The notes under the pieces were generated by a model. The model had not been told where the DNA came from. It was given only the letters and a program-made list of their open reading frames with translations, and made no database searches. Below are positions 1-64,000 of a DNA stretch of 64,000 nucleotides, piece after piece (positions within the stretch are counted from its first letter, which is position 1; each line of letters opens with the position of its first letter). The stretch comes from Phaeospirillum sp. (GTDB lineage Bacteria; Pseudomonadota; Alphaproteobacteria; Rhodospirillales; Magnetospirillaceae): positions 24,001 to 88,000 of the forward strand of contig JAUSFB010000032.1 in NCBI GenBank assembly GCA_030651575.1. The letters are read 5' to 3'. The translations under genes and the position numbers were made by a program.

Positions 1-1
1 C

Positions 2-1180
2 GCCCACGCGCTCGCCTGCTATGCCTGCCGGCCGGAGGACTCGCGCGGTCGCCTGCACGACGAGCCGGGCAGCCCGACCCGCTCGCCATTTCAGCGCGAC
101 CGCGATCGAATCATCCATTCCGCCGCCTTTCGCCGGCTACAGTACAAGACTCAGGTTTTCGTCTATCACGAGGGCGAGAACTTCCGGACCCGGCTGACTC
201 ATTCGCTGGAAGTATCGCAGATCGCGCGCTCCATTAGCCGGGTGCTGGGGTTGGATGAGGATCTGGCCGAGGCGCTGGCCCTGGCCCATGATCTGGGCCA
301 TACCCCGTTCGGTCATGCTGGCGAGGATGCGCTGCAAGAGGTGCTGGCCGAGTATGGCGGCTTTGACCACAACGCCCAGTCCTTGCGCATCGTCACCAAG
401 CTGGAACGCCGCTACGTCGAGTTCGAGGGACTCAATCTTACCTGGGAGACTCTGGAGGGGCTGGTCAAGCATAACGGCCCGCTGACCGGCCCGCTGGCGG
501 TCAAGAAGGACTGGCCGCTGCCTGGCGCCATCGCAGAATACGCCCAGCTTCATGACCTCGACCTCGACAGCTTCGCCGGTGCCGAGGCCCAGGTCGCGGC
601 CCTGTCCGACGATATCGCATATAACAACCACGATATCGACGACGGTCTGCGCGCCGGTCTGTTCAGCATCAAGGATCTGGCCGACGTACCGCTGGTCGGG
701 CCGCTGTTCCACAAGGTCGCCGCCGAGTATCCCACCGCCGATACCAGCCTGCACATCCACGAGGTGGTGCGCCGCATGATCGGCATCATGATCCTCGACC
801 TGATCAAGGAGACCAAGCGGCGCATCGCCCGGTTCTCTCCAAAATCCGCCGACGATGTCCGGCGGCTGGGACGGCCCCTGGTGGCGTTCTCGGATGAGAT
901 GCGGGCCAACGACGCCGCGCTGCGCAAGTTCCTGTTCACCAATATGTACCGCCACTTCACCGTCAACCGCATGACCAGCAAGGGACGGCGGGTGGTGAAG
1001 GATCTGTTCCGGCTGCTGTTCGCCGAGCCGGAATGCCTGCCCCCCGAATGGCGATGCCTCGCCGATGGCAAGGGTACCGTCAAGACCGCCCGCGTGGTGG
1101 CCGATTACATCGCCGGCATGACCGATCGCTTCGCGCTCGATGAGCATCGCCGGTTGTTCGACATGCAAGAGAAGCCCTGA
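2..1180 (+). CDS. dgt: dGTP triphosphohydrolase-like HD-domain protein, 5' truncated
   Basis: The family hydrolyses deoxynucleoside triphosphates to a deoxynucleoside and triphosphate in the cytoplasm. The frame is open from base 2 with no start, so the first residues lie outside the window; about 392 residues are visible. The HD metal site is seen as [10 protein letters not shown] (about residue 65) and [14 protein letters not shown] (about residue 95), followed by [13 protein letters not shown]. The early [15 protein letters not shown] is typical of dGTPase-like proteins. It ends in TGA four bases before argS, suggesting co-transcription. Substrate range is not readable from sequence. Confidence 0.93.
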
Positions 1181-1184
1181 CACA

Positions 1185-2921
1185 ATGAACCTGTTCAAGT
1201 ATTTCCGCGAAGAGATCATCGCCGCCGTCGAGCGGATCGCCCCCGGCCACGACACCTCCAAGGTCACTGCCGAGCCGCCGCGCGAGGAAGCCCACGGCGA
1301 CGTCGCCACCAATGCCGCCATGGTGCTGTCCAAGGCGGTGGGGGCCAAGCCGCGCGATCTGGCCGAGAAGATCGCGGCCGAACTGCGCGCCCATCCCGCC
1401 ATCACCGGGGTCGAGGTCGCCGGTCCCGGCTTCATCAACATCCGGCTGGCCGATTCCTTCCTGGTCGAGCGCCTGACCGATGTGCTGCGTGAGGGCGAGC
1501 GTTATGGCGAATCCGACATGGGCCGGTCGCACCGGGTCAATGTGGAATACGTCTCGGCCAATCCCACCGGCCCCATGCATATCGGTCATGCCCGTGGCGC
1601 CGTGACCGGCGACGCGCTGGCCTCGCTGCTGGCCAAGGTCGGCTATGACGTTACCCGCGAGTACTATGTCAACGATGCCGGCTCTCAGGTTGACGTCCTG
1701 GCCCGTTCAGTTCATCTGCGCTATCGCGAAGCCCTGGGCGAGACCATCGGCGAGATTCCCGAGGGGCTTTATCCCGGCGATTACCTGAAGCCGGCTGGCG
1801 AGGCGCTGGCAAGGCTCCATGGTCCCAAGTTCAAGGACTCGCCCGAGGCCGATTGGCTGCTGGAGTTCCGCGCCGCCGCCATCGAGGCCATGCTAGGCAT
1901 GATCCGCGACGATCTGGCCGGGTTGGGGGTGCGTCACGACGTGTTCGTCTCCGAGCGCGGTCTGGTGGAGGACGGCAAGGTCCAGGCGGCGCTGGAATTC
2001 CTTCAGGGCAAGGGGCTGATCTATGAAGGCGTGCTGGAGCCCCCCAAGGGCAAGCTTCCCGACGACTGGGAGCCCCGGCCGCAGACCCTGTTCAAGGCGA
2101 CCGGGTTCGGCGACGACGTCGACCGGCCGTTGAGGAAGTCCGATGGGTCGTGGACCTATTTCGCCTCGGACATCGCCTATCACCTGGACAAGTACCGTCG
2201 CGGCTTTACCTCGATGATCGATGTGTGGGGCGCGGATCATGGCGGTTATGTCAAACGCATGCAGGCGGCGGTCAAGGCGGTCAGCGGCGGCGAGGCCGAT
2301 CTGGACGTCAAGCTGTGCCAGATGGTCAACCTGCTGAAGGGTGGTCAGCCGTACAAGATGAGCAAGCGGGCAGGGACTTTCGTCACCTTGGCCGATCTGG
2401 TCGAGGCGGTGGGAAAGGACGTGGTGCGCTTCATCATGCTGACGCGCAAAAATGACGCCCAGCTCGACTTCGACCTGGATAAGGTGATGGAGCAAAGCCG
2501 GGATAATCCGGTATTCTACGTCCAGTATGCCCATGCTCGCTGTCATTCGGTGATGCGCCATGCCGACGAGATGTTCGCCGATTGGCGCGCGACGCTTCAG
2601 GCCCCCGATCCGGCTGTCCTGCGGCGCTTGACCGATCCGGCCGAGCTTGCTTTGATCAAGCGGCTGGCCAGTTGGCCGCGTCTGGTGGAAACCGCCGCCG
2701 AGGCCCATGAGCCGCACCGGGTGGCGTTCTATCTCTATGAGCTGGCGGCCGGTTTCCATGGTCTGTGGAACAAGGGCAAGGACGAGGCCCGGCTGCGCTT
2801 CCTGATCGAGGGGGATCGGGAGCTGTCATTGGCCCGGTTGGCGCTGTTACAGGCGGTGGTGCTGGTGATTTCGTCTGGTCTGGCGATTTTTGGCGTCGAG
2901 CCCATGAAGGAGATGCGCTGA
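1185..2921 (+). CDS. argS: arginyl-tRNA synthetase
   Basis: Charges tRNA-Arg with arginine in the cytoplasm. At 578 residues it has the usual length for class I ArgRS. The HIGH signature is [13 protein letters not shown] and the KMSKS-type loop is [11 protein letters not shown]; the C-terminal anticodon-binding part includes [15 protein letters not shown] 1185 was chosen because it begins the conserved N-terminal domain directly after the dgt stop; a longer in-frame start at 1140 would sit inside dgt. Followed after one base by the SPOR-domain gene. Confidence 0.97.
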
Positions 2922-2922
2922 C

Positions 2923-3822
2923 ATGGCCATGCGTCCTAGTGACGAGTACGATCGTGATATTCTCGACATCATTCCCGAGCGGTATGACGCCGACGCCGAT
3001 TCCCATCAGGCGCGGGCTGGGCATCGTCTGCGCTCGGTCGTCACGATCGCGGTGGCGGTGGTGGCGGTCGGCGCCATCGTCGCCGCCGGGCTGCATTTCC
3101 TCGGCGGTCGCAAGGGCGGCGGCATGGGGGTTCCGTTGATCAAGGCCGACGACCGGCCGATCAAGGTCCGCCCCGATGATCGTGGCGGCATGCAGGTGCC
3201 CAATCAGGACAAGCTGGTCTACGAACGGATGGATCAGGGTTCCGACAACGATCCCAAGGTCGAACGGCTGCTGCCGCAGGCCGAGGCTCCCAAGGCGCCG
3301 CCGCGTCAGGCGCTTCCCGCCGCCGAACCCATCCCCCCGGCCGCGCCGCAGCGCGCCACCGCGCCCCTGCCGGTCAAGCCGGGCGAGCCCCCGCCGCCAA
3401 AGTCGGTTCCCGCGCCCAAGGTGGCGGCCCAGCCCATGGAGACTCCCTCCGCCGGCTATCAGTCGGTTCAGACCCGCCCCTCTGCTCCGGATCAGGTGAT
3501 TACTCCGGCTCAGGTGGCCAGCGTGCCGCCGGCCCCGGCGCCGGTCGCAACCCCTCCGGCCAGGGTTTCGATCTCTGGCGATTACGTCGTTCAGTTGGGC
3601 GCTGTCCGGGCGCAGGATCTGGCCGAGAAGGAGTGGCTGCGTATCCAAAAGGGCAATGCCGACCTGCTGGGCAGCCTGCATTCCGATATCGTCCGGGTCG
3701 AACTGGAGGGCAAAGGGGTGTTCTGGCGAATTCGCGCCGTCCCCTTGACCGAACAGACCGCCCGTGCGCTCTGCGCCGAATTGGCTCACCGTAATCAGGG
3801 GTGCATCGTTGCGCGCAAGTAA
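2923..3822 (+). CDS. SPOR-domain inner-membrane protein
   Basis: A 299-residue bitopic protein. The N-terminal ~30 residues are cytoplasmic and charged, followed by one membrane segment (about residues 31-54, alternating Val/Ala/Ile), a long Pro/Ala-rich periplasmic linker, and a C-terminal SPOR domain starting near GDYVVQLGAVRAQ. SPOR domains bind denuded septal peptidoglycan, so a role at the division site is likely. Its placement just before nagZ, a cell-wall recycling gene, fits. It overlaps the proposed nagZ start. The N-terminal portion carries no recognisable enzyme domain. Confidence 0.88.
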   Translation: MAMRPSDEYDRDILDIIPERYDADADSHQARAGHRLRSVVTIAVAVVAVGAIVAAGLHFLGGRKGGGMGVPLIKADDRPIKVRPDDRGGMQVPNQDKLVYERMDQGSDNDPKVERLLPQAEAPKAPPRQALPAAEPIPPAAPQRATAPLPVKPGEPPPPKSVPAPKVAAQPMETPSAGYQSVQTRPSAPDQVITPAQVASVPPAPAPVATPPARVSISGDYVVQLGAVRAQDLAEKEWLRIQKGNADLLGSLHSDIVRVELEGKGVFWRIRAVPLTEQTARALCAELAHRNQGCIVARK

Positions 3823-4840
3823 TCCGCCGCCGGCCGCCGCCATCTTCGGTTGCGCCACTCTGGCGTTGAGCGATGAGGAGCATCGCTTCTTCGCTCGGGT
3901 CAATCCGCTTGGCTTCATCCTGTTCGCCCGCAATATCGAAGGCCCGGAGCAGGTCCGCTCGCTGGTCGCGGCCCTGCGCGCCAGCGTCGGCCGCGCCGAT
4001 GCGCCGGTACTGATCGATCAGGAGGGCGGGCGGGTTCAACGCCTGAGGCAGCCCCACTGGCGCAAGGCCCCGCCCGGCGAGTCTTTCGCCCGCCTGGCCG
4101 AGCGCGACATGGTCGCGGCGACCGAGGCGCTGAGGCTCAATTTTCGTCTGATCGGGCGTGAACTGGCCGATCTTGGCATCGACGTGGACTGCGCGCCGGT
4201 ACTTGATGTCCCGGTGGCCGGCGCCCATGGCGTGATCGGCGACCGGGCCTATGGCCGCACGCCCGCGACGGTGGGCCAACTTGCCGGTCAGGTGATCGAA
4301 GGCCTGCTGGACGAGGGCGTCCTGCCGGTGATCAAGCACATCCCCGGCCACGGCCGCGCCATGGTCGACAGTCATCTGGCCCTGCCGGTGGTGGAGGCGT
4401 CGCTGGCCGAGTTGGAGGCGCAGGACTTTCCGCCCTTCCACCAGTTGCGCCACGCCCCCTGGGCCATGACCGCCCATGTGGTCTATACCGCGCTCGATGC
4501 CAGCCGGCCGGCGACCACATCGGCCAAGGTGATCGCCGAGGTGATTCGCGGCGCCATCGGCTTCGACGGCGTCCTGGTCTCCGACGATCTGTCCATGAAG
4601 GCCCTGGGCGGCGGCTTCGAGGATCGCACCACCGATTCGCTGGCTGCCGGCTGTGACGTGGTGCTTCATTGCAATGGCGAAATGGTGGAGATGCAGGCCA
4701 TCGCCGCCGCCGTCCGACCCCTGACCGATCTGGCTCTGGCGCGTCTGGACCGTGCCCAGGCCATGAAGCGGGCGCCGGTGGCCTTCGACGCCGCCGCCGC
4801 CGCCGCCCAGGTCGAACATTTGCTTGGGATGGCCCCATGA
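3809..4840 (+). CDS. nagZ: beta-N-acetylhexosaminidase, GH3 family
   Basis: Removes N-acetylglucosamine from muropeptides during cytoplasmic cell-wall recycling. The GH3 NagZ signature KHIPGHGRAMVDSH, which carries the general acid/base His, and the nucleophile region VLVSDDLSMKALGG are present. About 343 residues, normal for the single-domain form. TTG 3809 is chosen because an AGGGG ribosome-binding site lies just upstream and the conserved region starts within ten residues; ATG 3764 is an alternative. It overlaps the end of the SPOR gene, and its own stop overlaps the next start (ATGA). Confidence 0.93.
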   Translation: MRASNPPPAAAIFGCATLALSDEEHRFFARVNPLGFILFARNIEGPEQVRSLVAALRASVGRADAPVLIDQEGGRVQRLRQPHWRKAPPGESFARLAERDMVAATEALRLNFRLIGRELADLGIDVDCAPVLDVPVAGAHGVIGDRAYGRTPATVGQLAGQVIEGLLDEGVLPVIKHIPGHGRAMVDSHLALPVVEASLAELEAQDFPPFHQLRHAPWAMTAHVVYTALDASRPATTSAKVIAEVIRGAIGFDGVLVSDDLSMKALGGGFEDRTTDSLAAGCDVVLHCNGEMVEMQAIAAAVRPLTDLALARLDRAQAMKRAPVAFDAAAAAAQVEHLLGMAP

Positions 4841-5523
4841 TGGGTGACCTCGGCGGCTTGGTGTATGGGATCTCCATCTGGGCGTTGCCCCTGATCTTCG
4901 CCGTAACGCTGCACGAGGCGGCGCATGGCTACGCCGCGCTGGCCATGGGCGACGACACCGCAAGCCGCATGGGGCGGATCTCGCTCAACCCCCTGCGCCA
5001 TGTGGATCCGTTCGGCACCATCATCCTGCCCGGCCTGCTGTTGGCCATGGGCGGCGTGATGTTCGGTTGGGCCAAGCCGGTGCCGGTCAATTTCGCCAGA
5101 CTGCGCGACCCCCGCATGGGTATGATCGTGGTGGCGGCGGCCGGGCCGGGGATGAATTTGGCGCTGGCGATCCTGGCGGTCCTGGCGGCGCTCTACATCT
5201 TGCCGCACACCCCGCTGGTGATTCAGGGCTGGCTGCTGCTGAATCTTGATAACGCCATTTATTTCAACCTGTTGCTGGCGATCTTTAATATGATCCCGAT
5301 TCCGCCGCTGGACGGTGGGCGGGTGTTGGTCGGGGTCTTGCCGCGTCAGCTGGCCCGGCAGGTGGCGCGGTTGGAGAAGGCCGGCATCCTGATTTTGCTG
5401 GCGGCGCTGTTCATCTTGCCGATCCTGGGGCGCAATCTGGGGATGGATCTCGATATCTTCCATTGGCTGGTGCAGGGGCCGGTGGAGGGAATCGGCCGTT
5501 TCATGGTCGGCGTCCTGAGGTAG
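4837..5523 (+). CDS. site-2 protease family (M50) membrane metalloprotease
   Basis: A 228-residue polytopic membrane protein. The zinc motif is HEAAHGYAALA (HExxH, about residue 26-30) in the first hydrophobic segment, and the third ligand region is NMIPIPPLDGGR near residue 160. Members cut membrane-embedded substrates; this compact Rhodospirillales/Thermus-type form has no PDZ domain and its substrate is unknown. The start overlaps nagZ in ATGA, indicating translational coupling, and scpA starts one base after its TAG. Confidence 0.88.
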   Translation: MMGDLGGLVYGISIWALPLIFAVTLHEAAHGYAALAMGDDTASRMGRISLNPLRHVDPFGTIILPGLLLAMGGVMFGWAKPVPVNFARLRDPRMGMIVVAAAGPGMNLALAILAVLAALYILPHTPLVIQGWLLLNLDNAIYFNLLLAIFNMIPIPPLDGGRVLVGVLPRQLARQVARLEKAGILILLAALFILPILGRNLGMDLDIFHWLVQGPVEGIGRFMVGVLR

Positions 5524-5524
5524 C

Positions 5525-6343
5525 ATGCAGCAGATCGACGCCTTCCTGGTCGATGAGGAGCGGGCAGGGCGGCCGATTGCCGAGCGCCTGATGCTGGACC
5601 TCGACGGCTGGGAAGGGCCGTTGGACGTCCTGCTTCAGCTCGCGCGGGATCAGAAGGTGGATCTGGCGCGCATCTCGATTCTTAAGCTCGCCGATCAATT
5701 CCTTGAATTTGTTGAAAGAATACGCCAGACACAGCTGGACCTCGCCGCCGAGTACCTGGTGATGGCGGCATGGCTGGCCTATCTCAAATCCCGGCTGCTG
5801 CTGCCCGAGCCCGAACCGGTGGCGGAAGATGAACTGTCGCCGGCCGAGATGGCGGCGGCGCTGGCGTTCCGGCTGCAACGGCTTCAGGCCATGCAGGATG
5901 TCGGGGCCAAGTTGTTCTCTGGCCGCCTGCTGGGGCGCGATGTGTTCCGGCGCGGCGACCCGGAAGACGTCGAGGTGATCAGCCGCTCGATCTTCGATCT
6001 CGACCTCTACGATCTGTTGAAGGCCTATGCCGACCATGTGGTCCGCCATTCGGTACGGACCTTGACGGTGGAGGCGCCGGATCTGTGGTCGGTGGAAAAC
6101 GCCCTGCTCCGGCTGGAAAACATGCTGGGGCTAGGCCGTCTGCCCGACTGGTCGGTGTTGATGGCCTTTCTGCCGCCCATGGGGGGCGATGGCCTGAAGA
6201 TGAAATCGGCCATGGCCTCGACCTTCGTGGCGGCGCTGGAACTGTGCAAGCAAGGCCGGCTGGTGCTGCGCCAGGACGGGGCGGCCTATTCCCCCATTTA
6301 CGTCAAGGCCGGTCAGCGGGTTCAGGAGGTGGGCGATGATTGA
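5525..6343 (+). CDS. scpA: segregation and condensation protein A
   Basis: Kleisin subunit that bridges the SMC heads in the bacterial condensin complex. 272 residues, with the conserved N-terminal block LDGWEGPLDVLLQLARDQ and a C-terminal winged-helix region. It overlaps scpB by eight bases, the common scpA-scpB arrangement, and is probably part of the operon beginning upstream at argS or nagZ. Confidence 0.95.
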   Translation: MQQIDAFLVDEERAGRPIAERLMLDLDGWEGPLDVLLQLARDQKVDLARISILKLADQFLEFVERIRQTQLDLAAEYLVMAAWLAYLKSRLLLPEPEPVAEDELSPAEMAAALAFRLQRLQAMQDVGAKLFSGRLLGRDVFRRGDPEDVEVISRSIFDLDLYDLLKAYADHVVRHSVRTLTVEAPDLWSVENALLRLENMLGLGRLPDWSVLMAFLPPMGGDGLKMKSAMASTFVAALELCKQGRLVLRQDGAAYSPIYVKAGQRVQEVGDD

Positions 6344-6983
6344 TCCCGACCAGTTGCGGCTGATCGAGGCGGTGATTTTCGCCTCGGCCGAGCCGGTGAG
6401 TGAAGCCGCCCTGGCCGAGCGTCTGCCCGAGGGTGGCGATGTTTCGCAACTGCTGACGGAGTTGGAGCGGCATTACGCCGCCCGTGGCATCGTTCTGGTT
6501 CGGCGCGGCAAGGGCTGGGCCTTCCGGACCGCCTCCGATCTGGCCGACACCTTGAAGATCGAGCGGACCCAGGAGCGCAAATTGTCGCGGGCGGCGGTGG
6601 AGACCCTGGCCATCATCGCCTATCATCAGCCGGTGACCCGCGCCGAGGTCGAGGAAATCCGGGGCGTGGCGCTGTCCAAGGGGACGCTGGACATCTTGTT
6701 CGCGGCCGGCTGGGTGCGGCCCAAGGGGCGGCGGCGCAGCCCTGGACGGCCACTGACCTGGGGAACCTCCGACGGCTTTCTTGATCATTTCGGCCTCGAA
6801 TCGCTCGACGACCTTCCCGGCGTCAAGGAATTGGAGGCCGCCGGCCTGCTGGACGCCCGCGCCGCCGCCGGAGCCTATGGAAACCGCGCCGTTGACGGCG
6901 ATCACATGGTCGATACCGGTCCGGAAGACGAGGTCCAGCTCGACCTGCTGGATGATGAAGAATTGCTGGGGATCGGGGAATAG
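6336..6983 (+). CDS. scpB: segregation and condensation protein B
   Basis: Winged-helix partner of ScpA in the SMC complex. 215 residues. Recognisable blocks are LIEAVIFASAEPVSEAAL at the N-terminus and ETLAIIAYHQPVTRAEVEEI in the second winged helix. The acidic C-terminal tail (VQLDLLDDEELLGIGE) is common in alphaproteobacterial ScpB. It starts inside the end of scpA. Confidence 0.95.
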   Translation: MIDPDQLRLIEAVIFASAEPVSEAALAERLPEGGDVSQLLTELERHYAARGIVLVRRGKGWAFRTASDLADTLKIERTQERKLSRAAVETLAIIAYHQPVTRAEVEEIRGVALSKGTLDILFAAGWVRPKGRRRSPGRPLTWGTSDGFLDHFGLESLDDLPGVKELEAAGLLDARAAAGAYGNRAVDGDHMVDTGPEDEVQLDLLDDEELLGIGE

Positions 6984-7097
6984 GCGCTCTATTTCCAAGA
7001 TAGCGGCTACGGGCCATTGCGGAGGTCCGTTTCTTTTGCGATGATCCGCCGCCGGAGCCGAGGATACGGCCCGCGCGGCGTCAGGGAGTGGTTCGGT

Positions 7098-7352
7098 ATG
7101 GGTACTTGGAGTATCGGTCATTGGCTCATCGTTCTCATTATCGTGCTGCTCCTGTTCGGCGCGAACAAGATCCCCAAGCTGATGGGCGACATGGCCAAGG
7201 GCGTGAAGGCGTTCAAGCACGGCCTCAAGGACGAGGACGAAGCGGCCGCCCCGGCTCAGCCGGTTTCGTCGGCAGCGCCGTCGCAGGCTCGCGTGACAGA
7301 GGGCGAGGCGGCGAAGCCCGCCGCGCAGCACGACACCGCCGCCAAGCCGTGA
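7098..7352 (+). CDS. tatA: Sec-independent translocase subunit TatA
   Basis: Pore-forming component of the twin-arginine pathway, exporting folded proteins across the inner membrane. 84 residues: one membrane segment ([12 protein letters not shown]), the FG hinge in [10 protein letters not shown], an amphipathic helix ([17 protein letters not shown]), and an acidic/Ala-rich tail. ATG 7098 gives the canonical MGTWSIGHW start; the longer in-frame extension to 7017 has no family match. Confidence 0.95.
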
Positions 7353-7415
7353 GCGGCACGGCGGCGCGCGTGATGGTCTTGCACCTGTACTCGCCCGAGT
7401 TCCGGGGGTAGCTGG

Positions 7416-7796
7416 ATGTTTGACATCGGCTGGGACGAGATGGCCCTGATCGCGGTGGTCAGCCTGATCGTCATCGGACCCAAGGATCTGCCGGTGGTGT
7501 TGCGCCAGATCGGTCGCTGGACGCGCAAGGCGCGCGAGATGGCGGCCGATTTTCAGCACGGCATGGACGAGATGGTGCGCGACTCCGAACTGGATGACAT
7601 CAAGAAGCAGGTCGCCAAGGTCGCCGAGCCCAATCTTTTGCGCCAGGAGATCGATAAAGCCCTCGATCCTACCGGTGAGATGGCCAAGGCCATGGAGATG
7701 CCGGCTTTGGACCTGAACGGCGCCGCCGAGGAGAAGGCTGCGCCTCCCGAGGCCATCGCCGTCGATACGCCGCCGCCGCGGCCGCCGGAACCCTAG
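7416..7796 (+). CDS. tatB: Sec-independent translocase subunit TatB
   Basis: Forms the twin-arginine signal-peptide receptor together with TatC. 126 residues, beginning MFDIGWDEMALIAVVSLIVI, followed by the GPKDLPVVLRQIGRW hinge and amphipathic helix, then a variable acidic and Pro-rich tail. It lies between tatA and tatC in the usual order. Confidence 0.95.
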   Translation: MFDIGWDEMALIAVVSLIVIGPKDLPVVLRQIGRWTRKAREMAADFQHGMDEMVRDSELDDIKKQVAKVAEPNLLRQEIDKALDPTGEMAKAMEMPALDLNGAAEEKAAPPEAIAVDTPPPRPPEP

Positions 7797-7807
7797 GGTC
7801 AAAGAAT

Positions 7808-8635
7808 TTGAGCGAGTCCTCCGACGACAAGACCATGCCTTTGCTTGAACATCTGGTCGAGCTGCGTCAGCGGTTGATCTGGTCAGCGCTGGCGTTCCTG
7901 CTCGCCTTTGGCTTTTGCTATTATTTTTCCAACGCCATCTATGAATTCCTGCTGGAGCCCTATTCCACGGCGGCCCTGGCCAAGGGCGGCAACCGCCGCC
8001 TGATCTTCACCGCGCCGACCGAGGCGTTCTTCACCTTCATGAAGGTGTCGGCCTTTGCCGCTTCGGCCCTGTGCTTCCCGGTCTGGGCCGGCCAGCTATG
8101 GGCCTTCATCGCGCCAGGCCTGTACAAGCACGAGCGGCAGGCCTTTCTGCCCTTTCTGATGGCGACGCCGGTCCTGTTCACCGCCGGGGCCTCGCTGGTC
8201 TATTTCATCGTCCTGCCCGGCGTGTACACCTATCTGCTGGGTTTTGAAAATCTGGCGCCTTCGGCCGGGCAGCTGCCGATCCAGCTGGAGGCCAAGGTCA
8301 ACGAGTCGCTGTCGCTGATCATGACCCTGATCATGGCCTTTGGCTTGGCGTTCCAGATGCCGGTCCTGCTGACCCTGCTGGCCCGCGTCGGTCTGGTCAC
8401 CGCCAAGGGTCTGGCGGAAAAGCGTCGCTTTGCCATTGTTGGAAACTTCGTCTTCGCCGCCGTGGTCACGCCCCCCGATATCGTCAGCCAGTGCTCGCTG
8501 GCCATTCCCATGGTCTTTCTTTACGAGCTGTCGATCATCTCGTCGCGTTGGGCCGAGAAGAAGCGGGCCGAGTCCATGGACGAGGACGAGTCCATCAAGG
8601 ATGAGACGGTGGACGAAACCGATTTCAATACGTAG
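7808..8635 (+). CDS. tatC: Sec-independent translocase subunit TatC
   Basis: Six-membrane-segment core of the Tat translocase, which recognises the twin-arginine motif. 275 residues. The cytoplasmic N-terminal signature [17 protein letters not shown] is intact, and the acidic residue in [15 protein letters not shown] is present. Starts at TTG 7808, eleven bases after tatB; no closer ATG has the conserved N-terminus in full. The C-terminal tail is highly charged ([12 protein letters not shown]). serS follows after 14 bases. Confidence 0.95.
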
Positions 8636-8649
8636 CCGGAAGTTCTCCC

Positions 8650-9918
8650 ATGCATGACCTGAAGTCCATTCGTGACAACCCGGACGGATTCGACGCCGGC
8701 CTGAAGCGCCGTGGCCTCGACCCTCGCGCCGCCGAGATTCTGGCGCTGGATACCCGCCGCCGGACGGCCCAGACCGCGTTTCAGGAATTGCAGGCCCGCC
8801 GCAACGAGGCCTCCAAGCAGATCGGCCAGTTGAAGAAGGGTGGCGGCGACGCCTCGGCCCTGATGGATGAGGTCGCCGGCCTGAAGGAGCGGATTCCGGC
8901 GGTAGAGGAGGAGGATCGGGCGTTGGGCGTCGAGATCGAGTCCATTTTGGCCTCCATTCCCAACCTGCCCGCCGACGATGTACCCGAAGGCTCCGACGAG
9001 AGCGGCAATGTGGAGTTGCGCCAGTGGGGCACCCCCAAGACGTTCGATTTTCCGGCGCTGGACCATGATGCCCTGGGCGCCAGGTCGGGACTGATGGATT
9101 TCGACGGCGCGGCCAAGCTGTCCGGCGCTCGGTTCGTGGTGCTGAAGGGGCCGCTGGCCCGGCTGCAACGGGCGCTGGGACAGTTCATGCTGGACCTCCA
9201 GACCCTGGAGCACGGCTATACCGAGATCGATCCGCCGCTGATGGTCAAGGATGCCGCCGCGTTCGGCACCGGCCAGCTGCCTAAGTTCGGCGAGGATCTG
9301 TTCAAAACCAATACCGGCCACTGGCTGATCCCCACCGCCGAGGTGCCGCTGACCAATCTGCTGGCCGACGAGATCGTCGAGGACAGGCAATTGCCGCTGC
9401 GCATGACGGCGTTGACGCCGTGCTTCCGTTCCGAGGCCGGGGCGGCGGGCAAGGATACGCGCGGCATGATCCGCCAGCATCAGTTCCACAAGGTCGAGAT
9501 GGTATCCATCTCCCACCCCGACCACTCCGACCTGGAGCACTCGCGCATGACCGCCTGTGCCGAGGCGGTGTTGCAGCGCCTGGGGCTGGCCTATCGCGTC
9601 ATCGTGCTGTGCACCGGCGATATGGGCTTTTCATCGCGCAAGACCTACGACATCGAAGTCTGGCTGCCGGGGCAGGCGCGGTACCGGGAAATTTCGTCCT
9701 GCTCCAATTGTGGCGACTTCCAGGCCCGGCGCATGAAGGCTCGCTTCAAGGCCGAGGGCGAGAAGGGCACCCGCTTCGTCCATACCCTCAACGGCTCCGG
9801 GCTGGCGGTCGGCCGGACCCTGATCGCGGTGATGGAGAACTACCAGCGCGCCGACGGCTCCATCGAGGTGCCGGAGGTGCTGCGTCCCTATATGGGCGGG
9901 CTGGAGGCCATCGGCTGA
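8650..9918 (+). CDS. serS: seryl-tRNA synthetase
   Basis: Class II synthetase that charges tRNA-Ser and tRNA-Sec. 422 residues. The N-terminal long coiled-coil arm spans about residues 30-100. Motif 2 is seen in [20 protein letters not shown] and motif 3 in [28 protein letters not shown] marks the serine pocket. It opens a conserved alphaproteobacterial run serS-surE-pcm-nlpD, with one base to surE. Confidence 0.97.
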
Positions 9919-9919
9919 A

Positions 9920-10702
9920 ATGTTTTCTCCGGTCAGCGACCTCTCGAATTTGCGGATTCTGATTTCCAACGACGATGGCGTCAACGCGCCCGGCATCAAG
10001 GTGCTGGAGCGCATCGCGCGCTCGATTTCCAAGGATGTCTGGGTGGTGGCGCCCGAGCAGGAGCAAAGCGCCGCCGGTCACTCGCTGACCATCCGGCGGC
10101 CGCTGCGGGTGCGCCAATTGTCGCGGCGGCGCTTTGCCGTCGACGGCACCCCCACCGATGCGGTGTTGCTGGGCGTCAATCTGGTGCTGAAGGGCAAACG
10201 GCCGGATCTGGTGCTGTCGGGGATCAACCGGGGTTCGAATCTGGGGGAGGACGTGACCTATTCCGGGACGGTGGCGGCAGCCATGGAGGCCACCATCCTC
10301 GGAATTCCCGCCATCGCCCTGTCCCAGTACATTACCCATCCCCATCCGGTGAAATGGGCCACCGCCGAGCATTTCGCCCCCGATATCATCCGTCGCGTCA
10401 TGGCGGTGGGCTGGGGCCGCAACGTGCTGATGAACGTCAACTTTCCCGATGCGATTCACTCCCATGTCACCGGAATCGAGGTGACCCGCCAGGGCAAGCG
10501 CAAGCTGGGCGACAATATCGTCGAGCGCGCCGACCCGCGCGGCGAGCCCTATGTCTGGATCGGCGCCCAGCGGGCCGAGGAGCGTTCGACACCCGGAACC
10601 GATATCGAGGCGGTGTGTCGCGGCGCGGTGTCGGTGACGCCGCTGTGCTTCGACCTGACCGACCGCGAGACCATGCGGTCATTGGGCTCTGTATTCCCGT
10701 GA
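9920..10702 (+). CDS. surE: 5'/3'-nucleotidase SurE
   Basis: Metal-dependent nucleoside monophosphate phosphatase, stationary-phase survival family. 260 residues. The metal-binding N-terminal motif ISNDDGVNAPGI and the downstream LVLSGINRGSNLGEDVTYSGT are both complete. The pcm start overlaps its stop (GTGA), preserving the surE-pcm coupling seen in many bacteria. Confidence 0.96.
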   Translation: MFSPVSDLSNLRILISNDDGVNAPGIKVLERIARSISKDVWVVAPEQEQSAAGHSLTIRRPLRVRQLSRRRFAVDGTPTDAVLLGVNLVLKGKRPDLVLSGINRGSNLGEDVTYSGTVAAAMEATILGIPAIALSQYITHPHPVKWATAEHFAPDIIRRVMAVGWGRNVLMNVNFPDAIHSHVTGIEVTRQGKRKLGDNIVERADPRGEPYVWIGAQRAEERSTPGTDIEAVCRGAVSVTPLCFDLTDRETMRSLGSVFP

Positions 10703-11334
10703 ATCCAAGAATTATCCGGCTGTTGATGGAGTTGCGACGGATGGGGGTGTCCGACACCCGAACCCTGTCGGCCATCGAACGCATCCCGCGTGAGATGTTC
10801 GTCGCCGATCCCTTCCTCGATCAGGCCTACGAGAATACCGCGCTGCCCATCGGCTGCGGCCAGACCGTCAGCCAGCCCCTGGTTGTCGGGTTGATGACCC
10901 AGGCGCTGGAAATCGGCGAGCGCATGAAGGTGCTGGAGGTCGGTACCGGGTCGGGCTATCAGGCCGCCGTGCTGTCCCAGCTGTGCCGCCGCCTTTACAG
11001 CGTCGAGCGCCACAAGCCGCTGTTGGCCCAGGCGGAAGAGCGGTTCAAGCGGTTGCGTCTGCACAACATCACCTGCCGGCTGGGCGACGGCTCTCGCGGG
11101 TGGCCGGAACAGGCGCCGTTCGACCGTATCATGGTGACGGCGGCGGCGCATGATATTCCCCCGGCCCTGGTCGATCAGCTGAAGCCGGACGGCATCATGG
11201 TGCTGCCGCTGGGCGACGCCATCGGTATCTGCCAGGAACTGGTCCGCATTACCAAGACCGCCGACGGCATCGACATTCATCCTTTCCTGCCGGTCCGCTT
11301 CGTTCCTCTGGTGGAGGGGCTGCCGGAGGAGTAA
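10699..11334 (+). CDS. pcm: protein-L-isoaspartate O-methyltransferase
   Basis: Uses S-adenosylmethionine to methylate isoaspartyl residues, starting their repair. 211 residues; the SAM motif I is VLEVGTGSGYQAAVLS and the substrate loop precursor is GCGQTVSQPLVV. GTG 10699 was chosen because it overlaps the surE stop and gives the family-typical short N-terminus; the frame is open much further upstream, but that lies inside surE. Confidence 0.95.
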   Translation: MNPRIIRLLMELRRMGVSDTRTLSAIERIPREMFVADPFLDQAYENTALPIGCGQTVSQPLVVGLMTQALEIGERMKVLEVGTGSGYQAAVLSQLCRRLYSVERHKPLLAQAEERFKRLRLHNITCRLGDGSRGWPEQAPFDRIMVTAAAHDIPPALVDQLKPDGIMVLPLGDAIGICQELVRITKTADGIDIHPFLPVRFVPLVEGLPEE

Positions 11335-11370
11335 TTGCCCCTTCCGGTGGTCGCGGCTATGGTGTCTTGC

Positions 11371-12393
11371 ATGAGAATCGTCCGACTTCATCTGGTTGCC
11401 ATGCTGCTTTGCGCCGGGCTGCTGGCTGCCTGCGAGCCCACCTGGAATTCGCGGGTGCCGGTGGGACGCGGCGAGGTGCCGCTTCAGGTGCGGCGGCCCG
11501 CCACCGTCACCGTTTATGCCGACGATACCGTCCATTCCATCGCCCGGCGCTATAATCTGCCGGTGCGCGATGTGATCGAGGCCAATAATCTGCAACCGCC
11601 TTATCGGCTGGTTCCCGGAACGATGCTGCGTCTGCCGGGCGGCGCTTTGGACTATGTGGTCCAACGGGGAGATACCCTGTTGGTCCTGGCGCGGCGCTTC
11701 AAGGTGGATTTCAACACCTTCGCGGCCACCAACAACAAACGGCCGCCCTATGTCTTGCATGTGGGTGAGCGCCTGACTCTGCCGGGGGGCAAGGCGGCAT
11801 CGACCACCGTCGCGACCTCCCCGGTGCCGCCGGCGGGGGGGACGGGGGCCTTGGTCGTCACCTCTCCCAATGCCGGGGCACAGGCAAAGGCTTTGGGCGC
11901 GCCGGCTTCCTCGCCATCGGGGCAGGTGGCGGCATTGCCGCCGGTCTCGCCGCCACCACGGGCCGGCGGCAGCTTTCTATGGCCGCTCAAGGGGGAGATC
12001 CTGGCGGAGTTCGGCCCGCTGGCCAATAAGGGCCAGCATAACGACGGCATCAATATCGCGGCCCCCAAGGGCACGCCGGTTCGGGCCGCCGAGAATGGCG
12101 TGGTCGCCTATGTGGGCAACGAGTTGAAGGGATTTGGCAATCTGTTGCTGGTCAAGCATGCCGATGGCTGGATGACGGCCTACGCCCATAACGATAAGCT
12201 GATGGTCAAGCGCGGCGATCAGGTCCGGCGTGGCCAGACCATCGCCACGGTCGGCTCGTCCGGCAGCGTCACCTCGCCGCAGTTGCACTTTGAAATCCGG
12301 CGCGGCACCGAAGCGGTCAATCCTCATGAATACCTGCACGACAATGTCGCGATGGCGGGATTGTTGGATTCCGCGCGTATATTTCCGTATTGA
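11371..12393 (+). CDS. nlpD: NlpD-type lipoprotein, LysM plus degenerate M23 domain
   Basis: Outer-membrane lipoprotein that probably activates a cell-wall amidase. From ATG 11371 there is a lipoprotein signal ending in LLAAC (Cys about residue 21). Two LysM modules follow (near TVHSIARRYNLP and DTLLVLARRFKVD), then a Pro/Ala linker and a C-terminal LytM/M23 fold. Zinc-ligand positions are changed: the HxxxD site reads NDGIN and the HxH site reads QLH. That matches the catalytically inactive NlpD/EnvC type. Length 340 residues; follows pcm in conserved order. Confidence 0.88.
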   Translation: MRIVRLHLVAMLLCAGLLAACEPTWNSRVPVGRGEVPLQVRRPATVTVYADDTVHSIARRYNLPVRDVIEANNLQPPYRLVPGTMLRLPGGALDYVVQRGDTLLVLARRFKVDFNTFAATNNKRPPYVLHVGERLTLPGGKAASTTVATSPVPPAGGTGALVVTSPNAGAQAKALGAPASSPSGQVAALPPVSPPPRAGGSFLWPLKGEILAEFGPLANKGQHNDGINIAAPKGTPVRAAENGVVAYVGNELKGFGNLLLVKHADGWMTAYAHNDKLMVKRGDQVRRGQTIATVGSSGSVTSPQLHFEIRRGTEAVNPHEYLHDNVAMAGLLDSARIFPY

Positions 12394-12490
12394 CCCGGTC
12401 TGGGTAACCCTTCACGTTTATTTGAATAAAAGAAGAACCGTCCGGCATTGATCGGGCGGTCAGGGGAATGGCTGAGGGAGGATGCCCGGT

Positions 12491-14635
12491 ATGGCAAGCG
12501 ACAATGTGACGGAGACCAAAACCAGGAATCGGCTGAGGTTTCTTCGCCTCGACGATGAGGCGATCAGGGCCATGCAGGGGGCAAAGCCGGTTATCGATGC
12601 CGGAATGCCGGCCATTGCCGACGCTTTTTACGCCCATTTGCTGCAATCTCCGGAACTGTCCATCTTGCTGGGGGGCGGGGCCAAGGTCGGTCACCTGAAG
12701 AAGACTCAGCAGGAGCATTGGCGCAATCTGTTCTCCGGCCGGTTCGATGAGGATTATTTCGAGCGCGCCGAGCAGATCGGAACCGTTCACGAGCGGATCG
12801 GCTTGGACACCAGTTGGTATCTCGGCGGCTATTGCTTTGTGATGGAGCGCCTGATCGGCCTGCTTCACGACAAGTGCGACAAGGCCCGCTTTCCCCAGGT
12901 GATGGGGGCGGTGCTTCGGGCCGCCTTCCTCGACATGGATCTTGCCATCGGCACCTATATTGAACGTGGAGAGGCGGGCAAGCTGAAGCGCGAGATGCTG
13001 GCCCTGTCCGATTCCATCGATAACGAGGTTTCGGTCACGGTCGGCGATATCGAGACCCAGGTGAAGCGCCTTATCTCCGGCGCGCACGAACTGACGGATG
13101 TGGCGACGACGCTGAAATCCATGGCCGAGGCGGTGGCCGAGGCGGTGGCGGTGACCAGTGACAATGTTCAGTCGGTGGCCGGGGCTACCGAAGCCTTGGA
13201 AGGGACCTCGCGTCAGATCTCGGCCAAGGTCCACGGCACCTCGCGACTGACCGACGCCGCCCAGCGCAAGATGGAGGAGGCCGGCAGCACCGTCGAGGGA
13301 TTGAAGGACGCGACGGGCCGTATCCGCGACGTGGTGCGTCTGATCCAGTCCATCGCCGGTCAGACCCGCATGTTGGCGCTGAACGCCACCATCGAGGCGG
13401 CCAGGGCCGGAGACGCCGGCAAGGGATTCGCCGTGGTGGCCGATGAGGTCAAGCGGCTGGCCCGGCTGACCGAGGACGGCATTCGCGGAGTCAACAGTCA
13501 GGCCCACGCCATCGGTCAGGCGACCGATCAGACCGTCGCCATGGTGGAAGAGGTGACGATGTCCATTCAAGACATCAACACCATCGCCCAGGAGGTCAAC
13601 CGCGCCAGCGAACAGCAGATCTCCGCCACCACCGATATCAAGGGCAATGCCGATCAGGCCGCGCTTCACACCAGCACGGTGTCCGGTCATGCCCAATCGG
13701 TCTTGCAGCAGGCCGAACGCACCGGAGTGACCGCCCAGCGAGTCAACGAGCTGTCGGCGGTGGTGCAGCGCGATGTCAGCGACCTGCAACGCCGGCTTGG
13801 CATCATCTTGCGGTCCTCGGCGGCCGGCGATCGGCGCTCGGTTTCCCGTGTCGCGGTCGGTGTGGCGTTCAAGGGCCGCTTGGGCAGTAAGGATATCAGC
13901 GGTCACACCGGCGATCTCGCCGGCAAGGGAACCGTCCTGGCCGGACTCAACGATCCGGAGTTGGTTCGCATGTCCGGAACCATCGAGTTCGACGGGATCG
14001 GGCCGCTGTCTTGCGATGCGGTCGGGGCCAGTGTTCTGGGGCTGCACCTGCGGTTCAACGACGTCCCCGCTGCCGGGCTGAAAGCCATCAAATCCATCCA
14101 GGATCAGGCCCGGACCGAGGAAAAGACCTTTATCGAGATTGTGCGCTCAGTAGCGAATCGGGTTGCCGGCTCGTTCGAGGCGGCGATCAAGGACGGCCAG
14201 ATCACCGAGACGGATCTGTTCGATACCCATTACGACCCGATCAGCGGGACCGATCCCCAGCAATTCCTGGCCAAGCATACCAGTCTGACCGACAAGGTGG
14301 TGCATCAGTTTACCGAATCGGTGCTGGAACAGGAACCGCGCTCCGTCATTTGCTGCGTCGCCGACCGTAACGGCTATATCGCGACCCATAACAAGAAGTA
14401 CTCTCAGCCCCAGCGTCCGGGCGAGAAGGTCTGGAACATGGGCAATTCCCGGAATCGCCGGATCTTCGACGACCGCGCCGGTCTGGTGGCGGCCCGCAAT
14501 ACCCTGCCGCATTTCGTGCAGACCTACCCCCGCGATATGGGAGGGGGGAATTTCGTGCTGTTGAAGGAATTCGACGCGCCCATCTCCGTTCGGGGACGCC
14601 ATTGGGGCTGCGTGCGGCTTGCCATCAAGCCGTAG
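12491..14635 (+). CDS. globin-coupled methyl-accepting chemotaxis protein
   Basis: Soluble oxygen/aerotaxis transducer. ATG 12491 has GAGGGAGG at good spacing; ATG 12482 is too close to it. About 714 residues. A globin-coupled sensor domain occupies roughly residues 15-165, with the proximal heme His near residue 100 in [18 protein letters not shown]. No membrane segment is seen. The signalling domain contains the hairpin tip [17 protein letters not shown] and [16 protein letters not shown] PilZ-like stretch (about 450-540) and a further C-terminal sensor-like domain of ~130 residues follow, which classic HemAT lacks. Confidence 0.9.
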
Positions 14636-14645
14636 GCGGCCCCGG

Positions 14646-15500
14646 CTACAGCGCCTTGCCCAATCGCCCGGCCAGATCCTGGATGAACTGCCAGGCGACG
14701 CGGCCAGAGCGGGCGCCGCGCGTCATCGCCCATTCGTTGGCGTCGCGGCGCAGCTCCTCGACCCCGATGGGTAGCCCGTAATGGGCGACATAGCCCTCGA
14801 CGATGGCGAAATAGGTGTCCTGGGCCACATGGTGGAAGCCCAGCCACAGTCCGAAGCGGTCGGAGAGCGAGACCTTCTCCTCGATCGCCTCGCCGGGGTT
14901 GATGGCGGTGGACCGTTCGTTGTCGATCATGTCGCGGGCCATCAGATGGCGGCGGTTGGATGTGGCGTAGAACACCACATTGGCCGGCCGGCCCTCGATT
15001 CCGCCCTCCAACACGGCTTTCAACGACTTGTAGGCGTCATCTTGCTGGTCAAAGGACAGGTCGTCGCAGAACAGGACAAAGCGACGGCCGCTATCCTTGA
15101 GGATACGCAGGCAGCGGGGCAGGGAGGGGATGTCCTCGCGATGAATCTCGACCAGCGCCAGGGAAGCGGGGTGTTCGGAGTTTATGGTGGCGTGGACCGC
15201 CTTGACCAGCGAGCTTTTGCCGGTGCCGCGAGCCCCCCATAACAGGGCATTGTTGGCTGGAAGCCCGTCGGCGAACCGTTTGGTGTTGTTCAGCAACTGC
15301 TCGCGCTGAAGCTCGATACCCTGCAACAGGCCGATGTCAACTCGGTTGACGTTGGCGATCGGTTCCAATCGGTCGGGGTCGGCGTGCCAGACGAAGGCGT
15401 CGGCCACGCCAAGATCGGCATTAGCGGCTGGCTTTGGCGACAGCCGTTCCAGGGCTTCGGCGATACGGTTGAGGGCGTCGAAGGCGTCGGCATAGAGCAT
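14646..15500 (-). CDS. DUF815-type AAA+ ATPase
   Basis: A 284-residue P-loop protein of unknown role, well conserved in alphaproteobacteria. Walker A is WGARGTGKSSLVKA and Walker B is RFVLFCDDLSFD; a sensor-1-like FYATSNRRHL follows. The start MLYADAFDALNRIAEALERL at 15500 fits the family; an extension to 15602 looks unconserved. It is transcribed away from yajC and converges with the chemoreceptor, with ten bases between the stops. Confidence 0.85.
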   Translation of the reverse strand: MLYADAFDALNRIAEALERLSPKPAANADLGVADAFVWHADPDRLEPIANVNRVDIGLLQGIELQREQLLNNTKRFADGLPANNALLWGARGTGKSSLVKAVHATINSEHPASLALVEIHREDIPSLPRCLRILKDSGRRFVLFCDDLSFDQQDDAYKSLKAVLEGGIEGRPANVVFYATSNRRHLMARDMIDNERSTAINPGEAIEEKVSLSDRFGLWLGFHHVAQDTYFAIVEGYVAHYGLPIGVEELRRDANEWAMTRGARSGRVAWQFIQDLAGRLGKAL

Positions 15501-15663
15501 GGCGGGGGTTCCAGACGGACAGCGAATTAGCCGGACGAGCCTATCATTTCGTCGCCGGGGAGCAAGTGATTCGCGGAAAGAACCACTTGGCGTTTGCAAC
15601 ATGGCGTTTGACCGCTATATTCCGGCTGCGTTTTGCCAGGTGAACATTCCCTAGGAGACAGTG

Positions 15664-16035
15664 ATGTTCGTGTCGCCCGCTTACGCCCAGGCCGCCGCTT
15701 CAGGTGGGGCCATGGGTGCTATCGAACAGTTTCTGCCGCTGGTTCTGATCTTCGTCGTATTTTATTTCCTGCTGATCCGTCCGCAGCAAAAGCGGATGAA
15801 ACAGCATAAGGAGATGCTGGGCCAGTTGCGCCGAGGCGACCGGGTGGTCACTGCCGGCGGCATCATCGGAACCGTCTACAAGATGGTCAACGATACCGAG
15901 GTTGCGGTCGAGATCGCCGAGGGCGTGCGTGTGCGCGTCGTCCGCTCTACCCTCACCGAAGTCCTGTCCAAGACCGAGCCGGTCGCGGGCGCCAAGGACG
16001 ACAAGCCGGAAGCCGAGACCCCCGCCGGTAAGTGA
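15664..16035 (+). CDS. yajC: preprotein translocase accessory subunit YajC
   Basis: Small inner-membrane partner of SecDF. 123 residues, one membrane segment (FLPLVLIFVVFYFLLIRP), then the signature PQQKRMKQHKEMLGQLRRGD and RVVTAGGIIGTV. ATG 15664 lies six bases after AGGAG; a GTG at 15661 is also possible. It heads the yajC-secD-secF-Mth938 operon. Confidence 0.95.
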   Translation: MFVSPAYAQAAASGGAMGAIEQFLPLVLIFVVFYFLLIRPQQKRMKQHKEMLGQLRRGDRVVTAGGIIGTVYKMVNDTEVAVEIAEGVRVRVVRSTLTEVLSKTEPVAGAKDDKPEAETPAGK

Positions 16036-16076
16036 TCGGCGGGATTGTTCGCAACTGAACGAGTACGGGTTGGGTT

Positions 16077-17645
16077 ATGAGCCATTTCCCCATATGGAAA
16101 ATAGTAGTCGTGGTGGTGACGAGTCTTCTCGGCATCATCTTCGCTGCTCCCAACCTGCTCTCGCGTGAGCAGGCTGATCACCTGCCGTCGTGGCTGCAAC
16201 CGGTCAGCCTCGGTCTCGACCTTCAGGGCGGCTCGTATCTGCTGCTCGAAGTCGATACCGGCTATGTGGTGCGCGAGCAGCTGACCTCGCTGGTCGAGTC
16301 GGTGCGGACCCTGCTCCGTAAGGAGAAGATCAAATATTCCGACCTGGGGGCCAAGGGCGATCAGGTCAGCCTACGCATCATCGAGGCCGCCGATCGCGAG
16401 AAGGCGCGGGAAATGCTGCGCAAGCTCGACCCCGATGCCGGGTTGGAAGCCCGCGACGACGGTGCCATGGTGCTGAAGTACTCGGAAGAGGCGGTCAGGC
16501 GTCGCAAGCTCTCCGCCGTCGAGCAGTCGCTAGAGATCGTGCGGCGTCGCATCGACGAGTTGGGCACCCGCGAGCCGTCGATCCAGCGTCAGGGCGAGGA
16601 CCGCGTCGTGGTTCAGCTTCCCGGCGTCAAGGACCCTGACCGTATCAAATCTCTGCTGGGCAAGACCGCGAAGCTGACCTTCCATCTGCTCGACGACACC
16701 ACCTCGGCGGAAGAGGCTTCCAAGGGGCGGGTTCCCCCCGGTTCCATGCTGCTGCCATCGGCCGAGCGCGAGCACGGCATGCCGGAAGGCTATGTGGTTC
16801 GCAAGCGGGTTGATGTCGGCGGCGACATGCTGGTGGATTCCAAGGCGACCTATTCCGATGGCCGTCCGGTGGTGAGCTTCCGCTTCAATGCCGCCGGGGC
16901 CAAGAAATTCGGCGACACCACCCGCGAAAGCTCGGGCAAGTTCCTGGCGATCGTGCTGGACGACAAGGTCATCAGCGCGCCGCGCATCAACGAGCCCATT
17001 TTGGGTGGATCGGGCATCATTTCGGGTAACTTTACCGTGGCCCAGGCCCAGGACCTGTCGCTGCTGCTGCGCGCCGGCGCGCTGCCGGCCCCGCTTCAGG
17101 TGTTGGAAGAGCGCACCGTCGGGCCGGATCTGGGGGCCGATTCCATTCGGGCCGGCACCGTGGCCAGCCTGCTTGGTCTGGCGCTGGTGATCGTGCTGAT
17201 GATTGCGATCTATGGGACGCTGGGGCTGCTGGCCGACCTGTCGCTGATGTTGAATCTGGTGCTGCTGCTGGCGTCGCTGTCGTTTCTGGGCGCCACCCTA
17301 ACCCTGCCCGGCATCGCCGGCATCGTGCTCACCATGGGTATGGCGGTGGATGCCAATGTGCTGATCTACGAGCGTATGCGCGAGGAACAGAGGAACGGGC
17401 GAACCGTCATGTCGGCCATGCAGGCCGGGTATGACCGCGCCTTCGCCACGATTTTCGACGCCCATGTCACCACCTTGGTGGCGGGCGGGCTGCTATTTCA
17501 ATTCGGGACAGGCCCGGTTCGCGGATTTGCCGTGACCCTGAGCCTGGGCTTGCTTGCCTCGCTGTTCACCGCCGTGCTGGTCAATCGCATGCTGGTGTTC
17601 AGCTGGGTCAGGTGGCGGCGTCTCAAGACGCTGCCGTTGTCGTGA
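16077..17645 (+). CDS. secD: protein translocase subunit SecD
   Basis: Proton-driven membrane chaperone that helps complete protein export with SecF. 522 residues: one N-terminal membrane segment, a large periplasmic P1 region (DLQGGSYLLLEVDT, RRIDELGTREPSIQRQGEDR), then five C-terminal membrane segments with GMAVDANVLIYERMREE, which holds the proton-relay Asp. It starts 41 bases after yajC. Confidence 0.97.
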   Translation: MSHFPIWKIVVVVVTSLLGIIFAAPNLLSREQADHLPSWLQPVSLGLDLQGGSYLLLEVDTGYVVREQLTSLVESVRTLLRKEKIKYSDLGAKGDQVSLRIIEAADREKAREMLRKLDPDAGLEARDDGAMVLKYSEEAVRRRKLSAVEQSLEIVRRRIDELGTREPSIQRQGEDRVVVQLPGVKDPDRIKSLLGKTAKLTFHLLDDTTSAEEASKGRVPPGSMLLPSAEREHGMPEGYVVRKRVDVGGDMLVDSKATYSDGRPVVSFRFNAAGAKKFGDTTRESSGKFLAIVLDDKVISAPRINEPILGGSGIISGNFTVAQAQDLSLLLRAGALPAPLQVLEERTVGPDLGADSIRAGTVASLLGLALVIVLMIAIYGTLGLLADLSLMLNLVLLLASLSFLGATLTLPGIAGIVLTMGMAVDANVLIYERMREEQRNGRTVMSAMQAGYDRAFATIFDAHVTTLVAGGLLFQFGTGPVRGFAVTLSLGLLASLFTAVLVNRMLVFSWVRWRRLKTLPLS

Positions 17646-17661
17646 GAGTGGAGCGGATACC

Positions 17662-18615
17662 ATGAGACTGATCGAACGCCTCCTGCCCCACGGCACCACA
17701 TACGATTTCATCCGTTACCGCCTAGTCGCCTTTGGCATCACCGCCTTTCTAATTGTCGGCTCTCTCGTCTCCATCAGCGTGAAGGGCTTTAATTTCGGCA
17801 TCGATTTCGCCGGCGGCATTCTGATCGAGGCTCAGGCCACGGGCGCTTCGGCCGATCTGCACGCCATGCGGACCAGCCTGGGCGAGTTGCATCTGGGCGA
17901 GGTCAGCCTTCAGGAATTCGGCAATACCGGCCGCGACGTCATGATCCGGGTTCAGCGCCAGGATGGGGCCGAGAAGGCCCAGATGGAGGCGTTGGCCAAG
18001 GTCAAGGAGACTCTTGGTTCGGGCTACACCTATCGCCGGGTCGAGATCGTCGGTCCCAAGGTCGGCGGCGAGCTGGTGCGCGATGGCGTGATGGCGGTCG
18101 CGCTGTCCTTGTTGGCCATCGCCGTTTACGTCTGGTTCCGCTTTGAATGGCAGTTCGGGGTCGGGGCGCTGGTTTCCACCTTCCACGATGTCATCACCAC
18201 GTTCGGGCTGTTCTCCATCACGGGGTTGGAGTTCAACCTGACCACCGTGGCCGCCGTCTTGACCATCGCCGGCTATTCGGTGAACGACACCGTGGTGGAA
18301 TATGACCGGGTGCGCGAGAATCTGCGCAAATACAAGTCCATGTCGCTCTACGACCTCTTGAATCTGGCGGTCAACGAGACCCTGGCGCGGACCATCCTTA
18401 CCGTCTCGACCGTGTTTGTCACCGTTTTGGCGCTGCTGTTCTTTGGCGGCGAGGTGCTGCGCGGTTTCTCCATCGCCATGCTGTGGGGGCTGATCATCGG
18501 CACCTATTCCTCGATCTATGTGGCCATGCCCATGCTGGTTTACTTCAACCTGCGGACTGGCAAGGAGCGGGCGGAGGACGAGCAGGCCGAGGCCGAAGCC
18601 AGTCAGGCTCCCTGA
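17662..18615 (+). CDS. secF: protein translocase subunit SecF
   Basis: Partner of SecD. 317 residues with six membrane segments; the N-terminal block GFNFGIDFAGGILIE and the C-terminal GYSVNDTVVEYDRVREN are diagnostic. ATG 17662 is the start, 16 bases after the secD stop; a longer open frame overlaps secD. Acidic tail at the C-terminus. Confidence 0.97.
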   Translation: MRLIERLLPHGTTYDFIRYRLVAFGITAFLIVGSLVSISVKGFNFGIDFAGGILIEAQATGASADLHAMRTSLGELHLGEVSLQEFGNTGRDVMIRVQRQDGAEKAQMEALAKVKETLGSGYTYRRVEIVGPKVGGELVRDGVMAVALSLLAIAVYVWFRFEWQFGVGALVSTFHDVITTFGLFSITGLEFNLTTVAAVLTIAGYSVNDTVVEYDRVRENLRKYKSMSLYDLLNLAVNETLARTILTVSTVFVTVLALLFFGGEVLRGFSIAMLWGLIIGTYSSIYVAMPMLVYFNLRTGKERAEDEQAEAEASQAP

Positions 18616-18632
18616 AGGTCCGGTCTCGCAAG

Positions 18633-19001
18633 ATGGATGTCACCCCCCTCATTCCCGTCGGTCGGCAGATCATTAAGGGTTATGGCGATCTTGGCTTCAC
18701 CATCGCCGGGGTGCGGTGGGAAGGATCGGTGCTGGTTTTTTCGGATCGGACCGTGCCGTGGTCGCCCATCAGCCTGGCCGAGGTGACGGAAGAGGCGCTC
18801 GATGCGGTGCTGAAGGCGCGGCCGGAGTTGCTGTTGTTGGGATGCGGCCCAATCATGACCCCGGTTCCGGCATCGATCCGCATCGCGTTGCGCAGCGGCG
18901 GAATCAAGCTTGAAGTGATGGATACCGGGGCGGCATGCCGGACCTACAACGTGCTGCTGGCCGAGGAACGCTCGGTGGCGGCGGCGTTGATCGCGGTCTG
19001 A
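18633..19001 (+). CDS. Mth938-like domain protein (DUF498)
   Basis: A 122-residue protein of the Mth938-like fold, frequently encoded after secF in alphaproteobacteria and related to a mitochondrial complex I assembly factor (NDUFAF3). Recognised by GYGDLGFTIAGVRWEGSVLV, LLLLGCGP and the closing MDTGAACRTYNVLLAEERSV. Starts 17 bases after secF, so probably the last gene of that operon. Biochemical role unknown. Confidence 0.82.
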   Translation: MDVTPLIPVGRQIIKGYGDLGFTIAGVRWEGSVLVFSDRTVPWSPISLAEVTEEALDAVLKARPELLLLGCGPIMTPVPASIRIALRSGGIKLEVMDTGAACRTYNVLLAEERSVAAALIAV

Positions 19002-19087
19002 GCGATGGGGTGCGGCCCGCCTCCGGTTGTGTCACACTGGGAAAATTCCCAGGGGTAACGGGCCGGCAGGATCGGAGGGCAACCGCA

Positions 19088-19498
19088 ATGATGACGACTC
19101 AGAAGCTGGAAAACATCCTCGCTCTTCATGCCAAGTGGCTGATGGGCGATAAGGATGGCGTCCGGGCAAGATTCGACCATGCCGATCTCGCCGGGGCCGA
19201 ATTGCGAGGCCGGGATTTGCGCAGCATTTCCTTCCGTGAAACCGATCTCAGGAATGCCGATCTGCGGCATAGCAATCTTAAGGACTGCAACCTGGGGGGA
19301 GCGGATCTGCGTTCGGCCAACCTGGATTGTGCCGTCCTGCACGAGGTCGATCTGTCCCATGCCGATCTTCGCGGGGCCTTTCTCGACGGCGCCGACCTCG
19401 ACGGCGTCGATATCTGGCGGGCCAATCTGTATGGCGCGGTGATTTCGCCGGAGAAGCTGCACCGGGTTCTCGGCTGTGTTGACCCCAAGAAAGTCTAG
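19088..19498 (+). CDS. pentapeptide-repeat protein
   Basis: A 136-residue protein. After a helical N-terminus (KLENILALHAKWL) there are about fifteen A(D/N)LXX-type units from roughly residue 32 to 125, such as ADLRSANLD and ADLRGAFLDGADLDGV, predicted to form a right-handed quadrilateral beta helix. Such proteins range from gyrase protectors to scaffolds; nothing here fixes the role. ATG 19088 and ATG 19091 are equivalent start candidates. Confidence 0.85.
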   Translation: MMTTQKLENILALHAKWLMGDKDGVRARFDHADLAGAELRGRDLRSISFRETDLRNADLRHSNLKDCNLGGADLRSANLDCAVLHEVDLSHADLRGAFLDGADLDGVDIWRANLYGAVISPEKLHRVLGCVDPKKV

Positions 19499-19537
19499 GC
19501 CTCGCTTGCCGTCACGCCACCCAATCCCAGGACTTCG

Positions 19538-21232
19538 ATGAACAGACTTCTCGCTTTTGCCGTGGTTGCCGTGCTTGGCTTGGTCAACGCCGCCGGCTGG
19601 TGCTGGTCCAGTCGGCCGATTCCGGTGGAACTCTCATTCGACGAGCCGTTTCCATCGGTCTCGTTCGCACCGTTCCGGCGTGGACAAAGCCCGATTTCCA
19701 AGGTTTACCCGCCGCCAGAGCAGATCGCCGAGGATCTCAAGAGTTTGGTCGGCGTGACCAGGGGCATCCGCACCTATACCAGCCTGGAAGGCATGGGCGT
19801 GGTGCCGGAAATGGCCCAAAAGCTGGGGATCGAGGTTACGCATTCGGCCTGGCTGGGGGAGAAGGTCACCGTCAACGACCGCGAAGTGGCGGCCCTGATC
19901 AAGGCCGCCAACCAGCATCCCGACGCCATCAAGCGCGTGATCGTCGGCAACGAAGTGCTGCTGCGCCAGGATTTGAAGCCGGAACAACTGATCGCCTATA
20001 TCCGCAAGGTCAAGGCCGGGGTAAAGCAGCCGGTCTCCTATGCCGATGTCTGGGCGTTCTGGCTGAAATATCCCGAGGTGGCCAAGGAGGTGGATTTCAT
20101 CACCATCCACATCCTGCCCTATTGGGAGGATGAGCCCATCGGCGTGGATGGCGCCGCCGAGCATATCGTCAAAATTTACCGGATGATGGCCGAGGCGTTT
20201 CCCGGCAAGCCGATCCTGATCGGCGAGGCCGGTTGGCCGACTCGTGGGCGTTCGCGCGGGCCGGCGGTGGCCAGCATGGAGAATGGCGCCCGCTTCGTGC
20301 GCACCCTGGCGCGGGTCTCCAAGGAAAACGGGTTCGACTACAATGTGGTCGAGGCGTTCGATCAGCCGTGGAAGGCTCTGTTGGAAGGTACGGTCGGCGC
20401 CAATTGGGGCGTGGTCGATGCCGAGCGCCGGGTGAAGTTCGTCATGTCGGGGCCGGTCGAGCCCAGCCCGTTCTGGCCATGGCATGCGGCGGCGGCGGTC
20501 ATTCTGGGCTGTGGCGCCGCGCTGTGGTTCTTGCGCCGGCCCGAGCGTTACAGCCTGAAAGCCGGTTTGGCCGTGGCCGTGCTTGCTCAGTTGGTGGCGG
20601 GGTTGGCGGTATGGCAGGCGGTCAATGCCGTGGCCCTGGCCTATAATATTCTCGACGATGTTTGGGCCTATCTGCGCATTGCCGCCCATGCCGGCTTGGC
20701 GGTCCTGATCGTCCAGGCGGCGGGGGAGGGGTTTCAGACGGGGGCCGTGCCGAATAAAAGCCGCTGGGGCGAGCGGTTGGCGCCGCTTTACGGCTTTTGC
20801 GCCATCGCCATATCGACCCTGCTGCTGGTCAACGGCCGCTACCGCGATATTCCGCCGGTGGAGTTTCTGGTTCCCTGTATCGGCCTGAGCGCCTTTGCCT
20901 TGGCGCGCATGGTGGTGCTGGGCAAAGACTGGCGCGAAGCCTTTGCCGTCGGTCGAATGTTCGGCGGCCGGACGCCCGAGGCTTTCGTCCCGGCCAAGGA
21001 AATTTGCATCGGCCTGATGCTGTCGGTGGCGGCATCGCCGCTGTCCGAGGCTCTGGCATTGGCGCGAGGTGATGATTTTGTCTTGTCGCACCCCAAATTC
21101 TCCGATCAGCTGCCCCTGCTGATCCGCGCCCTGTGGGAGAATCAGGAAATGGTTACCTGGGCCGTCATGGTGGCGGTGATGGTCTTGCCATTCCTGGCAG
21201 AGTGGCGGCTGTCCAAGCCTGGACGCGCCTGA
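19538..21232 (+). CDS. membrane-linked glycoside hydrolase family 17-like protein
   Basis: 564 residues. An N-terminal hydrophobic segment, a GH17-like (beta-1,3-glucanase clan) TIM-barrel domain of about 270 residues, and a C-terminal block of roughly eight membrane segments. Candidate catalytic glutamates are in VIVGNEVLLRQ (acid/base) and ILIGEAGWPTRGR (nucleophile). Similar proteins act with beta-glucan synthases on cyclic or osmoregulated glucans; that link is inferred. It is followed after one base by an FkbM methyltransferase gene. Confidence 0.8.
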   Translation: MNRLLAFAVVAVLGLVNAAGWCWSSRPIPVELSFDEPFPSVSFAPFRRGQSPISKVYPPPEQIAEDLKSLVGVTRGIRTYTSLEGMGVVPEMAQKLGIEVTHSAWLGEKVTVNDREVAALIKAANQHPDAIKRVIVGNEVLLRQDLKPEQLIAYIRKVKAGVKQPVSYADVWAFWLKYPEVAKEVDFITIHILPYWEDEPIGVDGAAEHIVKIYRMMAEAFPGKPILIGEAGWPTRGRSRGPAVASMENGARFVRTLARVSKENGFDYNVVEAFDQPWKALLEGTVGANWGVVDAERRVKFVMSGPVEPSPFWPWHAAAAVILGCGAALWFLRRPERYSLKAGLAVAVLAQLVAGLAVWQAVNAVALAYNILDDVWAYLRIAAHAGLAVLIVQAAGEGFQTGAVPNKSRWGERLAPLYGFCAIAISTLLLVNGRYRDIPPVEFLVPCIGLSAFALARMVVLGKDWREAFAVGRMFGGRTPEAFVPAKEICIGLMLSVAASPLSEALALARGDDFVLSHPKFSDQLPLLIRALWENQEMVTWAVMVAVMVLPFLAEWRLSKPGRA

Positions 21233-21233
21233 G

Positions 21234-22043
21234 ATGCTGACGATTCAGGCGGTCCTGCCGGATACGCTTGGATTTTGTCACAGCCGTTACGGCCCCATGG
21301 TGTTTCCCGCCGGGGACGCCTATGTGGGGCGATCGCTTGCCCTGTATCATGAATATTCCGAGGGCGAGGTGGACCTGTTTCGCCAGTTGGTGCGGCTTGG
21401 CGACACGGTGGTGGAGGCGGGGGCCAATATTGGCGCCCTGACCTTGCCCCTGGCCCGGTTGGTGGGAGGGGGCGGTCAGGTGCTGGCCTTTGAACCGCAG
21501 CGGGCGATTCACGGAATTCTCGTCACCAATCTGACCCTTAACGGTCAGGAGCAGGTGTGGGCCGAGCGGGTCGCGCTGGGGGCCGAGGCCGGTGAGATCC
21601 GGGTGCCGCTTTTGCCGCTAAAGGCCGTCACCAATTTCGGCGGCGTATCGTTGGGTGGCGATCTGGGTGAGTCTTGTCCGGTCCGCACCCTGGACTCCTA
21701 CCGGCTCGACACCCTGCGGCTGATCAAGATCGATGTGGAGGGGGCGGAGGTTGGAGTCATCGCGGGGGCTGCTGCAACCATCCGCCGCCTACGGCCGGCG
21801 CTCTATGTGGAAAACGACCGGCTGGAACATTCAAAGACCCTGATCGCGGCCATTTTGGATCTGGGCTATCGCCTGTGGTGGCACACCGTGCCGCTGTTCC
21901 GTCCCGGCAACTTTCGCGGCCACGCCGACAATGTCTTTGGTCCGGTGGGATCGAAGAACATGATCTGCTTGCCGGCGGAATGGAACATACGGGTTCCGGG
22001 GGGCGTGGAGATTCTCACCCCCGACGCCCCACACCCGTTTTAA
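21234..22043 (+). CDS. FkbM-family SAM-dependent methyltransferase
   Basis: 269 residues. SAM motif I is DTVVEAGANIGALTLPLARL, followed by LAFEPQRA and the FkbM signature LIKIDVEGAEVGVIAGA. Members O-methylate sugars or polyketides; next to a glucan-type hydrolase, polysaccharide modification is a reasonable inference. Its TAA shares bases with the stop of the convergent SUMF1-type gene (TTAA). Confidence 0.85.
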   Translation: MLTIQAVLPDTLGFCHSRYGPMVFPAGDAYVGRSLALYHEYSEGEVDLFRQLVRLGDTVVEAGANIGALTLPLARLVGGGGQVLAFEPQRAIHGILVTNLTLNGQEQVWAERVALGAEAGEIRVPLLPLKAVTNFGGVSLGGDLGESCPVRTLDSYRLDTLRLIKIDVEGAEVGVIAGAAATIRRLRPALYVENDRLEHSKTLIAAILDLGYRLWWHTVPLFRPGNFRGHADNVFGPVGSKNMICLPAEWNIRVPGGVEILTPDAPHPF

Positions 22044-22840
22044 GGCAGGGTCATTGCCAGCCGAAAACCGAGATTGGCGTTGTGCAGCGGCTGCTTCAGC
22101 GATGCGCGGTACGAGTTGGTGACCGCCATGGGCAGGTTGAGGGCCGATCCTCCCCGCGTCACCCGATAGCATCCCGTCTCCCATTCCTCGGAATGACGCT
22201 TGTCGATGGTGGCGAAGAAATTGGCCATGTAGCAGTCGCCGGTCCATTCCCACACATTGCCGTGCATGTCATGCAGGCCGAACGCGTTGGGCTTCAACTG
22301 TCCCACCGCATGGGTGACATTGCCGGAGTTCTCGACAAACCAGGCGTATTGACCCAACTGCTTTTCATCCTCGCCGTAGGAGTAGGAGGCGGAGCTGCCG
22401 GCCCTGGCGGCGTATTCCCATTCGGCTTCCGTCGGAAGACGGAATGACTTGCCGGTTTTTTGGTTAAGCTTGCGGATGAAGTCCTGGGCCATCTTCCAGT
22501 CCACATGCTCCACTGGGTTTTTCAGGCCCTTATTCTCGCTGGGATTAGCGCCCATGATCGCGGTCCATTCGGCCTGGGTCACCTCGTATTTGCCCAACGC
22601 ATAGGGGCGTTTGATGGTGATGGTCGGGCGCTTGGGAGCGTCGGGTTCAGGATTCTCGAAATCCTTGGGATTTCCCGCCGTGACGGTTCCAGGGGTAATG
22701 GCCACCATCTCGGGGCATTGATCGCAAGGACGGAAGCTTTGGCCCGGAGCCGGCTCGGCGGCGGTGGCGACGCCGGACAGCGTCAAGGTGAGGATTCCTG
22801 TCGCGGCGGCGATGCGCAGATGTTTCATGATCGTCATCAT
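22040..22840 (-). CDS. exported SUMF1/formylglycine-generating-enzyme-like protein
   Basis: 266 residues with a signal peptide (hydrophobic to about residue 28, ending VATAAEPA). The FGE-sulfatase fold is seen in PYALGKYEVTQAEWTAIMG, FRLPTEAEWEYAARAG, GLHDMHGNVWEWTGDCY and the closing NLGFRLAMTL. Many family members bind glycans or carry other activities, so sulfatase maturation should not be assumed; no sulfatase gene is visible nearby. Start ATG 22840 has an AGGA ribosome-binding site. Confidence 0.83.
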   Translation of the reverse strand: MMTIMKHLRIAAATGILTLTLSGVATAAEPAPGQSFRPCDQCPEMVAITPGTVTAGNPKDFENPEPDAPKRPTITIKRPYALGKYEVTQAEWTAIMGANPSENKGLKNPVEHVDWKMAQDFIRKLNQKTGKSFRLPTEAEWEYAARAGSSASYSYGEDEKQLGQYAWFVENSGNVTHAVGQLKPNAFGLHDMHGNVWEWTGDCYMANFFATIDKRHSEEWETGCYRVTRGGSALNLPMAVTNSYRASLKQPLHNANLGFRLAMTLP

Positions 22841-22998
22841 CGAGGAGTCCTTCCGGTGGAGGTACGCAATGCCGTGTTGAATCTCATCGCATCATACAGG
22901 TTTTTTCGCGAAGTCATTATTGACTTTAGTTAACAACGTCATCCGTGTGTAGTATGGGGATGACAAGACACAGCCTCTGGCAGATGGGCTACCACAGG

Positions 22999-25303
<2,305 letters not shown>

Positions 25304-25381
25304 GGGCCTCGGGCTCCTGTGGAAGGGTGAGCCGCCGGTGGCGGATCCTGTGCTTGCCTGGAAAACTCACACCGATCTCTT

Positions 25382-25403
25382 GTGGCGTCAAGCCCGACGC
25401 CAC
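25382..25403. promoter_or_regulatory. perfect 8-bp hairpin in the metY leader
   Basis: GTGGCGTC, a six-base loop, then GACGCCAC, lying 80-100 bases upstream of metY and before the divergent DUF6898 gene. Being an inverted repeat it could act on either strand. It could belong to a methionine-responsive leader RNA or be a transcription-factor site; it does not match the SAM-II consensus that I know. Confidence 0.35.
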
Positions 25404-25469
25404 GGTCGACGTCGCCGCTTTGCCGGGGTATGTCTTTCGTTCCGGTGACGCTTACCCAAAGGATCGAAG

Positions 25470-25655
25470 ATGGCCGTATCCGGCGAAGTCCTGTTCGAGT
25501 TCCGCCGGATCGGCAATGCCGTCAAGGTTTCCGCGTTTCATACCGACACTTTGACCGAGATATCGGTGGTGGGGCCGGCCGGCGCCACCGAGGCCCATCT
25601 GAAGATGATGGCGCTTAAACGGCTGGAATACGTCCTGGCGAAGCGGCAAGGCTGA
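25470..25655 (+). CDS. DUF6898-like small protein
   Basis: 61 residues. Begins MAVSGEVLFEFRRIGNAVKV and ends LKRLEYVLAKRQG. This resembles a small alphaproteobacterial family of unknown function; family assignment is from memory of the pattern. Predicted soluble beta/alpha protein. It stands alone between metY (divergent) and mgtC (convergent, two bases from its stop). Confidence 0.7.
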   Translation: MAVSGEVLFEFRRIGNAVKVSAFHTDTLTEISVVGPAGATEAHLKMMALKRLEYVLAKRQG

Positions 25656-25657
25656 GT

Positions 25658-26383
25658 TCAGCCGCGGGACGGGGCAAGGCGGAACTCCAGCAGACCGTCC
25701 AGTCCCTTCAGGCTTTCGACCAGTACGGAAGGATCGATCGGACTGGCGGCGCGCAGCACCAGTTCGTATTCGAATTTCTTGCCCAGATCGGCAAGGTGAA
25801 AGCTCCAGTTCGAGACTCCGTAGCCGTGGTCGGACAAGAGCCGGCCGATGGTCTCGGTGCGGGGCGTCTGTTCAGACGGGAAGGTCAGGGAAAGGTGGAG
25901 TTGCTCTTGATGCGGCAGAGCCGATTCGACGCTGCGGACGCCGCTCATCAGTGCGACGGTGATCACCGCCACCGAGATGGCGGCGCCGTAAAAGCCCAGT
26001 CCGATGACGATGCCGATCGCCGCCGTCATCCAGATGGATGCCGCCGTGGACAGGCCCCGGATGGAAAAACCGTCCCTCATGATCACGCCCGCGCCAAGAA
26101 AGCCGATGCCGGTCAGGATCCCCTGCATGACGCGGGTGGGGTCCGCCGCCGCGGTGTTATGGGCGAGGCCGCCGAACCACATGCTGGGATAGGCGTTTAC
26201 CACGGTCAGGGCGGTGGATGCGACACAGACCAGGGAGTAGGTGCGGATACCGGCCGCTCGACCATGATACGAGCGTTCGTAACCGATGACGCAGCCGATA
26301 GCCAGCGCGCCAAGAAGGTGCAGCATGATCAGTCCATTGGTCGCCAGTTCGTCCAGTGACCAGTAGGAAGTCAGCACATCCAT
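25658..26383 (-). CDS. mgtC: MgtC/SapB family inner-membrane protein
   Basis: 241 residues with four to five membrane segments, then a soluble ACT-like C-terminal domain (about 155-241). Diagnostic blocks are LGALAIGCVIGYERSYHGR, GIRTYSLVCVAS and GILTGIGFLGAGVIMRDG. Family members affect Mg2+ homeostasis and inhibit F1Fo ATP synthase in pathogens; the role here is unknown. Confidence 0.9.
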   Translation of the reverse strand: MDVLTSYWSLDELATNGLIMLHLLGALAIGCVIGYERSYHGRAAGIRTYSLVCVASTALTVVNAYPSMWFGGLAHNTAAADPTRVMQGILTGIGFLGAGVIMRDGFSIRGLSTAASIWMTAAIGIVIGLGFYGAAISVAVITVALMSGVRSVESALPHQEQLHLSLTFPSEQTPRTETIGRLLSDHGYGVSNWSFHLADLGKKFEYELVLRAASPIDPSVLVESLKGLDGLLEFRLAPSRG

Positions 26384-26418
26384 TCATCTCTCCCGACGTC
26401 GGAGCGGATAATAAAATA

Positions 26419-26449
26419 GGCCGGCATTCGCGAATGCCGGCCTTTCAGG
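26419..26449 (-). terminator. intrinsic terminator downstream of mucR
   Basis: A perfect 12-bp hairpin (GGCCGGCATTCG / CGAATGCCGGCC, 26419-26442). On the minus strand it is followed by the T-rich run CCTATTTTATTAT, which fits mucR termination. Confidence 0.75.
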
Positions 26450-26468
26450 AATTGAGCACCAATGGAAA

Positions 26469-26924
26469 TCAGCGGCGACCGCGACGGGTCGGCTTCTCGT
26501 CGACCTCGGGAGCTTTGCGGCCCAGGCCGATCTTCTTGGCGAATTCAGAGCGCTGGGCGGCGTAGTTGGGCGCCACCATGGGATAATCCGGGGGAAGCGC
26601 CCACTTGGCGCGGTACTCGTCCGGGGTCATGCTGTAGGTTGTGCGCAGATGCCTTTTCAGCATCTTCAGCTTCTTGCCGTCTTCAAGGCAGATAATGTAG
26701 TCCGGCGTCACCGATTTTTTGATGGCGATGGCGGGCTTCAGGGCCTCGGACTTTGCCTCCGGCTGGCAGCCTTCCAAGGAGGAAAGCGACGCATAGACCG
26801 TGTTGATCAGGTCCGCGAGCTGTGACGTGGCAATGGGGTTCTTGGCAACGTAAGCGGCGACGACGTCGGTAACCATACGCAACAGGTCGTCACGGTTGGT
26901 CTTATCGGTGTTTGTATCGCTCAT
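26469..26924 (-). CDS. mucR: MucR/Ros family transcriptional regulator
   Basis: Global regulator that binds AT-rich DNA and acts like an alphaproteobacterial H-NS. 151 residues. The N-terminal oligomerisation helix region is followed by the DNA-binding block PDYIICLEDGKKLKMLKRHL and YSMTPDEYRAKWALPPDYPM. The second zinc Cys of Ros (CLECG) is Asp here (CLEDG), as in zinc-independent MucR variants. The 340-base upstream region is AT-rich in part and could hold autoregulatory sites. Confidence 0.92.
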   Translation of the reverse strand: MSDTNTDKTNRDDLLRMVTDVVAAYVAKNPIATSQLADLINTVYASLSSLEGCQPEAKSEALKPAIAIKKSVTPDYIICLEDGKKLKMLKRHLRTTYSMTPDEYRAKWALPPDYPMVAPNYAAQRSEFAKKIGLGRKAPEVDEKPTRRGRR

Positions 26925-27264
26925 CTGACTGTCCGACCAAGGTTTGTTAGCTGGATTGCATCAATGAATGCATGGCTGATCTTAACTGTCAATTGGAAAT
27001 TGATTCTGGAGAATAATGAGTTCTTGCTTGTGGCGTGTGACGCAATAATCAGCCAGCCATTGGCGCAGGAAATACCCGGAAGGTCTGTTGTTTTGACGGG
27101 GGTTCTATTGGTTTGAAAATGTAATCGTCCGCTGTCCTCGGATTTCGCGCCGAGTGGCGATACCACTGATGCGCCGTCCCCACGAGCTTGTGGCGCATTG
27201 GCAAGACGGTCCGACATATGGTATCTAGCGCACTCAATCTTGTGCTGAATTGGGGCGTCCAGTA
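26925..27264. other. intergenic region between mucR and rpiB
   Basis: About 340 bases with no convincing gene. The mucR-proximal half is AT-rich (around 26940-27010), as expected for MucR autoregulation. The rest shows no RNA gene or repeat that I recognise. It must hold the divergent mucR and rpiB promoters. Confidence 0.5.
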
Positions 27265-27708
27265 ATGACCGTTCGGACCATTGCCATCGCGTCGGATCAC
27301 GGCGGCGTCGAATTGAAGGCGCAACTCGTCAAGGATTTGGCCGGCTGGGGCTGGCAGGTGCTGGATCTCGGCACCGATGGACTCGACTCGGTCGACTATC
27401 CCGATTTCGCGCTCAAAGTGGCCGAGGCGCTGAAGGCGGGCAAGGCCGGCCGCGCCGTGTTGCTGTGCGGCACCGGCATCGGCATCTCCATCGCCGCCAA
27501 CCGCCACGTCCATATCCGGGCGGCGCTGGTGCACGACGCCTTTGGCGCCCGTATGTGCCGTCAGCACAACGACGCCAACGTCCTGGTGATGGGGGGGCGC
27601 ACCGTCGGCCCCGAAATTGCCCGCGATTGCCTCAGGATCTTCCTCGATACCGAGTTCGAGGGAGGGCGCCACGCCCGGCGTGTGGCCAAACTGTCCGAAA
27701 TTTTCTAG
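27265..27708 (+). CDS. rpiB: ribose-5-phosphate isomerase B
   Basis: Interconverts ribose-5-phosphate and ribulose-5-phosphate. 147 residues of the RpiB/LacAB fold. Seen: [28 protein letters not shown] with the catalytic Cys, and [19 protein letters not shown] 27265 begins the conserved region. It precedes glyA by 29 bases; this pairing is common in alphaproteobacteria. Confidence 0.95.
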
Positions 27709-27737
27709 TCCCGACCAGCCTGTTCGAAAGAGAACCG

Positions 27738-29021
27738 ATGACCAGCGCATCCACCGACGCCTTTTTCCGCACCCCGCTTTCCGAGAGTGACCCCGAGATT
27801 TTCGGCGCCATCACCAAGGAGCTCAAGCGCCAGCAGGATCAGATCGAGCTGATCGCTTCCGAGAACATCGTGTCGCGCGCGGTGCTCGAAGCCCAGGGAT
27901 CGGTGCTGACCAACAAGTATGCCGAGGGGTATCCCGGCAAGCGTTACTACGGCGGCTGCGAGTTCGTCGACATCGCCGAAGCACTGGCCATCGAGCGCGC
28001 CTGCAAGATTTTCGGCTGCACCTACGCCAATGTGCAGCCCAGTTCGGGGTCGCAGGCCAATCAGGGCGTGTTCATGGCGCTGTTGCAGCCCGGCGACACC
28101 ATCATGGGCATGTCCCTGGCAGCCGGTGGTCACCTGACCCATGGCGCCGCGCCCAATCAGTCGGGCAAGTGGTTCAAGGCGGTGCAATACGGCGTGCGCC
28201 AGCAAGACGCCCAGATCGACTTCGGCGAGGTCGAGGAACTGGCCCGCACCCACAAGCCCAAGCTGATCATCGCCGGCGGTTCGGCCTATCCGCGTGAGAT
28301 CGACTTTGCGCGCTTCCGCAAGATCGCCGACGAGGTCGGGGCCTTCTTCATGGTCGACATGGCCCATTTCGCCGGTCTGGTGGCGGGGGGGGTCTATCCC
28401 AGCCCCATGTCCCACGCCCATGTGGTCACCACCACCACCCACAAGACCCTGCGCGGCCCGCGCGGCGGCATGATCTTGTCCAACGACGCCGATATCGGCA
28501 AGAAGATCAATTCGGCGATCTTCCCCGGCATCCAGGGCGGCCCGTTGATGCATGTGATCGCCGGCAAGGCGGTGGCGTTCGGCGAGGCGCTGCGCCCCGA
28601 GTTCAAGCTTTACGCCCGCCAAGTGGTCGATAACGCCCGCGTACTGGCCGATACTCTGGTGCGGCGCGGTGTCGACATCGTGTCCGGCGGTACTGATTCC
28701 CACCTGATGCTGGTGGATCTGCGCCCCAAGAAGCTGACCGGTAAGGCCGCCGAAGCCAGCCTTGAACATGCCGGCATGACCTGCAACAAGAACGGTATTC
28801 CGTTTGATCCGGAAAAGCCTACCATCACCTCTGGCGTGCGTCTCGGCACTCCGGCGGCAACCACGCGCGGCTTCGGCATCGCCGAGTTCAAGAAGGTAGG
28901 TGAGCTGATCGGCGACGTGTTGGACGGACTGGTCGCCAATCCCGACGACAATTCGGCGGCCGAAGCCAAGGCCCGCGCCGAGGTCGCCGAGTTGTGCAAG
29001 CGGTTCCCGATCTATCAATAG
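27738..29021 (+). CDS. glyA: serine hydroxymethyltransferase
   Basis: PLP enzyme converting serine and tetrahydrofolate to glycine and methylene-THF. 427 residues. The PLP lysine lies in [39 protein letters not shown] and [20 protein letters not shown] are family hallmarks. ATG 27738 follows a GAAAGAGAACC ribosome-binding region. nrdR follows after 60 bases. Confidence 0.98.
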
Positions 29022-29081
29022 TCGGCAAGAACAGGGGCGGGGGCCGATTGGGCTCCCGCCGATTTTCCGGGGGGAAATCTC

Positions 29082-29543
29082 ATGCGGTGTCCGTTTTGCG
29101 GCCACGACGATACCCAGGTGAAGGATTCGCGGCCGACCGAGGATAACTCGGCCATTCGGCGGCGACGCTCCTGCCCGGCCTGTGGATCGCGCTTCACCAC
29201 TTTCGAGCGGGTTCAGATCCGCGATCTGGTGGTGATCAAGAAGGACGGGGCGCGCTCGCCGTTCGACCGCGAGAAGGTGTTGAAGTCTCTGAAGATCGCC
29301 CTGCGCAAGCGTCCGGTGGACGAGGATCAGATGGAGCGGATCGTCAACGGGATCCATCGCCGCCTGGAAAGCATGGGTGAAAACGAGGTTCCGTCCAAGT
29401 TTATCGGCGAACTGGTGATGGAGGTCCTGATGGATCTCGACAAGGTCGCCTATGTCCGCTACGCCTCGGTTTACCGAAACTTCCGCGAAGCCAAGGACTT
29501 CGAGGAATTCCTGGGGAAGATGGTTGTCCCACGCCACGACTGA
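29082..29543 (+). CDS. nrdR: transcriptional repressor NrdR
   Basis: ATP/dATP-sensing repressor of ribonucleotide reductase genes. 153 residues: an N-terminal zinc ribbon ([33 protein letters not shown]) and an ATP-cone domain (about 45-135). It sits between glyA and ribD, the standard alphaproteobacterial order, and its end overlaps the likely ribD start. Confidence 0.97.
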
Positions 29544-30651
29544 CCCGTCACAGGTTGAAATCGACCGCTCTCACATGCGGGCCGCGCTGGCTTTGGCGCG
29601 CCGCGGACTGGGGACCGTGTGGCCGAATCCGGCGGTGGGATGCGTCATCGTCAAGGATGGCCGTGTCGTGGGGCGGGGCTGGACCCAGCCCGGCGGGCGT
29701 CCCCATGCCGAGACCGAGGCCTTGGCCATGGCGGGCAAGGCGGCCAGCGGCTCCACCGCCTATGTCACGTTGGAGCCCTGCGCTCATCACGGCAAGACGG
29801 CGCCCTGCGCCGAGGCGCTGATCTCCGCCGGAATCGTCCGGGTGGTCGTGGCGGTTCAAGACCCCGACGCCCGCGTCGCCGGCAAGGGGGTCGAGATGCT
29901 GATGCGCGCTGGCGTCAAGGTGGTGGAAGGCGTGCTGGAGGCCGAGGCGGCCGAGATCAACGCCGGTTTCTTCATGCGCGTCACTACCGGCCGGCCGCTG
30001 GTGACCCTGAAGCTCGCCAGCACCCTGGATGGGCGCATCGCCACCCATTCGGGCGAGAGCCGCTGGATTACCGGCCCCGCCGCCCGTACGGTCGCCCATA
30101 TGTTGCGGGCCGAGAATGACGTCATCATGGTAGGCAGCGGAACCGCGTTGTATGACGACCCCGATTTAAGCTGTCGTCTGGCCGGTCTGGCCGAGTGTTC
30201 GCCGGTGCGGGTGGTGGTGGATGGACGCCTGCGTTTGCCTTTGACCAGCAGGCTGGTGGCGACCGCCAATGATATCCCAACCTGGGTCTTGACCTTGGAG
30301 GGCTGTGACCGCCTCCGCCGCGAGGCTTACGAGGAGGCCGGCGTCGATGTGGTCGAACTTCCGGCCGGCGCCGATGGCGCCATCGACCTGGAAATGGCGC
30401 TGGAAGCCCTGGCCGAGAGCGGCGTCACCCGGGTTCTGGTCGAGGGCGGCGCCCATCTGGCGGCCGCCTTGCTGCGCGCCGGTCTGGTGGATCGGCTGAT
30501 CTGGTTCAGGGCGCCGCGCCTGATGGGCGGCGACGGACTTGCCGCCGCCGTGGCCTTTGGCGTCGATCATCTGGCTCAGACGCCGCGATTCGAACGAATC
30601 GACGTCCGTCCGGTCGGTGACGACGTGATGGAACTCTATACACGACTTTAG
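29524..30651 (+). CDS. ribD: bifunctional riboflavin deaminase/reductase RibD
   Basis: Deaminates and then reduces the pyrimidine intermediate in riboflavin synthesis. About 375 residues. Deaminase zinc site: [16 protein letters not shown] and [19 protein letters not shown]. The reductase half begins near [20 protein letters not shown] 29524, with GGGGAAGA just upstream, keeps the typical D-x-x-H-M-R-A-A-L lead-in; ATG 29575 would cut into it. Overlaps nrdR by 20 bases. Confidence 0.93.
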
Positions 30652-30665
30652 AAGGACTGATCCTG

Positions 30666-31259
30666 ATGTTCACCGGCATCGTCACCGACCTCGGGGAGGT
30701 CCGGCGGGTGATCCGGGGCGAAGGCCGCGAGACCCGCTTCGAGATTTCCAGCCAATACGATTCTTCCACCATCGCGCTGGGCGCGTCCATCGCCCATAAC
30801 GGGGTTTGCCTGACCGTGGTGGAAACCGGCCCCGGCTGGCACGCCATCGAGGCCTCGGCCGAGACCCTGTCCAAGACCACCCTGGGCCGTTGGGTGGAGG
30901 GAAGCCGGATCAATCTGGAACGGGCGCTGAAGGTCGGCGACGAACTGGGCGGGCATATCGTGTCCGGCCATGTGGATGGAATCGCCACAGTGATCGATAT
31001 CCGTCCAGACAATCAGTCCCATCGCTATACCTTCGAGACGCCGGAGCATCTCGCCCGTTTCGTGGCTCCCAAGGGTTCGGTGGCGTTGGATGGCGTCTCC
31101 CTGACCGTCAATGAGGTTGACGGCCGGCGGTTCGGGGTCAATATCATTCCCCATACTCAGTCCGTGACGACATTCGGCGGCTACAGGCCGGGCGATGCCG
31201 TGAATATGGAAATCGACATGCTTGCACGCTATGTTGCGCGCCTCTTGGAAAGGGAATAG
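30666..31259 (+). CDS. ribE: riboflavin synthase
   Basis: Dismutates two 6,7-dimethyl-8-ribityllumazine molecules to riboflavin. 197 residues with two repeated lumazine-binding domains: MFTGIVTDLGEVRRV with HNGVCLTV, and HIVSGHVDGIATV with LDGVSLTVNEV. Fifteen bases after ribD, eight before ribB. Confidence 0.96.
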   Translation: MFTGIVTDLGEVRRVIRGEGRETRFEISSQYDSSTIALGASIAHNGVCLTVVETGPGWHAIEASAETLSKTTLGRWVEGSRINLERALKVGDELGGHIVSGHVDGIATVIDIRPDNQSHRYTFETPEHLARFVAPKGSVALDGVSLTVNEVDGRRFGVNIIPHTQSVTTFGGYRPGDAVNMEIDMLARYVARLLERE

Positions 31260-31266
31260 CCCCGCC

Positions 31267-32379
31267 GTGTCGGAATATCACCAGTACCTCTCGTCCATCG
31301 AGGACATCATCGAAGAGGCCCGCCAGGGCCGCATGTTCATTCTGGTCGATGACGAGGATCGCGAGAACGAGGGCGACCTTGTCATTCCCGCCGAAATGGC
31401 CACTTCCGAGGCTGTCAACTTCATGGCCCGGTTCGGCCGAGGCCTGATCTGCCTGACGTTGGCCCGCCCGCGGGTGGAGGAACTGGGGCTCCGTTTGATG
31501 AGCGCCGATAACGGCACGCGCATGGAGACCGCCTTCACCGTCTCCATCGAAGCGCGCGAAGGGGTCACCACCGGCATCTCGGCCGCCGACCGCGCGCGCA
31601 CGGTTCAGGTGGCGATCGACCCCGCCAAGAGCCGCTATGACATCGTCACCCCCGGTCATGTGTTTCCGCTGATCGCCCGCGATGGCGGCGTGCTGGTCCG
31701 CGCCGGCCATACCGAGGCGGCGGTGGATATCTCGCGGCTGGCCGGGCTGAATCCGTCGGGCGTGATCTGCGAGATTATGAACGACGACGGGACCATGGCC
31801 CGCATGCCGGATCTGGTGGTGTTCGCCAAGGCGCATGGCTTGAAGATGGCCACCATCGCCGATCTGATCGCCTATCGCCGCCGCAACGACAAGCTGGTGG
31901 CCCGCGATCTCGAAACCGCGTTCCACTCCAAGTGGGGCGGCGACTGGCGCATGATGGTCTATACCAACACCATCGCCTATGCCGAGCATATCGCCCTGGT
32001 CAAGGGCGACCTCGGCGGCGACAAGCCGGTGATGGTCCGGGTCCATGCCGTCAATGTCCTGGACGACGTTCTTGGCGACCAGGGGTCTGGCAAGGCCGGC
32101 GAGCTTCATTCCGCCATGGAGATGATCGCGGCGCATGGTTCGGGCGTTATCGTCCTGATCCGCGAGCCGCAGCCGACCAGCCTGTCCGACCGGGTCCGCG
32201 CCCAGTTGGAGCGGCGCACACCGGCCCCGGCGTTGCGCGATTACGGTGTTGGCGCGCAGATCCTGCTGGATCTTGGTATCCACGAAATGATTCTACTGTC
32301 CAACACCAAGCGTTCCATCATCGGTCTTGACGGTTACGGCCTCAAGGTGGTGGAGCAGCGGCCGATTCCCGTCGGCTGA
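31267..32379 (+). CDS. ribB: DHBP synthase with degenerate GTP cyclohydrolase II domain
   Basis: The N-terminal half (about residues 1-210) makes 3,4-dihydroxy-2-butanone 4-phosphate and is complete: VDDEDRENEGDLVIPAEMA, HVFPLIARDGGVLVRAGHTE. The C-terminal half keeps the GCH-II fold outline (GSGVIVLIREP, DYGVGAQILLDLG) but lacks the three zinc cysteines: the expected RVHSEC..C.C region reads RVHAVNVLDDVLGDQGSG. It is therefore probably monofunctional, so a separate ribA should exist elsewhere. GTG 31267; 370 residues. Confidence 0.9.
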   Translation: MSEYHQYLSSIEDIIEEARQGRMFILVDDEDRENEGDLVIPAEMATSEAVNFMARFGRGLICLTLARPRVEELGLRLMSADNGTRMETAFTVSIEAREGVTTGISAADRARTVQVAIDPAKSRYDIVTPGHVFPLIARDGGVLVRAGHTEAAVDISRLAGLNPSGVICEIMNDDGTMARMPDLVVFAKAHGLKMATIADLIAYRRRNDKLVARDLETAFHSKWGGDWRMMVYTNTIAYAEHIALVKGDLGGDKPVMVRVHAVNVLDDVLGDQGSGKAGELHSAMEMIAAHGSGVIVLIREPQPTSLSDRVRAQLERRTPAPALRDYGVGAQILLDLGIHEMILLSNTKRSIIGLDGYGLKVVEQRPIPVG

Positions 32380-32395
32380 ATAAGGAGAACGATCA

Positions 32396-32848
32396 ATGGC
32401 CCGCGTCCTTATCATCGAGGCCCGGTTCTACGACCATATCGCCGACGGATTGCTGGACGGCGCCCGCGAGGTGCTGAACAAGGCCGGCATGGCTCATGAT
32501 GTCCTGGTGGTTCCCGGGATTTTCGAACTGCCGGCGGCGTTGAAGCTGGTGCTGACCGCCGCCGAACAGGGCAACGAGGCCGCTCGCTACGACGGTTTCA
32601 TCACCCTTGGCTGCGCCATTCGCGGCGAGTCCGATCATTATCACCACGTCGGTTCCGAGTGCATGCGCGGCATTGCCGACCTGTCCATGGCCTTTGATCT
32701 CGCCTTGGGCAACGGTGTGCTGACGGTCCATAACGAGGCGCAGGCCTTGGCCCGCTCGGACCCGGCTCGCAAGAATCTTGGCGGTCAGGCGGCGCGGGCT
32801 TGCCTGCGCATGATGGCGGTCAAGCGTGACCTTGGATTGGCGTCATGA
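32396..32848 (+). CDS. ribH: 6,7-dimethyl-8-ribityllumazine synthase
   Basis: Joins the RibD product pathway with DHBP to give the riboflavin precursor. 150 residues; [46 protein letters not shown] (catalytic His) and FGNGVLTV-type block are present. Overlaps nusB by four bases, as commonly seen. Confidence 0.96.
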
Positions 32849-33312
32849 GCGTGAATCCCTCCGTCGCCCGCCGGAGCGCCGCTCGTCTGGCGGCGGTTCA
32901 GGTCCTCTATCAGATGGAGATGACCGGCGTTTCCGACGAGCAGGCGCTTTCCGACTCCAAGGCTCGCCGGACCGAGGAGCCCCGAGGCCGCATGGCCGAG
33001 CCGGATTCGTCGTTGCTGGGCCAGACCGTGCGCGGCGTCACTGCCGAAACGGCGAAGCTTGACCTGCTGGTCGGCGGCGCCCTGACCGGCGATTGGACGG
33101 TGGAGCGGCTGGAGGCGGTCCTGCGCGCCATTCTGAGGGCTGGAGCCTGGGAACTGGGCGCGCGGGTCCAGACGCCCACCCGAGTCTGCATCTCGGAATG
33201 GGTCGATGTGGCCCACGCCTTTTATTCCGGCCCCGAGCCGGGATTGGTGAATGCGGTTCTCGACCGTCTTGCCCAGATTCTTCGTGTCGAGGAGGTGGGG
33301 AAGGGGGGATGA
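32845..33312 (+). CDS. nusB: transcription antitermination factor NusB
   Basis: RNA-binding component of rRNA antitermination complexes. 155 residues, all-helical. N-terminal [19 protein letters not shown] and C-terminal [12 protein letters not shown] match the family. Stop overlaps the thiL start (ATGA). Confidence 0.94.
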
Positions 33313-34361
33313 GCGCCATGGCCGGCGGTGACGACGACCCTCCGGATGAGTTCGGCCTCATCGCCGAGTTGTTCGCACCGTTGGCGGCCGGTTATCCCGG
33401 CGCCCTCGGCCTGACCGACGATGCCGCCTTCATCGCCGCCGCACCCGGCTTCGATACCGTCGCCACCATGGATGCCATGGTGGCGGGGGTTCATTTCCTG
33501 CCCGACGACCCTCCCGATCTGATCGCCCGCAAGCTGGTGCGGGTCAATCTCTCCGATCTGGCCGCCAAGGGTGCGGTTCCGGCGGTGGTGATGCTGGCCG
33601 CCGCCTTTCCTTGCGGCACGACGCGGTCGTGGCTTCGGGCTTTCGCCCATGGGCTGAGGCGGGATCTTGATCACTACGGGATTGCTCTGATCGGTGGCGA
33701 TACGGTTTCGACGCCTGGACCGCTGACCTTGACGCTGACGGCGCTGGGGCAGGTGGCGACGGGCAGGGGACTGTTGCGCTCCGGTGCCCGGCCGGGCCAC
33801 GATATCTGGGTTTCGGGCAGTATCGGCGACGCCGCCCTTGGGCTGAAAGCCATTCGGGGCGAACTGCCCGGTCTGGCCGATGGCCATCTGGCCGCATTGG
33901 CCGATCGCTATCGTCTGCCGTGCCCGAGGACCGGGCTGGGACCGCGATTGATCGGTCTGGCCCTGTCCGGCATGGATATTTCCGATGGCCTTGTTCAGGA
34001 TTTAGGGCATATCTGCCGCGCCTCCGGGGTGGCGGCGGAGGTCGATGCCGCGGTGGTGCCGCTGTCGGCAGCGGCGGCGGCGGCGGTGAAGGACGATCAA
34101 TCCCTGCTTGCCCTCGTGCTGACGGGAGGCGATGATTACGAGCTTTTGTTCAGCGCACCGCCCGAAGCCGCCGACGCGATTCTTATCCTGGCGAAGGAGC
34201 TTGGGGTTCCGGCGACGCGGATCGGACGTGTGATCGATGGCGGTGGAGCCGATGCGGTAACGGTGCGAGGGGGGGACGGGCAGGTGCTCGCCATCGAACG
34301 GGAGGGCTGGCGGCATTTCCGTGGGCCGGATGATAAGGGGGCTGGCGGTTGGTCCGACTGA
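33309..34361 (+). CDS. thiL: thiamine-monophosphate kinase
   Basis: Phosphorylates thiamine monophosphate to the diphosphate cofactor. 350 residues of the PurM-like fold. Seen: [58 protein letters not shown] and [18 protein letters not shown] 33309 has a strong AAGGGGGG site and overlaps the nusB stop. Confidence 0.95.
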
Positions 34362-34807
34362 TATTCATTGTTATCGCCTTGTTGCTGCTGATCGGCGCGG
34401 TGATCGGCGGCCTTTATTTCTGGGGGATCGATCCCCTGGCGAAGCTCGGCATCACCGCGCCCGTCGTCCACAAGGACGAGGCGCCGCCGCCGCCCCCGCC
34501 GGCCAGCTATGTGGACTTCGGCATTCTGATCATTCCCGTGATTCAGGATCGTGAGGTCAAGAAGCAGGCCGAAATGATCGTGCGCCTCGAAGTCGAGCCC
34601 AAGAACAAGGAAATCGTGGCGAAAAATTTACCCCGTCTCCAGAACGCCTATCTCGGCGACATGATCGGTTTCCTCAGTATTTCGCTGCGCGAAGGTCAGC
34701 AGCTCGACGTTCCCGCCATCCGCCGCCGCCTGCTGATGGTGGGGGAAAAGACCCTGGGGCCGGGGTATCTCAAGGATGTCCTGGTCGAGAACGCGGTTCT
34801 CAAATAG
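34349..34807 (+). CDS. single-pass membrane protein, FliL-like
   Basis: 152 residues: an N-terminal membrane segment ([20 protein letters not shown]), a Pro-rich linker with PPPPPP, and a periplasmic domain of about 100 residues. Topology and the pattern VPAIRRRLLMVGEKTLG resemble FliL, the flagellar stator-associated protein, but the match is weak and no flagellar gene is nearby. TTG 34349 overlaps thiL by 13 bases, suggesting coupling. Confidence 0.65.
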   Translation: MVRLIFIVIALLLLIGAVIGGLYFWGIDPLAKLGITAPVVHKDEAPPPPPPASYVDFGILIIPVIQDREVKKQAEMIVRLEVEPKNKEIVAKNLPRLQNAYLGDMIGFLSISLREGQQLDVPAIRRRLLMVGEKTLGPGYLKDVLVENAVLK

Positions 34808-35084
34808 CCCTACCCCTATGGCCAGGAGGCATCCCAACCCCGGCCCGCCCGAATGGATAGGGGGGAGCCGGCTTGGATCGGACCAGGACTGATAATTGTC
34901 ATTGGTAGTACCAGAGCGGCTCAATAATTTCTTCATGAGCGAGGTTGCCAGCATTTTATTGCATCACAAGAGTTATTCTGGCAGTTTCTCTGCGCTTCCG
35001 TCGTCCTCCACACGCACCAGCAATCCTCGCCGGACGTACTGCGAGATGCGACGCTAAGAAGATTCATCAGGGGACTCGAACCAA
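34808..35084. other. intergenic region upstream of hppA
   Basis: 277 bases holding the hppA promoter and a long leader. A 7-bp inverted repeat (CCCCTAT / ATAGGGG around 34814-34865) may be a weak terminator for the nusB-thiL unit. No RNA gene recognised. Confidence 0.4.
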
Positions 35085-37166
35085 ATGACCAACCTCTTCG
35101 TGATCGCATGTGGCGTTTTGGCGCTGCTGTACGGAGTTTATGCCATCCGATCCGTGATGGCGACTTCGGCCGGTAACGCCCGGATGCAAGAAATTGCCGC
35201 CGCGGTTCAAGAAGGCGCAGCCGCCTATCTGAACCGTCAGTATACCGCAATCGCCTATGTGGGCGTTGCCGTCACCATTATCCTGGCCTGGCGTCTTGGT
35301 ATCTACCAAGCCGTCGGATTCATCATCGGCGCGGTGCTTTCGGGCGCCGCCGGTTATGTCGGCATGAACGTTTCCGTTCGCGCCAACGTCCGCACCGCCG
35401 AGGCTGCCCGTTCGGGTGGCATGCAGCAGGCCCTCGACGTGGCCTTCAAGTCGGGCGCCATCACCGGTCTTCTGGTCGTCGGTCTCGGCCTGATCGGCCT
35501 CGCCGGCTACTATCTGGTGCTGAAGAACGTCGGCATCTCCTCTCGCGACCTGCTTGAGTCGCTGGTGGCCTTTTCGTTCGGCGCTTCGCTGATCTCCATC
35601 TTCGCCCGTCTTGGCGGTGGTATCTTCACCAAGGGCGCCGACGTGGGCGCCGATCTGGTGGGCAAGGTCGAAGTGGGGATCCCCGAGGATGACCCGCGTA
35701 ACCCGGCCGTCATCGCCGACAACGTCGGCGACAATGTCGGCGATTGCGCCGGTATGGCCGCCGATCTGTTCGAGACCTATGCGGTGACCATCGTCGGTAC
35801 CATGCTGCTGGGCTCGCTCTTCTTCACCGGCCCCGCCCAGGAGCAGATGATGATGCTGCCGCTGGTCATCTGCGGCGTCTGCATTTTCGCTTCGGTTATC
35901 GGCACCTTCTTCGTGAAGCTCGACGCCGGCAACAACATCATGAAGGCGCTGTACAAGGGCGTCATCGTCACGGCCGTTCTGTCGGCCATCCTGATCGCCG
36001 GTATCATCAACGTCTACCTGGGTGGCTTCGGCGCCACGTTCCAGGCGGCGGGTCGTGCTATCAGCGGCATGGACATCTTCGTCTGCTCCCTCACCGGTCT
36101 GGTCGTTACCGGCCTGCTGGTGTGGATCACCGAGTACTACACCGGCACTGATTATCGTCCGGTCAAGAGCGTGGCTCAGGCCTCGACCACCGGTCACGGC
36201 ACCAATGTGATCCAGGGTCTGGCGGTTTCCATGGAAGCCACCGCCCTGCCGGTTATCGTGATCTGCGTCGCCATCATCGTCGCCTACAAGATCGCCGGCC
36301 TGTTCGGCATCTCGGTGGCGGCGACCACCATGCTGGCCCTGGCCGGCATGATCGTGGCGCTCGACGCCTACGGCCCGGTGACCGACAATGCCGGCGGCAT
36401 CGCCGAAATGGCGGATCTGCCCAAGGAAGTCCGCAAGGTCACCGACGCGCTCGACGCCGTCGGCAACACCACCAAGGCGGTTACCAAGGGCTATGCCATC
36501 GGTTCGGCTGGTTTGGCCTCGCTGGTGTTGTTCGCCGCCTACACCGAAGACCTCAAGCACTTCTTCCCCAAGCTGAACATCACGTTCAGCCTTGAGGATC
36601 CCTATGTGGTCATCGGTCTGTTCCTGGGCGGTCTGCTGCCCTACCTGTTCGGCTCCATGGGCATGATGGCCGTCGGCCGTGCCGCTGGCTCCGTCGTGGT
36701 CGAGGTTCGTCGTCAGTTCAAGGAAATCCCCGGCATCATGGAAGGCACCGCGAAGCCTGACTATGGTCGTGCCGTGGACATGCTGACTAAGGCCGCGATC
36801 AAGGAAATGATCGTTCCCTCCATGCTGCCGGTTCTGTCGCCGGTGGTGCTGTACTTCGTGATCCTGGTGGCTGCCGACCAGAAGGCCGCTTTCACGGCCA
36901 TGGGCGCGATGCTGATGGGCACCATCGTCACCGGTCTGTTCGTCGCTATCTCGATGACCTCGGGCGGCGGCGCTTGGGACAATGCCAAGAAGTACATCGA
37001 GGACGGCCATCATGGTGGCAAGGGTTCCGACGCCCATAAGGCGGCGGTTACCGGCGACACCGTCGGCGACCCTTACAAGGACACTGCCGGTCCGGCCGTC
37101 AATCCGATGATCAAGATCATCAACATTGTCGCCATCCTGCTGCTGTCCATGGTTGCAGGGCACTAA
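35085..37166 (+). CDS. hppA: membrane-bound proton-translocating pyrophosphatase, K+-independent
   Basis: Pumps H+ across the membrane using pyrophosphate hydrolysis. 693 residues, about 16 membrane segments. Catalytic loop: [20 protein letters not shown] and [20 protein letters not shown]. The selectivity position reads [10 protein letters not shown]; Lys here marks the K+-independent subclass (Ala in K+-dependent enzymes). Transcribed alone and followed by a strong terminator. Confidence 0.97.
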
Positions 37167-37190
37167 TCCTCCGCGAGGATGGATACGGAA

Positions 37191-37222
37191 AAGCCCCGGC
37201 CGGGAAACGGCCGGGGCTTTTT
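37191..37222 (+). terminator. intrinsic terminator of hppA
   Basis: A perfect 12-bp stem AAGCCCCGGCCG / CGGCCGGGGCTT with a five-base loop, followed by a T tract, 24 bases after the hppA stop. Confidence 0.92.
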
Positions 37223-37392
37223 CACATGCCTCTGGTGGACCCTACGGGGGCCGTGGAGAGGGCACGCCGCCTCTATGCCATTAACAGCCCCCTCTCGCCG
37301 GGCGGCGGACCTCCGTCCGCCTTGGCTCCCGCGCCATGAGGCGCGCGGCCGCGTCCAACGGTCGAATGCTTTGACCGCTGGTGCTCTTCGCA

Positions 37393-37428
37393 TGAATAAA
37401 AACAAAGAGGGTCCGGGGGTGCCCCGGA
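37393..37428 (-). terminator. intrinsic terminator of bamE
   Basis: On the minus strand a 7-bp GC stem (TCCGGGG / CCCCGGA, 37412-37428) is followed by a T-rich run ending in TTTGTTTTTATT, 35 bases after the bamE stop. Confidence 0.7.
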
Positions 37429-37462
37429 TGGGTTTGGGCGATGGCCCGATAGGGCGGTGCTA

Positions 37463-37918
37463 TTACTGCGCGCCGGCCGGTTTTGAGAATTTTCCGACAT
37501 TGCCCAGCATCTGCTGGAGAATCGTCAGTTCCTTGCCGGCGGTGGGGGTCTCGCGATCGACCGGAGTGACCTGCTTGCCGTCCTGAAGGCCCTTGGTGTC
37601 CAGCACTCTGACCATGCCGCCGCGGTCGAACACGACGGTGATGACCTTGCGCTCCAACACGACGGGCTCCAGGAACGCCCTGCGCTCGGTCATGGTCGAA
37701 ATGTAGTGCCATGTCTCGTCGCCGAAGGGAGAGACGTTGGAGGGAGTCCCCAACAGGCCCTGGACCTCGTCACGGGTGGTCTTGCCGACCTTGACCTGCT
37801 CGACCTGTTCGGGCGGAGGCAGGTTGCCGCGGAGTTCGATGACGGGGGCGCAGGCGGAAGTGGCGAAGGCCACCGCGACGGCAAGCAGAGCAAAGCGCAT
37901 CGGAGTCAGGTTTTTCAT
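37463..37918 (-). CDS. bamE: outer membrane protein assembly factor BamE-like lipoprotein
   Basis: Small lipoprotein of the BAM complex that inserts beta-barrel proteins. 151 residues from ATG 37918: signal peptide with lipobox ending TSAC, then the SmpA/OmlA fold (VKVGKTTRDEVQGLLGTPS, GDETWHYIS). It has a longer C-terminal tail than E. coli BamE, as usual in alphaproteobacteria. A frame extension to 38008 is probably not used. Confidence 0.88.
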   Translation of the reverse strand: MKNLTPMRFALLAVAVAFATSACAPVIELRGNLPPPEQVEQVKVGKTTRDEVQGLLGTPSNVSPFGDETWHYISTMTERRAFLEPVVLERKVITVVFDRGGMVRVLDTKGLQDGKQVTPVDRETPTAGKELTILQQMLGNVGKFSKPAGAQ

Positions 37919-38046
37919 TCGCAACGAAGCCGGAGCATTGACGGATACGGCCACCGCGGCCAATGTGTGGGCAGATTGCACCTCGCCCCTTCGTCTTGTC
38001 AATGTCATCGCCGTGCTGAAGTCCGTTCCGGCGCCAGGAAGTGTTT

Positions 38047-38613
38047 ATGCCATTTCGCCGTATGCAAGAGCGCCGCCGTCGCGAACAGGGGGCTCACGCC
38101 CTCTACACCGCCATTATCGAGCAATCCAGGCTGCCAATTTTTTATATGAAGGCGGCGGTGCCGGACACCTTGGACGGGCGCTTCGATCTGATCGTTCTGC
38201 ACGCCTTCATGGTGATGCGGCGGCTGGGGCTGGTTTCGGAGGCGCGGGTCGGGGAAGCGCGCGCCCTGTCCCAGGCCCTGTTCGACCTGATGTTCGACGA
38301 CATGGACCAAAATCTGCGGGAGCTGGGCGTCGGGGATATGTCGGTGGGCAAGAAGGTCAAGCAGATGGCGCAGGCCTTTTATGGCCGGGTCGCCGCCTAC
38401 GAGGATGGGCTGAATGCCGATGACGCAGCCCTCCGGGAGGCGCTGCTTCGCAATCTTTATGGCACCCTGGGCGCAGCGGTCGCTCCGTCGGTGCTGGCCG
38501 CCATGGCGGCCTATCTGCGCCGTCAGGTGACGGAGCTGGTCGGGCAGGATGAGGCGGCGGTATTGGGGGGGCTGGCGGTATTTTCAGGTCTGGAGGAATT
38601 TAATGACGCATGA
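38047..38613 (+). CDS. ubiquinol-cytochrome c chaperone (CBP3 family)
   Basis: 188 residues resembling mitochondrial CBP3, needed for cytochrome bc1 assembly. Recognised by the helical block ALYTAIIEQSRLPIFY, DTLDGRFDLIVLHAFMVMRR and FDDMDQNLRELGVGDMSVGK. Overlaps the following DUF177 gene by 11 bases, a conserved alphaproteobacterial pair upstream of rpmF. Confidence 0.88.
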   Translation: MPFRRMQERRRREQGAHALYTAIIEQSRLPIFYMKAAVPDTLDGRFDLIVLHAFMVMRRLGLVSEARVGEARALSQALFDLMFDDMDQNLRELGVGDMSVGKKVKQMAQAFYGRVAAYEDGLNADDAALREALLRNLYGTLGAAVAPSVLAAMAAYLRRQVTELVGQDEAAVLGGLAVFSGLEEFNDA

Positions 38614-39154
38614 GCAGCTCGTCACCCCGGAGTTTTCGCGGCCCCTCCTGGTTGATCAACTGCCAGCCAAGGTCAGCCGGCACTCCATCGAGGCGGAGCC
38701 CGGCGAATGCACGGCCCTGGCCGAGCGGCTCGGCCTGATCGAGGTCAAGTCTCTCAGTGCCAAGGTCGAGGCGCAACCCCTTGCCAGAAGCGGATTTATT
38801 CGTGTCAACGGCCGGTTGACGGCTCGCGTGGTTCAGACCTGCGTCGTCACCTTGGTGCCACTTGAGGTCACGGTGGAGGACGCATTCGAGCTGATCTTTG
38901 CTCCCCCAGAAGCGATACTGGATGAAGAGGAGGAGATCGAGCTATCATGGGAGCAGCAAGATCCGCCGGACCCGATCATCGACGGCTGTATCGATATCGG
39001 GGAAGTGGTGGTCGAGCATCTCGCCCTGGCGCTCGACCCCTTTCCTCGGGCGCCTGACGCGGTGTTTAAGCCACTGCCGGAGGCGCAGGAAGCGGGGGAT
39101 GGGCGGGTCAATCCCTTCGCGGTGTTGTCGTCGCTTCGGCAAAAAAAGGAGTAG
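38603..39154 (+). CDS. YceD/DUF177 family protein
   Basis: 183 residues. The family, encoded before rpmF in most bacteria, has been linked to large-subunit rRNA metabolism. The block VVQTCVVTLVPLEVTVED contains the conserved C-V-x-T segment, and the C-terminus reads NPFAVLSSLRQ. The start overlaps the CBP3-like gene. Confidence 0.88.
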   Translation: MTHEQLVTPEFSRPLLVDQLPAKVSRHSIEAEPGECTALAERLGLIEVKSLSAKVEAQPLARSGFIRVNGRLTARVVQTCVVTLVPLEVTVEDAFELIFAPPEAILDEEEEIELSWEQQDPPDPIIDGCIDIGEVVVEHLALALDPFPRAPDAVFKPLPEAQEAGDGRVNPFAVLSSLRQKKE

Positions 39155-39236
39155 GGGAAAGCATCCCCTTGCTCTGAGCCGTCTTTTTGGCTAATAAACC
39201 ACCCTTTCCCATCATGGGTCGAAGAGAGTAGATAAA

Positions 39237-39419
39237 ATGGCTGTCCCGAAAAAGAAGACCTCCAAGTCCCGCCGCGACATGCGCCGGTCCCACCACGCCC
39301 TGGTCAACGTGGTCGGCGCCGAGTGCCCGAATTGCGGCGAAGTGAAGCTTCCGCATCACGTCTGCGCCTCTTGTGGCCATTACGATGGCCGCGAAGTGGT
39401 CGTCCAGGCCGAAGCCTGA
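39237..39419 (+). CDS. rpmF: ribosomal protein L32
   Basis: 60 residues. N-terminal [20 protein letters not shown] and the zinc-binding C-P-N-C / C-A-S-C-G pairs are present, so this is the zinc-containing form. Followed by plsX, the canonical order. Confidence 0.98.
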
Positions 39420-39453
39420 TTAGCCTGATGCCGTTGCAGGGGAGCACGGGCCG

Positions 39454-40509
39454 GTGAGCGTTGCCGTCACCATTTCCATCGATGCCATGGGGGGCGATGC
39501 TGCCCCCGCCATCGTCGTGGAAGGGGTGCGCATGGCTCATGAGCGCCTGCCCCACGTCAGGTACCTGTTGTTCGGTGATGGCCCCCGGATCGAAGCGCTG
39601 CTTGCGCGCTTCCCCGAGATCAAGGGCGTCTGCACCGTCCATCACACCGATGAGGCAATCAGCAACGACGCCAAGCCCAGTCAGGTGTTGCGCACCGGGC
39701 GGCGTTCCAGCATGTGGCTGGCAGTCGACGCCGTCCATAAGGGGGAGGCCGCCGGTGTGGTCTCCGCCGGCAATACCGGCGCGCTGATGGCGGTGTCGAA
39801 GTTCGTACTGCGCACCTTGCCGGGGATCGATCGGCCGGCCATCGCCGGCATGTTCCCCACCGTCAGGGGCGAGACGCTGATGCTCGACCTTGGCGCCAAT
39901 GTGGATTGCAACTCCAACAACCTGGTCGAGTTCGCGGTGATGGGCGAGGTTTATGCTCGCGCCGTGCTGGGGCTGGAAAAGCCAAGTATTGGTCTGCTGA
40001 ATGTCGGGTCCGAGGATATGAAGGGCAATGATGCGGTCAAGGCCGCCGCCGCGGCCTTGCGCGACAGCCACCTGCCCATCAGTTTCTATGGCTTTGTCGA
40101 AGGCAACGATATCTGCGGCGGCACCGTCGATGTGGTTGTGACCGATGGTTTCACCGGCAATATCGCGTTGAAGACCGCCGAGGGCACGGTGAAGCTCTAC
40201 TCCACCTTCCTCAAGGAAGGCTTCAAGAGTTCACTGCTGGCCAAATTCGGTTATCTGTTCGCCCGCCATGCCATCAATAAGGTCCGCATGCGGACCGACC
40301 CGCGTCGTTACAATGGCGCCATGTTCCTGGGCCTGAACGGCATTGCGGTGAAGAGCCACGGCGGTACCGACGCCTTTGGCTTCGCCAATGCCATCGGGGT
40401 TGCCGTTGAACTGGTCTCCCATGGCTATAACGATCGCATCCGCAAGGAGTTCGACCGCTTGAAACCGGCCGATACCTCTCCGTCTCAACTGGCTGCTGGA
40501 ACACGGTGA
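39454..40509 (+). CDS. plsX: phosphate acyltransferase PlsX
   Basis: Makes acyl-phosphate from acyl-ACP for phospholipid synthesis. 351 residues; [35 protein letters not shown] and [10 protein letters not shown] are hallmarks. Starts at GTG 39454; fabH begins five bases after its stop. Confidence 0.97.
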
Positions 40510-40513
40510 TTTG

Positions 40514-41488
40514 ATGATCGCACGTTCTCAGATCATCGGTTGTGGGTCTTATCTTCCCGCACGCTTGGTCACAAACGCCGAATTGGCGGATAAGGTCGAC
40601 ACCACGGACGAGTGGATCGTCGAGCGCAGCGGCATCCGCCAGCGCCATCTTGCCGCCGATGGGGAAGTGACCTCGGACCTCGCCATCGCCGCCGCGACCC
40701 GGGCGTTGCAGGCGGCGGGGTTGTCGGGCTCGGCGGTGGACCTCATTATTCTTGCGACCACCACGCCGGATCACACCTTTCCCGCCACCGCCACCAAGGT
40801 GCAGCGGGCCATCGGGATGAAGCACGGCTTCGCCTTTGATATTCAGGCCGTGTGTTCGGGTTTCGTCTACGCCCTGTCCATAGCCGACAACTTCATCAAG
40901 AGCGGCCAGGTCCAGACCGCCCTGGTGATCGGCGCGGAGACCTTCTCGCGCATTCTCGATTGGACCGACCGCACCACCAGCGTGCTGTTCGGCGACGGGG
41001 CGGGGGCGGTTGTCCTGCGCGCCGGTCGCGGCAAGGGGGCGAGTCAGGATCGCGGCATTCTGTCGACCCATCTGCACTCCGATGGAACGCATCACGACCT
41101 GCTGTATGTGGATGGTGGTCCGTCCAGCACCCAGACCGTTGGGCATGTGCGCATGGAGGGCCGCGAGGTCTTTCGTCATGCCGTGATCAATCTGGCTTCG
41201 GTGGTGGGGGAGGCCCTGACGGCCAATAACCTGAAGGCCGAGGACATCGATTGGGTCGTGCCGCATCAGGCCAATCGTCGGATTATCGAAGGCACCGCCA
41301 GAAAGCTTGGCTTCCCCATGGATCGTATGGTGATGACGGTCGAGCGGCATGCCAATACCTCCGCCGCGTCAATCCCGTTGGCGCTGACAGAGGCCGTTGG
41401 CGATGGCCGAATCAAGCAAGGCCAGTTGGTGCTGCTTGAGGCCATGGGTGGCGGCTTCACCTGGGGCTCTGCCCTGGTGCGGATGTAG
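40514..41488 (+). CDS. fabH: beta-ketoacyl-ACP synthase III
   Basis: Starts fatty acid elongation by condensing acetyl-CoA with malonyl-ACP. 324 residues. Catalytic triad: Cys in [13 protein letters not shown], His in [11 protein letters not shown], Asn in [19 protein letters not shown] 40514 follows an in-frame TTG at 40511. Confidence 0.97.
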
Positions 41489-41604
41489 TCCCAGGTCTTA
41501 CAAAGCTGTTGCAACGCCACGTCGCATCCCTTTGATATTGACGCTTTTCCCTCAAAGGTCTAGGGTCTGTGCCGGCTATGGCTCATCCTTGTGCGTGGGG
41601 CGCT

Positions 41605-41913
41605 ATGAGTGAAAAAACCATTACGCGGGCGCAATTGAGTGAGGCCGTCTATCAAGAGGTCGGCTTGTCGCGCAACGAGTCCGCCGACCTGCTGGAAGCG
41701 GTGTTGAACGAAATTTCAGAGGCCCTTGGCGCTGGCCAAGCCGTCAAGATTTCGTCCTTCGGCAGTTTCTCGGTCCGATCCAAGGGACAACGCATCGGCC
41801 GCAATCCCAAGACCGGCGAGGAAGTTCCGATTCTGCCGCGTCGGGTTCTGGTGTTCCGGCCGTCGCAGCTGCTGAAGAAGCGGATCAACGACGGACGTGG
41901 CGTCAAGAAATGA
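41605..41913 (+). CDS. ihfA: integration host factor subunit alpha
   Basis: 102 residues of the HU/IHF family; bends DNA at specific sites. Seen: [20 protein letters not shown] and [22 protein letters not shown] relevant host factor for the integrase-driven element just downstream. Overlaps the merR gene by four bases (ATGA). Confidence 0.95.
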
Positions 41914-42464
41914 ACGGCGAGGACGGTGAGCTTTCCTCGGTCCGGCGCAACGGCAAGTCCGAAGCCGCCTTCAGGACCATCAGCGAAGTCGCCGACGACC
42001 TCGACGTTCCCCAGCATGTTCTGCGTTTCTGGGAAGGTAAATTTCCCCAGGTCAAGCCGCTGAAGCGGGGGGGAGGGCGGCGCTATTACCGTCCCGATGA
42101 CGTGGCGTTGCTGCGTCGTATTCGCGATCTTCTTTATAGCGAAGGCTACACCATCAAGGGTGTGCAGAAGCTGCTGAAGGAAGGTGGAGGCCGTGATGCC
42201 GCCGTCCCATCACGGGGGCAGGCCGAGCACGAGCCGGAGCTGATTCTCGAAATTCGAGACCCGGATCCACCGGAACCGGCTGATATCATGGACGCTCCCG
42301 AGATTGTTGAATGCGGTGAGGCCCCCATGGAAGAGATCGGAACCGTTCCCGCCAATTTCCCTTCGACGAATGACGAGGCCCGGCTAAAGCCCGGTTTGCG
42401 CCGTGAGTTGGAGGCGCTTTTGGCCGAGTTGGAGCATCTTCGGGGATTACTTCAGCCCCGGTGA
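41910..42464 (+). CDS. MerR family transcriptional regulator
   Basis: 184 residues. N-terminal winged helix: [20 protein letters not shown] and [20 protein letters not shown], then [20 protein letters not shown]. The C-terminal ~90 residues are acidic and probably disordered. The ihfA-merR pair before tRNA-Pro is a common alphaproteobacterial arrangement. Confidence 0.92.
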
Positions 42465-42473
42465 AGAACGTGG

Positions 42474-42502
42474 TTGCAAGCCCCCAATTGCCTGACTATA
42501 GT
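42474..42502 (+). promoter_or_regulatory. sigma70-type promoter of tRNA-Pro
   Basis: TTGCAA (42474-42479), exactly 17 bases, then TATAGT (42497-42502). About 90 bases upstream of the mature tRNA, consistent with a processed 5' leader. Confidence 0.65.
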
Positions 42503-42600
42503 GCGCCCCTCTCCCGGCACACCCCGCGCCGGTTCTTCCTCGACCCAGGCCGCCTCGGCGGTCGGGATAAAAGCTTTGGCGGCATAGCCCGCCACACGGT

Positions 42601-42677
42601 CGGAGCGTAGCGCAGCCCGGTAGCGCATCAGTCTGGGGGACTGGGGGTCGCAGGTTCGAATCCTGTCGCTCCGACCA
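42601..42677 (+). tRNA. tRNA-Pro (anticodon GGG)
   Basis: 77 bases with encoded CCA. Acceptor stem CGGAGCG / CGCTCCG; anticodon loop CTGGGGG with GGG at 42635-42637; T arm GCAGG-TTCGAAT-CCTGT. The 3' half is the integration target of the downstream element and is duplicated at 61538. Confidence 0.97.
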
Positions 42678-42704
42678 ATATAAGGCCCTGAAACCTAACG
42701 GTTT
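42630..42704 (+). repeat. left attachment repeat (attL)
   Basis: 75 bases identical to 61538-61612, covering the tRNA-Pro anticodon arm through the T arm, CCA and most of the terminator. It reconstitutes a functional tRNA at the left junction. Confidence 0.95.
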
Positions 42705-42713
42705 TGGGGCCTT
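42682..42713 (+). terminator. tRNA-Pro terminator, element-supplied copy
   Basis: Stem AAGGCCCTGAAACC with GGTTTTGGGGCCTT around a TAAC loop. Two differences from the copy at 61590 turn a U-A and a G-C pair into U-G and G-U wobbles, so the RNA stem is preserved. Confidence 0.8.
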
Positions 42714-42745
42714 TCCATTTCTGGCGGCTGTTACCCAAAAACGCT

Positions 42746-42817
42746 CGGGATTACATGGGGATTACAAAACCCCTGACGCTGTAATCCCGACGCCCGCCGC
42801 GATCCTCGGGATTACAT
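42746..42817. repeat. integrase arm-type repeats, left end
   Basis: A 25-base unit at 42746-42770 is perfectly repeated at 61377-61401. Each unit itself contains two copies of GGATTACA. Further copies of the CGGGATTACA core lie inverted at 42780-42789 and direct at 42807-42817. Arrangement and position suit integrase or excisionase arm sites. The wider gap 42678-43052 contains nothing else that I recognise. Confidence 0.7.
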
Positions 42818-43052
42818 ATGGGGGGAACATGGCCGAACGCGCCTTGTGCCGGTGGCTCTGACGGCCCCCGTAGCCCACTTGATACCGATAGTGCGCCAAC
42901 CGCGTTTTCCGGGCCGCTGACGGCATGAGCTGGGTAGATCGAAGTACGGCACCTCTCGACTCCCTTCCCGTGCCGCTGTAGCCTCTTCCCTGCCTACCGG
43001 TGCGGCTATTTTCACCGAGGCATCGCGATGCCTCCCAAAAGGGAGAAATCCG

Positions 43053-43277
43053 ATGACTCAGTTTGAAAAGCGGCTCGTGTCGAAAAAGGAGCTCAAGAGC
43101 GTCTGCGGCATCCCGTACACGCCTCAACACATCGGGCGGCTCGAAGCGGCCGGGAAATTCCCGAAGCGGGTAAACCTGGGGCCGGGTCGGGTCGCATGGG
43201 TGATGTCCGAGGTGGATGCGTGGGTGAGCGAGCGTATTGCTGAACGCGATACACCCTCTCACGAGACTTCCTTTTGA
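43053..43277 (+). CDS. alpA: AlpA family excisionase/regulator
   Basis: 74 residues, a MerR-like helix-turn-helix: RLVSKKELKSVCGIPYTPQH, RLEAAGKFPKRVNLGPGRVAW and VDAWVSERIAER. In prophage CP4-57, AlpA promotes integrase expression and excision. Ends in TGA directly before a strong hairpin, so TGA is a true stop here. Confidence 0.9.
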   Translation: MTQFEKRLVSKKELKSVCGIPYTPQHIGRLEAAGKFPKRVNLGPGRVAWVMSEVDAWVSERIAERDTPSHETSF

Positions 43278-43285
43278 TGGGGCGA

Positions 43286-43320
43286 GGGGCGGACGGTGTG
43301 CACAACCGTCCGCCCCTTTC
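43286..43320 (+). terminator. intrinsic terminator of alpA
   Basis: Perfect 12-bp stem GGGGCGGACGGT / ACCGTCCGCCCC with a seven-base loop, followed by TTTC; nine bases after the alpA stop. Confidence 0.85.
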
Positions 43321-43467
43321 ATCCGGAACCTTCTCCCGCCACGATGCCGACTTCAAGGGCGGCTGCGATCACCACGTCCCCGATAGACCCGTGAAGCTCA
43401 TCCGGAAGCGATACAGCGGCTTTCCGCTTTTCACCTCCTTGCGCTACCTCTTGATCCCGATGCTCGC

Positions 43468-43671
43468 CTATACCGCCTTGGTTGGCTCCGAAATCGTCAC
43501 CCCATAGGGTAGATCGTCCAATTCCTTCCGCGTCACTGGACGCAAAGGCACGTCGCGGCACCGGAACCAGTTGCACAGGGCAGGCTGTCCAGACTTGGGG
43601 ACGAAGTAAATTCGCCCGCAGTGCGGGCAGCAGAGAAAATCCGAAAGTGGGACATTCCAACCAGGGGGCAT
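43468..43671 (-). CDS. small zinc-ribbon-like protein
   Basis: 67 residues with a C-C-P-H-C-G knuckle (residues 14-19) and a second pair in PALCNWFRCRDV, a likely zinc site. Function unknown. Its ATG lies one base after the hns stop, so it is probably translationally coupled to the H-NS gene. Stops at TAG. Confidence 0.6.
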   Translation of the reverse strand: MPPGWNVPLSDFLCCPHCGRIYFVPKSGQPALCNWFRCRDVPLRPVTRKELDDLPYGVTISEPTKAV

Positions 43672-43672
43672 A

Positions 43673-44014
43673 TCAGGCGATCTTGAGGCTTTCCATGGTC
43701 ACGCCTCCGGCGATCTTCGCCGCGATCCACTTGGGTTGACGGCCACGCCCCGTCCAGGTTTCTGAAGGATTGTCGGGATTGCGGAATTTCGGGGCGACCT
43801 GGGCGCGGGCATCGTCCGGGGCTTTGGGCTTGCGGCCCCTTGTGGTGGCAGGGGTACCGAGAATCTCTGCAACGGTAAAGCCCCGGCTTTCGATAAGGGA
43901 GAGGGCATCGGCGCGGCAGCTTTCCAACTCCTCCGCCTTCGCCTGTTTGATCTTCTCAGCAAGTTCTTCTTGCTGCTTCAGCAGGTCGGCCAAAGACGGG
44001 TTTTTGCCGGTCAT
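43673..44014 (-). CDS. H-NS family nucleoid-associated protein
   Basis: 113 residues. An N-terminal coiled-coil oligomerisation region (LADLLKQQEELAEKIKQAKA) and the C-terminal H-NS DNA-binding signature NPSETWTGRGRQPKWIA. Element-encoded H-NS proteins typically silence AT-rich transferred DNA; the AT-rich 44.0-46.0 kb region next to it would be a natural target. The upstream region carries ATGCGAACG iterons. Confidence 0.9.
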   Translation of the reverse strand: MTGKNPSLADLLKQQEELAEKIKQAKAEELESCRADALSLIESRGFTVAEILGTPATTRGRKPKAPDDARAQVAPKFRNPDNPSETWTGRGRQPKWIAAKIAGGVTMESLKIA

Positions 44015-44095
44015 GCGTTATCCCCTGTTGATATATAGGCGTGTGTCTGTCAGCCCATATATCAAAATCGCCCCAATAAGCCAAGAGCCGGAAAT

Positions 44096-44212
44096 ATGCG
44101 AACGTGCCGCATTTAATGCGAACGTCATTTTTAGCTTGATTAAAAAGCTGCCGGCCTTCCGAGAAACGAACTCATGCGAACGACTATACGAACATTCGCA
44201 ATAAATTCGCAT
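44096..44212. repeat. TGCGAA iteron cluster upstream of hns
   Basis: Copies of ATGCGAACG at 44096-44104, 44116-44124 and 44174-44182, a variant ATACGAACA at 44186-44194, and an inverted ATTCGCAT at 44205-44212. The same unit recurs at 45620-46027. Confidence 0.75.
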
Positions 44213-44220
44213 AAAAAAAT

Positions 44221-44304
44221 TTGCATTTCTATATATTGGAGTATAATAACTGGGCTTAAGATGACTTCCGGACAAAGCCCCATCCCTCACGGTTTGGGGC
44301 TTTT
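44221..44304 (+). ncRNA. candidate short RNA with promoter and terminator
   Basis: TTGCAT, 15 bases, TATAAT (44242-44247) predicts a start near 44254. The transcript would begin GCTTAAGATGACTTCCGG and end at a hairpin AAGCCCCA / TGGGGCTT followed by TTTT (44275-44304). So an RNA of about 50 bases is plausible. The -35 spacing is short and no expression data are available. Confidence 0.45.
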
Positions 44305-44367
44305 CCTTTGACTTTTTTTGGAACCGCATATAATGCAGAGCAATTCGTACCGGAAGTCATCTTAAGC
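44254..44367. repeat. 18-bp perfect inverted repeat
   Basis: GCTTAAGATGACTTCCGG at 44254-44271 and its exact complement at 44350-44367, separated by 78 bases. The second arm lies just after another promoter-like pair (TTGACT 44308, TATAAT 44329-44334). Confidence 0.85.
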
Positions 44368-44738
44368 AATGGCTAAACCGGGGGGCGCCTATAGGAGCTG
44401 ATATCTTATAGGGTCAAACGCCGGGAGCTACACGAATTAAAATAATGCTTCCAGAACGATCAGAACTTTCTCGGACACCTCAGTTTACACGGAAAGTTAT
44501 CAGGGCATTGTGGAAATGGGGAATACCACCCCACCAGATGAAAACTTCACTGGTAAGCCTTGCGAAATGTAAAATCCACTCCAGTAGATCACCGTATAGG
44601 CGTATCGAAGACGCTCCACACTGCATAAGAAATTGCATGGGGGGTAGGGGGGATAAAGGAAATTTTGATGGCGAACAACAATCCCTGTTGTTTCCTCGAT
44701 TTCCGGAAAGCCGAGAAACTAAAACCAACGCTCTACAC

Positions 44739-44775
44739 CGCAAAACTCCTCGATACAGTAGAGTTTTGCGTTTTT
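44739..44775 (+). terminator. intrinsic terminator
   Basis: Stem CGCAAAACTC / GAGTTTTGCG (44739-44748 and 44761-44770) followed by TTTTT. Would end any transcript from the 44340 promoter-like box. Confidence 0.75.
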
Positions 44776-44988
44776 ATAACATTCGCTGTGTCCGTTAGAA
44801 ATGCCATGCGGCATTCGAGGTATTTCTAGGAGTGGATATATTTATAATCGATATCTGGGCGGGGTTTTCAGCGGGGTGATCCTGAATATACAAAGGGTAG
44901 ATATCGAGGTTGTGTTTTTCTTCGCCGTCTGTTTTGCATAAATCCGCGTTGTCGATATAATGAAATTGTAATCTTTAATCTGTTTTCT

Positions 44989-45168
44989 ATGGCAATTATC
45001 TCTGTGCGAGTGCCCGATAAGGTGGCGAGGCTTGTAAAGCCGCATTCTGTCGTAAGCTTTAGTGAATTAAAGGAAATCGAGGAGGAGGCTGGATGGGTGA
45101 GCTACCCGGTAAATCTTCCTGCTGTGGAGTTTTTGCGGCAGTTGCGCGGTATTATTGACGAAAAATAG
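44989..45168 (+). CDS. putative antitoxin of a RelE-type toxin-antitoxin pair
   Basis: 59 residues beginning MAIISVRVPDKVARLVKP and ending LRGIIDEK, with an acidic middle (KEIEEEAG). Not a recognised antitoxin family by motif; the call rests on its size and its position one base before a RelE-like toxin gene (TAG, C, ATG). A ribbon-helix-helix start is possible. Codes in standard sense codons only, and stops at TAG. Confidence 0.55.
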   Translation: MAIISVRVPDKVARLVKPHSVVSFSELKEIEEEAGWVSYPVNLPAVEFLRQLRGIIDEK

Positions 45169-45169
45169 C

Positions 45170-45412
45170 ATGGTATCCAGTTGGAAAAAAATAATACGCA
45201 AAGAGGATAAGAAAACGCAATTACTGCTTGAAGCCGTCGTATTGCAGATTCTTGCGGGACAAGTCGAGAAATTGGATATAAAACCCCTTGCCGGTCATCC
45301 GTGACTATATCGTTGCAGGCTGTGAAAAATGAGGATCATCTATAAATGCGATGGTGATATCGTGGAGATTGTTGCCATTCGGTATCGAGGCGACGTATAT
45401 AAGGGATATTAG
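45170..45412 (+). CDS. RelE/ParE-family toxin read through two in-frame TGA codons
   Basis: With TGA as sense the frame gives 80 residues ending at TAG. Pieces: KKTQLLLEAVVLQILAGQ, then VEKLDIKPLAGHP, TGA (45302), LYRCRL, TGA (45323), KMRIIYKCDGDIVEIVAIR, YRGDVYKGY. RelE proteins read ..LKG.PGLYRLRVGDYRIIY.., so the second TGA sits on the nearly invariant Gly after R-x-R-x, and the first on a position that is often Gly. Under the standard code only a 44-residue fragment is made. Either a recoded gene or a toxin inactivated twice at Gly codons. Confidence 0.7.
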
Positions 45413-45415
45413 CCC

Positions 45416-45440
45416 AAAAAGGCCTGCCACGGCTTTTTTT
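45416..45440. terminator. bidirectional terminator between convergent genes
   Basis: AAAAAGGCC, six-base loop, GGCTTTTTT: nine pairs including one G-U, with A and T runs on either side, between the toxin gene and the convergent HTH gene. Confidence 0.6.
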
Positions 45441-45442
45441 AT

Positions 45443-45880
45443 CTATCCGAATACCTTCCACCAGTGCCTTTTTTGTGGTTCATTGGGGCTCGATAGAAGC
45501 CTTATCGCCTCGTTTGCTTTTATGTATTCTCGGGTTAGGTGCTCGCGTTCTGCCTCGGCTTTTTCCGCCCGGGCTTCTGCTTTTGCGAGTTGATCTTTCA
45601 AAATGGCTATAATATCGGCGTTCGCATATGGATTCGCATCGTTTCGCATTGGCGTTCGCACTGGTTCGTATTTGTCTTTTTCCTCTTCGTTATGAGGTTC
45701 CGGCTTGTTTTTTGGTTTTCCAAATACCTCCTCCAGTGCCACATAGAGTATTTTTATATTGCGTCATTCGTATTGAATATGCGAACGGTCTATAACCCCG
45801 CTCGCTATTTTTTTCTCTATTGTGCGCCTGCTGATGCCGAAAAGTTCTACAGCTTCCTTCATGCGAATGTATACGAACAT
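45443..45880 (-). CDS. HTH plus coiled-coil DNA-binding protein with one in-frame TGA
   Basis: With TGA as sense, 145 residues from ATG 45880 to TAG. N-terminal helix-turn-helix MKEAVELFGISRRTIEKKIA, then SGVIDRSHIQYE, TGA (45764-45766), RNIKILYVALEEVFG, a coiled coil KDQLAKAEARAEKAEAEREH and a C-terminal WWKVFG. Related plasmid/phage regulators have a D-G-R-R turn before the ..L..VFG segment, so Gly at the TGA is plausible. In the standard code it splits into 38 and 99 residues with no ribosome-binding site for the second part. Iterons lie inside the gene and its promoter, suggesting autoregulation. Confidence 0.65.
45620..45673. repeat. phased TTCGCAT iterons inside the HTH gene
   Basis: Five inverted-orientation units: CGTTCGCAT 45620-45628, GATTCGCAT 45632-45640, GTTTCGCAT 45642-45650, CGTTCGCAC 45654-45662, GGTTCGTAT 45665-45673. 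Centre-to-centre spacing of 10-12 bases places them on one DNA face. Confidence 0.8.
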
Positions 45881-46027
45881 GATTGCGTAATTATGCGAAT
45901 AAATATGCGAACGAACGCGAACACCCATGCGAAACGATGCGAATAATATGTTGAGTATATTGATAATGGAGAGAAAATCAAAAGATATGCGAACGGATGC
46001 GAAACGGTGCGAACGGATGTGCGAACT
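45779..46027. repeat. ATGCGAACG iteron array upstream of the HTH gene
   Basis: Units at 45779, 45861, 45871, 45893, 45905, 45915, 45927, 45937, 45987, 45997, 46007 and 46019 (consensus ATGCGAACG with A/T/C variants at the end). Several are spaced 10-12 bases. Lies between the HTH gene and the replication-relaxation gene, in AT-rich DNA. Confidence 0.85.
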
Positions 46028-46071
46028 ATTCGCTATTGCTCAAATACCCGCTCCAATACGCCACGCCGCAT

Positions 46072-47001
46072 TTATTCAAAAACATTCGCCTTTGTCCTGT
46101 CGGCCAACACCCAATCGCCTCCAAAATCGGCCTTCACGCTGTCCAAGCTGTTGAAGGCCATCAATTGAAAGGCCCGGCTGCCTCGGAAACCCGGCACATC
46201 AAGCAAACGATCCATGACGCGAACGGCTGCCTTGGCGTCGCAGAAGATATTCAGGACTCGCCCCGCCGCCTCATGGCCGAAGGCACGGGGATAGGCGTCC
46301 ATATCGAGAGCTGGGATATGGTTGACGAGTTTTTTCACGATCCGCCCGACATCTGGGAAGCGGTGCAGTTCGAGCGCCACTGCCCGTTTCTTCGTTCCGG
46401 TATCGAAGAAGGCCAGCCCGTCGGGGACGATGAAGCGATGGTGCGGAAGATCGACGCGGCACACCGAACGAAGGCGATTGCTTCCCGCCCGGTTCGCCCC
46501 GATCTTGTCGAAATAGTGCCGCGTTTCGAGGCACTCGCGCCTTTCGTCGGCAGCAACCCAAGCGTCGAACGCTATGCAGGCGTCGATATACGCGGCCCGA
46601 TGATCGAAGTCGTTCGCGTATTGAATGCCGCCCACCGGATAGCGGATATCCGCCACCTCCAAGCGATCCATATCCGCCACCAGTTCGGCCCCGTGCTTCG
46701 TCAGGGTGTAGACGCGGGGAATCCGCCCCTTGGCCGATTCCGGGGCGAAGTCGTGGAAGGCAATAAGGTTGTCGGTCGGACGCCGGCACAGCCGGGGCAG
46801 CACGTCGCTTCGGATATGGCTTTCATTCTTCGCCACGCCCAAGGCGATGAATTGGGCGACGGTGAGATAGCGATAGCGTGCAAGCGCCAACAAAACCCGC
46901 TGCTGCGGCACGCTGATGGCGTCAAGCGGACGATCCACGCTCCGCAATTCGCGGCGCTTCCTGGCTCGCTCGTGCAGCTTCTCGCTGTCGGTCTGTGTCA
47001 T
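46072..47001 (-). CDS. replication-relaxation family protein
   Basis: 309 residues. The winged-helix N-terminus (QQRVLLALARYRYLTVAQFI, VLPRLCRR) and the following core (VYTLTKHGAELVADM, YANDFDHRAAYIDACIAF) fit the replication-relaxation family found beside conjugation coupling ATPases on plasmids and integrative elements. Its precise role is unclear. 15 bases downstream of the TraD-like gene on the same strand. Stops at TAA. Confidence 0.78.
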   Translation of the reverse strand: MTQTDSEKLHERARKRRELRSVDRPLDAISVPQQRVLLALARYRYLTVAQFIALGVAKNESHIRSDVLPRLCRRPTDNLIAFHDFAPESAKGRIPRVYTLTKHGAELVADMDRLEVADIRYPVGGIQYANDFDHRAAYIDACIAFDAWVAADERRECLETRHYFDKIGANRAGSNRLRSVCRVDLPHHRFIVPDGLAFFDTGTKKRAVALELHRFPDVGRIVKKLVNHIPALDMDAYPRAFGHEAAGRVLNIFCDAKAAVRVMDRLLDVPGFRGSRAFQLMAFNSLDSVKADFGGDWVLADRTKANVFE

Positions 47002-47016
47002 GGTGGGAGGGCTTTG

Positions 47017-48753
47017 TTAGTCGATAGGAAATTGGGTCTGCGCGGTCCTGGTGTCCGCCGCCGTTACCGATGCCACAGGACGATAGAAGCGGGATGCTTG
47101 GTTATCGCGCACCGCCTCCCATGCCTCCGCCGATATGGCCCCCTGGTTCTTGATCCGGTGCGACGGCATCCGCTTGACAACGCCCTTGCGGCTTCCCGCC
47201 TTGATATGGAAATACCCGGTTGAGAGGGCTTGCAGCTCGTCCAGGTCGGCGCCGGTTTCGTCGGCGATCTTCTTCAGGGTGAATAGGGCGTTTTTGCCGG
47301 TGATCTTCACAGCGGTATTGCCCATAACGGCCTTAAGCAAGTCCGGGCTCATGTCATCGCCTAAAATCTGTTGTGCAAGGGTGAGATGCACTCCGTATTT
47401 CCGCGCTTCCTTTAAAAGCACTCCGATACTGGCGGATATATAGTTCTGGCATTCGTCCACGAATACATGCACGGGCACGCGCCTTTCCGCCGGCATACGC
47501 CCTTGTTTGAAGGCGAACGCCTTGAGGCGGGCGATGATGAATTTCCCGATCAGGCTCGAAGCCGTTTCCTCGGCATCGCCTCGGCTGAAACGGAAAATCA
47601 CCACAGCCCGGCGGTTCAATTCGGCTTCGAGGCTGAACGTGCTTTTCCCCTGCGTCATCCCCGAGAAAAGCGGATTGCCTCCCAGCACCTCGAAAAGACG
47701 CATCCGCACGCCACGTTTGCTGATATCCATGTTCTTGTCGCGAAACTCGCGCCGGAAAAATTCCCGATACATGGAATCCATCAACACCCGGTCGGCAAAC
47801 GCCAACCATTCATCGTTTTTTGTATCGTCCAAGAATTCCATAAGGTCGAGAATGCGCGATCCCGGCTTGTAGAGCATCACCGTCAGACAAGCGGAAATCA
47901 GCGTCCGCATTTGCGGGGTGAATTCCATCCCTTCCACCAGTTCCGGAAACACCTCGATCAATTGCTTGACGACAATGGAAATGTCTTTGGGATTCCGCTC
48001 GTCATCCAGAATATCGAGCGGATTGAATACCGGCATTTTTCCAGGAGATAGGGACGGGTCGATATATACCAGCCGCGCGCCGTCCGAGAGCTCCGGCCAG
48101 TGCCCAACCTCTTCGGCAACGTCGCCATGCGGATCTATTAAGACCACGCCCGTTGAGGTGTTGCGGGTGAGGTAATGATAGATTATGGCTTTCAGGGCTT
48201 CTGACTTTCCGGAGCCTGCGGCCCCGGTTATGTAGGTGTGCCGCCTGCGATCTTCCTCAGATATGGGAAGCGTCCAAAACCGATCAAAAAAAAAGCTCCG
48301 AGCCTCCGGATTCTCCGCACACAGAAAACGTATATACCCCAGGTCAGAGTCTTCGTAATTTTCCTCGAATGTCTCGCGCTCTTTTCGTTTTTTCTCATAG
48401 GCGGAAAGTTTGGAATTATATATTTCCCGAAGCCGGGTTTCGATCAGGGCGATGACATAGGGAAGCCTTGCTGGGTCGCGCTCAATGGCGCGGGCCTCGG
48501 CATCAATGTAGTCGGCGGAGGGCTTGGCGGGCTTCAGGCCATCGCGAGCCGAAAACGCCTTATGGAAGTCCGCCCATCTGGTCAGCCCCGCGAGTTCGGC
48601 AAAGGTGTCCGCCACATCGCGGCCGAACGAGGGCAAGTCGGCAAGCCGGAATTTGCCGATCTCCACATCAAGCCCGTCATCGCCTCCGGCGAGATGCCGG
48701 GCAAGCGCCGTTTCCATGGCGTCGGACATCGTTTGCGACAACCCATCCCCCAT
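47017..48753 (-). CDS. VirD4/TraD-like conjugative coupling ATPase
   Basis: 578 residues. Walker A ITGAAGSGKSEALKAIIYHY, a Walker-B-like VVLIDPHGD, and VHVFVDECQNYISASIG; later LTLAQQILGDDMSPDLLKA and ISAEAWEAVRDN. It resembles the soluble DUF87/TraG-type DNA-pumping ATPases; no clear N-terminal membrane anchor is seen. The start is uncertain (48753 or 48732) because it lies inside a 12-bp tandem repeat. Ends TAA. Confidence 0.82.
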   Translation of the reverse strand: MGDGLSQTMSDAMETALARHLAGGDDGLDVEIGKFRLADLPSFGRDVADTFAELAGLTRWADFHKAFSARDGLKPAKPSADYIDAEARAIERDPARLPYVIALIETRLREIYNSKLSAYEKKRKERETFEENYEDSDLGYIRFLCAENPEARSFFFDRFWTLPISEEDRRRHTYITGAAGSGKSEALKAIIYHYLTRNTSTGVVLIDPHGDVAEEVGHWPELSDGARLVYIDPSLSPGKMPVFNPLDILDDERNPKDISIVVKQLIEVFPELVEGMEFTPQMRTLISACLTVMLYKPGSRILDLMEFLDDTKNDEWLAFADRVLMDSMYREFFRREFRDKNMDISKRGVRMRLFEVLGGNPLFSGMTQGKSTFSLEAELNRRAVVIFRFSRGDAEETASSLIGKFIIARLKAFAFKQGRMPAERRVPVHVFVDECQNYISASIGVLLKEARKYGVHLTLAQQILGDDMSPDLLKAVMGNTAVKITGKNALFTLKKIADETGADLDELQALSTGYFHIKAGSRKGVVKRMPSHRIKNQGAISAEAWEAVRDNQASRFYRPVASVTAADTRTAQTQFPID

Positions 48754-48799
48754 GCTCTACGACATAATTTGTGACACGGTTTGCGACATTGTATGTGAC
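48728..48799. repeat. 12-bp tandem array at the start of the TraD-like gene
   Basis: Six consecutive 12-base units: ATCGTTTGCGAC (48728), a degenerate unit (48740), ATGCTCTACGAC (48752), ATAATTTGTGAC (48764), ACGGTTTGCGAC (48776), ATTGTATGTGAC (48788). Consensus AT.GTTTGYGAC. On the minus strand it would encode an M-S-Q-T type tetrapeptide repeat broken by a TAG. Confidence 0.85.
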
Positions 48800-49152
48800 A
48801 ACAATGAAAAGTCAAAATTATCCATACTGACAAACGCTTAACCGTCAATTATTCAATTCGCCTCCCTCCTCATTCTCTGTATGTATCGGCACCATCGCCC
48901 ATCCGTCGCCTCGCTCGTTCCTCGCTTGCCTCCGTCTGGCCGTCAGGTGCCGCCATATCCCTCGAATTCGTCGGGCGGTAGGGCGACGGGGCAGGGCGGA
49001 ACGGAACACTCCGCACCATCCGCCGCCCTACGGGCGGCCCGTCCAAACGTCGGCCCGATTGTCGCGATAGCCGCCCGGATCATCGCTGGCGATGCGAAGC
49101 CATGCGGCTTTACGGTCGTGATGGCGTGATACAGGCCATGGCGCTGCCTATT
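48800..49152. other. intergenic region, possible transfer origin
   Basis: About 350 bases, GC-rich on the right. An imperfect inverted pair (GTAGGGCG near 48977 and CGCCCTAC near 49027) and the tandem array to its left would suit a regulatory or oriT region. No protein gene accepted. Confidence 0.35.
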
Positions 49153-49632
49153 TTATTGTGGTGACGCTGTCGCCGGATATTCCCGAACGGCTTTCACGAC
49201 GCTCGTGATGGCTTCCACAATCTTATCAATATCTTTGCTATTGTGTATTTTAGCGGGATCGATCTCAACGCCACAGGTTTTCATAGTCTTTCCAGCAATG
49301 TCCGATTTTTCACGGGTGTTATTCGGATCAGTTAGTTTCCATTCATTCATAACCTGTATTATGGAAGCAATTTCCCGTGATCTATTGCCATGAAGCACTT
49401 CCAATCGGTCCCGGAGCGTGCGTTTGCCTTCCTCCGAAAGAAATGGTGCCGCATCGTCGGCATATCCCGGAAACATTGGGACGGACACATCCGGTCTGGA
49501 AATATCCGTGCTCCTCGCTGGCATTGATGCAGTCGGCCTTGCTGCGCGATGATCGAACCATGGCGTAAACATGAAAACGAATATGGCAATCACTGCGATT
49601 ATAACGAGCGCTTTAACTTTGGTTATACTCAT
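49153..49632 (-). CDS. membrane-anchored hypothetical protein
   Basis: 159 residues from ATG 49632. One N-terminal membrane segment (VKALVIIAVIAIFVFMF), a periplasmic or cytoplasmic domain of about 120 residues with SEEGKRTLRDRLEVLHGNRS and one Cys in MKTCGVEID. No family recognised. Last of three same-strand genes (51051 down to 49153). Stops at TAA. Confidence 0.55.
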   Translation of the reverse strand: MSITKVKALVIIAVIAIFVFMFTPWFDHRAARPTASMPARSTDISRPDVSVPMFPGYADDAAPFLSEEGKRTLRDRLEVLHGNRSREIASIIQVMNEWKLTDPNNTREKSDIAGKTMKTCGVEIDPAKIHNSKDIDKIVEAITSVVKAVREYPATASPQ

Positions 49633-49692
49633 TGCAATCTGCCATTTCCGATTTTGTTGACGCAATACCAGCCCTTACCCCGTATTTTCCCG

Positions 49693-50445
49693 TCAGAACA
49701 CCCCGCGCTGTTTCGCTGTGTCAATCCAGGCGTCAACCTCCTCGGGCGTCGGTGGAGCGGGGTTGCTGCTGGCCCGCTCGATCAAGCACACCGCAAGCCG
49801 GGTAACTTCCGAATGGGTGAGTTCCTCGTTGCGAAGACGGCTTTGCAGGCACGCCATGATGATTTCGTGGCTGCGTTCGTTCGAGCGATGGCCTTCCGCC
49901 TGTTCGGCAAGATGTTCGGTTATCTTGCCTTGCGCCTTCGCGGCAAGGATGCTGCCGAGGGCATTTGAAAGGGCGTGGTCGCAGTCCTCGCCCCGCTTCA
50001 GATACGACGCGGCATGATCGAACGCGAGGCCGTGAGCGCGCTTCGTTATCTCCGTCGTCACCTCGGCATTCGCAAGCCCCACGGCGTTCGAATGGCGGAG
50101 CCGTTCGAGGCTCATGGCTCCCCGCTGTTCGATCTCCGCGACGGCCATGCCCGTGCGCGCCTGGATCAAGGCTGTTTCCCGTTCGGCCTCCCGGTCGCGT
50201 TCGTTCCGTTCCCGCTCGTATTCGAGCTTCGAGCGCGCAAGCGCCATATCGTCCGAGTGGTGTCGCTCACCCTGGTTGAGCTTCGCGCTTTCGATGTGCA
50301 TCTTGTCGGAATGCTGCTGCACATTCTGTTGCAGCTTCGCACTGGCCACGTCGGCTTTCAGGGCGAGTTCGTCGGCCCGGTGCTGCCGGTCGTGACGGCC
50401 CGCAAAGTCCCCAAGATCGGCGAGGGTGATCGGCAATCGCGCCAT
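49693..50445 (-). CDS. coiled-coil hypothetical protein
   Basis: 250 residues, soluble. Long charged helices (about 30-120: SAKLQQNVQQHSDKMHIESA, ARSKLEYERERNERDREAER) and a C-terminal helical domain (LTHSEVTRLAVCLIERASS). No known family. It ends in TGA, but only five further sense codons follow before TAA, so the true stop is ambiguous if TGA is recoded in this element. Nine bases downstream of the next gene. Confidence 0.55.
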   Translation of the reverse strand: MARLPITLADLGDFAGRHDRQHRADELALKADVASAKLQQNVQQHSDKMHIESAKLNQGERHHSDDMALARSKLEYERERNERDREAERETALIQARTGMAVAEIEQRGAMSLERLRHSNAVGLANAEVTTEITKRAHGLAFDHAASYLKRGEDCDHALSNALGSILAAKAQGKITEHLAEQAEGHRSNERSHEIIMACLQSRLRNEELTHSEVTRLAVCLIERASSNPAPPTPEEVDAWIDTAKQRGVF

Positions 50446-50454
50446 GACGTTCCC

Positions 50455-51051
50455 CTATATGCTCTTGATGAGTTCGACGCGCCGGCGTTCGCGCTCTTCC
50501 TCTTCCTGCCGGAGAAGGCGCGCGGTTTCAATGGCGGCATCCTGTTCCTTGATGGCGAGGTTCGCCAGGGCGACACTCTTTTTCAGTTCGATATCGGCCA
50601 AGGCTTGAGCTGCCCGGACTTCCTGCCCGGCAGGCGACGCCCAATATGCCTCTTCCCGTTCCGCCTTCAGGCGTTCGGACTCGGCATTCGCGGCAACAAG
50701 GGCTCGCCGTTCGCGTTCGGGACGCTCGCGCTCCGCTCGGTTCCGTACTGCCGCCTCCCGATTCCTCCGGATGGCAAAGCGGGCAAGAGCGACAAACGGG
50801 CGGATGGGGAAATACACGATTTTCCCGACGGTCGGGACGAGTTGCAGCCCGTCACCGTCGCTTCCGCGAAATGCGATCCAATTGAGGATGCGGAGAACGA
50901 AGTACAGAACATATCCACCCGCCACGAACATCAACGTGAACGTGATGAACATTCCGACTCTCCGGCCCTCGAACTCCGCGTCCTGGGAGGCAAAGGCAGC
51001 ACCGATTGCCGCCAGCAACAGAATGACCCTGAATACTTTCTTGTCGCCCAT
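50455..51051 (-). CDS. membrane protein with charged coiled-coil tail
   Basis: 198 residues from ATG 51051. Two N-terminal membrane segments (FRVILLLAAIGAAFAS and ITFTLMFVAGGYVLYFVLRI), then a long Glu/Arg-rich coiled coil to the C-terminus. With the two downstream genes it forms an apparent operon of membrane plus coiled-coil proteins. No family recognised. Stops at TAG. Confidence 0.6.
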   Translation of the reverse strand: MGDKKVFRVILLLAAIGAAFASQDAEFEGRRVGMFITFTLMFVAGGYVLYFVLRILNWIAFRGSDGDGLQLVPTVGKIVYFPIRPFVALARFAIRRNREAAVRNRAERERPERERRALVAANAESERLKAEREEAYWASPAGQEVRAAQALADIELKKSVALANLAIKEQDAAIETARLLRQEEEERERRRVELIKSI

Positions 51052-51285
51052 TCGAACCGTCCGGAGCCAGCATCTTCGTGGAACGCATGCGGAAGCGCCG
51101 CGCCCATTTTTCCAATCGCTGAACGATATGACGGGAGGCCGCTTGGCGCAATGCAAGGCACGCCTGCCGACAAATTTTCCCGGACGATATAAATGCGATA
51201 ATTTGCGAAAATAACTTATTAGGTATATACTAAGCAAGTAATTCACATTTTACCGATGTGACCACTATTTTATTCGATTCATTCA

Positions 51286-51921
51286 ATGTTTATGTGAGAT
51301 GCAATACAGGAGGCCGGCGATTCCGTTTCGGCTCGAACAAATTCGGCAAAGCCATATGTGCCAGAGTCGGGCGAATCTGTTACCGCCAGAAAAGTTGCTG
51401 AATTCGAGGAAAGATGGCGCGGAATGTGCGGAATGCTTTCATCGATAACCGACAAGGGAGTTGAAGCATACAAATCCGCTTCAATGTCCCAGGTCAATGC
51501 CGCTCATGAAGTCGATCATTTCATACAGCAAGCTGGCGCAAAGCTCCTTATTTCGGTCGTCGAGCAAACGCATGAAATCGATATAATCAAGACGCTGTGC
51601 AATTCAACGACGGCTCCCGAAAATGTGGTCTTGGCGGCTGGCAGGGCCTTTAAGGCGTTGGAAAGAAAAAGGATAGAAGCGCTCGCCTCCGAGGTTGATG
51701 CGGAGTTGAGAACAGATCCTTTCCGCTGAATAGAGGCCTTTGTAGGGAGAGCGTATGACCGGACTCTTACCGGCCTCGCGGGCGGAATAAACGGTTCTGC
51801 AGTTCGTCTGATGCTTATGAAATACACGAATGACCGAAATTCATCGAATGACTTGAGATCGGCTGCGGAAAAATCCTATTCGTGGGTGATGGAGGATGAT
51901 TGCCGTAGGAGTTGAATTTAA
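51286..51921 (+). CDS. unknown protein, frame continuous only if TGA is sense
   Basis: From ATG 51286 the frame runs 211 codons to TAA with TGA at 51295, 51727 and 51913. The central part (51358-51729) is a 123-residue standard frame from GTG with no ribosome-binding site. Beyond the second TGA there are 61 further codons of ordinary composition (IEAFVGRAYDRTLTGLAGG, KYTNDRNSSNDLRSAAEKS). Trp is written TGG twice, so TGA is not needed for Trp. No family recognised; predicted mainly helical. The last TGA could be the true stop. Confidence 0.5.
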
Positions 51922-52240
51922 TAATGTTCCATTACAAAAAATTTGCACATTGACAATATGAGCGTCTTCTGTTTAAAGACGGCATGGTTGCCTGACGTAT
52001 AAGAAACCCCTCGACGGTAATAGAGGGGTTTTTCTTTGAGCGCCAACAGCAGGGGTGTCATAAGCGTACTGCGGATTAAGAAATAAAACGCAGGTACGCC
52101 CGCTGACGTATAAGCGGGCGCATGCCCGCGTCGGAGTTATATTCACAAGTGAAACAAAACAACATCGATTTTGCCAAAACGCCATTTCCGCATATGATGT
52201 ACAAAGTCCAAAGCGACCTTTGTCTTTTTACAACCTCCTC
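51922..52240. other. intergenic region before the serine recombinase
   Basis: About 320 bases. Holds a terminator (52004-52035), a 12-base direct repeat CTGACGTATAAG at 51992 and 52102, and a hairpin CGCCCGC / GCGGGCG at 52097-52120. No gene seen. Confidence 0.5.
52004..52035. terminator. intrinsic terminator
   Basis: Stem AAACCCCTC / GAGGGGTTT (52004-52012, 52023-52031) followed by TTTCTTT on the + strand. Confidence 0.8.
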
Positions 52241-52909
52241 ATGAATCTGCACCAACAAAGGCTTTTCGTGGCCTATTACAGGGTTTCGACGGATCGCCAA
52301 GGGCGCTCCGGCCTCTGACTGGACGCCCAGCGAGAAGCCGTCTCCAGATACGTCGAAAGGATCGGCGGGACGCTCGCGGGGGAGTTCACGGAGGTGGAGA
52401 GCGGCAAACGCGCGGATCGGCCGGAGCTTGCCCGTGCGCTCGATCTCTGCCGCCGGAAAAAGGCCGTCCTGCTGATCGCCAAGCTCGACCGGCTTTCCCG
52501 ATCCGTGGCCTTCATATCGAACCTCATGGAAAGCCGGGTAGACTTCCTGGCCGTCGATATGCCGGAGGCATCCCGCCTCACGATCCATATCCTTGCCGCC
52601 GTCGCCGAGCATGAGCGCGCGATGATTTCCGAGCGCACCAGGGCGGCAATGGCGCAAGCCAAGCTCCGGGGCGTGAAGCTGTGAAATCCCCGCCTCGACA
52701 GTGGGGAGGCGGCACAGGCCAACGTCCGGGCGGCGGATGCGTTTGCCTGCAAGGTCTACCCGATCATAGAGGACATGATTGCGGGAGGGCTTTCCCTTCG
52801 GGCTATGGCGCGAGAGCTCAACGAGCGGGGAATACGGACGCGAACCGGAAAACATTGGGCGGCGAGCACCGTGCGGAATATTATTCTATCCGGTCTACGA
52901 TACCGTTAA
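52241..52909 (+). CDS. serine recombinase (resolvase/invertase) with two in-frame TGA codons
   Basis: With TGA as sense, 222 residues from ATG 52241 to TAA. Catalytic Ser in AYYRVSTDRQGRSGL, then TGA (52316), LDAQREAVSRYVERIGG; Arg motif LIAKLDRLSRS; EHERAMISERTRAAMAQAK; LRGVKL, TGA (52682), NPRLDSGEAAQANVRA; and a C-terminal HTH SLRAMARELNERGIRTR. Family consensus at the two sites is S-G-L-G-L-x-A-Q and G-V-K-L-G-N-P, so both TGAs replace glycine. All other conserved residues are intact. Under the standard code only a central 97-residue piece is read. Confidence 0.8.
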
Positions 52910-52991
52910 TGTGTTTTGGCGAAATTTGCGCAATATCAAATTAAATGATACTATTGTTATAGTCATAAATTACACTATAACTGTTTAACGT

Positions 52992-53897
52992 ATGGATGGC
53001 GAACGAGGCATTGGCGCGGCGCCGGAATTGCATTCAAAAGATTCTGGCAGATACAGACAAATGGTTGATGACTTTGTCGTCAAGTTTTCAGATTTGGACG
53101 AACAGTTTATGTACAGCGACCCATCCAAGTGAATGGATTTGGGTCTCCTGATCCAATCCATGAGAGATGAGGTTTCCGGGCTTAATCAGAAAGAAAAACT
53201 TTCCTTCTTTGACGTTGCAAAGGACGAGCCATTTTCCGCATGAAGAAATATCGTTATCTGAACTATCGCAGAATCAGAAAGCAATCCATATTTCAAAAAA
53301 TATATGGTCGAGTCGCTGGATCAAGAAACGGTGCGACTTTATGCCAATTCGCTCTATAGCGGCATCAATGACGAAGCATGGCTTAAACAGCAAATAACAA
53401 GGCATTCCCACCCATTAGGGGAGATGGATGATCCGGAGCGTTTTGACAAGATTCCTTTCTGGGAGGAGGGGATTGATCCTAAAACGGGGGAATTCACAAA
53501 CGATCAGTGGATAACTGGAATGGGGGTGAGTGGAAATTGGCAGGTAAGGATATTGGATAATATAAACGATCCTCAGTATATTGCCGATACCGTACTTGAT
53601 GAAACAGCAGATGAAATGGTGCGCTTGCTAGGTCTAAAGAAGCTTGCCTCATATAGAGGGCTTTCCGGCTCCGAAGAATTAGCCGAGTCTGGCCTGAATG
53701 GGGATGAGTTGTCAGCCAAGGCAGAAGCTTTCCTATCGGGCTTGGCGCAGGGCGACATTGGTATGATTTATCCGGTGCGCGTTGAGGATCAGCCCACACG
53801 TTGGAGCGACGGCATGCCACAGCCTTGAGAAAGCGAAAGCTACAACAGCGATGTGATTCGGAAATACGCAAGATTTTTAGCAAGTCGCAACACCTAA
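52992..53897 (+). CDS. unknown protein with four in-frame TGA codons
   Basis: 301 codons from ATG 52992 to TAA, with TGA at 53130, 53241, 53259 and 53826 and no TAA or TAG. Sequence includes RYRQMVDDFVVKFSDLDEQF, MDLGLLIQSMRDEVSGLNQK, YMVESLDQETVRLYANSLYS and QWITGMGVSGNWQVRILDNI. Five Trp residues are TGG. The standard-code fragment 53304-53828 is 174 residues. More AT-rich than its neighbours. No family recognised. It converges with a small zinc-finger gene. Confidence 0.55.
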
Positions 53898-53943
53898 GTG
53901 TTGCGTTGGCGCTTCGAAGTCGGCGCAGTTTTTGGGCCTATGG

Positions 53944-54162
53944 TTAATAATCCCCACGCCCTTCATAGTCGCGTGACGGATGGGACGATGCCTTTTCCAT
54001 GCAGATTGATGAGCAATAGACCCGATCATATTTGTCGTGATGGTGGACGCTATTGCGCCCACCGATAAATTTCGCGCACCAATGACAGCAATATAAAGCT
54101 CTGGGATCGTCATTCAGACGGCTTACCGTATCGCCAATGTCACCGGCCGAATCTTCCATCAT
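53944..54162 (-). CDS. small zinc-finger-like protein
   Basis: 72 residues with ALYCCHWCAKFIGG and VYCSSICMEKA, two Cys pairs that could bind zinc. Function unknown. Its ATG shares a base with the stop of the upstream MORN gene (TAATG), indicating translational coupling. Stops at TAA. Confidence 0.55.
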   Translation of the reverse strand: MMEDSAGDIGDTVSRLNDDPRALYCCHWCAKFIGGRNSVHHHDKYDRVYCSSICMEKASSHPSRDYEGRGDY

Positions 54163-55709
54163 TATCCGCCTTTACATGCCTTGCGGAACATTTGTTCACG
54201 CGTAAGGGTATAATCGGCACCCGCTGTCGATGCGGAAAACCCGCCTGATCCCCATGAATAGACATTACTGCCACCCTTCTGCGTTACCCACGCATAGCCG
54301 CCGTCTTTACATGAAGCCTGCCACGTCGTTTCGCCGTTAGCGGATTTTGGCGTTCCGGCAAGCAGCTCGAAATCACCGGAGCGGCTTGCCGCTATTTCCG
54401 CAGTTGACGTTCTGGCAGAACGGCATGTGTCAGCCTTGTCGTGGAATGTTATGCACTGAAGGCCCCCGCCCGCATAAAACGTCCCTTCCACCCAACCCTT
54501 TCTGCCATGGTTGAAGGTGTAGTAGGCGCGGACTACTGCCATGGAATTATCAGCGTGGCGCGATTTGACCTTTGCGAAAGTCAAGCTGCCGCTGTCATAA
54601 GTGTTAAATGCCCAATTCGTCGCGTCATCGGCCACCGCCTTGGAGAGAATGGTTTCGGCCTGCTCACGCTCTTTGGCGGTGCTTTGGTGCCGTGCCGTCT
54701 CGCCGAGCGGCACGCCTGAGTCCCATAACCCTTCGTACCGGTCTCCGTCGAGAAATTCCCCCGTACCAGATCCGTGGGGTTTGCTGTTGGCGAATTCCCC
54801 AATATATTTTCTCAACCCAAGGGAGTTGCTGTTTGCCCAGACGAAAGTGCCCGTACCGTTTCCCGGCCCATTATTAAATGTGCCTTCGTACCGGTCGCCA
54901 TTGGCCCAGGTGTAAGTGCCTTTGCCGTTCATTTTTCCAATCTTGAATGTGCCTTCGTACCGGTCGCCATTGGCGGGAGCAAAGACGCCATCGCCATGCG
55001 GACGCCCGCCTTGGAACGATCCTTCATATCGTTCCATGACTTGCTTTCCTGCGTTGTATCGCGTCAGCACGCCGGAGCCCTCAACGAAGCCCTCACGGCA
55101 CCCCCCATTCCAGGCAATGCTTTCGTCTGCCTGTGAATTTGGAAGCACGACGGCACACCCTGTACTTGGATCTGCGATAGCTGCCATGTACAGTTTTTCT
55201 CGTGAAAACTCCCCCTGCTCAATATAGTTGTTACCGACCCAACGTCCTTTGTTTGAGTTTTTAGACGAATTGTATTTGTTTCTTGGTGTTGTCAACGTGC
55301 CCAAGCCACCACTTTTCTCATCGTTAACAAACGTTCCCACATAGACCACACCGTTAAGGGAAAGAGTGCCGTTTCCCTCTCTTTTATCGTTTCTCCATTC
55401 TCCTACGTATTTCTCATCGTCTGCCCAAATGTAGGTTCCGATCCCGTGCTTTTTGCCATCAACGAAATCCCCCCTATACTCGTAGCGCCCCCTCGCGAAA
55501 CCTTGCCCGTTCGCTAATCCTTTGGCGCATCCGCCGGAATATTCGATCGATATGCCTGGATCGATGACCTTGCATTTTGGGGAACCGCTGGCGGCCTGGT
55601 TAACCGTGGCTTTCATTTCATTCATGGTCTGGCAGCCCGAAAGCAACAGCGATCCGGATGCGGCCAAAAGAACCGAAAGCACCGATTTAAGCGAATGAGC
55701 GTCCCTCAT
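54162..55709 (-). CDS. MORN-repeat lipoprotein
   Basis: 515 residues from ATG 55709. Lipoprotein signal with lipobox SLLLSGC (Cys about residue 26). About eight MORN units, for example YVGEWRNDKREGNGTL, RYEGSFQGGRPHGDG and RYEGTFKIGKMNGKGTYTWA. The C-terminal ~160 residues form a separate Cys-containing domain (GWVEGTFYAGGGLQCITFH). MORN repeats bind lipids or act as scaffolds; the role here is unknown. A preceding GGGGGA serves as ribosome-binding site. Confidence 0.8.
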   Translation of the reverse strand: MRDAHSLKSVLSVLLAASGSLLLSGCQTMNEMKATVNQAASGSPKCKVIDPGISIEYSGGCAKGLANGQGFARGRYEYRGDFVDGKKHGIGTYIWADDEKYVGEWRNDKREGNGTLSLNGVVYVGTFVNDEKSGGLGTLTTPRNKYNSSKNSNKGRWVGNNYIEQGEFSREKLYMAAIADPSTGCAVVLPNSQADESIAWNGGCREGFVEGSGVLTRYNAGKQVMERYEGSFQGGRPHGDGVFAPANGDRYEGTFKIGKMNGKGTYTWANGDRYEGTFNNGPGNGTGTFVWANSNSLGLRKYIGEFANSKPHGSGTGEFLDGDRYEGLWDSGVPLGETARHQSTAKEREQAETILSKAVADDATNWAFNTYDSGSLTFAKVKSRHADNSMAVVRAYYTFNHGRKGWVEGTFYAGGGLQCITFHDKADTCRSARTSTAEIAASRSGDFELLAGTPKSANGETTWQASCKDGGYAWVTQKGGSNVYSWGSGGFSASTAGADYTLTREQMFRKACKGG

Positions 55710-55974
55710 GGTCTTCGATCCCCCTGAAATGATACTGCGTACCTCGCGCCGCATTCCGAGCCCGTGCGGTACGGGAAGCCCCCGAAATCGTTTTCTTCAA
55801 TCTTTCGTCATGCCTGCAACCTGATCCAGGTGCCTGCCGGAATCGGCACCGAAGCCCCTATATATCCGTTTTTGCCATTTCCATGGACGGCAATTCCCCT
55901 CCCGGTCACGCAATTTTCTTGCTTATCGACCCAACGGCTACCCGCCTTGGCTTCACACCCGATTCCAACCCTGA

Positions 55975-57615
55975 CTAGAACAACGTAATCGCATTCGACG
56001 TTACCGTTCGCGCGTTGTTGCTCGCATCCCTCACGACAAGCGTAACTTGTGCGTGGTCATCAACTGGATAGGTTCCGCTGAATGTCAGCGTCGTTGTCCC
56101 GATGCCCCCGCTAACGGTAATGCTGCCGCCACCCCCGACAAATCCAAGGCCAGATACGGACGCCACGGGTTCATTGAACGTCATGGTTCGCCCGGCAAAG
56201 CCGCCCCCGGAACTACCAGCAGGGAAGAATTCGGAAACTTTCGACGGTGCCGTTGTATCCGCACCAGCCTTGTTGCGTTGGATCTCCGCGTTCTTGTCGC
56301 TCGTCGCCTGTCGGCTGAAATCCTGCGTCCGCTTTATTGCCGCCTGCACCTGCTGCGGCTGCAAGCCCGCCGAAGCCGCCGAAAGCTGCATGGTCGGGCC
56401 TGTCCCCCGATCATTCGAAGTCGGGCGGCTTACCTCGGCACCTGTCGGCGGCATGAAGCCCATGCGCGCCAAGCCGTTTTCGGCATGGGCTATGCGGTCG
56501 GGCACGCCCGCCCCGGCATCCGAGGAGGTGAAGGACAACGGCGCGTGTCCGTCGCTTACGGCAAGGGTGCTGGCGTGCTGGCGGTCGCGGTCGGAAAACA
56601 GGTCTGAAACCTTCCACGAGGCAAGAATTTGCTGTTCGTGGTTACTGGTCTGGCGGTAGCTGATCGACACCGGCCCCAACTCTGCGGCGGCGGTCGCGCC
56701 GACCACGCCGCGCGTGTCGCCGTCCGCTCCGAACCCCACCAGCCAGTGAACGGGATTTTTGAAATAGTCGGCACCGAGGAAGGCAACGCCCATGCCGCTA
56801 TTGCCCACCACCACGTTTTGGGTGCTGTCATCGACATGGTTGTAATGGCCGTAGTTCGCACCCACGCCGGCAGAAACCGGCAAATACTGGCCGAACGGCG
56901 CGAGCGTGACGGCGCGCAAGGAAAGGTCAACCGCATGGGTGCGCGGCGCTCCCTCGTCGCCCTGCCGCACCATCGGGGCATAGGTATAGGCGAGCGTCCC
57001 CGACAGGGCGGAGGTGTTGTCTAGGATGGCCTGCAAGCCTTTCCGCAGCGAGGCGGGGACGCCCGGCTTCACCCATTGCCGGCTGTCGCTCCGCTTGAAC
57101 CAATTCAGATAGCTGGTGTAGCCCCAAACGTCCGCCCCGCCGGTCGAGAAAGATTGGTTCTCGCGGCTGACGTATTCGCCCACGGTGAAAGATGAAAGCG
57201 GGTCAATGCCGGGGGCGATAAACTGGTATTGCCCATAAAACTCGCTGGCGTGCTCATTGGTGAGAAAGCCCCCGCCGATGGCGCGGCGGCGGGCCTCGTC
57301 CAACGTCGCGCCGAAGGTCATGCCGCCGCGCGCGTTGTATCGGTTGTCCCACTTGCCATGAACGGCAATATCGGTGCTGTCATAGCCAAGGCTGACGTCC
57401 TGGCCACGATCCGCGCCCGTATCGGCATTCTGCCCGAGGTATCCCCAATCGAAGCCGCCCGCGCCCGGTTGACGATATGCCGCCGCGTCGGAGGTGTCGC
57501 CAGCGCCCGGCAATACGCTCAAAACAGGGCTTGCCGCAAACCCGGCCCCGGCATTGGCCAACATGGCGAACCCCAACACACCCGCCGGCAATGCACCACG
57601 CCAAGACCGTTTCAT
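55975..57615 (-). CDS. exported, probably outer-membrane, beta-rich protein
   Basis: 546 residues. Signal peptide through about residue 28 (VLGFAMLANAGAGFAA). The body alternates Gly and aromatic residues in a beta-barrel-like pattern (YTSYLNWFKRSDSRQW, GVGANYGHYNHVDD, WLVGFGADGDTRGVVG). A helical linker about 410-450 and a C-terminal Ig-like segment (ITVSGGIGTTTLTFSGTYP) follow. It recalls invasin-type barrels, but this is not certain. Divergent from the XRE regulator. Stops at TAG. Confidence 0.6.
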   Translation of the reverse strand: MKRSWRGALPAGVLGFAMLANAGAGFAASPVLSVLPGAGDTSDAAAYRQPGAGGFDWGYLGQNADTGADRGQDVSLGYDSTDIAVHGKWDNRYNARGGMTFGATLDEARRRAIGGGFLTNEHASEFYGQYQFIAPGIDPLSSFTVGEYVSRENQSFSTGGADVWGYTSYLNWFKRSDSRQWVKPGVPASLRKGLQAILDNTSALSGTLAYTYAPMVRQGDEGAPRTHAVDLSLRAVTLAPFGQYLPVSAGVGANYGHYNHVDDSTQNVVVGNSGMGVAFLGADYFKNPVHWLVGFGADGDTRGVVGATAAAELGPVSISYRQTSNHEQQILASWKVSDLFSDRDRQHASTLAVSDGHAPLSFTSSDAGAGVPDRIAHAENGLARMGFMPPTGAEVSRPTSNDRGTGPTMQLSAASAGLQPQQVQAAIKRTQDFSRQATSDKNAEIQRNKAGADTTAPSKVSEFFPAGSSGGGFAGRTMTFNEPVASVSGLGFVGGGGSITVSGGIGTTTLTFSGTYPVDDHAQVTLVVRDASNNARTVTSNAITLF

Positions 57616-57720
57616 GCCGCTTCCCCCTCAAGCGAGAGCCATGGCGCCACGGTTAATATCGTCAGCACCCGAACCACTGGCGGTTAGGTATCACGCACCC
57701 TCAAGGCGATCAATGACAAA

Positions 57721-57751
57721 TCGTTATTGAGTCAACGACGATAAGTCGTTG
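57721..57751. promoter_or_regulatory. operator-like dyads before the XRE regulator
   Basis: CAACGAC GATAA GTCGTTG (57733-57751) is a perfect 7-bp dyad; it overlaps TCGTT..AACGA (57721-57738). Lies between the divergent XRE and outer-membrane protein genes, so XRE autoregulation and control of the exported protein are likely. Confidence 0.65.
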
Positions 57752-57785
57752 GCACGGCGGTTGCGCTTTGCGGGATAACTCCCAA

Positions 57786-58745
57786 ATGGCTCGAATTGGT
57801 GAAAAGCTCCGGGAACGGGCACAGGTTCTTGGGTTGTCGGACACAGAGGTTGCCCGGCGCGTAGGCTTGAGTCAGTCACGGTATGCGAATTACGTGCTAG
57901 GGAAGCGAGAGCCAGACTTCGGGACACTGGTGAAGATTTGCTTCGTCCTTGGAACGTCTCCGAACTACTTGATCGGGTTCGGCGAGGAGCTTGAAGATAA
58001 ATCTGTAAGCGGTCAGCTTCGGCGCGAAATCCGCGAGACGCTTATCTCCATGGGGGAGGATGCGCTTCGGACGACCTTGAGCGTGACGGCTGCGCTGGTG
58101 GCATCGCAAAATCAGAGATTGGCGATCCTTACGGAAGAAACCGTCCTTCCGGTCTCGTGCGAATACAACCCGACGAAGGGGATACATCGGACGCTTCCGG
58201 AAGGTGAGGCCGAAGAAACCCTTTTCCGGCTTTGGATGGGGCCGCGCCGCAAGCGGTTCGCCGACCTCGGCGCGGTCGCGTCCGCAAGCGATCTGCGATC
58301 AGAGCGACCCGACATCGCGGAAATTTTCGAGGAATGGAAATTAGGCCTGACCGTCTTCAAGGAGCAGCGAGAGCGCTTTTGGGTCATGGACTGGCACTCG
58401 GGAGCACCCGTGGCAGCCGACCGGGAGATTGTAAAGATCGAGCAGGGCGGCGGGGCGTACTGGGTCGAAGTCGATTCCCGCAAGACCGTCACCGGAAGAT
58501 GGCATATCGTCAACGATACGATGATAGTGATACGTGTTGACGACGTTTCGGCTCGCAAAGACATCTATATTGCTTTCCATCCTGAGGATGGCGAGAAGTA
58601 CGCTATGGAAGAAATGGCCGACGCTGCCCCGTCATATTTTAGAATTCGGCCAATGAGTGTGCTTATGTGCGATGACGATGCGGAAGAGGACTTCTCTTCT
58701 TCGTTCAGAATGATCGAGGATTTCAAGAAAGGCGTTCGCGGATAA
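57786..58745 (+). CDS. XRE-family transcriptional regulator
   Basis: 319 residues from ATG 57786. N-terminal HTH: LGLSDTEVARRVGLSQSRYA and FGTLVKICFVLGTSPNYLIG. The C-terminal part (about 150-300) looks like a LexA/S24-type beta fold by spacing (VKIEQGGGAYWVEV, WHIVNDTMIVIRVDD) but no Ser-Lys dyad is clear. Likely controls the divergent exported-protein gene. Stops at TAA. Confidence 0.82.
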   Translation: MARIGEKLRERAQVLGLSDTEVARRVGLSQSRYANYVLGKREPDFGTLVKICFVLGTSPNYLIGFGEELEDKSVSGQLRREIRETLISMGEDALRTTLSVTAALVASQNQRLAILTEETVLPVSCEYNPTKGIHRTLPEGEAEETLFRLWMGPRRKRFADLGAVASASDLRSERPDIAEIFEEWKLGLTVFKEQRERFWVMDWHSGAPVAADREIVKIEQGGGAYWVEVDSRKTVTGRWHIVNDTMIVIRVDDVSARKDIYIAFHPEDGEKYAMEEMADAAPSYFRIRPMSVLMCDDDAEEDFSSSFRMIEDFKKGVRG

Positions 58746-58843
58746 CCTCTTTGCGGCGGGAAGGTGCCCATTCCTTCGAAAAATTTGGAAAGCTGGCGGC
58801 AGCGGATATAATCGGCGGGTTGATTGATAACCCGTGTGCCGAC

Positions 58844-59272
58844 ATGACAGAAACGAGCCTTAAAGCCACCATAGAAACCACCGTTGACGGCATATTTGAT
58901 GCCGTCCTGAAAGCCGGATTTTTGCCGGAGCGGCGTGTACGCCTCCAGGTCGAGTACATCGAGGAGGATGGGGACATGCCTCCGGGGTTCGTCCTTATCG
59001 AGAGCGGCGGCAAGCGAACGCTGTCCGGCGTGACGCTCGAAACCATGCCGCAGGCAATCCGGAAGCTCGGGCTTCTGCCCGATCAAGAGTTCTCGATCAT
59101 AATCGAGGATGACGAGGGCGAAGCTGAATCCGCAGAGAGCGACGATGGCAATGGAAAAAAGAGCCGATTGGAGAAATTACGCGCGCTCAAAGGTTTCGGC
59201 GCGAAGCTATACGGCCCGCGAACGGTGGAAGACATAGACGCTCAAGTTCGTGAGTTCCGGGGCGATGAATAG
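58844..59272 (+). CDS. hypothetical acidic protein
   Basis: 142 residues from ATG 58844 (MTETSLKATIETTVDG). Predicted alpha/beta with an acidic linker (IIEDDEGEAESAESDDGNG) and a basic C-terminal helix. No family recognised. About 100 bases after the XRE gene, same strand. Stops at TAG. Confidence 0.5.
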   Translation: MTETSLKATIETTVDGIFDAVLKAGFLPERRVRLQVEYIEEDGDMPPGFVLIESGGKRTLSGVTLETMPQAIRKLGLLPDQEFSIIIEDDEGEAESAESDDGNGKKSRLEKLRALKGFGAKLYGPRTVEDIDAQVREFRGDE

Positions 59273-59295
59273 AGGCCGTTTCAGCGCGGCGCAGC

Positions 59296-59598
59296 CTATG
59301 ACGTGGTATCCCTGAAGATCGCAGGAACATCGCGGCGACCATCAACAATGCGGGCAATCTCGATGCCATCCGATGCGGCACGATAGAAAATAAGGTAGTT
59401 GCCCACAGGAAAGCTGAACATTCCTTTTATGATATTATCTCTGTCTCGACCTATTTGAGGGTACTCGGAAATAAGCTCGCATGTCTTATCAATAAGACGC
59501 AACATATTGTCCGCCGCATCTTCATTGTGTGGCCTAATATACGTCCATATTTCGGCCAAATCCTGCTCGGCAAGCGGGGAATATATAAAACTAGGCAT
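59296..59598 (-). CDS. parE: ParE-family toxin
   Basis: 100 residues of the RelE/ParE fold: YSPLAEQDLAEIWTYI, EYPQIGRDRDNIIKGM, FPVGNYLIFYRAASDGIEIA and RIVDGRRDVPAIF. ParE toxins usually poison DNA gyrase. Overlaps the upstream antitoxin gene by eight bases. All-standard codons; stop TAG. Confidence 0.9.
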   Translation of the reverse strand: MPSFIYSPLAEQDLAEIWTYIRPHNEDAADNMLRLIDKTCELISEYPQIGRDRDNIIKGMFSFPVGNYLIFYRAASDGIEIARIVDGRRDVPAIFRDTTS

Positions 59599-59845
59599 TC
59601 GTTGCCGTCGATTTCAGTCTTTTGAGCAAGCTTTCAATGTCGAGCGGCTTTCCCTGGCCCGCGTCAAGCTGGTCAAGCCCTGCCTGCACATCGGCCCGCA
59701 GCGTTGCCAGCTTTGCCGCATCTTCTGGTGAGAGGCGACGAGCTTCGACGATGTACACATCATCGGCAGTGCCGTCCTCAAACTGAACGGCGAGGCTCCT
59801 TGGCAGCTCATTCCCACGTAAAGTTTCAAGTGCGGTATGCGGCAT
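59591..59845 (-). CDS. parD: ParD-like antitoxin
   Basis: 84 residues from MPHTALETLRGNELPRSL; the C-terminal part ATLRADVQAGLDQLDAGQG and LDIESLLKRLKS is typical of antitoxins partnered with ParE. An in-frame start at 59869 is also possible. It probably maintains the element. Confidence 0.82.
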   Translation of the reverse strand: MPHTALETLRGNELPRSLAVQFEDGTADDVYIVEARRLSPEDAAKLATLRADVQAGLDQLDAGQGKPLDIESLLKRLKSTATNA

Positions 59846-60026
59846 GCTATGTTCCTCCGTGGTCTTCATGTGGGCATTTTGACACCACAGCGCACCACAG
59901 GTAACGCTGTTGTGCATGATCGGAGCCATCCCTTGCGATCACGGGCGTCAGTTTACACGCCGCCCCCTGATCTCTCCAGTGTTCTAACGTGGCGTGGCGG
60001 GGGCGGGCTCGCCCGTTACGATCACA

Positions 60027-61361
60027 TCACGCCCGCAACCGCACCACGGTCGCAGCTTCCGGGCGTAGGATCGAATCGAGCTTTGACGCCCATCCCTCCA
60101 GGGCGTGCCGCTTTTCGCGCAAATAGCCGTGCCGATTGTAAACCGCAGTGATCCCTTCGGCCTTGCCCGGCGAGTGGTTGAGGACGCGGGAGACGACGTG
60201 CGGCGGGATATCGTCGCGAGCCATGCCGGAAGCTGCCGTGCGCCGCATATCGTGAAGCGTCCAGCGCAAGAGCGGGGCAGGGGCCTTGCCGGTTTTGCGG
60301 GCGATCCCGGCAAGTTCCTTCACGGTCAGGGCGTCAAGTCGCTCCTTGCCGCCGGAAAAGCCGGAAATCGCGGTCTTGCCGGTGGTCGTGAACACATAAT
60401 CCGACAGCACGGGCGGCCCGCCTTCCGGGAATTCCAGGGCGATGCGGGGCAGGGACTTGAGCAAGCGCACGGCCAGAGGCGAAAGCGGAACCTCATGGAG
60501 CCGCCCGCCCTTGTTCTTCGAAGCCGGAATGGTCCAAACGGGGTTTTCGCCGTCGAGGCCGGAAATCTCGCTCCACAACATGTTTGAGCCCTCGTCGCGG
60601 CGCTGGGCCGTCACGAGGAGGAATTGCGCGAGGCATCCGAAGGGGTATCCCGTCTCCTCCATGATCGGCCAGAGCGTCCGGATCTCATCATCCGAAAGGA
60701 TACGATCCCGGCTTGTTTCGCTCCCTCCGGGTTCCCTGATGCCGACACACGGGTTGACGATCAAACGATCCTCGGAGAGGCACCAGTTGAAAAACGCCTT
60801 GAGGTTGGCAAGGGTGCGGTTGGCCGCAACCGGGTTCCCGGCTTCCACGATTTCGGCGAGAACTTCCCGGATATCTGCCTTGGTCACGTCAGATAAAGAC
60901 CTTTCCGGCCAACGCGCTAGAAGAACTTTCTCAAGCGGTCTGCGAGCCTCCAATTGCGAGCGGGGCTTGAGGCGGGAAATGTGGGCTTTCTCGTATCCGG
61001 CCACGGCCTTGCGGACGGTGTAAACCTCGATTGACGGCGGAGCGGATGCCTTCATTTCCTCTCCCGCCGCCTTCTCCTCCGAACGCGGGTCTTCCCCCGC
61101 CCGGATGCGCGACAGGAGAAGCCCGGCTTGGATGCGCCCCTCCTTCAAGCTCATATGCGGGTAGTTGCCGAGCGTCTTCAGCCAAACCTCTCCCTTCACC
61201 CTCGTCATGATGACGAAGGCTTTCACGCCCTTATCCGTAAGCCGGAGGCCGAGCCCGTCCACCCTGCTGTCCCAAAGGTATTTCCGCTTGCCACGGTCGG
61301 CGGGCGCTTCATTCTTGAGCCCGATATCCGTAAACTCTTTGCGTTCGGCCTTCCTCGCCAT
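60027..61361 (-). CDS. int: tyrosine-recombinase integrase
   Basis: 444 residues from ATG 61361 (MARKAERKEF). N-terminal arm-binding DUF4102-type domain (WDSRVDGLGLRLTDKGVKAF), core-binding domain (about 140-230) and catalytic domain: Arg in TAQRRDEGSNMLW, Lys region ASKNKGGRLHEVPLS, His-x-x-Arg in LHDMRRTAASG, His in LNHSPGK and Tyr in TAVYNRHGY. Drives site-specific recombination at tRNA-Pro. Ends in TGA, typical for the family length. Confidence 0.95.
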   Translation of the reverse strand: MARKAERKEFTDIGLKNEAPADRGKRKYLWDSRVDGLGLRLTDKGVKAFVIMTRVKGEVWLKTLGNYPHMSLKEGRIQAGLLLSRIRAGEDPRSEEKAAGEEMKASAPPSIEVYTVRKAVAGYEKAHISRLKPRSQLEARRPLEKVLLARWPERSLSDVTKADIREVLAEIVEAGNPVAANRTLANLKAFFNWCLSEDRLIVNPCVGIREPGGSETSRDRILSDDEIRTLWPIMEETGYPFGCLAQFLLVTAQRRDEGSNMLWSEISGLDGENPVWTIPASKNKGGRLHEVPLSPLAVRLLKSLPRIALEFPEGGPPVLSDYVFTTTGKTAISGFSGGKERLDALTVKELAGIARKTGKAPAPLLRWTLHDMRRTAASGMARDDIPPHVVSRVLNHSPGKAEGITAVYNRHGYLREKRHALEGWASKLDSILRPEAATVVRLRA

Positions 61362-61376
61362 GGCTGACCTTCCTTC

Positions 61377-61401
61377 CGGGATTACATGGGGATTACAAAA
61401 C
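61377..61401. repeat. integrase arm-type repeat, right end
   Basis: 25 bases identical to 42746-42770, lying 15 bases upstream of the integrase start; binding here could also repress int. Confidence 0.75.
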
Positions 61402-61537
61402 GGGGTGGCGTGGGGGTGTTGCCACTTGTTCAGCCATGTTAATGCCCCTCGGCTGAACATCAAGGAAAATAAGGGTTTGCGAGGATTTTAGGTTCTGGAG
61501 TGTTCAGCTATGGGAAGGCCGAAATGCAGCGTTTTCA

Positions 61538-61612
61538 AGTCTGGGGGACTGGGGGTCGCAGGTTCGAATCCTGTCGCTCCGACCAATATAAGGCCCTGAA
61601 ACCTAACGGTTT
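61538..61612 (+). repeat. right attachment repeat (attR), displaced host tRNA 3' end
   Basis: 75 bases identical to 42630-42704. The tRNA fragment lacks its 5' half and so cannot be functional. Confidence 0.95.
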
Positions 61613-61621
61613 CAGGGCCTT
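61590..61621 (+). terminator. original tRNA-Pro terminator
   Basis: Perfect 14-bp stem AAGGCCCTGAAACC / GGTTTCAGGGCCTT with a TAAC loop and TCC tail. Probably the pre-integration host copy. Confidence 0.75.
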
Positions 61622-61766
61622 TCCAGTTTCTGTGCCATTTGCCGGAAAATGTTTGGGGTGGCGCCATGCAAAAGGGGTTTGTTTGATGACGCCGAGGTGT
61701 TCTACATGTAGCGCGGCGGCTGATTTTGGACAAATCGGCGTTCGTTTCTGGACGGTGCAGGCACGT

Positions 61767-62594
61767 TCAGCAGCACCCTTTTCCGCCCATGATCAGCACC
61801 TCGCCGACCTTCCCTCGGCTTTCGACCTTACGGCTGACCGAGTAGCTGGTCTGGACCGCCTCGATCTCGAAGGCACCGAAGATTTTACGGATCGCTGGGC
61901 GGTCGTTTAGCGACAAAATAAACCGACCTTGAATGCCCTCTAACAGGGTAGCCAAACGCTCGAAATCGGCCCGCTCGAACAAGGCCTTGCCGTAATCTCC
62001 CTCGCAACCCCAATAGGGTGGGTCGAGGTAGAACAGGGTCTCGGGCCGGTCGTAGCGGGTGATAAACTCGCCATAGGGCAGGCACTCGATCACCACGCCG
62101 GAAAGGCGGGTGTGGAGATCCTCCAGCATCGGCCCCAGCTTGGTGATGTCGAACCGGGCTGGGTTGGCCGGCGACACCCCGAAGTTCCGACCCGAGACCT
62201 TGCCCCCGAATGCTGTGCGCTGGAGGTAGAGGAATCGGGCGGCCCGCTCCAGATCGGTCAGGGTAGTGGAGTCGGTGGAGATCAAGCGCTCGAATTCCGC
62301 CCTGGTGGTGAGCTGGAACCGGATCATCTCCATGAAAGCGACATAATGGCGCTGGAGGATGCGGAAGAAGGTGGCGACCTCGCGGTTTAAGTCATTGATG
62401 ATCTCTGATTTTGGCGCTGTCTCGCGTCGAAGAAACACCCCGCCCATACCGACGAACGGCTCGGCGTAGATGGTGTGGGGAGTCTCCTCGATCTTGGCGC
62501 ATACACGTTTGGCCAGATTGCGCTTACCGCCCAGATAGGGAGCAACCGGCCGAACGGGCCGAACAGGGGAGTGGTGATCGGGGGTGATGGTCAT
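61767..62594 (-). CDS. DNA adenine methylase (D12 class, prophage)
   Basis: 275 residues from ATG 62594. N-terminal SAM motif PYLGGKRNLAKRV and FVGMGGVFLR; catalytic LFYLDPPYWG. Methylates the N6 of adenine, probably in phage DNA. The start lies inside the com gene, a Mu-like com-modification arrangement. Confidence 0.9.
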   Translation of the reverse strand: MTITPDHHSPVRPVRPVAPYLGGKRNLAKRVCAKIEETPHTIYAEPFVGMGGVFLRRETAPKSEIINDLNREVATFFRILQRHYVAFMEMIRFQLTTRAEFERLISTDSTTLTDLERAARFLYLQRTAFGGKVSGRNFGVSPANPARFDITKLGPMLEDLHTRLSGVVIECLPYGEFITRYDRPETLFYLDPPYWGCEGDYGKALFERADFERLATLLEGIQGRFILSLNDRPAIRKIFGAFEIEAVQTSYSVSRKVESRGKVGEVLIMGGKGCC

Positions 62595-62754
62595 GAACCT
62601 TGATCCTGTGGCTCTCATGGGGGCTCGGGCGGGGGCTCATGGCCCTCTGGATATTGTTCATGTCCCCGCAGCGGGGGCATTTGATGGAAAGGTGGCCGAC
62701 GATATCGGCCTCGGCCAGCTTGCGCCGGCAGCTACCGCAAAGGATGGACTCCAT
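62524..62754 (-). CDS. com: Com family zinc-finger translational regulator
   Basis: 76 residues. MESILCGSCRRKLAEADIVG and IKCPRCGDMN form the two Cys pairs of Mu Com, which opens an RNA hairpin to allow mom translation. Overlaps the methylase gene by 71 bases. An in-frame extension to 62871 lacks similarity. Confidence 0.88.
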   Translation of the reverse strand: MESILCGSCRRKLAEADIVGHLSIKCPRCGDMNNIQRAMSPRPSPHESHRIKVHDHHPRSPLPCSARSAGCSLSGR

Positions 62755-62906
62755 GGTGATACATGCCCATAGTCGCCCCGCCCGTGCACCGGGTGCGGGG
62801 ATGGCCAGATTGCGGCCGGGTTTGGTACATGCGGGCTTATCTCCCGTGGCTCTGGGCGTTGGAGCGCCCATCCCCCCGCCGGTCGGAACCGGTGAGGTGG
62901 CTTAAA

Positions 62907-63419
62907 TCAGGTGCCAGCCGGATATGCGGGGCGAGCAGGCGCCGGGCCGGCGACCCGCCCTGAGATGATGTCGCGCAAGGTTTGGCGATACGGAAACCAC
63001 GCCTGCACATCGGCGGCCGCCCAGGTGGTTTTGCCTTGCGCCACCGCCTCCGTGACGCGCTCAAGCGTAATGCCGCTTTGCAGCAACGCGGCAGAGGCCA
63101 CGCCGGCATCCCGCTGAGCGTCTGCCGCCGCCCGTTCGGCCGGCGTGAAATCCGGGCGCGGGATCGCATGCCAGACCTGCACTCCGTCGACCACGGACCA
63201 TGGAGCGCCGGGATCAACGGAGACGCCGCCGCGCGGTTGGCCATCCACCGTGTAGCCGGCGGGAGACTCGTCGGGTCGAGGCGCGGCGACACCAACCCTC
63301 AGCGCGGCGATCTCGGCCTTGGGGTAGTCGGCCCCGAAATACGTCCCGTCCACATCGGTGTAGGGCTCGCCGCCAAGCACGCCCACGCCCCGATCGTCAT
63401 ACCAAATGACCATGCCCAA
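62907..63419 (-). CDS. phage tail-associated protein
   Basis: 170 residues. N-terminal half is beta-rich (MVIWYDDRGVGVLGGEPYTD), the C-terminal half helical (FTPAERAAADAQRDAGVASA, FPYRQTLRDIISG), a layout like small tail-fibre assembly proteins. Lies between a tail-type gene and com. Function inferred from context. Confidence 0.55.
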   Translation of the reverse strand: MGMVIWYDDRGVGVLGGEPYTDVDGTYFGADYPKAEIAALRVGVAAPRPDESPAGYTVDGQPRGGVSVDPGAPWSVVDGVQVWHAIPRPDFTPAERAAADAQRDAGVASAALLQSGITLERVTEAVAQGKTTWAAADVQAWFPYRQTLRDIISGRVAGPAPARPAYPAGT

Positions 63420-63424
63420 GCTCC

Positions 63425-64000
63425 TCAGTAAAATGTGATTGTCGCCGAGCCGTTGGCCCCGCCAGCCGCGCCGCCGCCCTGGGTCAGGGTATCGCCCTGG
63501 CCCGATCCGCCGCCGCCGCCGCCCTGATCGCCGCCGGCGCCGCCGCCGTAAAGGCCGCCGCCACCGCCGCCACCCCAGCCGCCGTTATTGGCGTTGCCAC
63601 CCTGACCGGCGGTGCCGGCGGTGCCCGCATTATTGGTGCCGCTGGCGCCACCGGCGCTTTGCGTGCCGCCGATCCCGGAGTTGGCGGCAAGCGAGGTATA
63701 CCCGCCATTGCCGCCTGCTGGCCCGCCCCCCAACCCGCCTACGGCCGAGGAGCCATAGCTGCCGCCCCCACCGCCGCCAGCCCAGGCCACGAACGACGCA
63801 CCATCGGTGAGCTTGGTGCCGCCACCGCCACCACCGCCAGGGCCATTCGTGGCGCCCTGGCCGCCGCCGTTATAGCCGCCGGTCAGACCAGAGGCGGTGC
63901 CGCCAACCGTGATGGTGAAGGTCTGGCCGCCGGTGACGTATTTAAGGCCCTGGGATCGCCCGCCGGCCCCGCCAAGGCCGCCCGCTCCCGCCCGAGCCAA
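63425..64000 (-). CDS. glycine-rich phage tail protein, 5' part outside window
   Basis: 191 residues visible; the frame continues past the window end, so the apparent TTG start is not trusted. Extremely Gly-rich with Asn/Ala/Ser (GGGGGGGSYG-type runs), ending SATITFY. Such low-complexity Gly-rich domains cap phage tail fibres or tips. Confidence 0.7.
   Translation of the reverse strand: MARAGAGGLGGAGGRSQGLKYVTGGQTFTITVGGTASGLTGGYNGGGQGATNGPGGGGGGGTKLTDGASFVAWAGGGGGGSYGSSAVGGLGGGPAGGNGGYTSLAANSGIGGTQSAGGASGTNNAGTAGTAGQGGNANNGGWGGGGGGGLYGGGAGGDQGGGGGGSGQGDTLTQGGGAAGGANGSATITFY

What the first reader, a model, noticed from the sequence alone, without database searches (positions are those of the whole stretch)
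52241..52909. Serine recombinase complete except for two Gly-to-TGA positions
The reading frame keeps every catalytic and structural motif from YRVSTDRQ to the C-terminal HTH and ends at TAA. The only departures are TGA at 52316 and 52682, both at highly conserved Gly positions. Two independent nonsense changes with no other decay would be surprising in a true pseudogene. This is the best diagnostic gene for the recoding idea, and also a possible switch: the enzyme would be made only where UGA is decoded.
Basis: partly seen in the sequence, partly recalled or inferred. Interest (0 to 1): 0.85.

Follow-up and report, generated by a model that had tools for sequence, protein, structure and literature searches.

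The report
Conserved recombinase gene with internal UGA
A DNA-rearranging enzyme gene carried by mobile elements of Magnetospirillum-type bacteria has kept the same internal UGA stop codon across at least four species while its protein sequence stayed under strong selection, so the cell probably reads through a signal that normally ends translation.

Summary
The frame 52241-52909 is a complete small serine recombinase with TGA at codons 26 and 148, both Gly in 62 of 62 intact homologues. The decisive result is comparative: the codon-26 TGA is present at the same codon in the orthologues of Magnetospirillum fulvum (two strains), M. sulfuroxidans and Rhodospirillaceae UBA6219. Between species dS is 0.7-1.2 and dN/dS about 0.1, within the range of close intact homologue pairs (0.04-0.17). 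The codon-148 TGA is only in the window; M. fulvum has an extra TGA at codon 173, and a 67%-identical relative has one at glycine 21. These at least four independent stops are all TGA. Of 44 resolvase domains in the six host genomes, only these six genes carry an internal stop. A decaying pseudogene is unlikely; ribosomes most likely pass UGA. Global recoding is not supported: hosts have RF2, and an AlpA-like gene of the same island ends in TGA in 5 of 5 loci that have it. No tRNA(UCA), tRNA-Sec, altered tRNA-Trp or conserved RNA structure was found. How UGA is read, and as what, is open; three of four TGAs falling on near-invariant glycines points to glycine.

The parts
52241..52909 (+). small serine recombinase (222 aa plus TAA) whose frame contains two in-frame TGA codons
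   Evidence: orthologues
52316..52318 (+). TGA at codon 26 (Gly in 62 of 62 intact homologues); conserved in M. fulvum x2, M. sulfuroxidans, UBA6219; context CTY-TGA-CTN
52682..52684 (+). TGA at codon 148 (Gly in 62 of 62 intact homologues); window only
52757..52759 (+). codon 173, TAC here, TGA in both M. fulvum orthologues
52198..52232 (+). imperfect inverted repeat TGTACAAAG...TTTTTACA just upstream of the ATG, conserved in the TGA clade (diverged in G001); candidate crossover and operator site of the recombinase
   Evidence: exact core once in each of five of the six hosts, none in G001; function inferred
42601..42677 (+). tRNA-Pro(GGG), integration site of the island
42630..42749 (.). left direct repeat (attL side) of the island
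61538..61657 (.). right direct repeat (attR side), 87% identical to the left one
60027..61463 (-). tyrosine integrase of the island
43053..43277 (+). AlpA-like regulator; ends in TGA in the window and in the four relatives that have it (L097-L100), showing UGA terminates in the same element
46072..47001 (-). Replication-relaxation-like protein (weak Pfam match, below cut-off) of the conserved module
47017..48753 (-). HerA/TrwB-like coupling ATPase of the conserved module
49693..50445 (-). module gene, no Pfam match
50455..51246 (-). module gene, no Pfam match

Best explanation
The gene is a functional small serine recombinase of an integrative element, kept by selection on its protein, and its synthesis needs ribosomes to pass one (codon 26) or two in-frame UGA codons without losing frame. 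Shown here: the intact frame, the conserved codon-26 TGA, purifying selection before, between and after the TGAs, and the failure to find the usual dedicated decoders. Inferred: that full-length protein is made. For the way it is made I commit to UGA readthrough in the ordinary host at a leaky stop (UGAC at three of the four independent sites; that this context is leaky is recalled), which would hold the recombinase at a very low, perhaps condition-dependent level. The likely job, also inferred, is recombination at the single upstream inverted-repeat site, for example resolving multimers of the element. Which residue is inserted is unknown; the positions suggest glycine or a tolerated substitute. 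My split given translation through UGA: near-cognate readthrough about 55%, a dedicated Gly-inserting decoder about 30%, stop-hopping or other about 15%.
For: Same-codon TGA in window, M. fulvum DSM 13234, M. fulvum MGU-K5, M. sulfuroxidans J10, UBA6219. NG86 dN/dS 0.07-0.13 over all 10 pairs of these five, dS 0.12-1.2 (bootstrap upper bounds 0.127-0.19); trimmed to aligned extents the M. fulvum pair, each copy with two TGAs, gives 0.037. Control: the 16 intact pairs with dS 0.6-1.25 and dN below 0.2 give 0.042-0.167. Differences fall mostly in third codon positions, e.g. 22/22/90 for window against M. sulfuroxidans. Codons where the window differs from four agreeing orthologues: 12 synonymous, 1 nonsynonymous. 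Between species the sense frame is 80-88% identical, against 45-62% for the in-phase antisense and +1 frames. No indel among the five over codons 1-215. The four independent internal stops are all TGA, while TGA is 21-28% of new stops in neutral simulation. Three of the four lie on the seven columns that are at least 95% Gly; neutral TGAs fall there in 0.8-13%, depending on the starting sequence. Only these six of 44 resolvase domains in the hosts carry a stop. Conserved synteny in the module.
Against: No expression data. Two UGAs in series at ordinary leak rates would give very little protein, yet selection looks as strong as in intact genes. Near-cognate readthrough is expected to insert mainly Trp (as PMC7918605 says for E. 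coli), which fits near-invariant Gly columns badly. No tRNA(UCA), tRNA-Sec or conserved stimulatory RNA structure was found, so no decoder is identified. The orthologues share ancestry, so codon 26 counts once; only six sequences carry the signal. In neutral simulation of one lineage 7% of runs gain no more than one new stop, so few extra stops is weak evidence alone; the simulations start from present-day sequences, not ancestors. Terminal stops TAA/TAG in 6 of 6 TGA genes against 24 TGA among 63 other rows is suggestive only. Distant intact pairs give dN/dS of 0.3-0.8 in the same table because dS is saturated, so the measure is only useful for close pairs.
Confidence: 0.66

Rival explanations
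1. UGA is read specifically as glycine in this gene by a dedicated or conditional decoder (for example a tRNA with anticodon UCA charged with Gly, carried by another element or not recognised by the scans), making the recombinase fully and on a condition.
For: TGA at codons 21, 26 and 148 replaces Gly present in 61, 62 and 62 of 62 intact homologues; in the IMG/VR relatives (83 aligned stretches on 80 loci) Gly stands in 80 of 82 rows at codon 26, 81 of 82 at codon 148 and 75 of 81 at codon 21. Codon 173 tolerates Gly (7 of 68). Two TGAs in series under full selection are easier with an efficient decoder.
Against: A tRNA(UCA)-type pattern gave 66 hits in the six hosts: 65 were fetched and scanned by ARAGORN, none is a tRNA with that anticodon; the 66th is the attR copy of the tRNA-Pro 3' half. 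AlpA-like gene ends in TGA in the same elements.
Confidence: 0.2
2. A pseudogene: a nonsense allele at codon 26 arose in an ancestor and is carried along, with further stops accumulating.
For: Stops are present in all six full-length members of the clade, and extra ones arose in two lineages. In-frame stops are over-represented in the mobilome category (PMC7918605, passages and section 2.1 read).
Against: dN/dS about 0.1 at dS about 1, and low in each segment where it can be computed, codons 8-25, 27-147 and 149-216; no indels; all stops TGA; neutral retention of the codon-26 TGA is 29% per lineage in simulation; close intact pairs show the same range of dN/dS.
Confidence: 0.12
3. Stop-hop: peptidyl-tRNA-Leu leaves codon 25, skips UGA and lands on Leu codon 27, giving a protein two residues shorter in a loop.
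For: Leu codons flank the stop in all five: CUC-UGA-CUG (window), CUC-UGA-CUC (both M. fulvum), CUU-UGA-CUG (M. sulfuroxidans, UBA6219). A review says such in-frame hops work in constructs but no natural occurrence is known (PMC5009743, passages read). The loop is shorter in gamma-delta resolvase (recalled).
Against: The L-G-L sequence is conserved in intact homologues too, so the flanking Leu codons need no special reason; codons 21, 148 and 173 lack matched flanks.
Confidence: 0.06
4. Sequencing or assembly error.
For: Draft assemblies.
Against: The same codon is TGA in five assemblies of different species and strains.
Confidence: 0.01

Closest known systems
In-frame stop codons under purifying selection in bacterial genes (Belinky et al. 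2021, PMC7918605)
   Same: Orthologous in-frame stops with dN/dS below 1; mobilome genes over-represented; readthrough proposed.
   Different: There most cases are very recent (71% of pairwise alignments without a mismatch in a 30-base window; dN/dS 0.66 and dS 0.004 around TGA). Here one TGA persists over dS about 1 with dN/dS about 0.1.
UGA = Gly code of Absconditabacteria/Gracilibacteria (code 25; PMC13092985 passages)
   Same: TGA stands where Gly is near-invariant.
   Different: Hosts here keep RF2, end genes in TGA, and are GC-rich.
prfB programmed +1 frameshift (UGA at codon 26 in E. coli, PMC5009743 passage; site CUU UGA C recalled)
   Same: Early in-frame UGA in CUY-UGA-C; CUU UGA C is identical in M. 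sulfuroxidans and UBA6219.
   Different: The continuation is in the same frame; the +1 frame stops after 52 codons in 5 of 5 and is not conserved.
Selenocysteine insertion
   Same: UGA decoded internally.
   Different: No tRNA-Sec recognised in these hosts, no conserved structure after the UGA, replaced residue is Gly.
Small serine recombinases (Tn3/gamma-delta resolvase, Gin/Hin invertases)
   Same: Catalytic domain and active-site residues; inverted-repeat site next to the gene.
   Different: PF07508-like C-terminus; internal UGA.

Membership tests
Small serine recombinase (PF00239) | Resolvase N-terminal domain above gathering score | tested here: met
   100.8 bits against cut-off 23.3 with TGA read as Gly
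Small serine recombinase (PF00239) | Catalytic Ser and Arg residues intact | tested here: met
   R14, S16, R84, R87 invariant in the alignment of 17; that these are catalytic is recalled
Small serine recombinase (PF00239) | Recombination activity at a defined site | not testable with these tools
   Candidate site only
Utilised stop-codon readthrough | Stop conserved at the same codon across species | tested here: met
   Codon 26 in five genomes
Utilised stop-codon readthrough | Coding selection on both sides of the stop | tested here: met
   dN/dS 0-0.18 for codons 8-25, 0.03-0.10 for 27-147, 0-0.21 for 149-216 in 8 of 10 pairs (2 not computable)
Utilised stop-codon readthrough | Full-length product detected | not testable with these tools
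   No expression data
Selenoprotein | tRNA-Sec in the host | tested here: not met
   Best RF01852 scores in the six hosts are 48-54 bits, over the family cut-off of 47, but the two best rows checked of each host (12 of 12) are tRNA-Ser by ARAGORN; seven other genomes of the family score 70-76
Selenoprotein | SECIS-like structure after the UGA | tested here: not met
   Seven 60-base stretches fold with z-scores -1.1 to 1.0; consensus fold poorly supported
Genome-wide UGA reassignment | UGA not used as terminator; RF2 lost | tested here: not met
   RF2 in 6 of 6 hosts; TGA ends 19 of 36 mechanically chosen core ORFs and AlpA-like gene in 5 of 5
UGA suppression by tRNA-Trp variant | UCA anticodon, A24 (Hirsh) or 4-bp anticodon stem | tested here: not met
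   One tRNA-Trp(CCA) match per genome, 5-bp stem, G24 in 8 of 8 (read by eye, position numbering recalled; a second, altered tRNA-Trp would not match the pattern)
Pseudogene | Relaxed selection and other lesions | tested here: not met
   no indels

The most novel reading that the evidence does not exclude
A standard-code bacterium reads UGA as glycine in one gene of a mobile element, through a decoder not yet recognised, so that the element's recombinase is made only where or when that decoding occurs.
Probability: 0.2. Interest if true: 0.92.

Novelty: new variant of a known kind. Interest (0 to 1): 0.74.

Why it matters
Bacterial in-frame stops are usually filed as pseudogenes. Here one UGA is held at the same codon over about one synonymous substitution per site with protein-level selection, in named strains (M. 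fulvum, M. sulfuroxidans). That makes a directly testable natural case of UGA passage in a standard-code bacterium, and possibly of stop decoding used to limit the dose of a mobile element's recombinase. It also warns that annotation pipelines may call such genes broken.

Tried and rejected
Considered and rejected: antisense gene (in-phase antisense frame has stops in 4 of 5 and 47-62% identity between species); +1 frameshift product (not conserved); internal start (the catalytic Ser is codon 16, upstream of the stop; codons 8-25 are themselves conserved); selenocysteine; tRNA-Trp variant; tRNA(UCA) in the hosts (the pattern assumes A37 and a standard T arm, so an unusual tRNA would be missed); suppressor tRNA in the island or in the neighbourhoods of 9.6-20 kb of the relatives, which held only one tRNA-Ser(GCT) and one tRNA-Thr(CGT). 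A crude scan saw no CUY-UGA slippery site near the prfB frames of the hosts (for G002 it picked a wrong frame), so RF2 autoregulation was not shown. The apparent TGA in G154 is its terminal stop, as are the three IMG/VR rows. IMG/VR: the single-protein scan found nothing; the alignment scan kept the best 80 of 86 relatives, none with a stop before the end of the match. Class search, 385 genomes drawn from a larger group: no other internal TGA among the listed rows. Papers: no listed title or abstract start described this gene; lists were capped, and the library lacks most subscription journals. A structure was predicted (mean pLDDT 83): codon 21 lies in a short helix, codon 26 just before helix 27-41, codon 148 in a loop; no fold search was run.

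Full report
What is there. The frame at 52241-52909 encodes a 222-residue small serine recombinase ending in TAA, with TGA at codons 26 and 148. Pfam recognises Resolvase (E 9.7e-29) and Recombinase (E 2.7e-8) when TGA is read as Gly. The host is an unnamed 4.2-Mb genome, with three intact homologues of 52-59% identity and four more distant matches.

The conserved stop. All five nearest full-length orthologues, the window included, have TGA at codon 26. Both M. fulvum strains have a second TGA at codon 173; the window alone has TGA at codon 148; the next relative (G001, 67% identity) has TGA at codon 21 and Gly at 26. A further close relative (Terasakiella sp. PR1, G005) is only a fragment from codon 113 on and says nothing about codons 21 or 26. 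In the family-wide search (55 genomes, 49 matches at E <= 1e-30) the six full-length members of this clade are the only matches with an internal stop, and all their stops are TGA. In 317 genomes of the order (E <= 1e-50) one further row was flagged and proved to be its terminal stop. In 385 genomes of the class no other listed row had one. Of 44 resolvase domains in the six hosts, six carry a stop inside and these are the six; of 100 integrase domains in the same hosts one does, a TAA.

Selection. Pairwise NG86 estimates among the five give dS 0.73-1.20 between species and 0.12 between the M. fulvum strains, with dN/dS 0.07-0.13. Bootstrap upper limits are 0.127-0.19. The segments before codon 26, between 26 and 148, and after 148 all show relatively few nonsynonymous changes; two of ten values after codon 148 could not be computed because dS is saturated. 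The C-terminal part evolves faster (0.12-0.21 between species), also in pairs without a TGA at 148. As a control, the 16 intact pairs with dS 0.6-1.25 and dN below 0.2 give 0.042-0.167. More distant intact pairs give 0.3-0.8 because dS is saturated and were not used. Differences are concentrated at third positions, and neither the in-phase antisense nor the +1 frame is conserved. Counting only codons where the window differs from four agreeing orthologues, 12 changes are synonymous and 1 nonsynonymous; when the codon-148 TGA arose relative to these is unknown.

Why glycine columns matter. In 62 intact homologues seven of 222 columns are at least 95% Gly. Three of the four independent TGAs, codons 21, 26 and 148, lie on these. 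In neutral simulations TGA makes up 21-28% of new stops, and 0.8-13% of new TGAs land on those columns, depending on the starting sequence; the simulations start from present-day sequences. The fourth, codon 173, is a variable column where Gly occurs in 7 of 68. This is what UGA read as Gly would look like, but four events are few. Terminal stops are TAA or TAG in 6 of 6 TGA genes against 24 TGA among 63 other rows, a weak trend.

Search for a decoder. RF01852 (tRNA-Sec) gives 48-54 bits in the six hosts, just over the family cut-off of 47, against 70-76 in seven other genomes of the family; two high-scoring rows of each host were checked, and 12 of 12 are ordinary tRNA-Ser. A pattern for tRNA with anticodon UCA gave 66 hits in the six hosts; 65 were fetched and scanned without finding one, and the last is the island's attR copy of the tRNA-Pro 3' half. 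tRNA-Trp is ordinary in 8 of 8 genomes. RF2 is intact in 6 of 6. Regions after the TGAs do not fold better than shuffles (the last stretch there, of L055, begins just after its TGA), and the consensus fold around codon 26 has two pairs with double changes and many broken ones among 33. The island's AlpA-like gene ends in TGA at the five of five loci that have it, so UGA still stops translation in the same element.

Context. Three of four independent TGAs are followed by C (codons 21, 26, 173), one by A (148). At codon 26 the stop sits between Leu codons, CUY-UGA-CUN, which has the geometry of a stop-hop; a review states that no natural in-frame case is known (PMC5009743, passages read). The CUU UGA C of two orthologues equals the core of the prfB frameshift site (recalled); prfB frameshifting is reported to predominate in Rhodospirillales (PMC12421855, passages read), though a crude scan did not find the site near the hosts' prfB frames. 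These are leads, not evidence of mechanism.

Setting. The gene lies in an 18.9-kb island bounded by 120-base direct repeats at tRNA-Pro with a tyrosine integrase. A module (AlpA-like, Replic_Relax-like, HerA/TrwB-like, two unknown genes that are poorly conserved in M. sulfuroxidans and UBA6219, recombinase) is syntenic in the relatives L097-L100 and partly in L101, with different sequence downstream. An inverted repeat lies 8 bases upstream of the ATG; many homologues show, by eye, a different inverted repeat in the same place. Its exact core occurs once in each of five hosts and not in G001. A role in multimer resolution is an inference from that.

Verdict. The gene is most likely expressed through UGA. 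Global recoding is not supported by the tests made; the decoding step itself remains to be shown. Against the reading stand the small number of lineages, the absence of any decoder, the difficulty of two UGAs in series, and the lack of any expression data. Literature searches (capped lists) did not show this case; the nearest study reports mostly short-lived in-frame stops (PMC7918605; abstract, passages and section 2.1 read). PMC13092985 was seen in passages only.

Noticed in passing
window 43116-43214: Rfam Trans44_sRNA (RF02649) matches below its cut-off (34.9 of 108 bits, E 9e-6) inside the AlpA-like coding sequence, so that RNA family may in part be AlpA-type mRNA.
   Followed up: partly
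L099 259-625 and 16319-16681: In M. fulvum DSM 13234 two copies of the AlpA-like region lie about 16 kb apart on either side of the module.
   Followed up: no
L103 1-378: In the Terasakiella sp. PR1 contig the recombinase is present only from codon 113 onward, the break lying 60 bases from the contig end; the same contig has a 79%-identical integrase and a 49-base copy of the tRNA-Pro 3' end.
   Followed up: partly
window 54162-55754; L024 5758-6872: Sequence downstream of the recombinase differs between elements: a MORN-repeat gene in the window, a roughly 144-base tandem repeat in M. sulfuroxidans.
   Followed up: no
upstream of recombinase homologues: Many homologues of this family have, by eye, their own inverted repeat ending a few bases before the start codon, with a different sequence in each clade.
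   Followed up: partly
window 42600-61600: Mechanically chosen ORFs of the island end in TAA 10, TAG 2, TGA 2, against TGA 19, TAG 11, TAA 6 in the upstream core; base composition may explain it.
   Followed up: no
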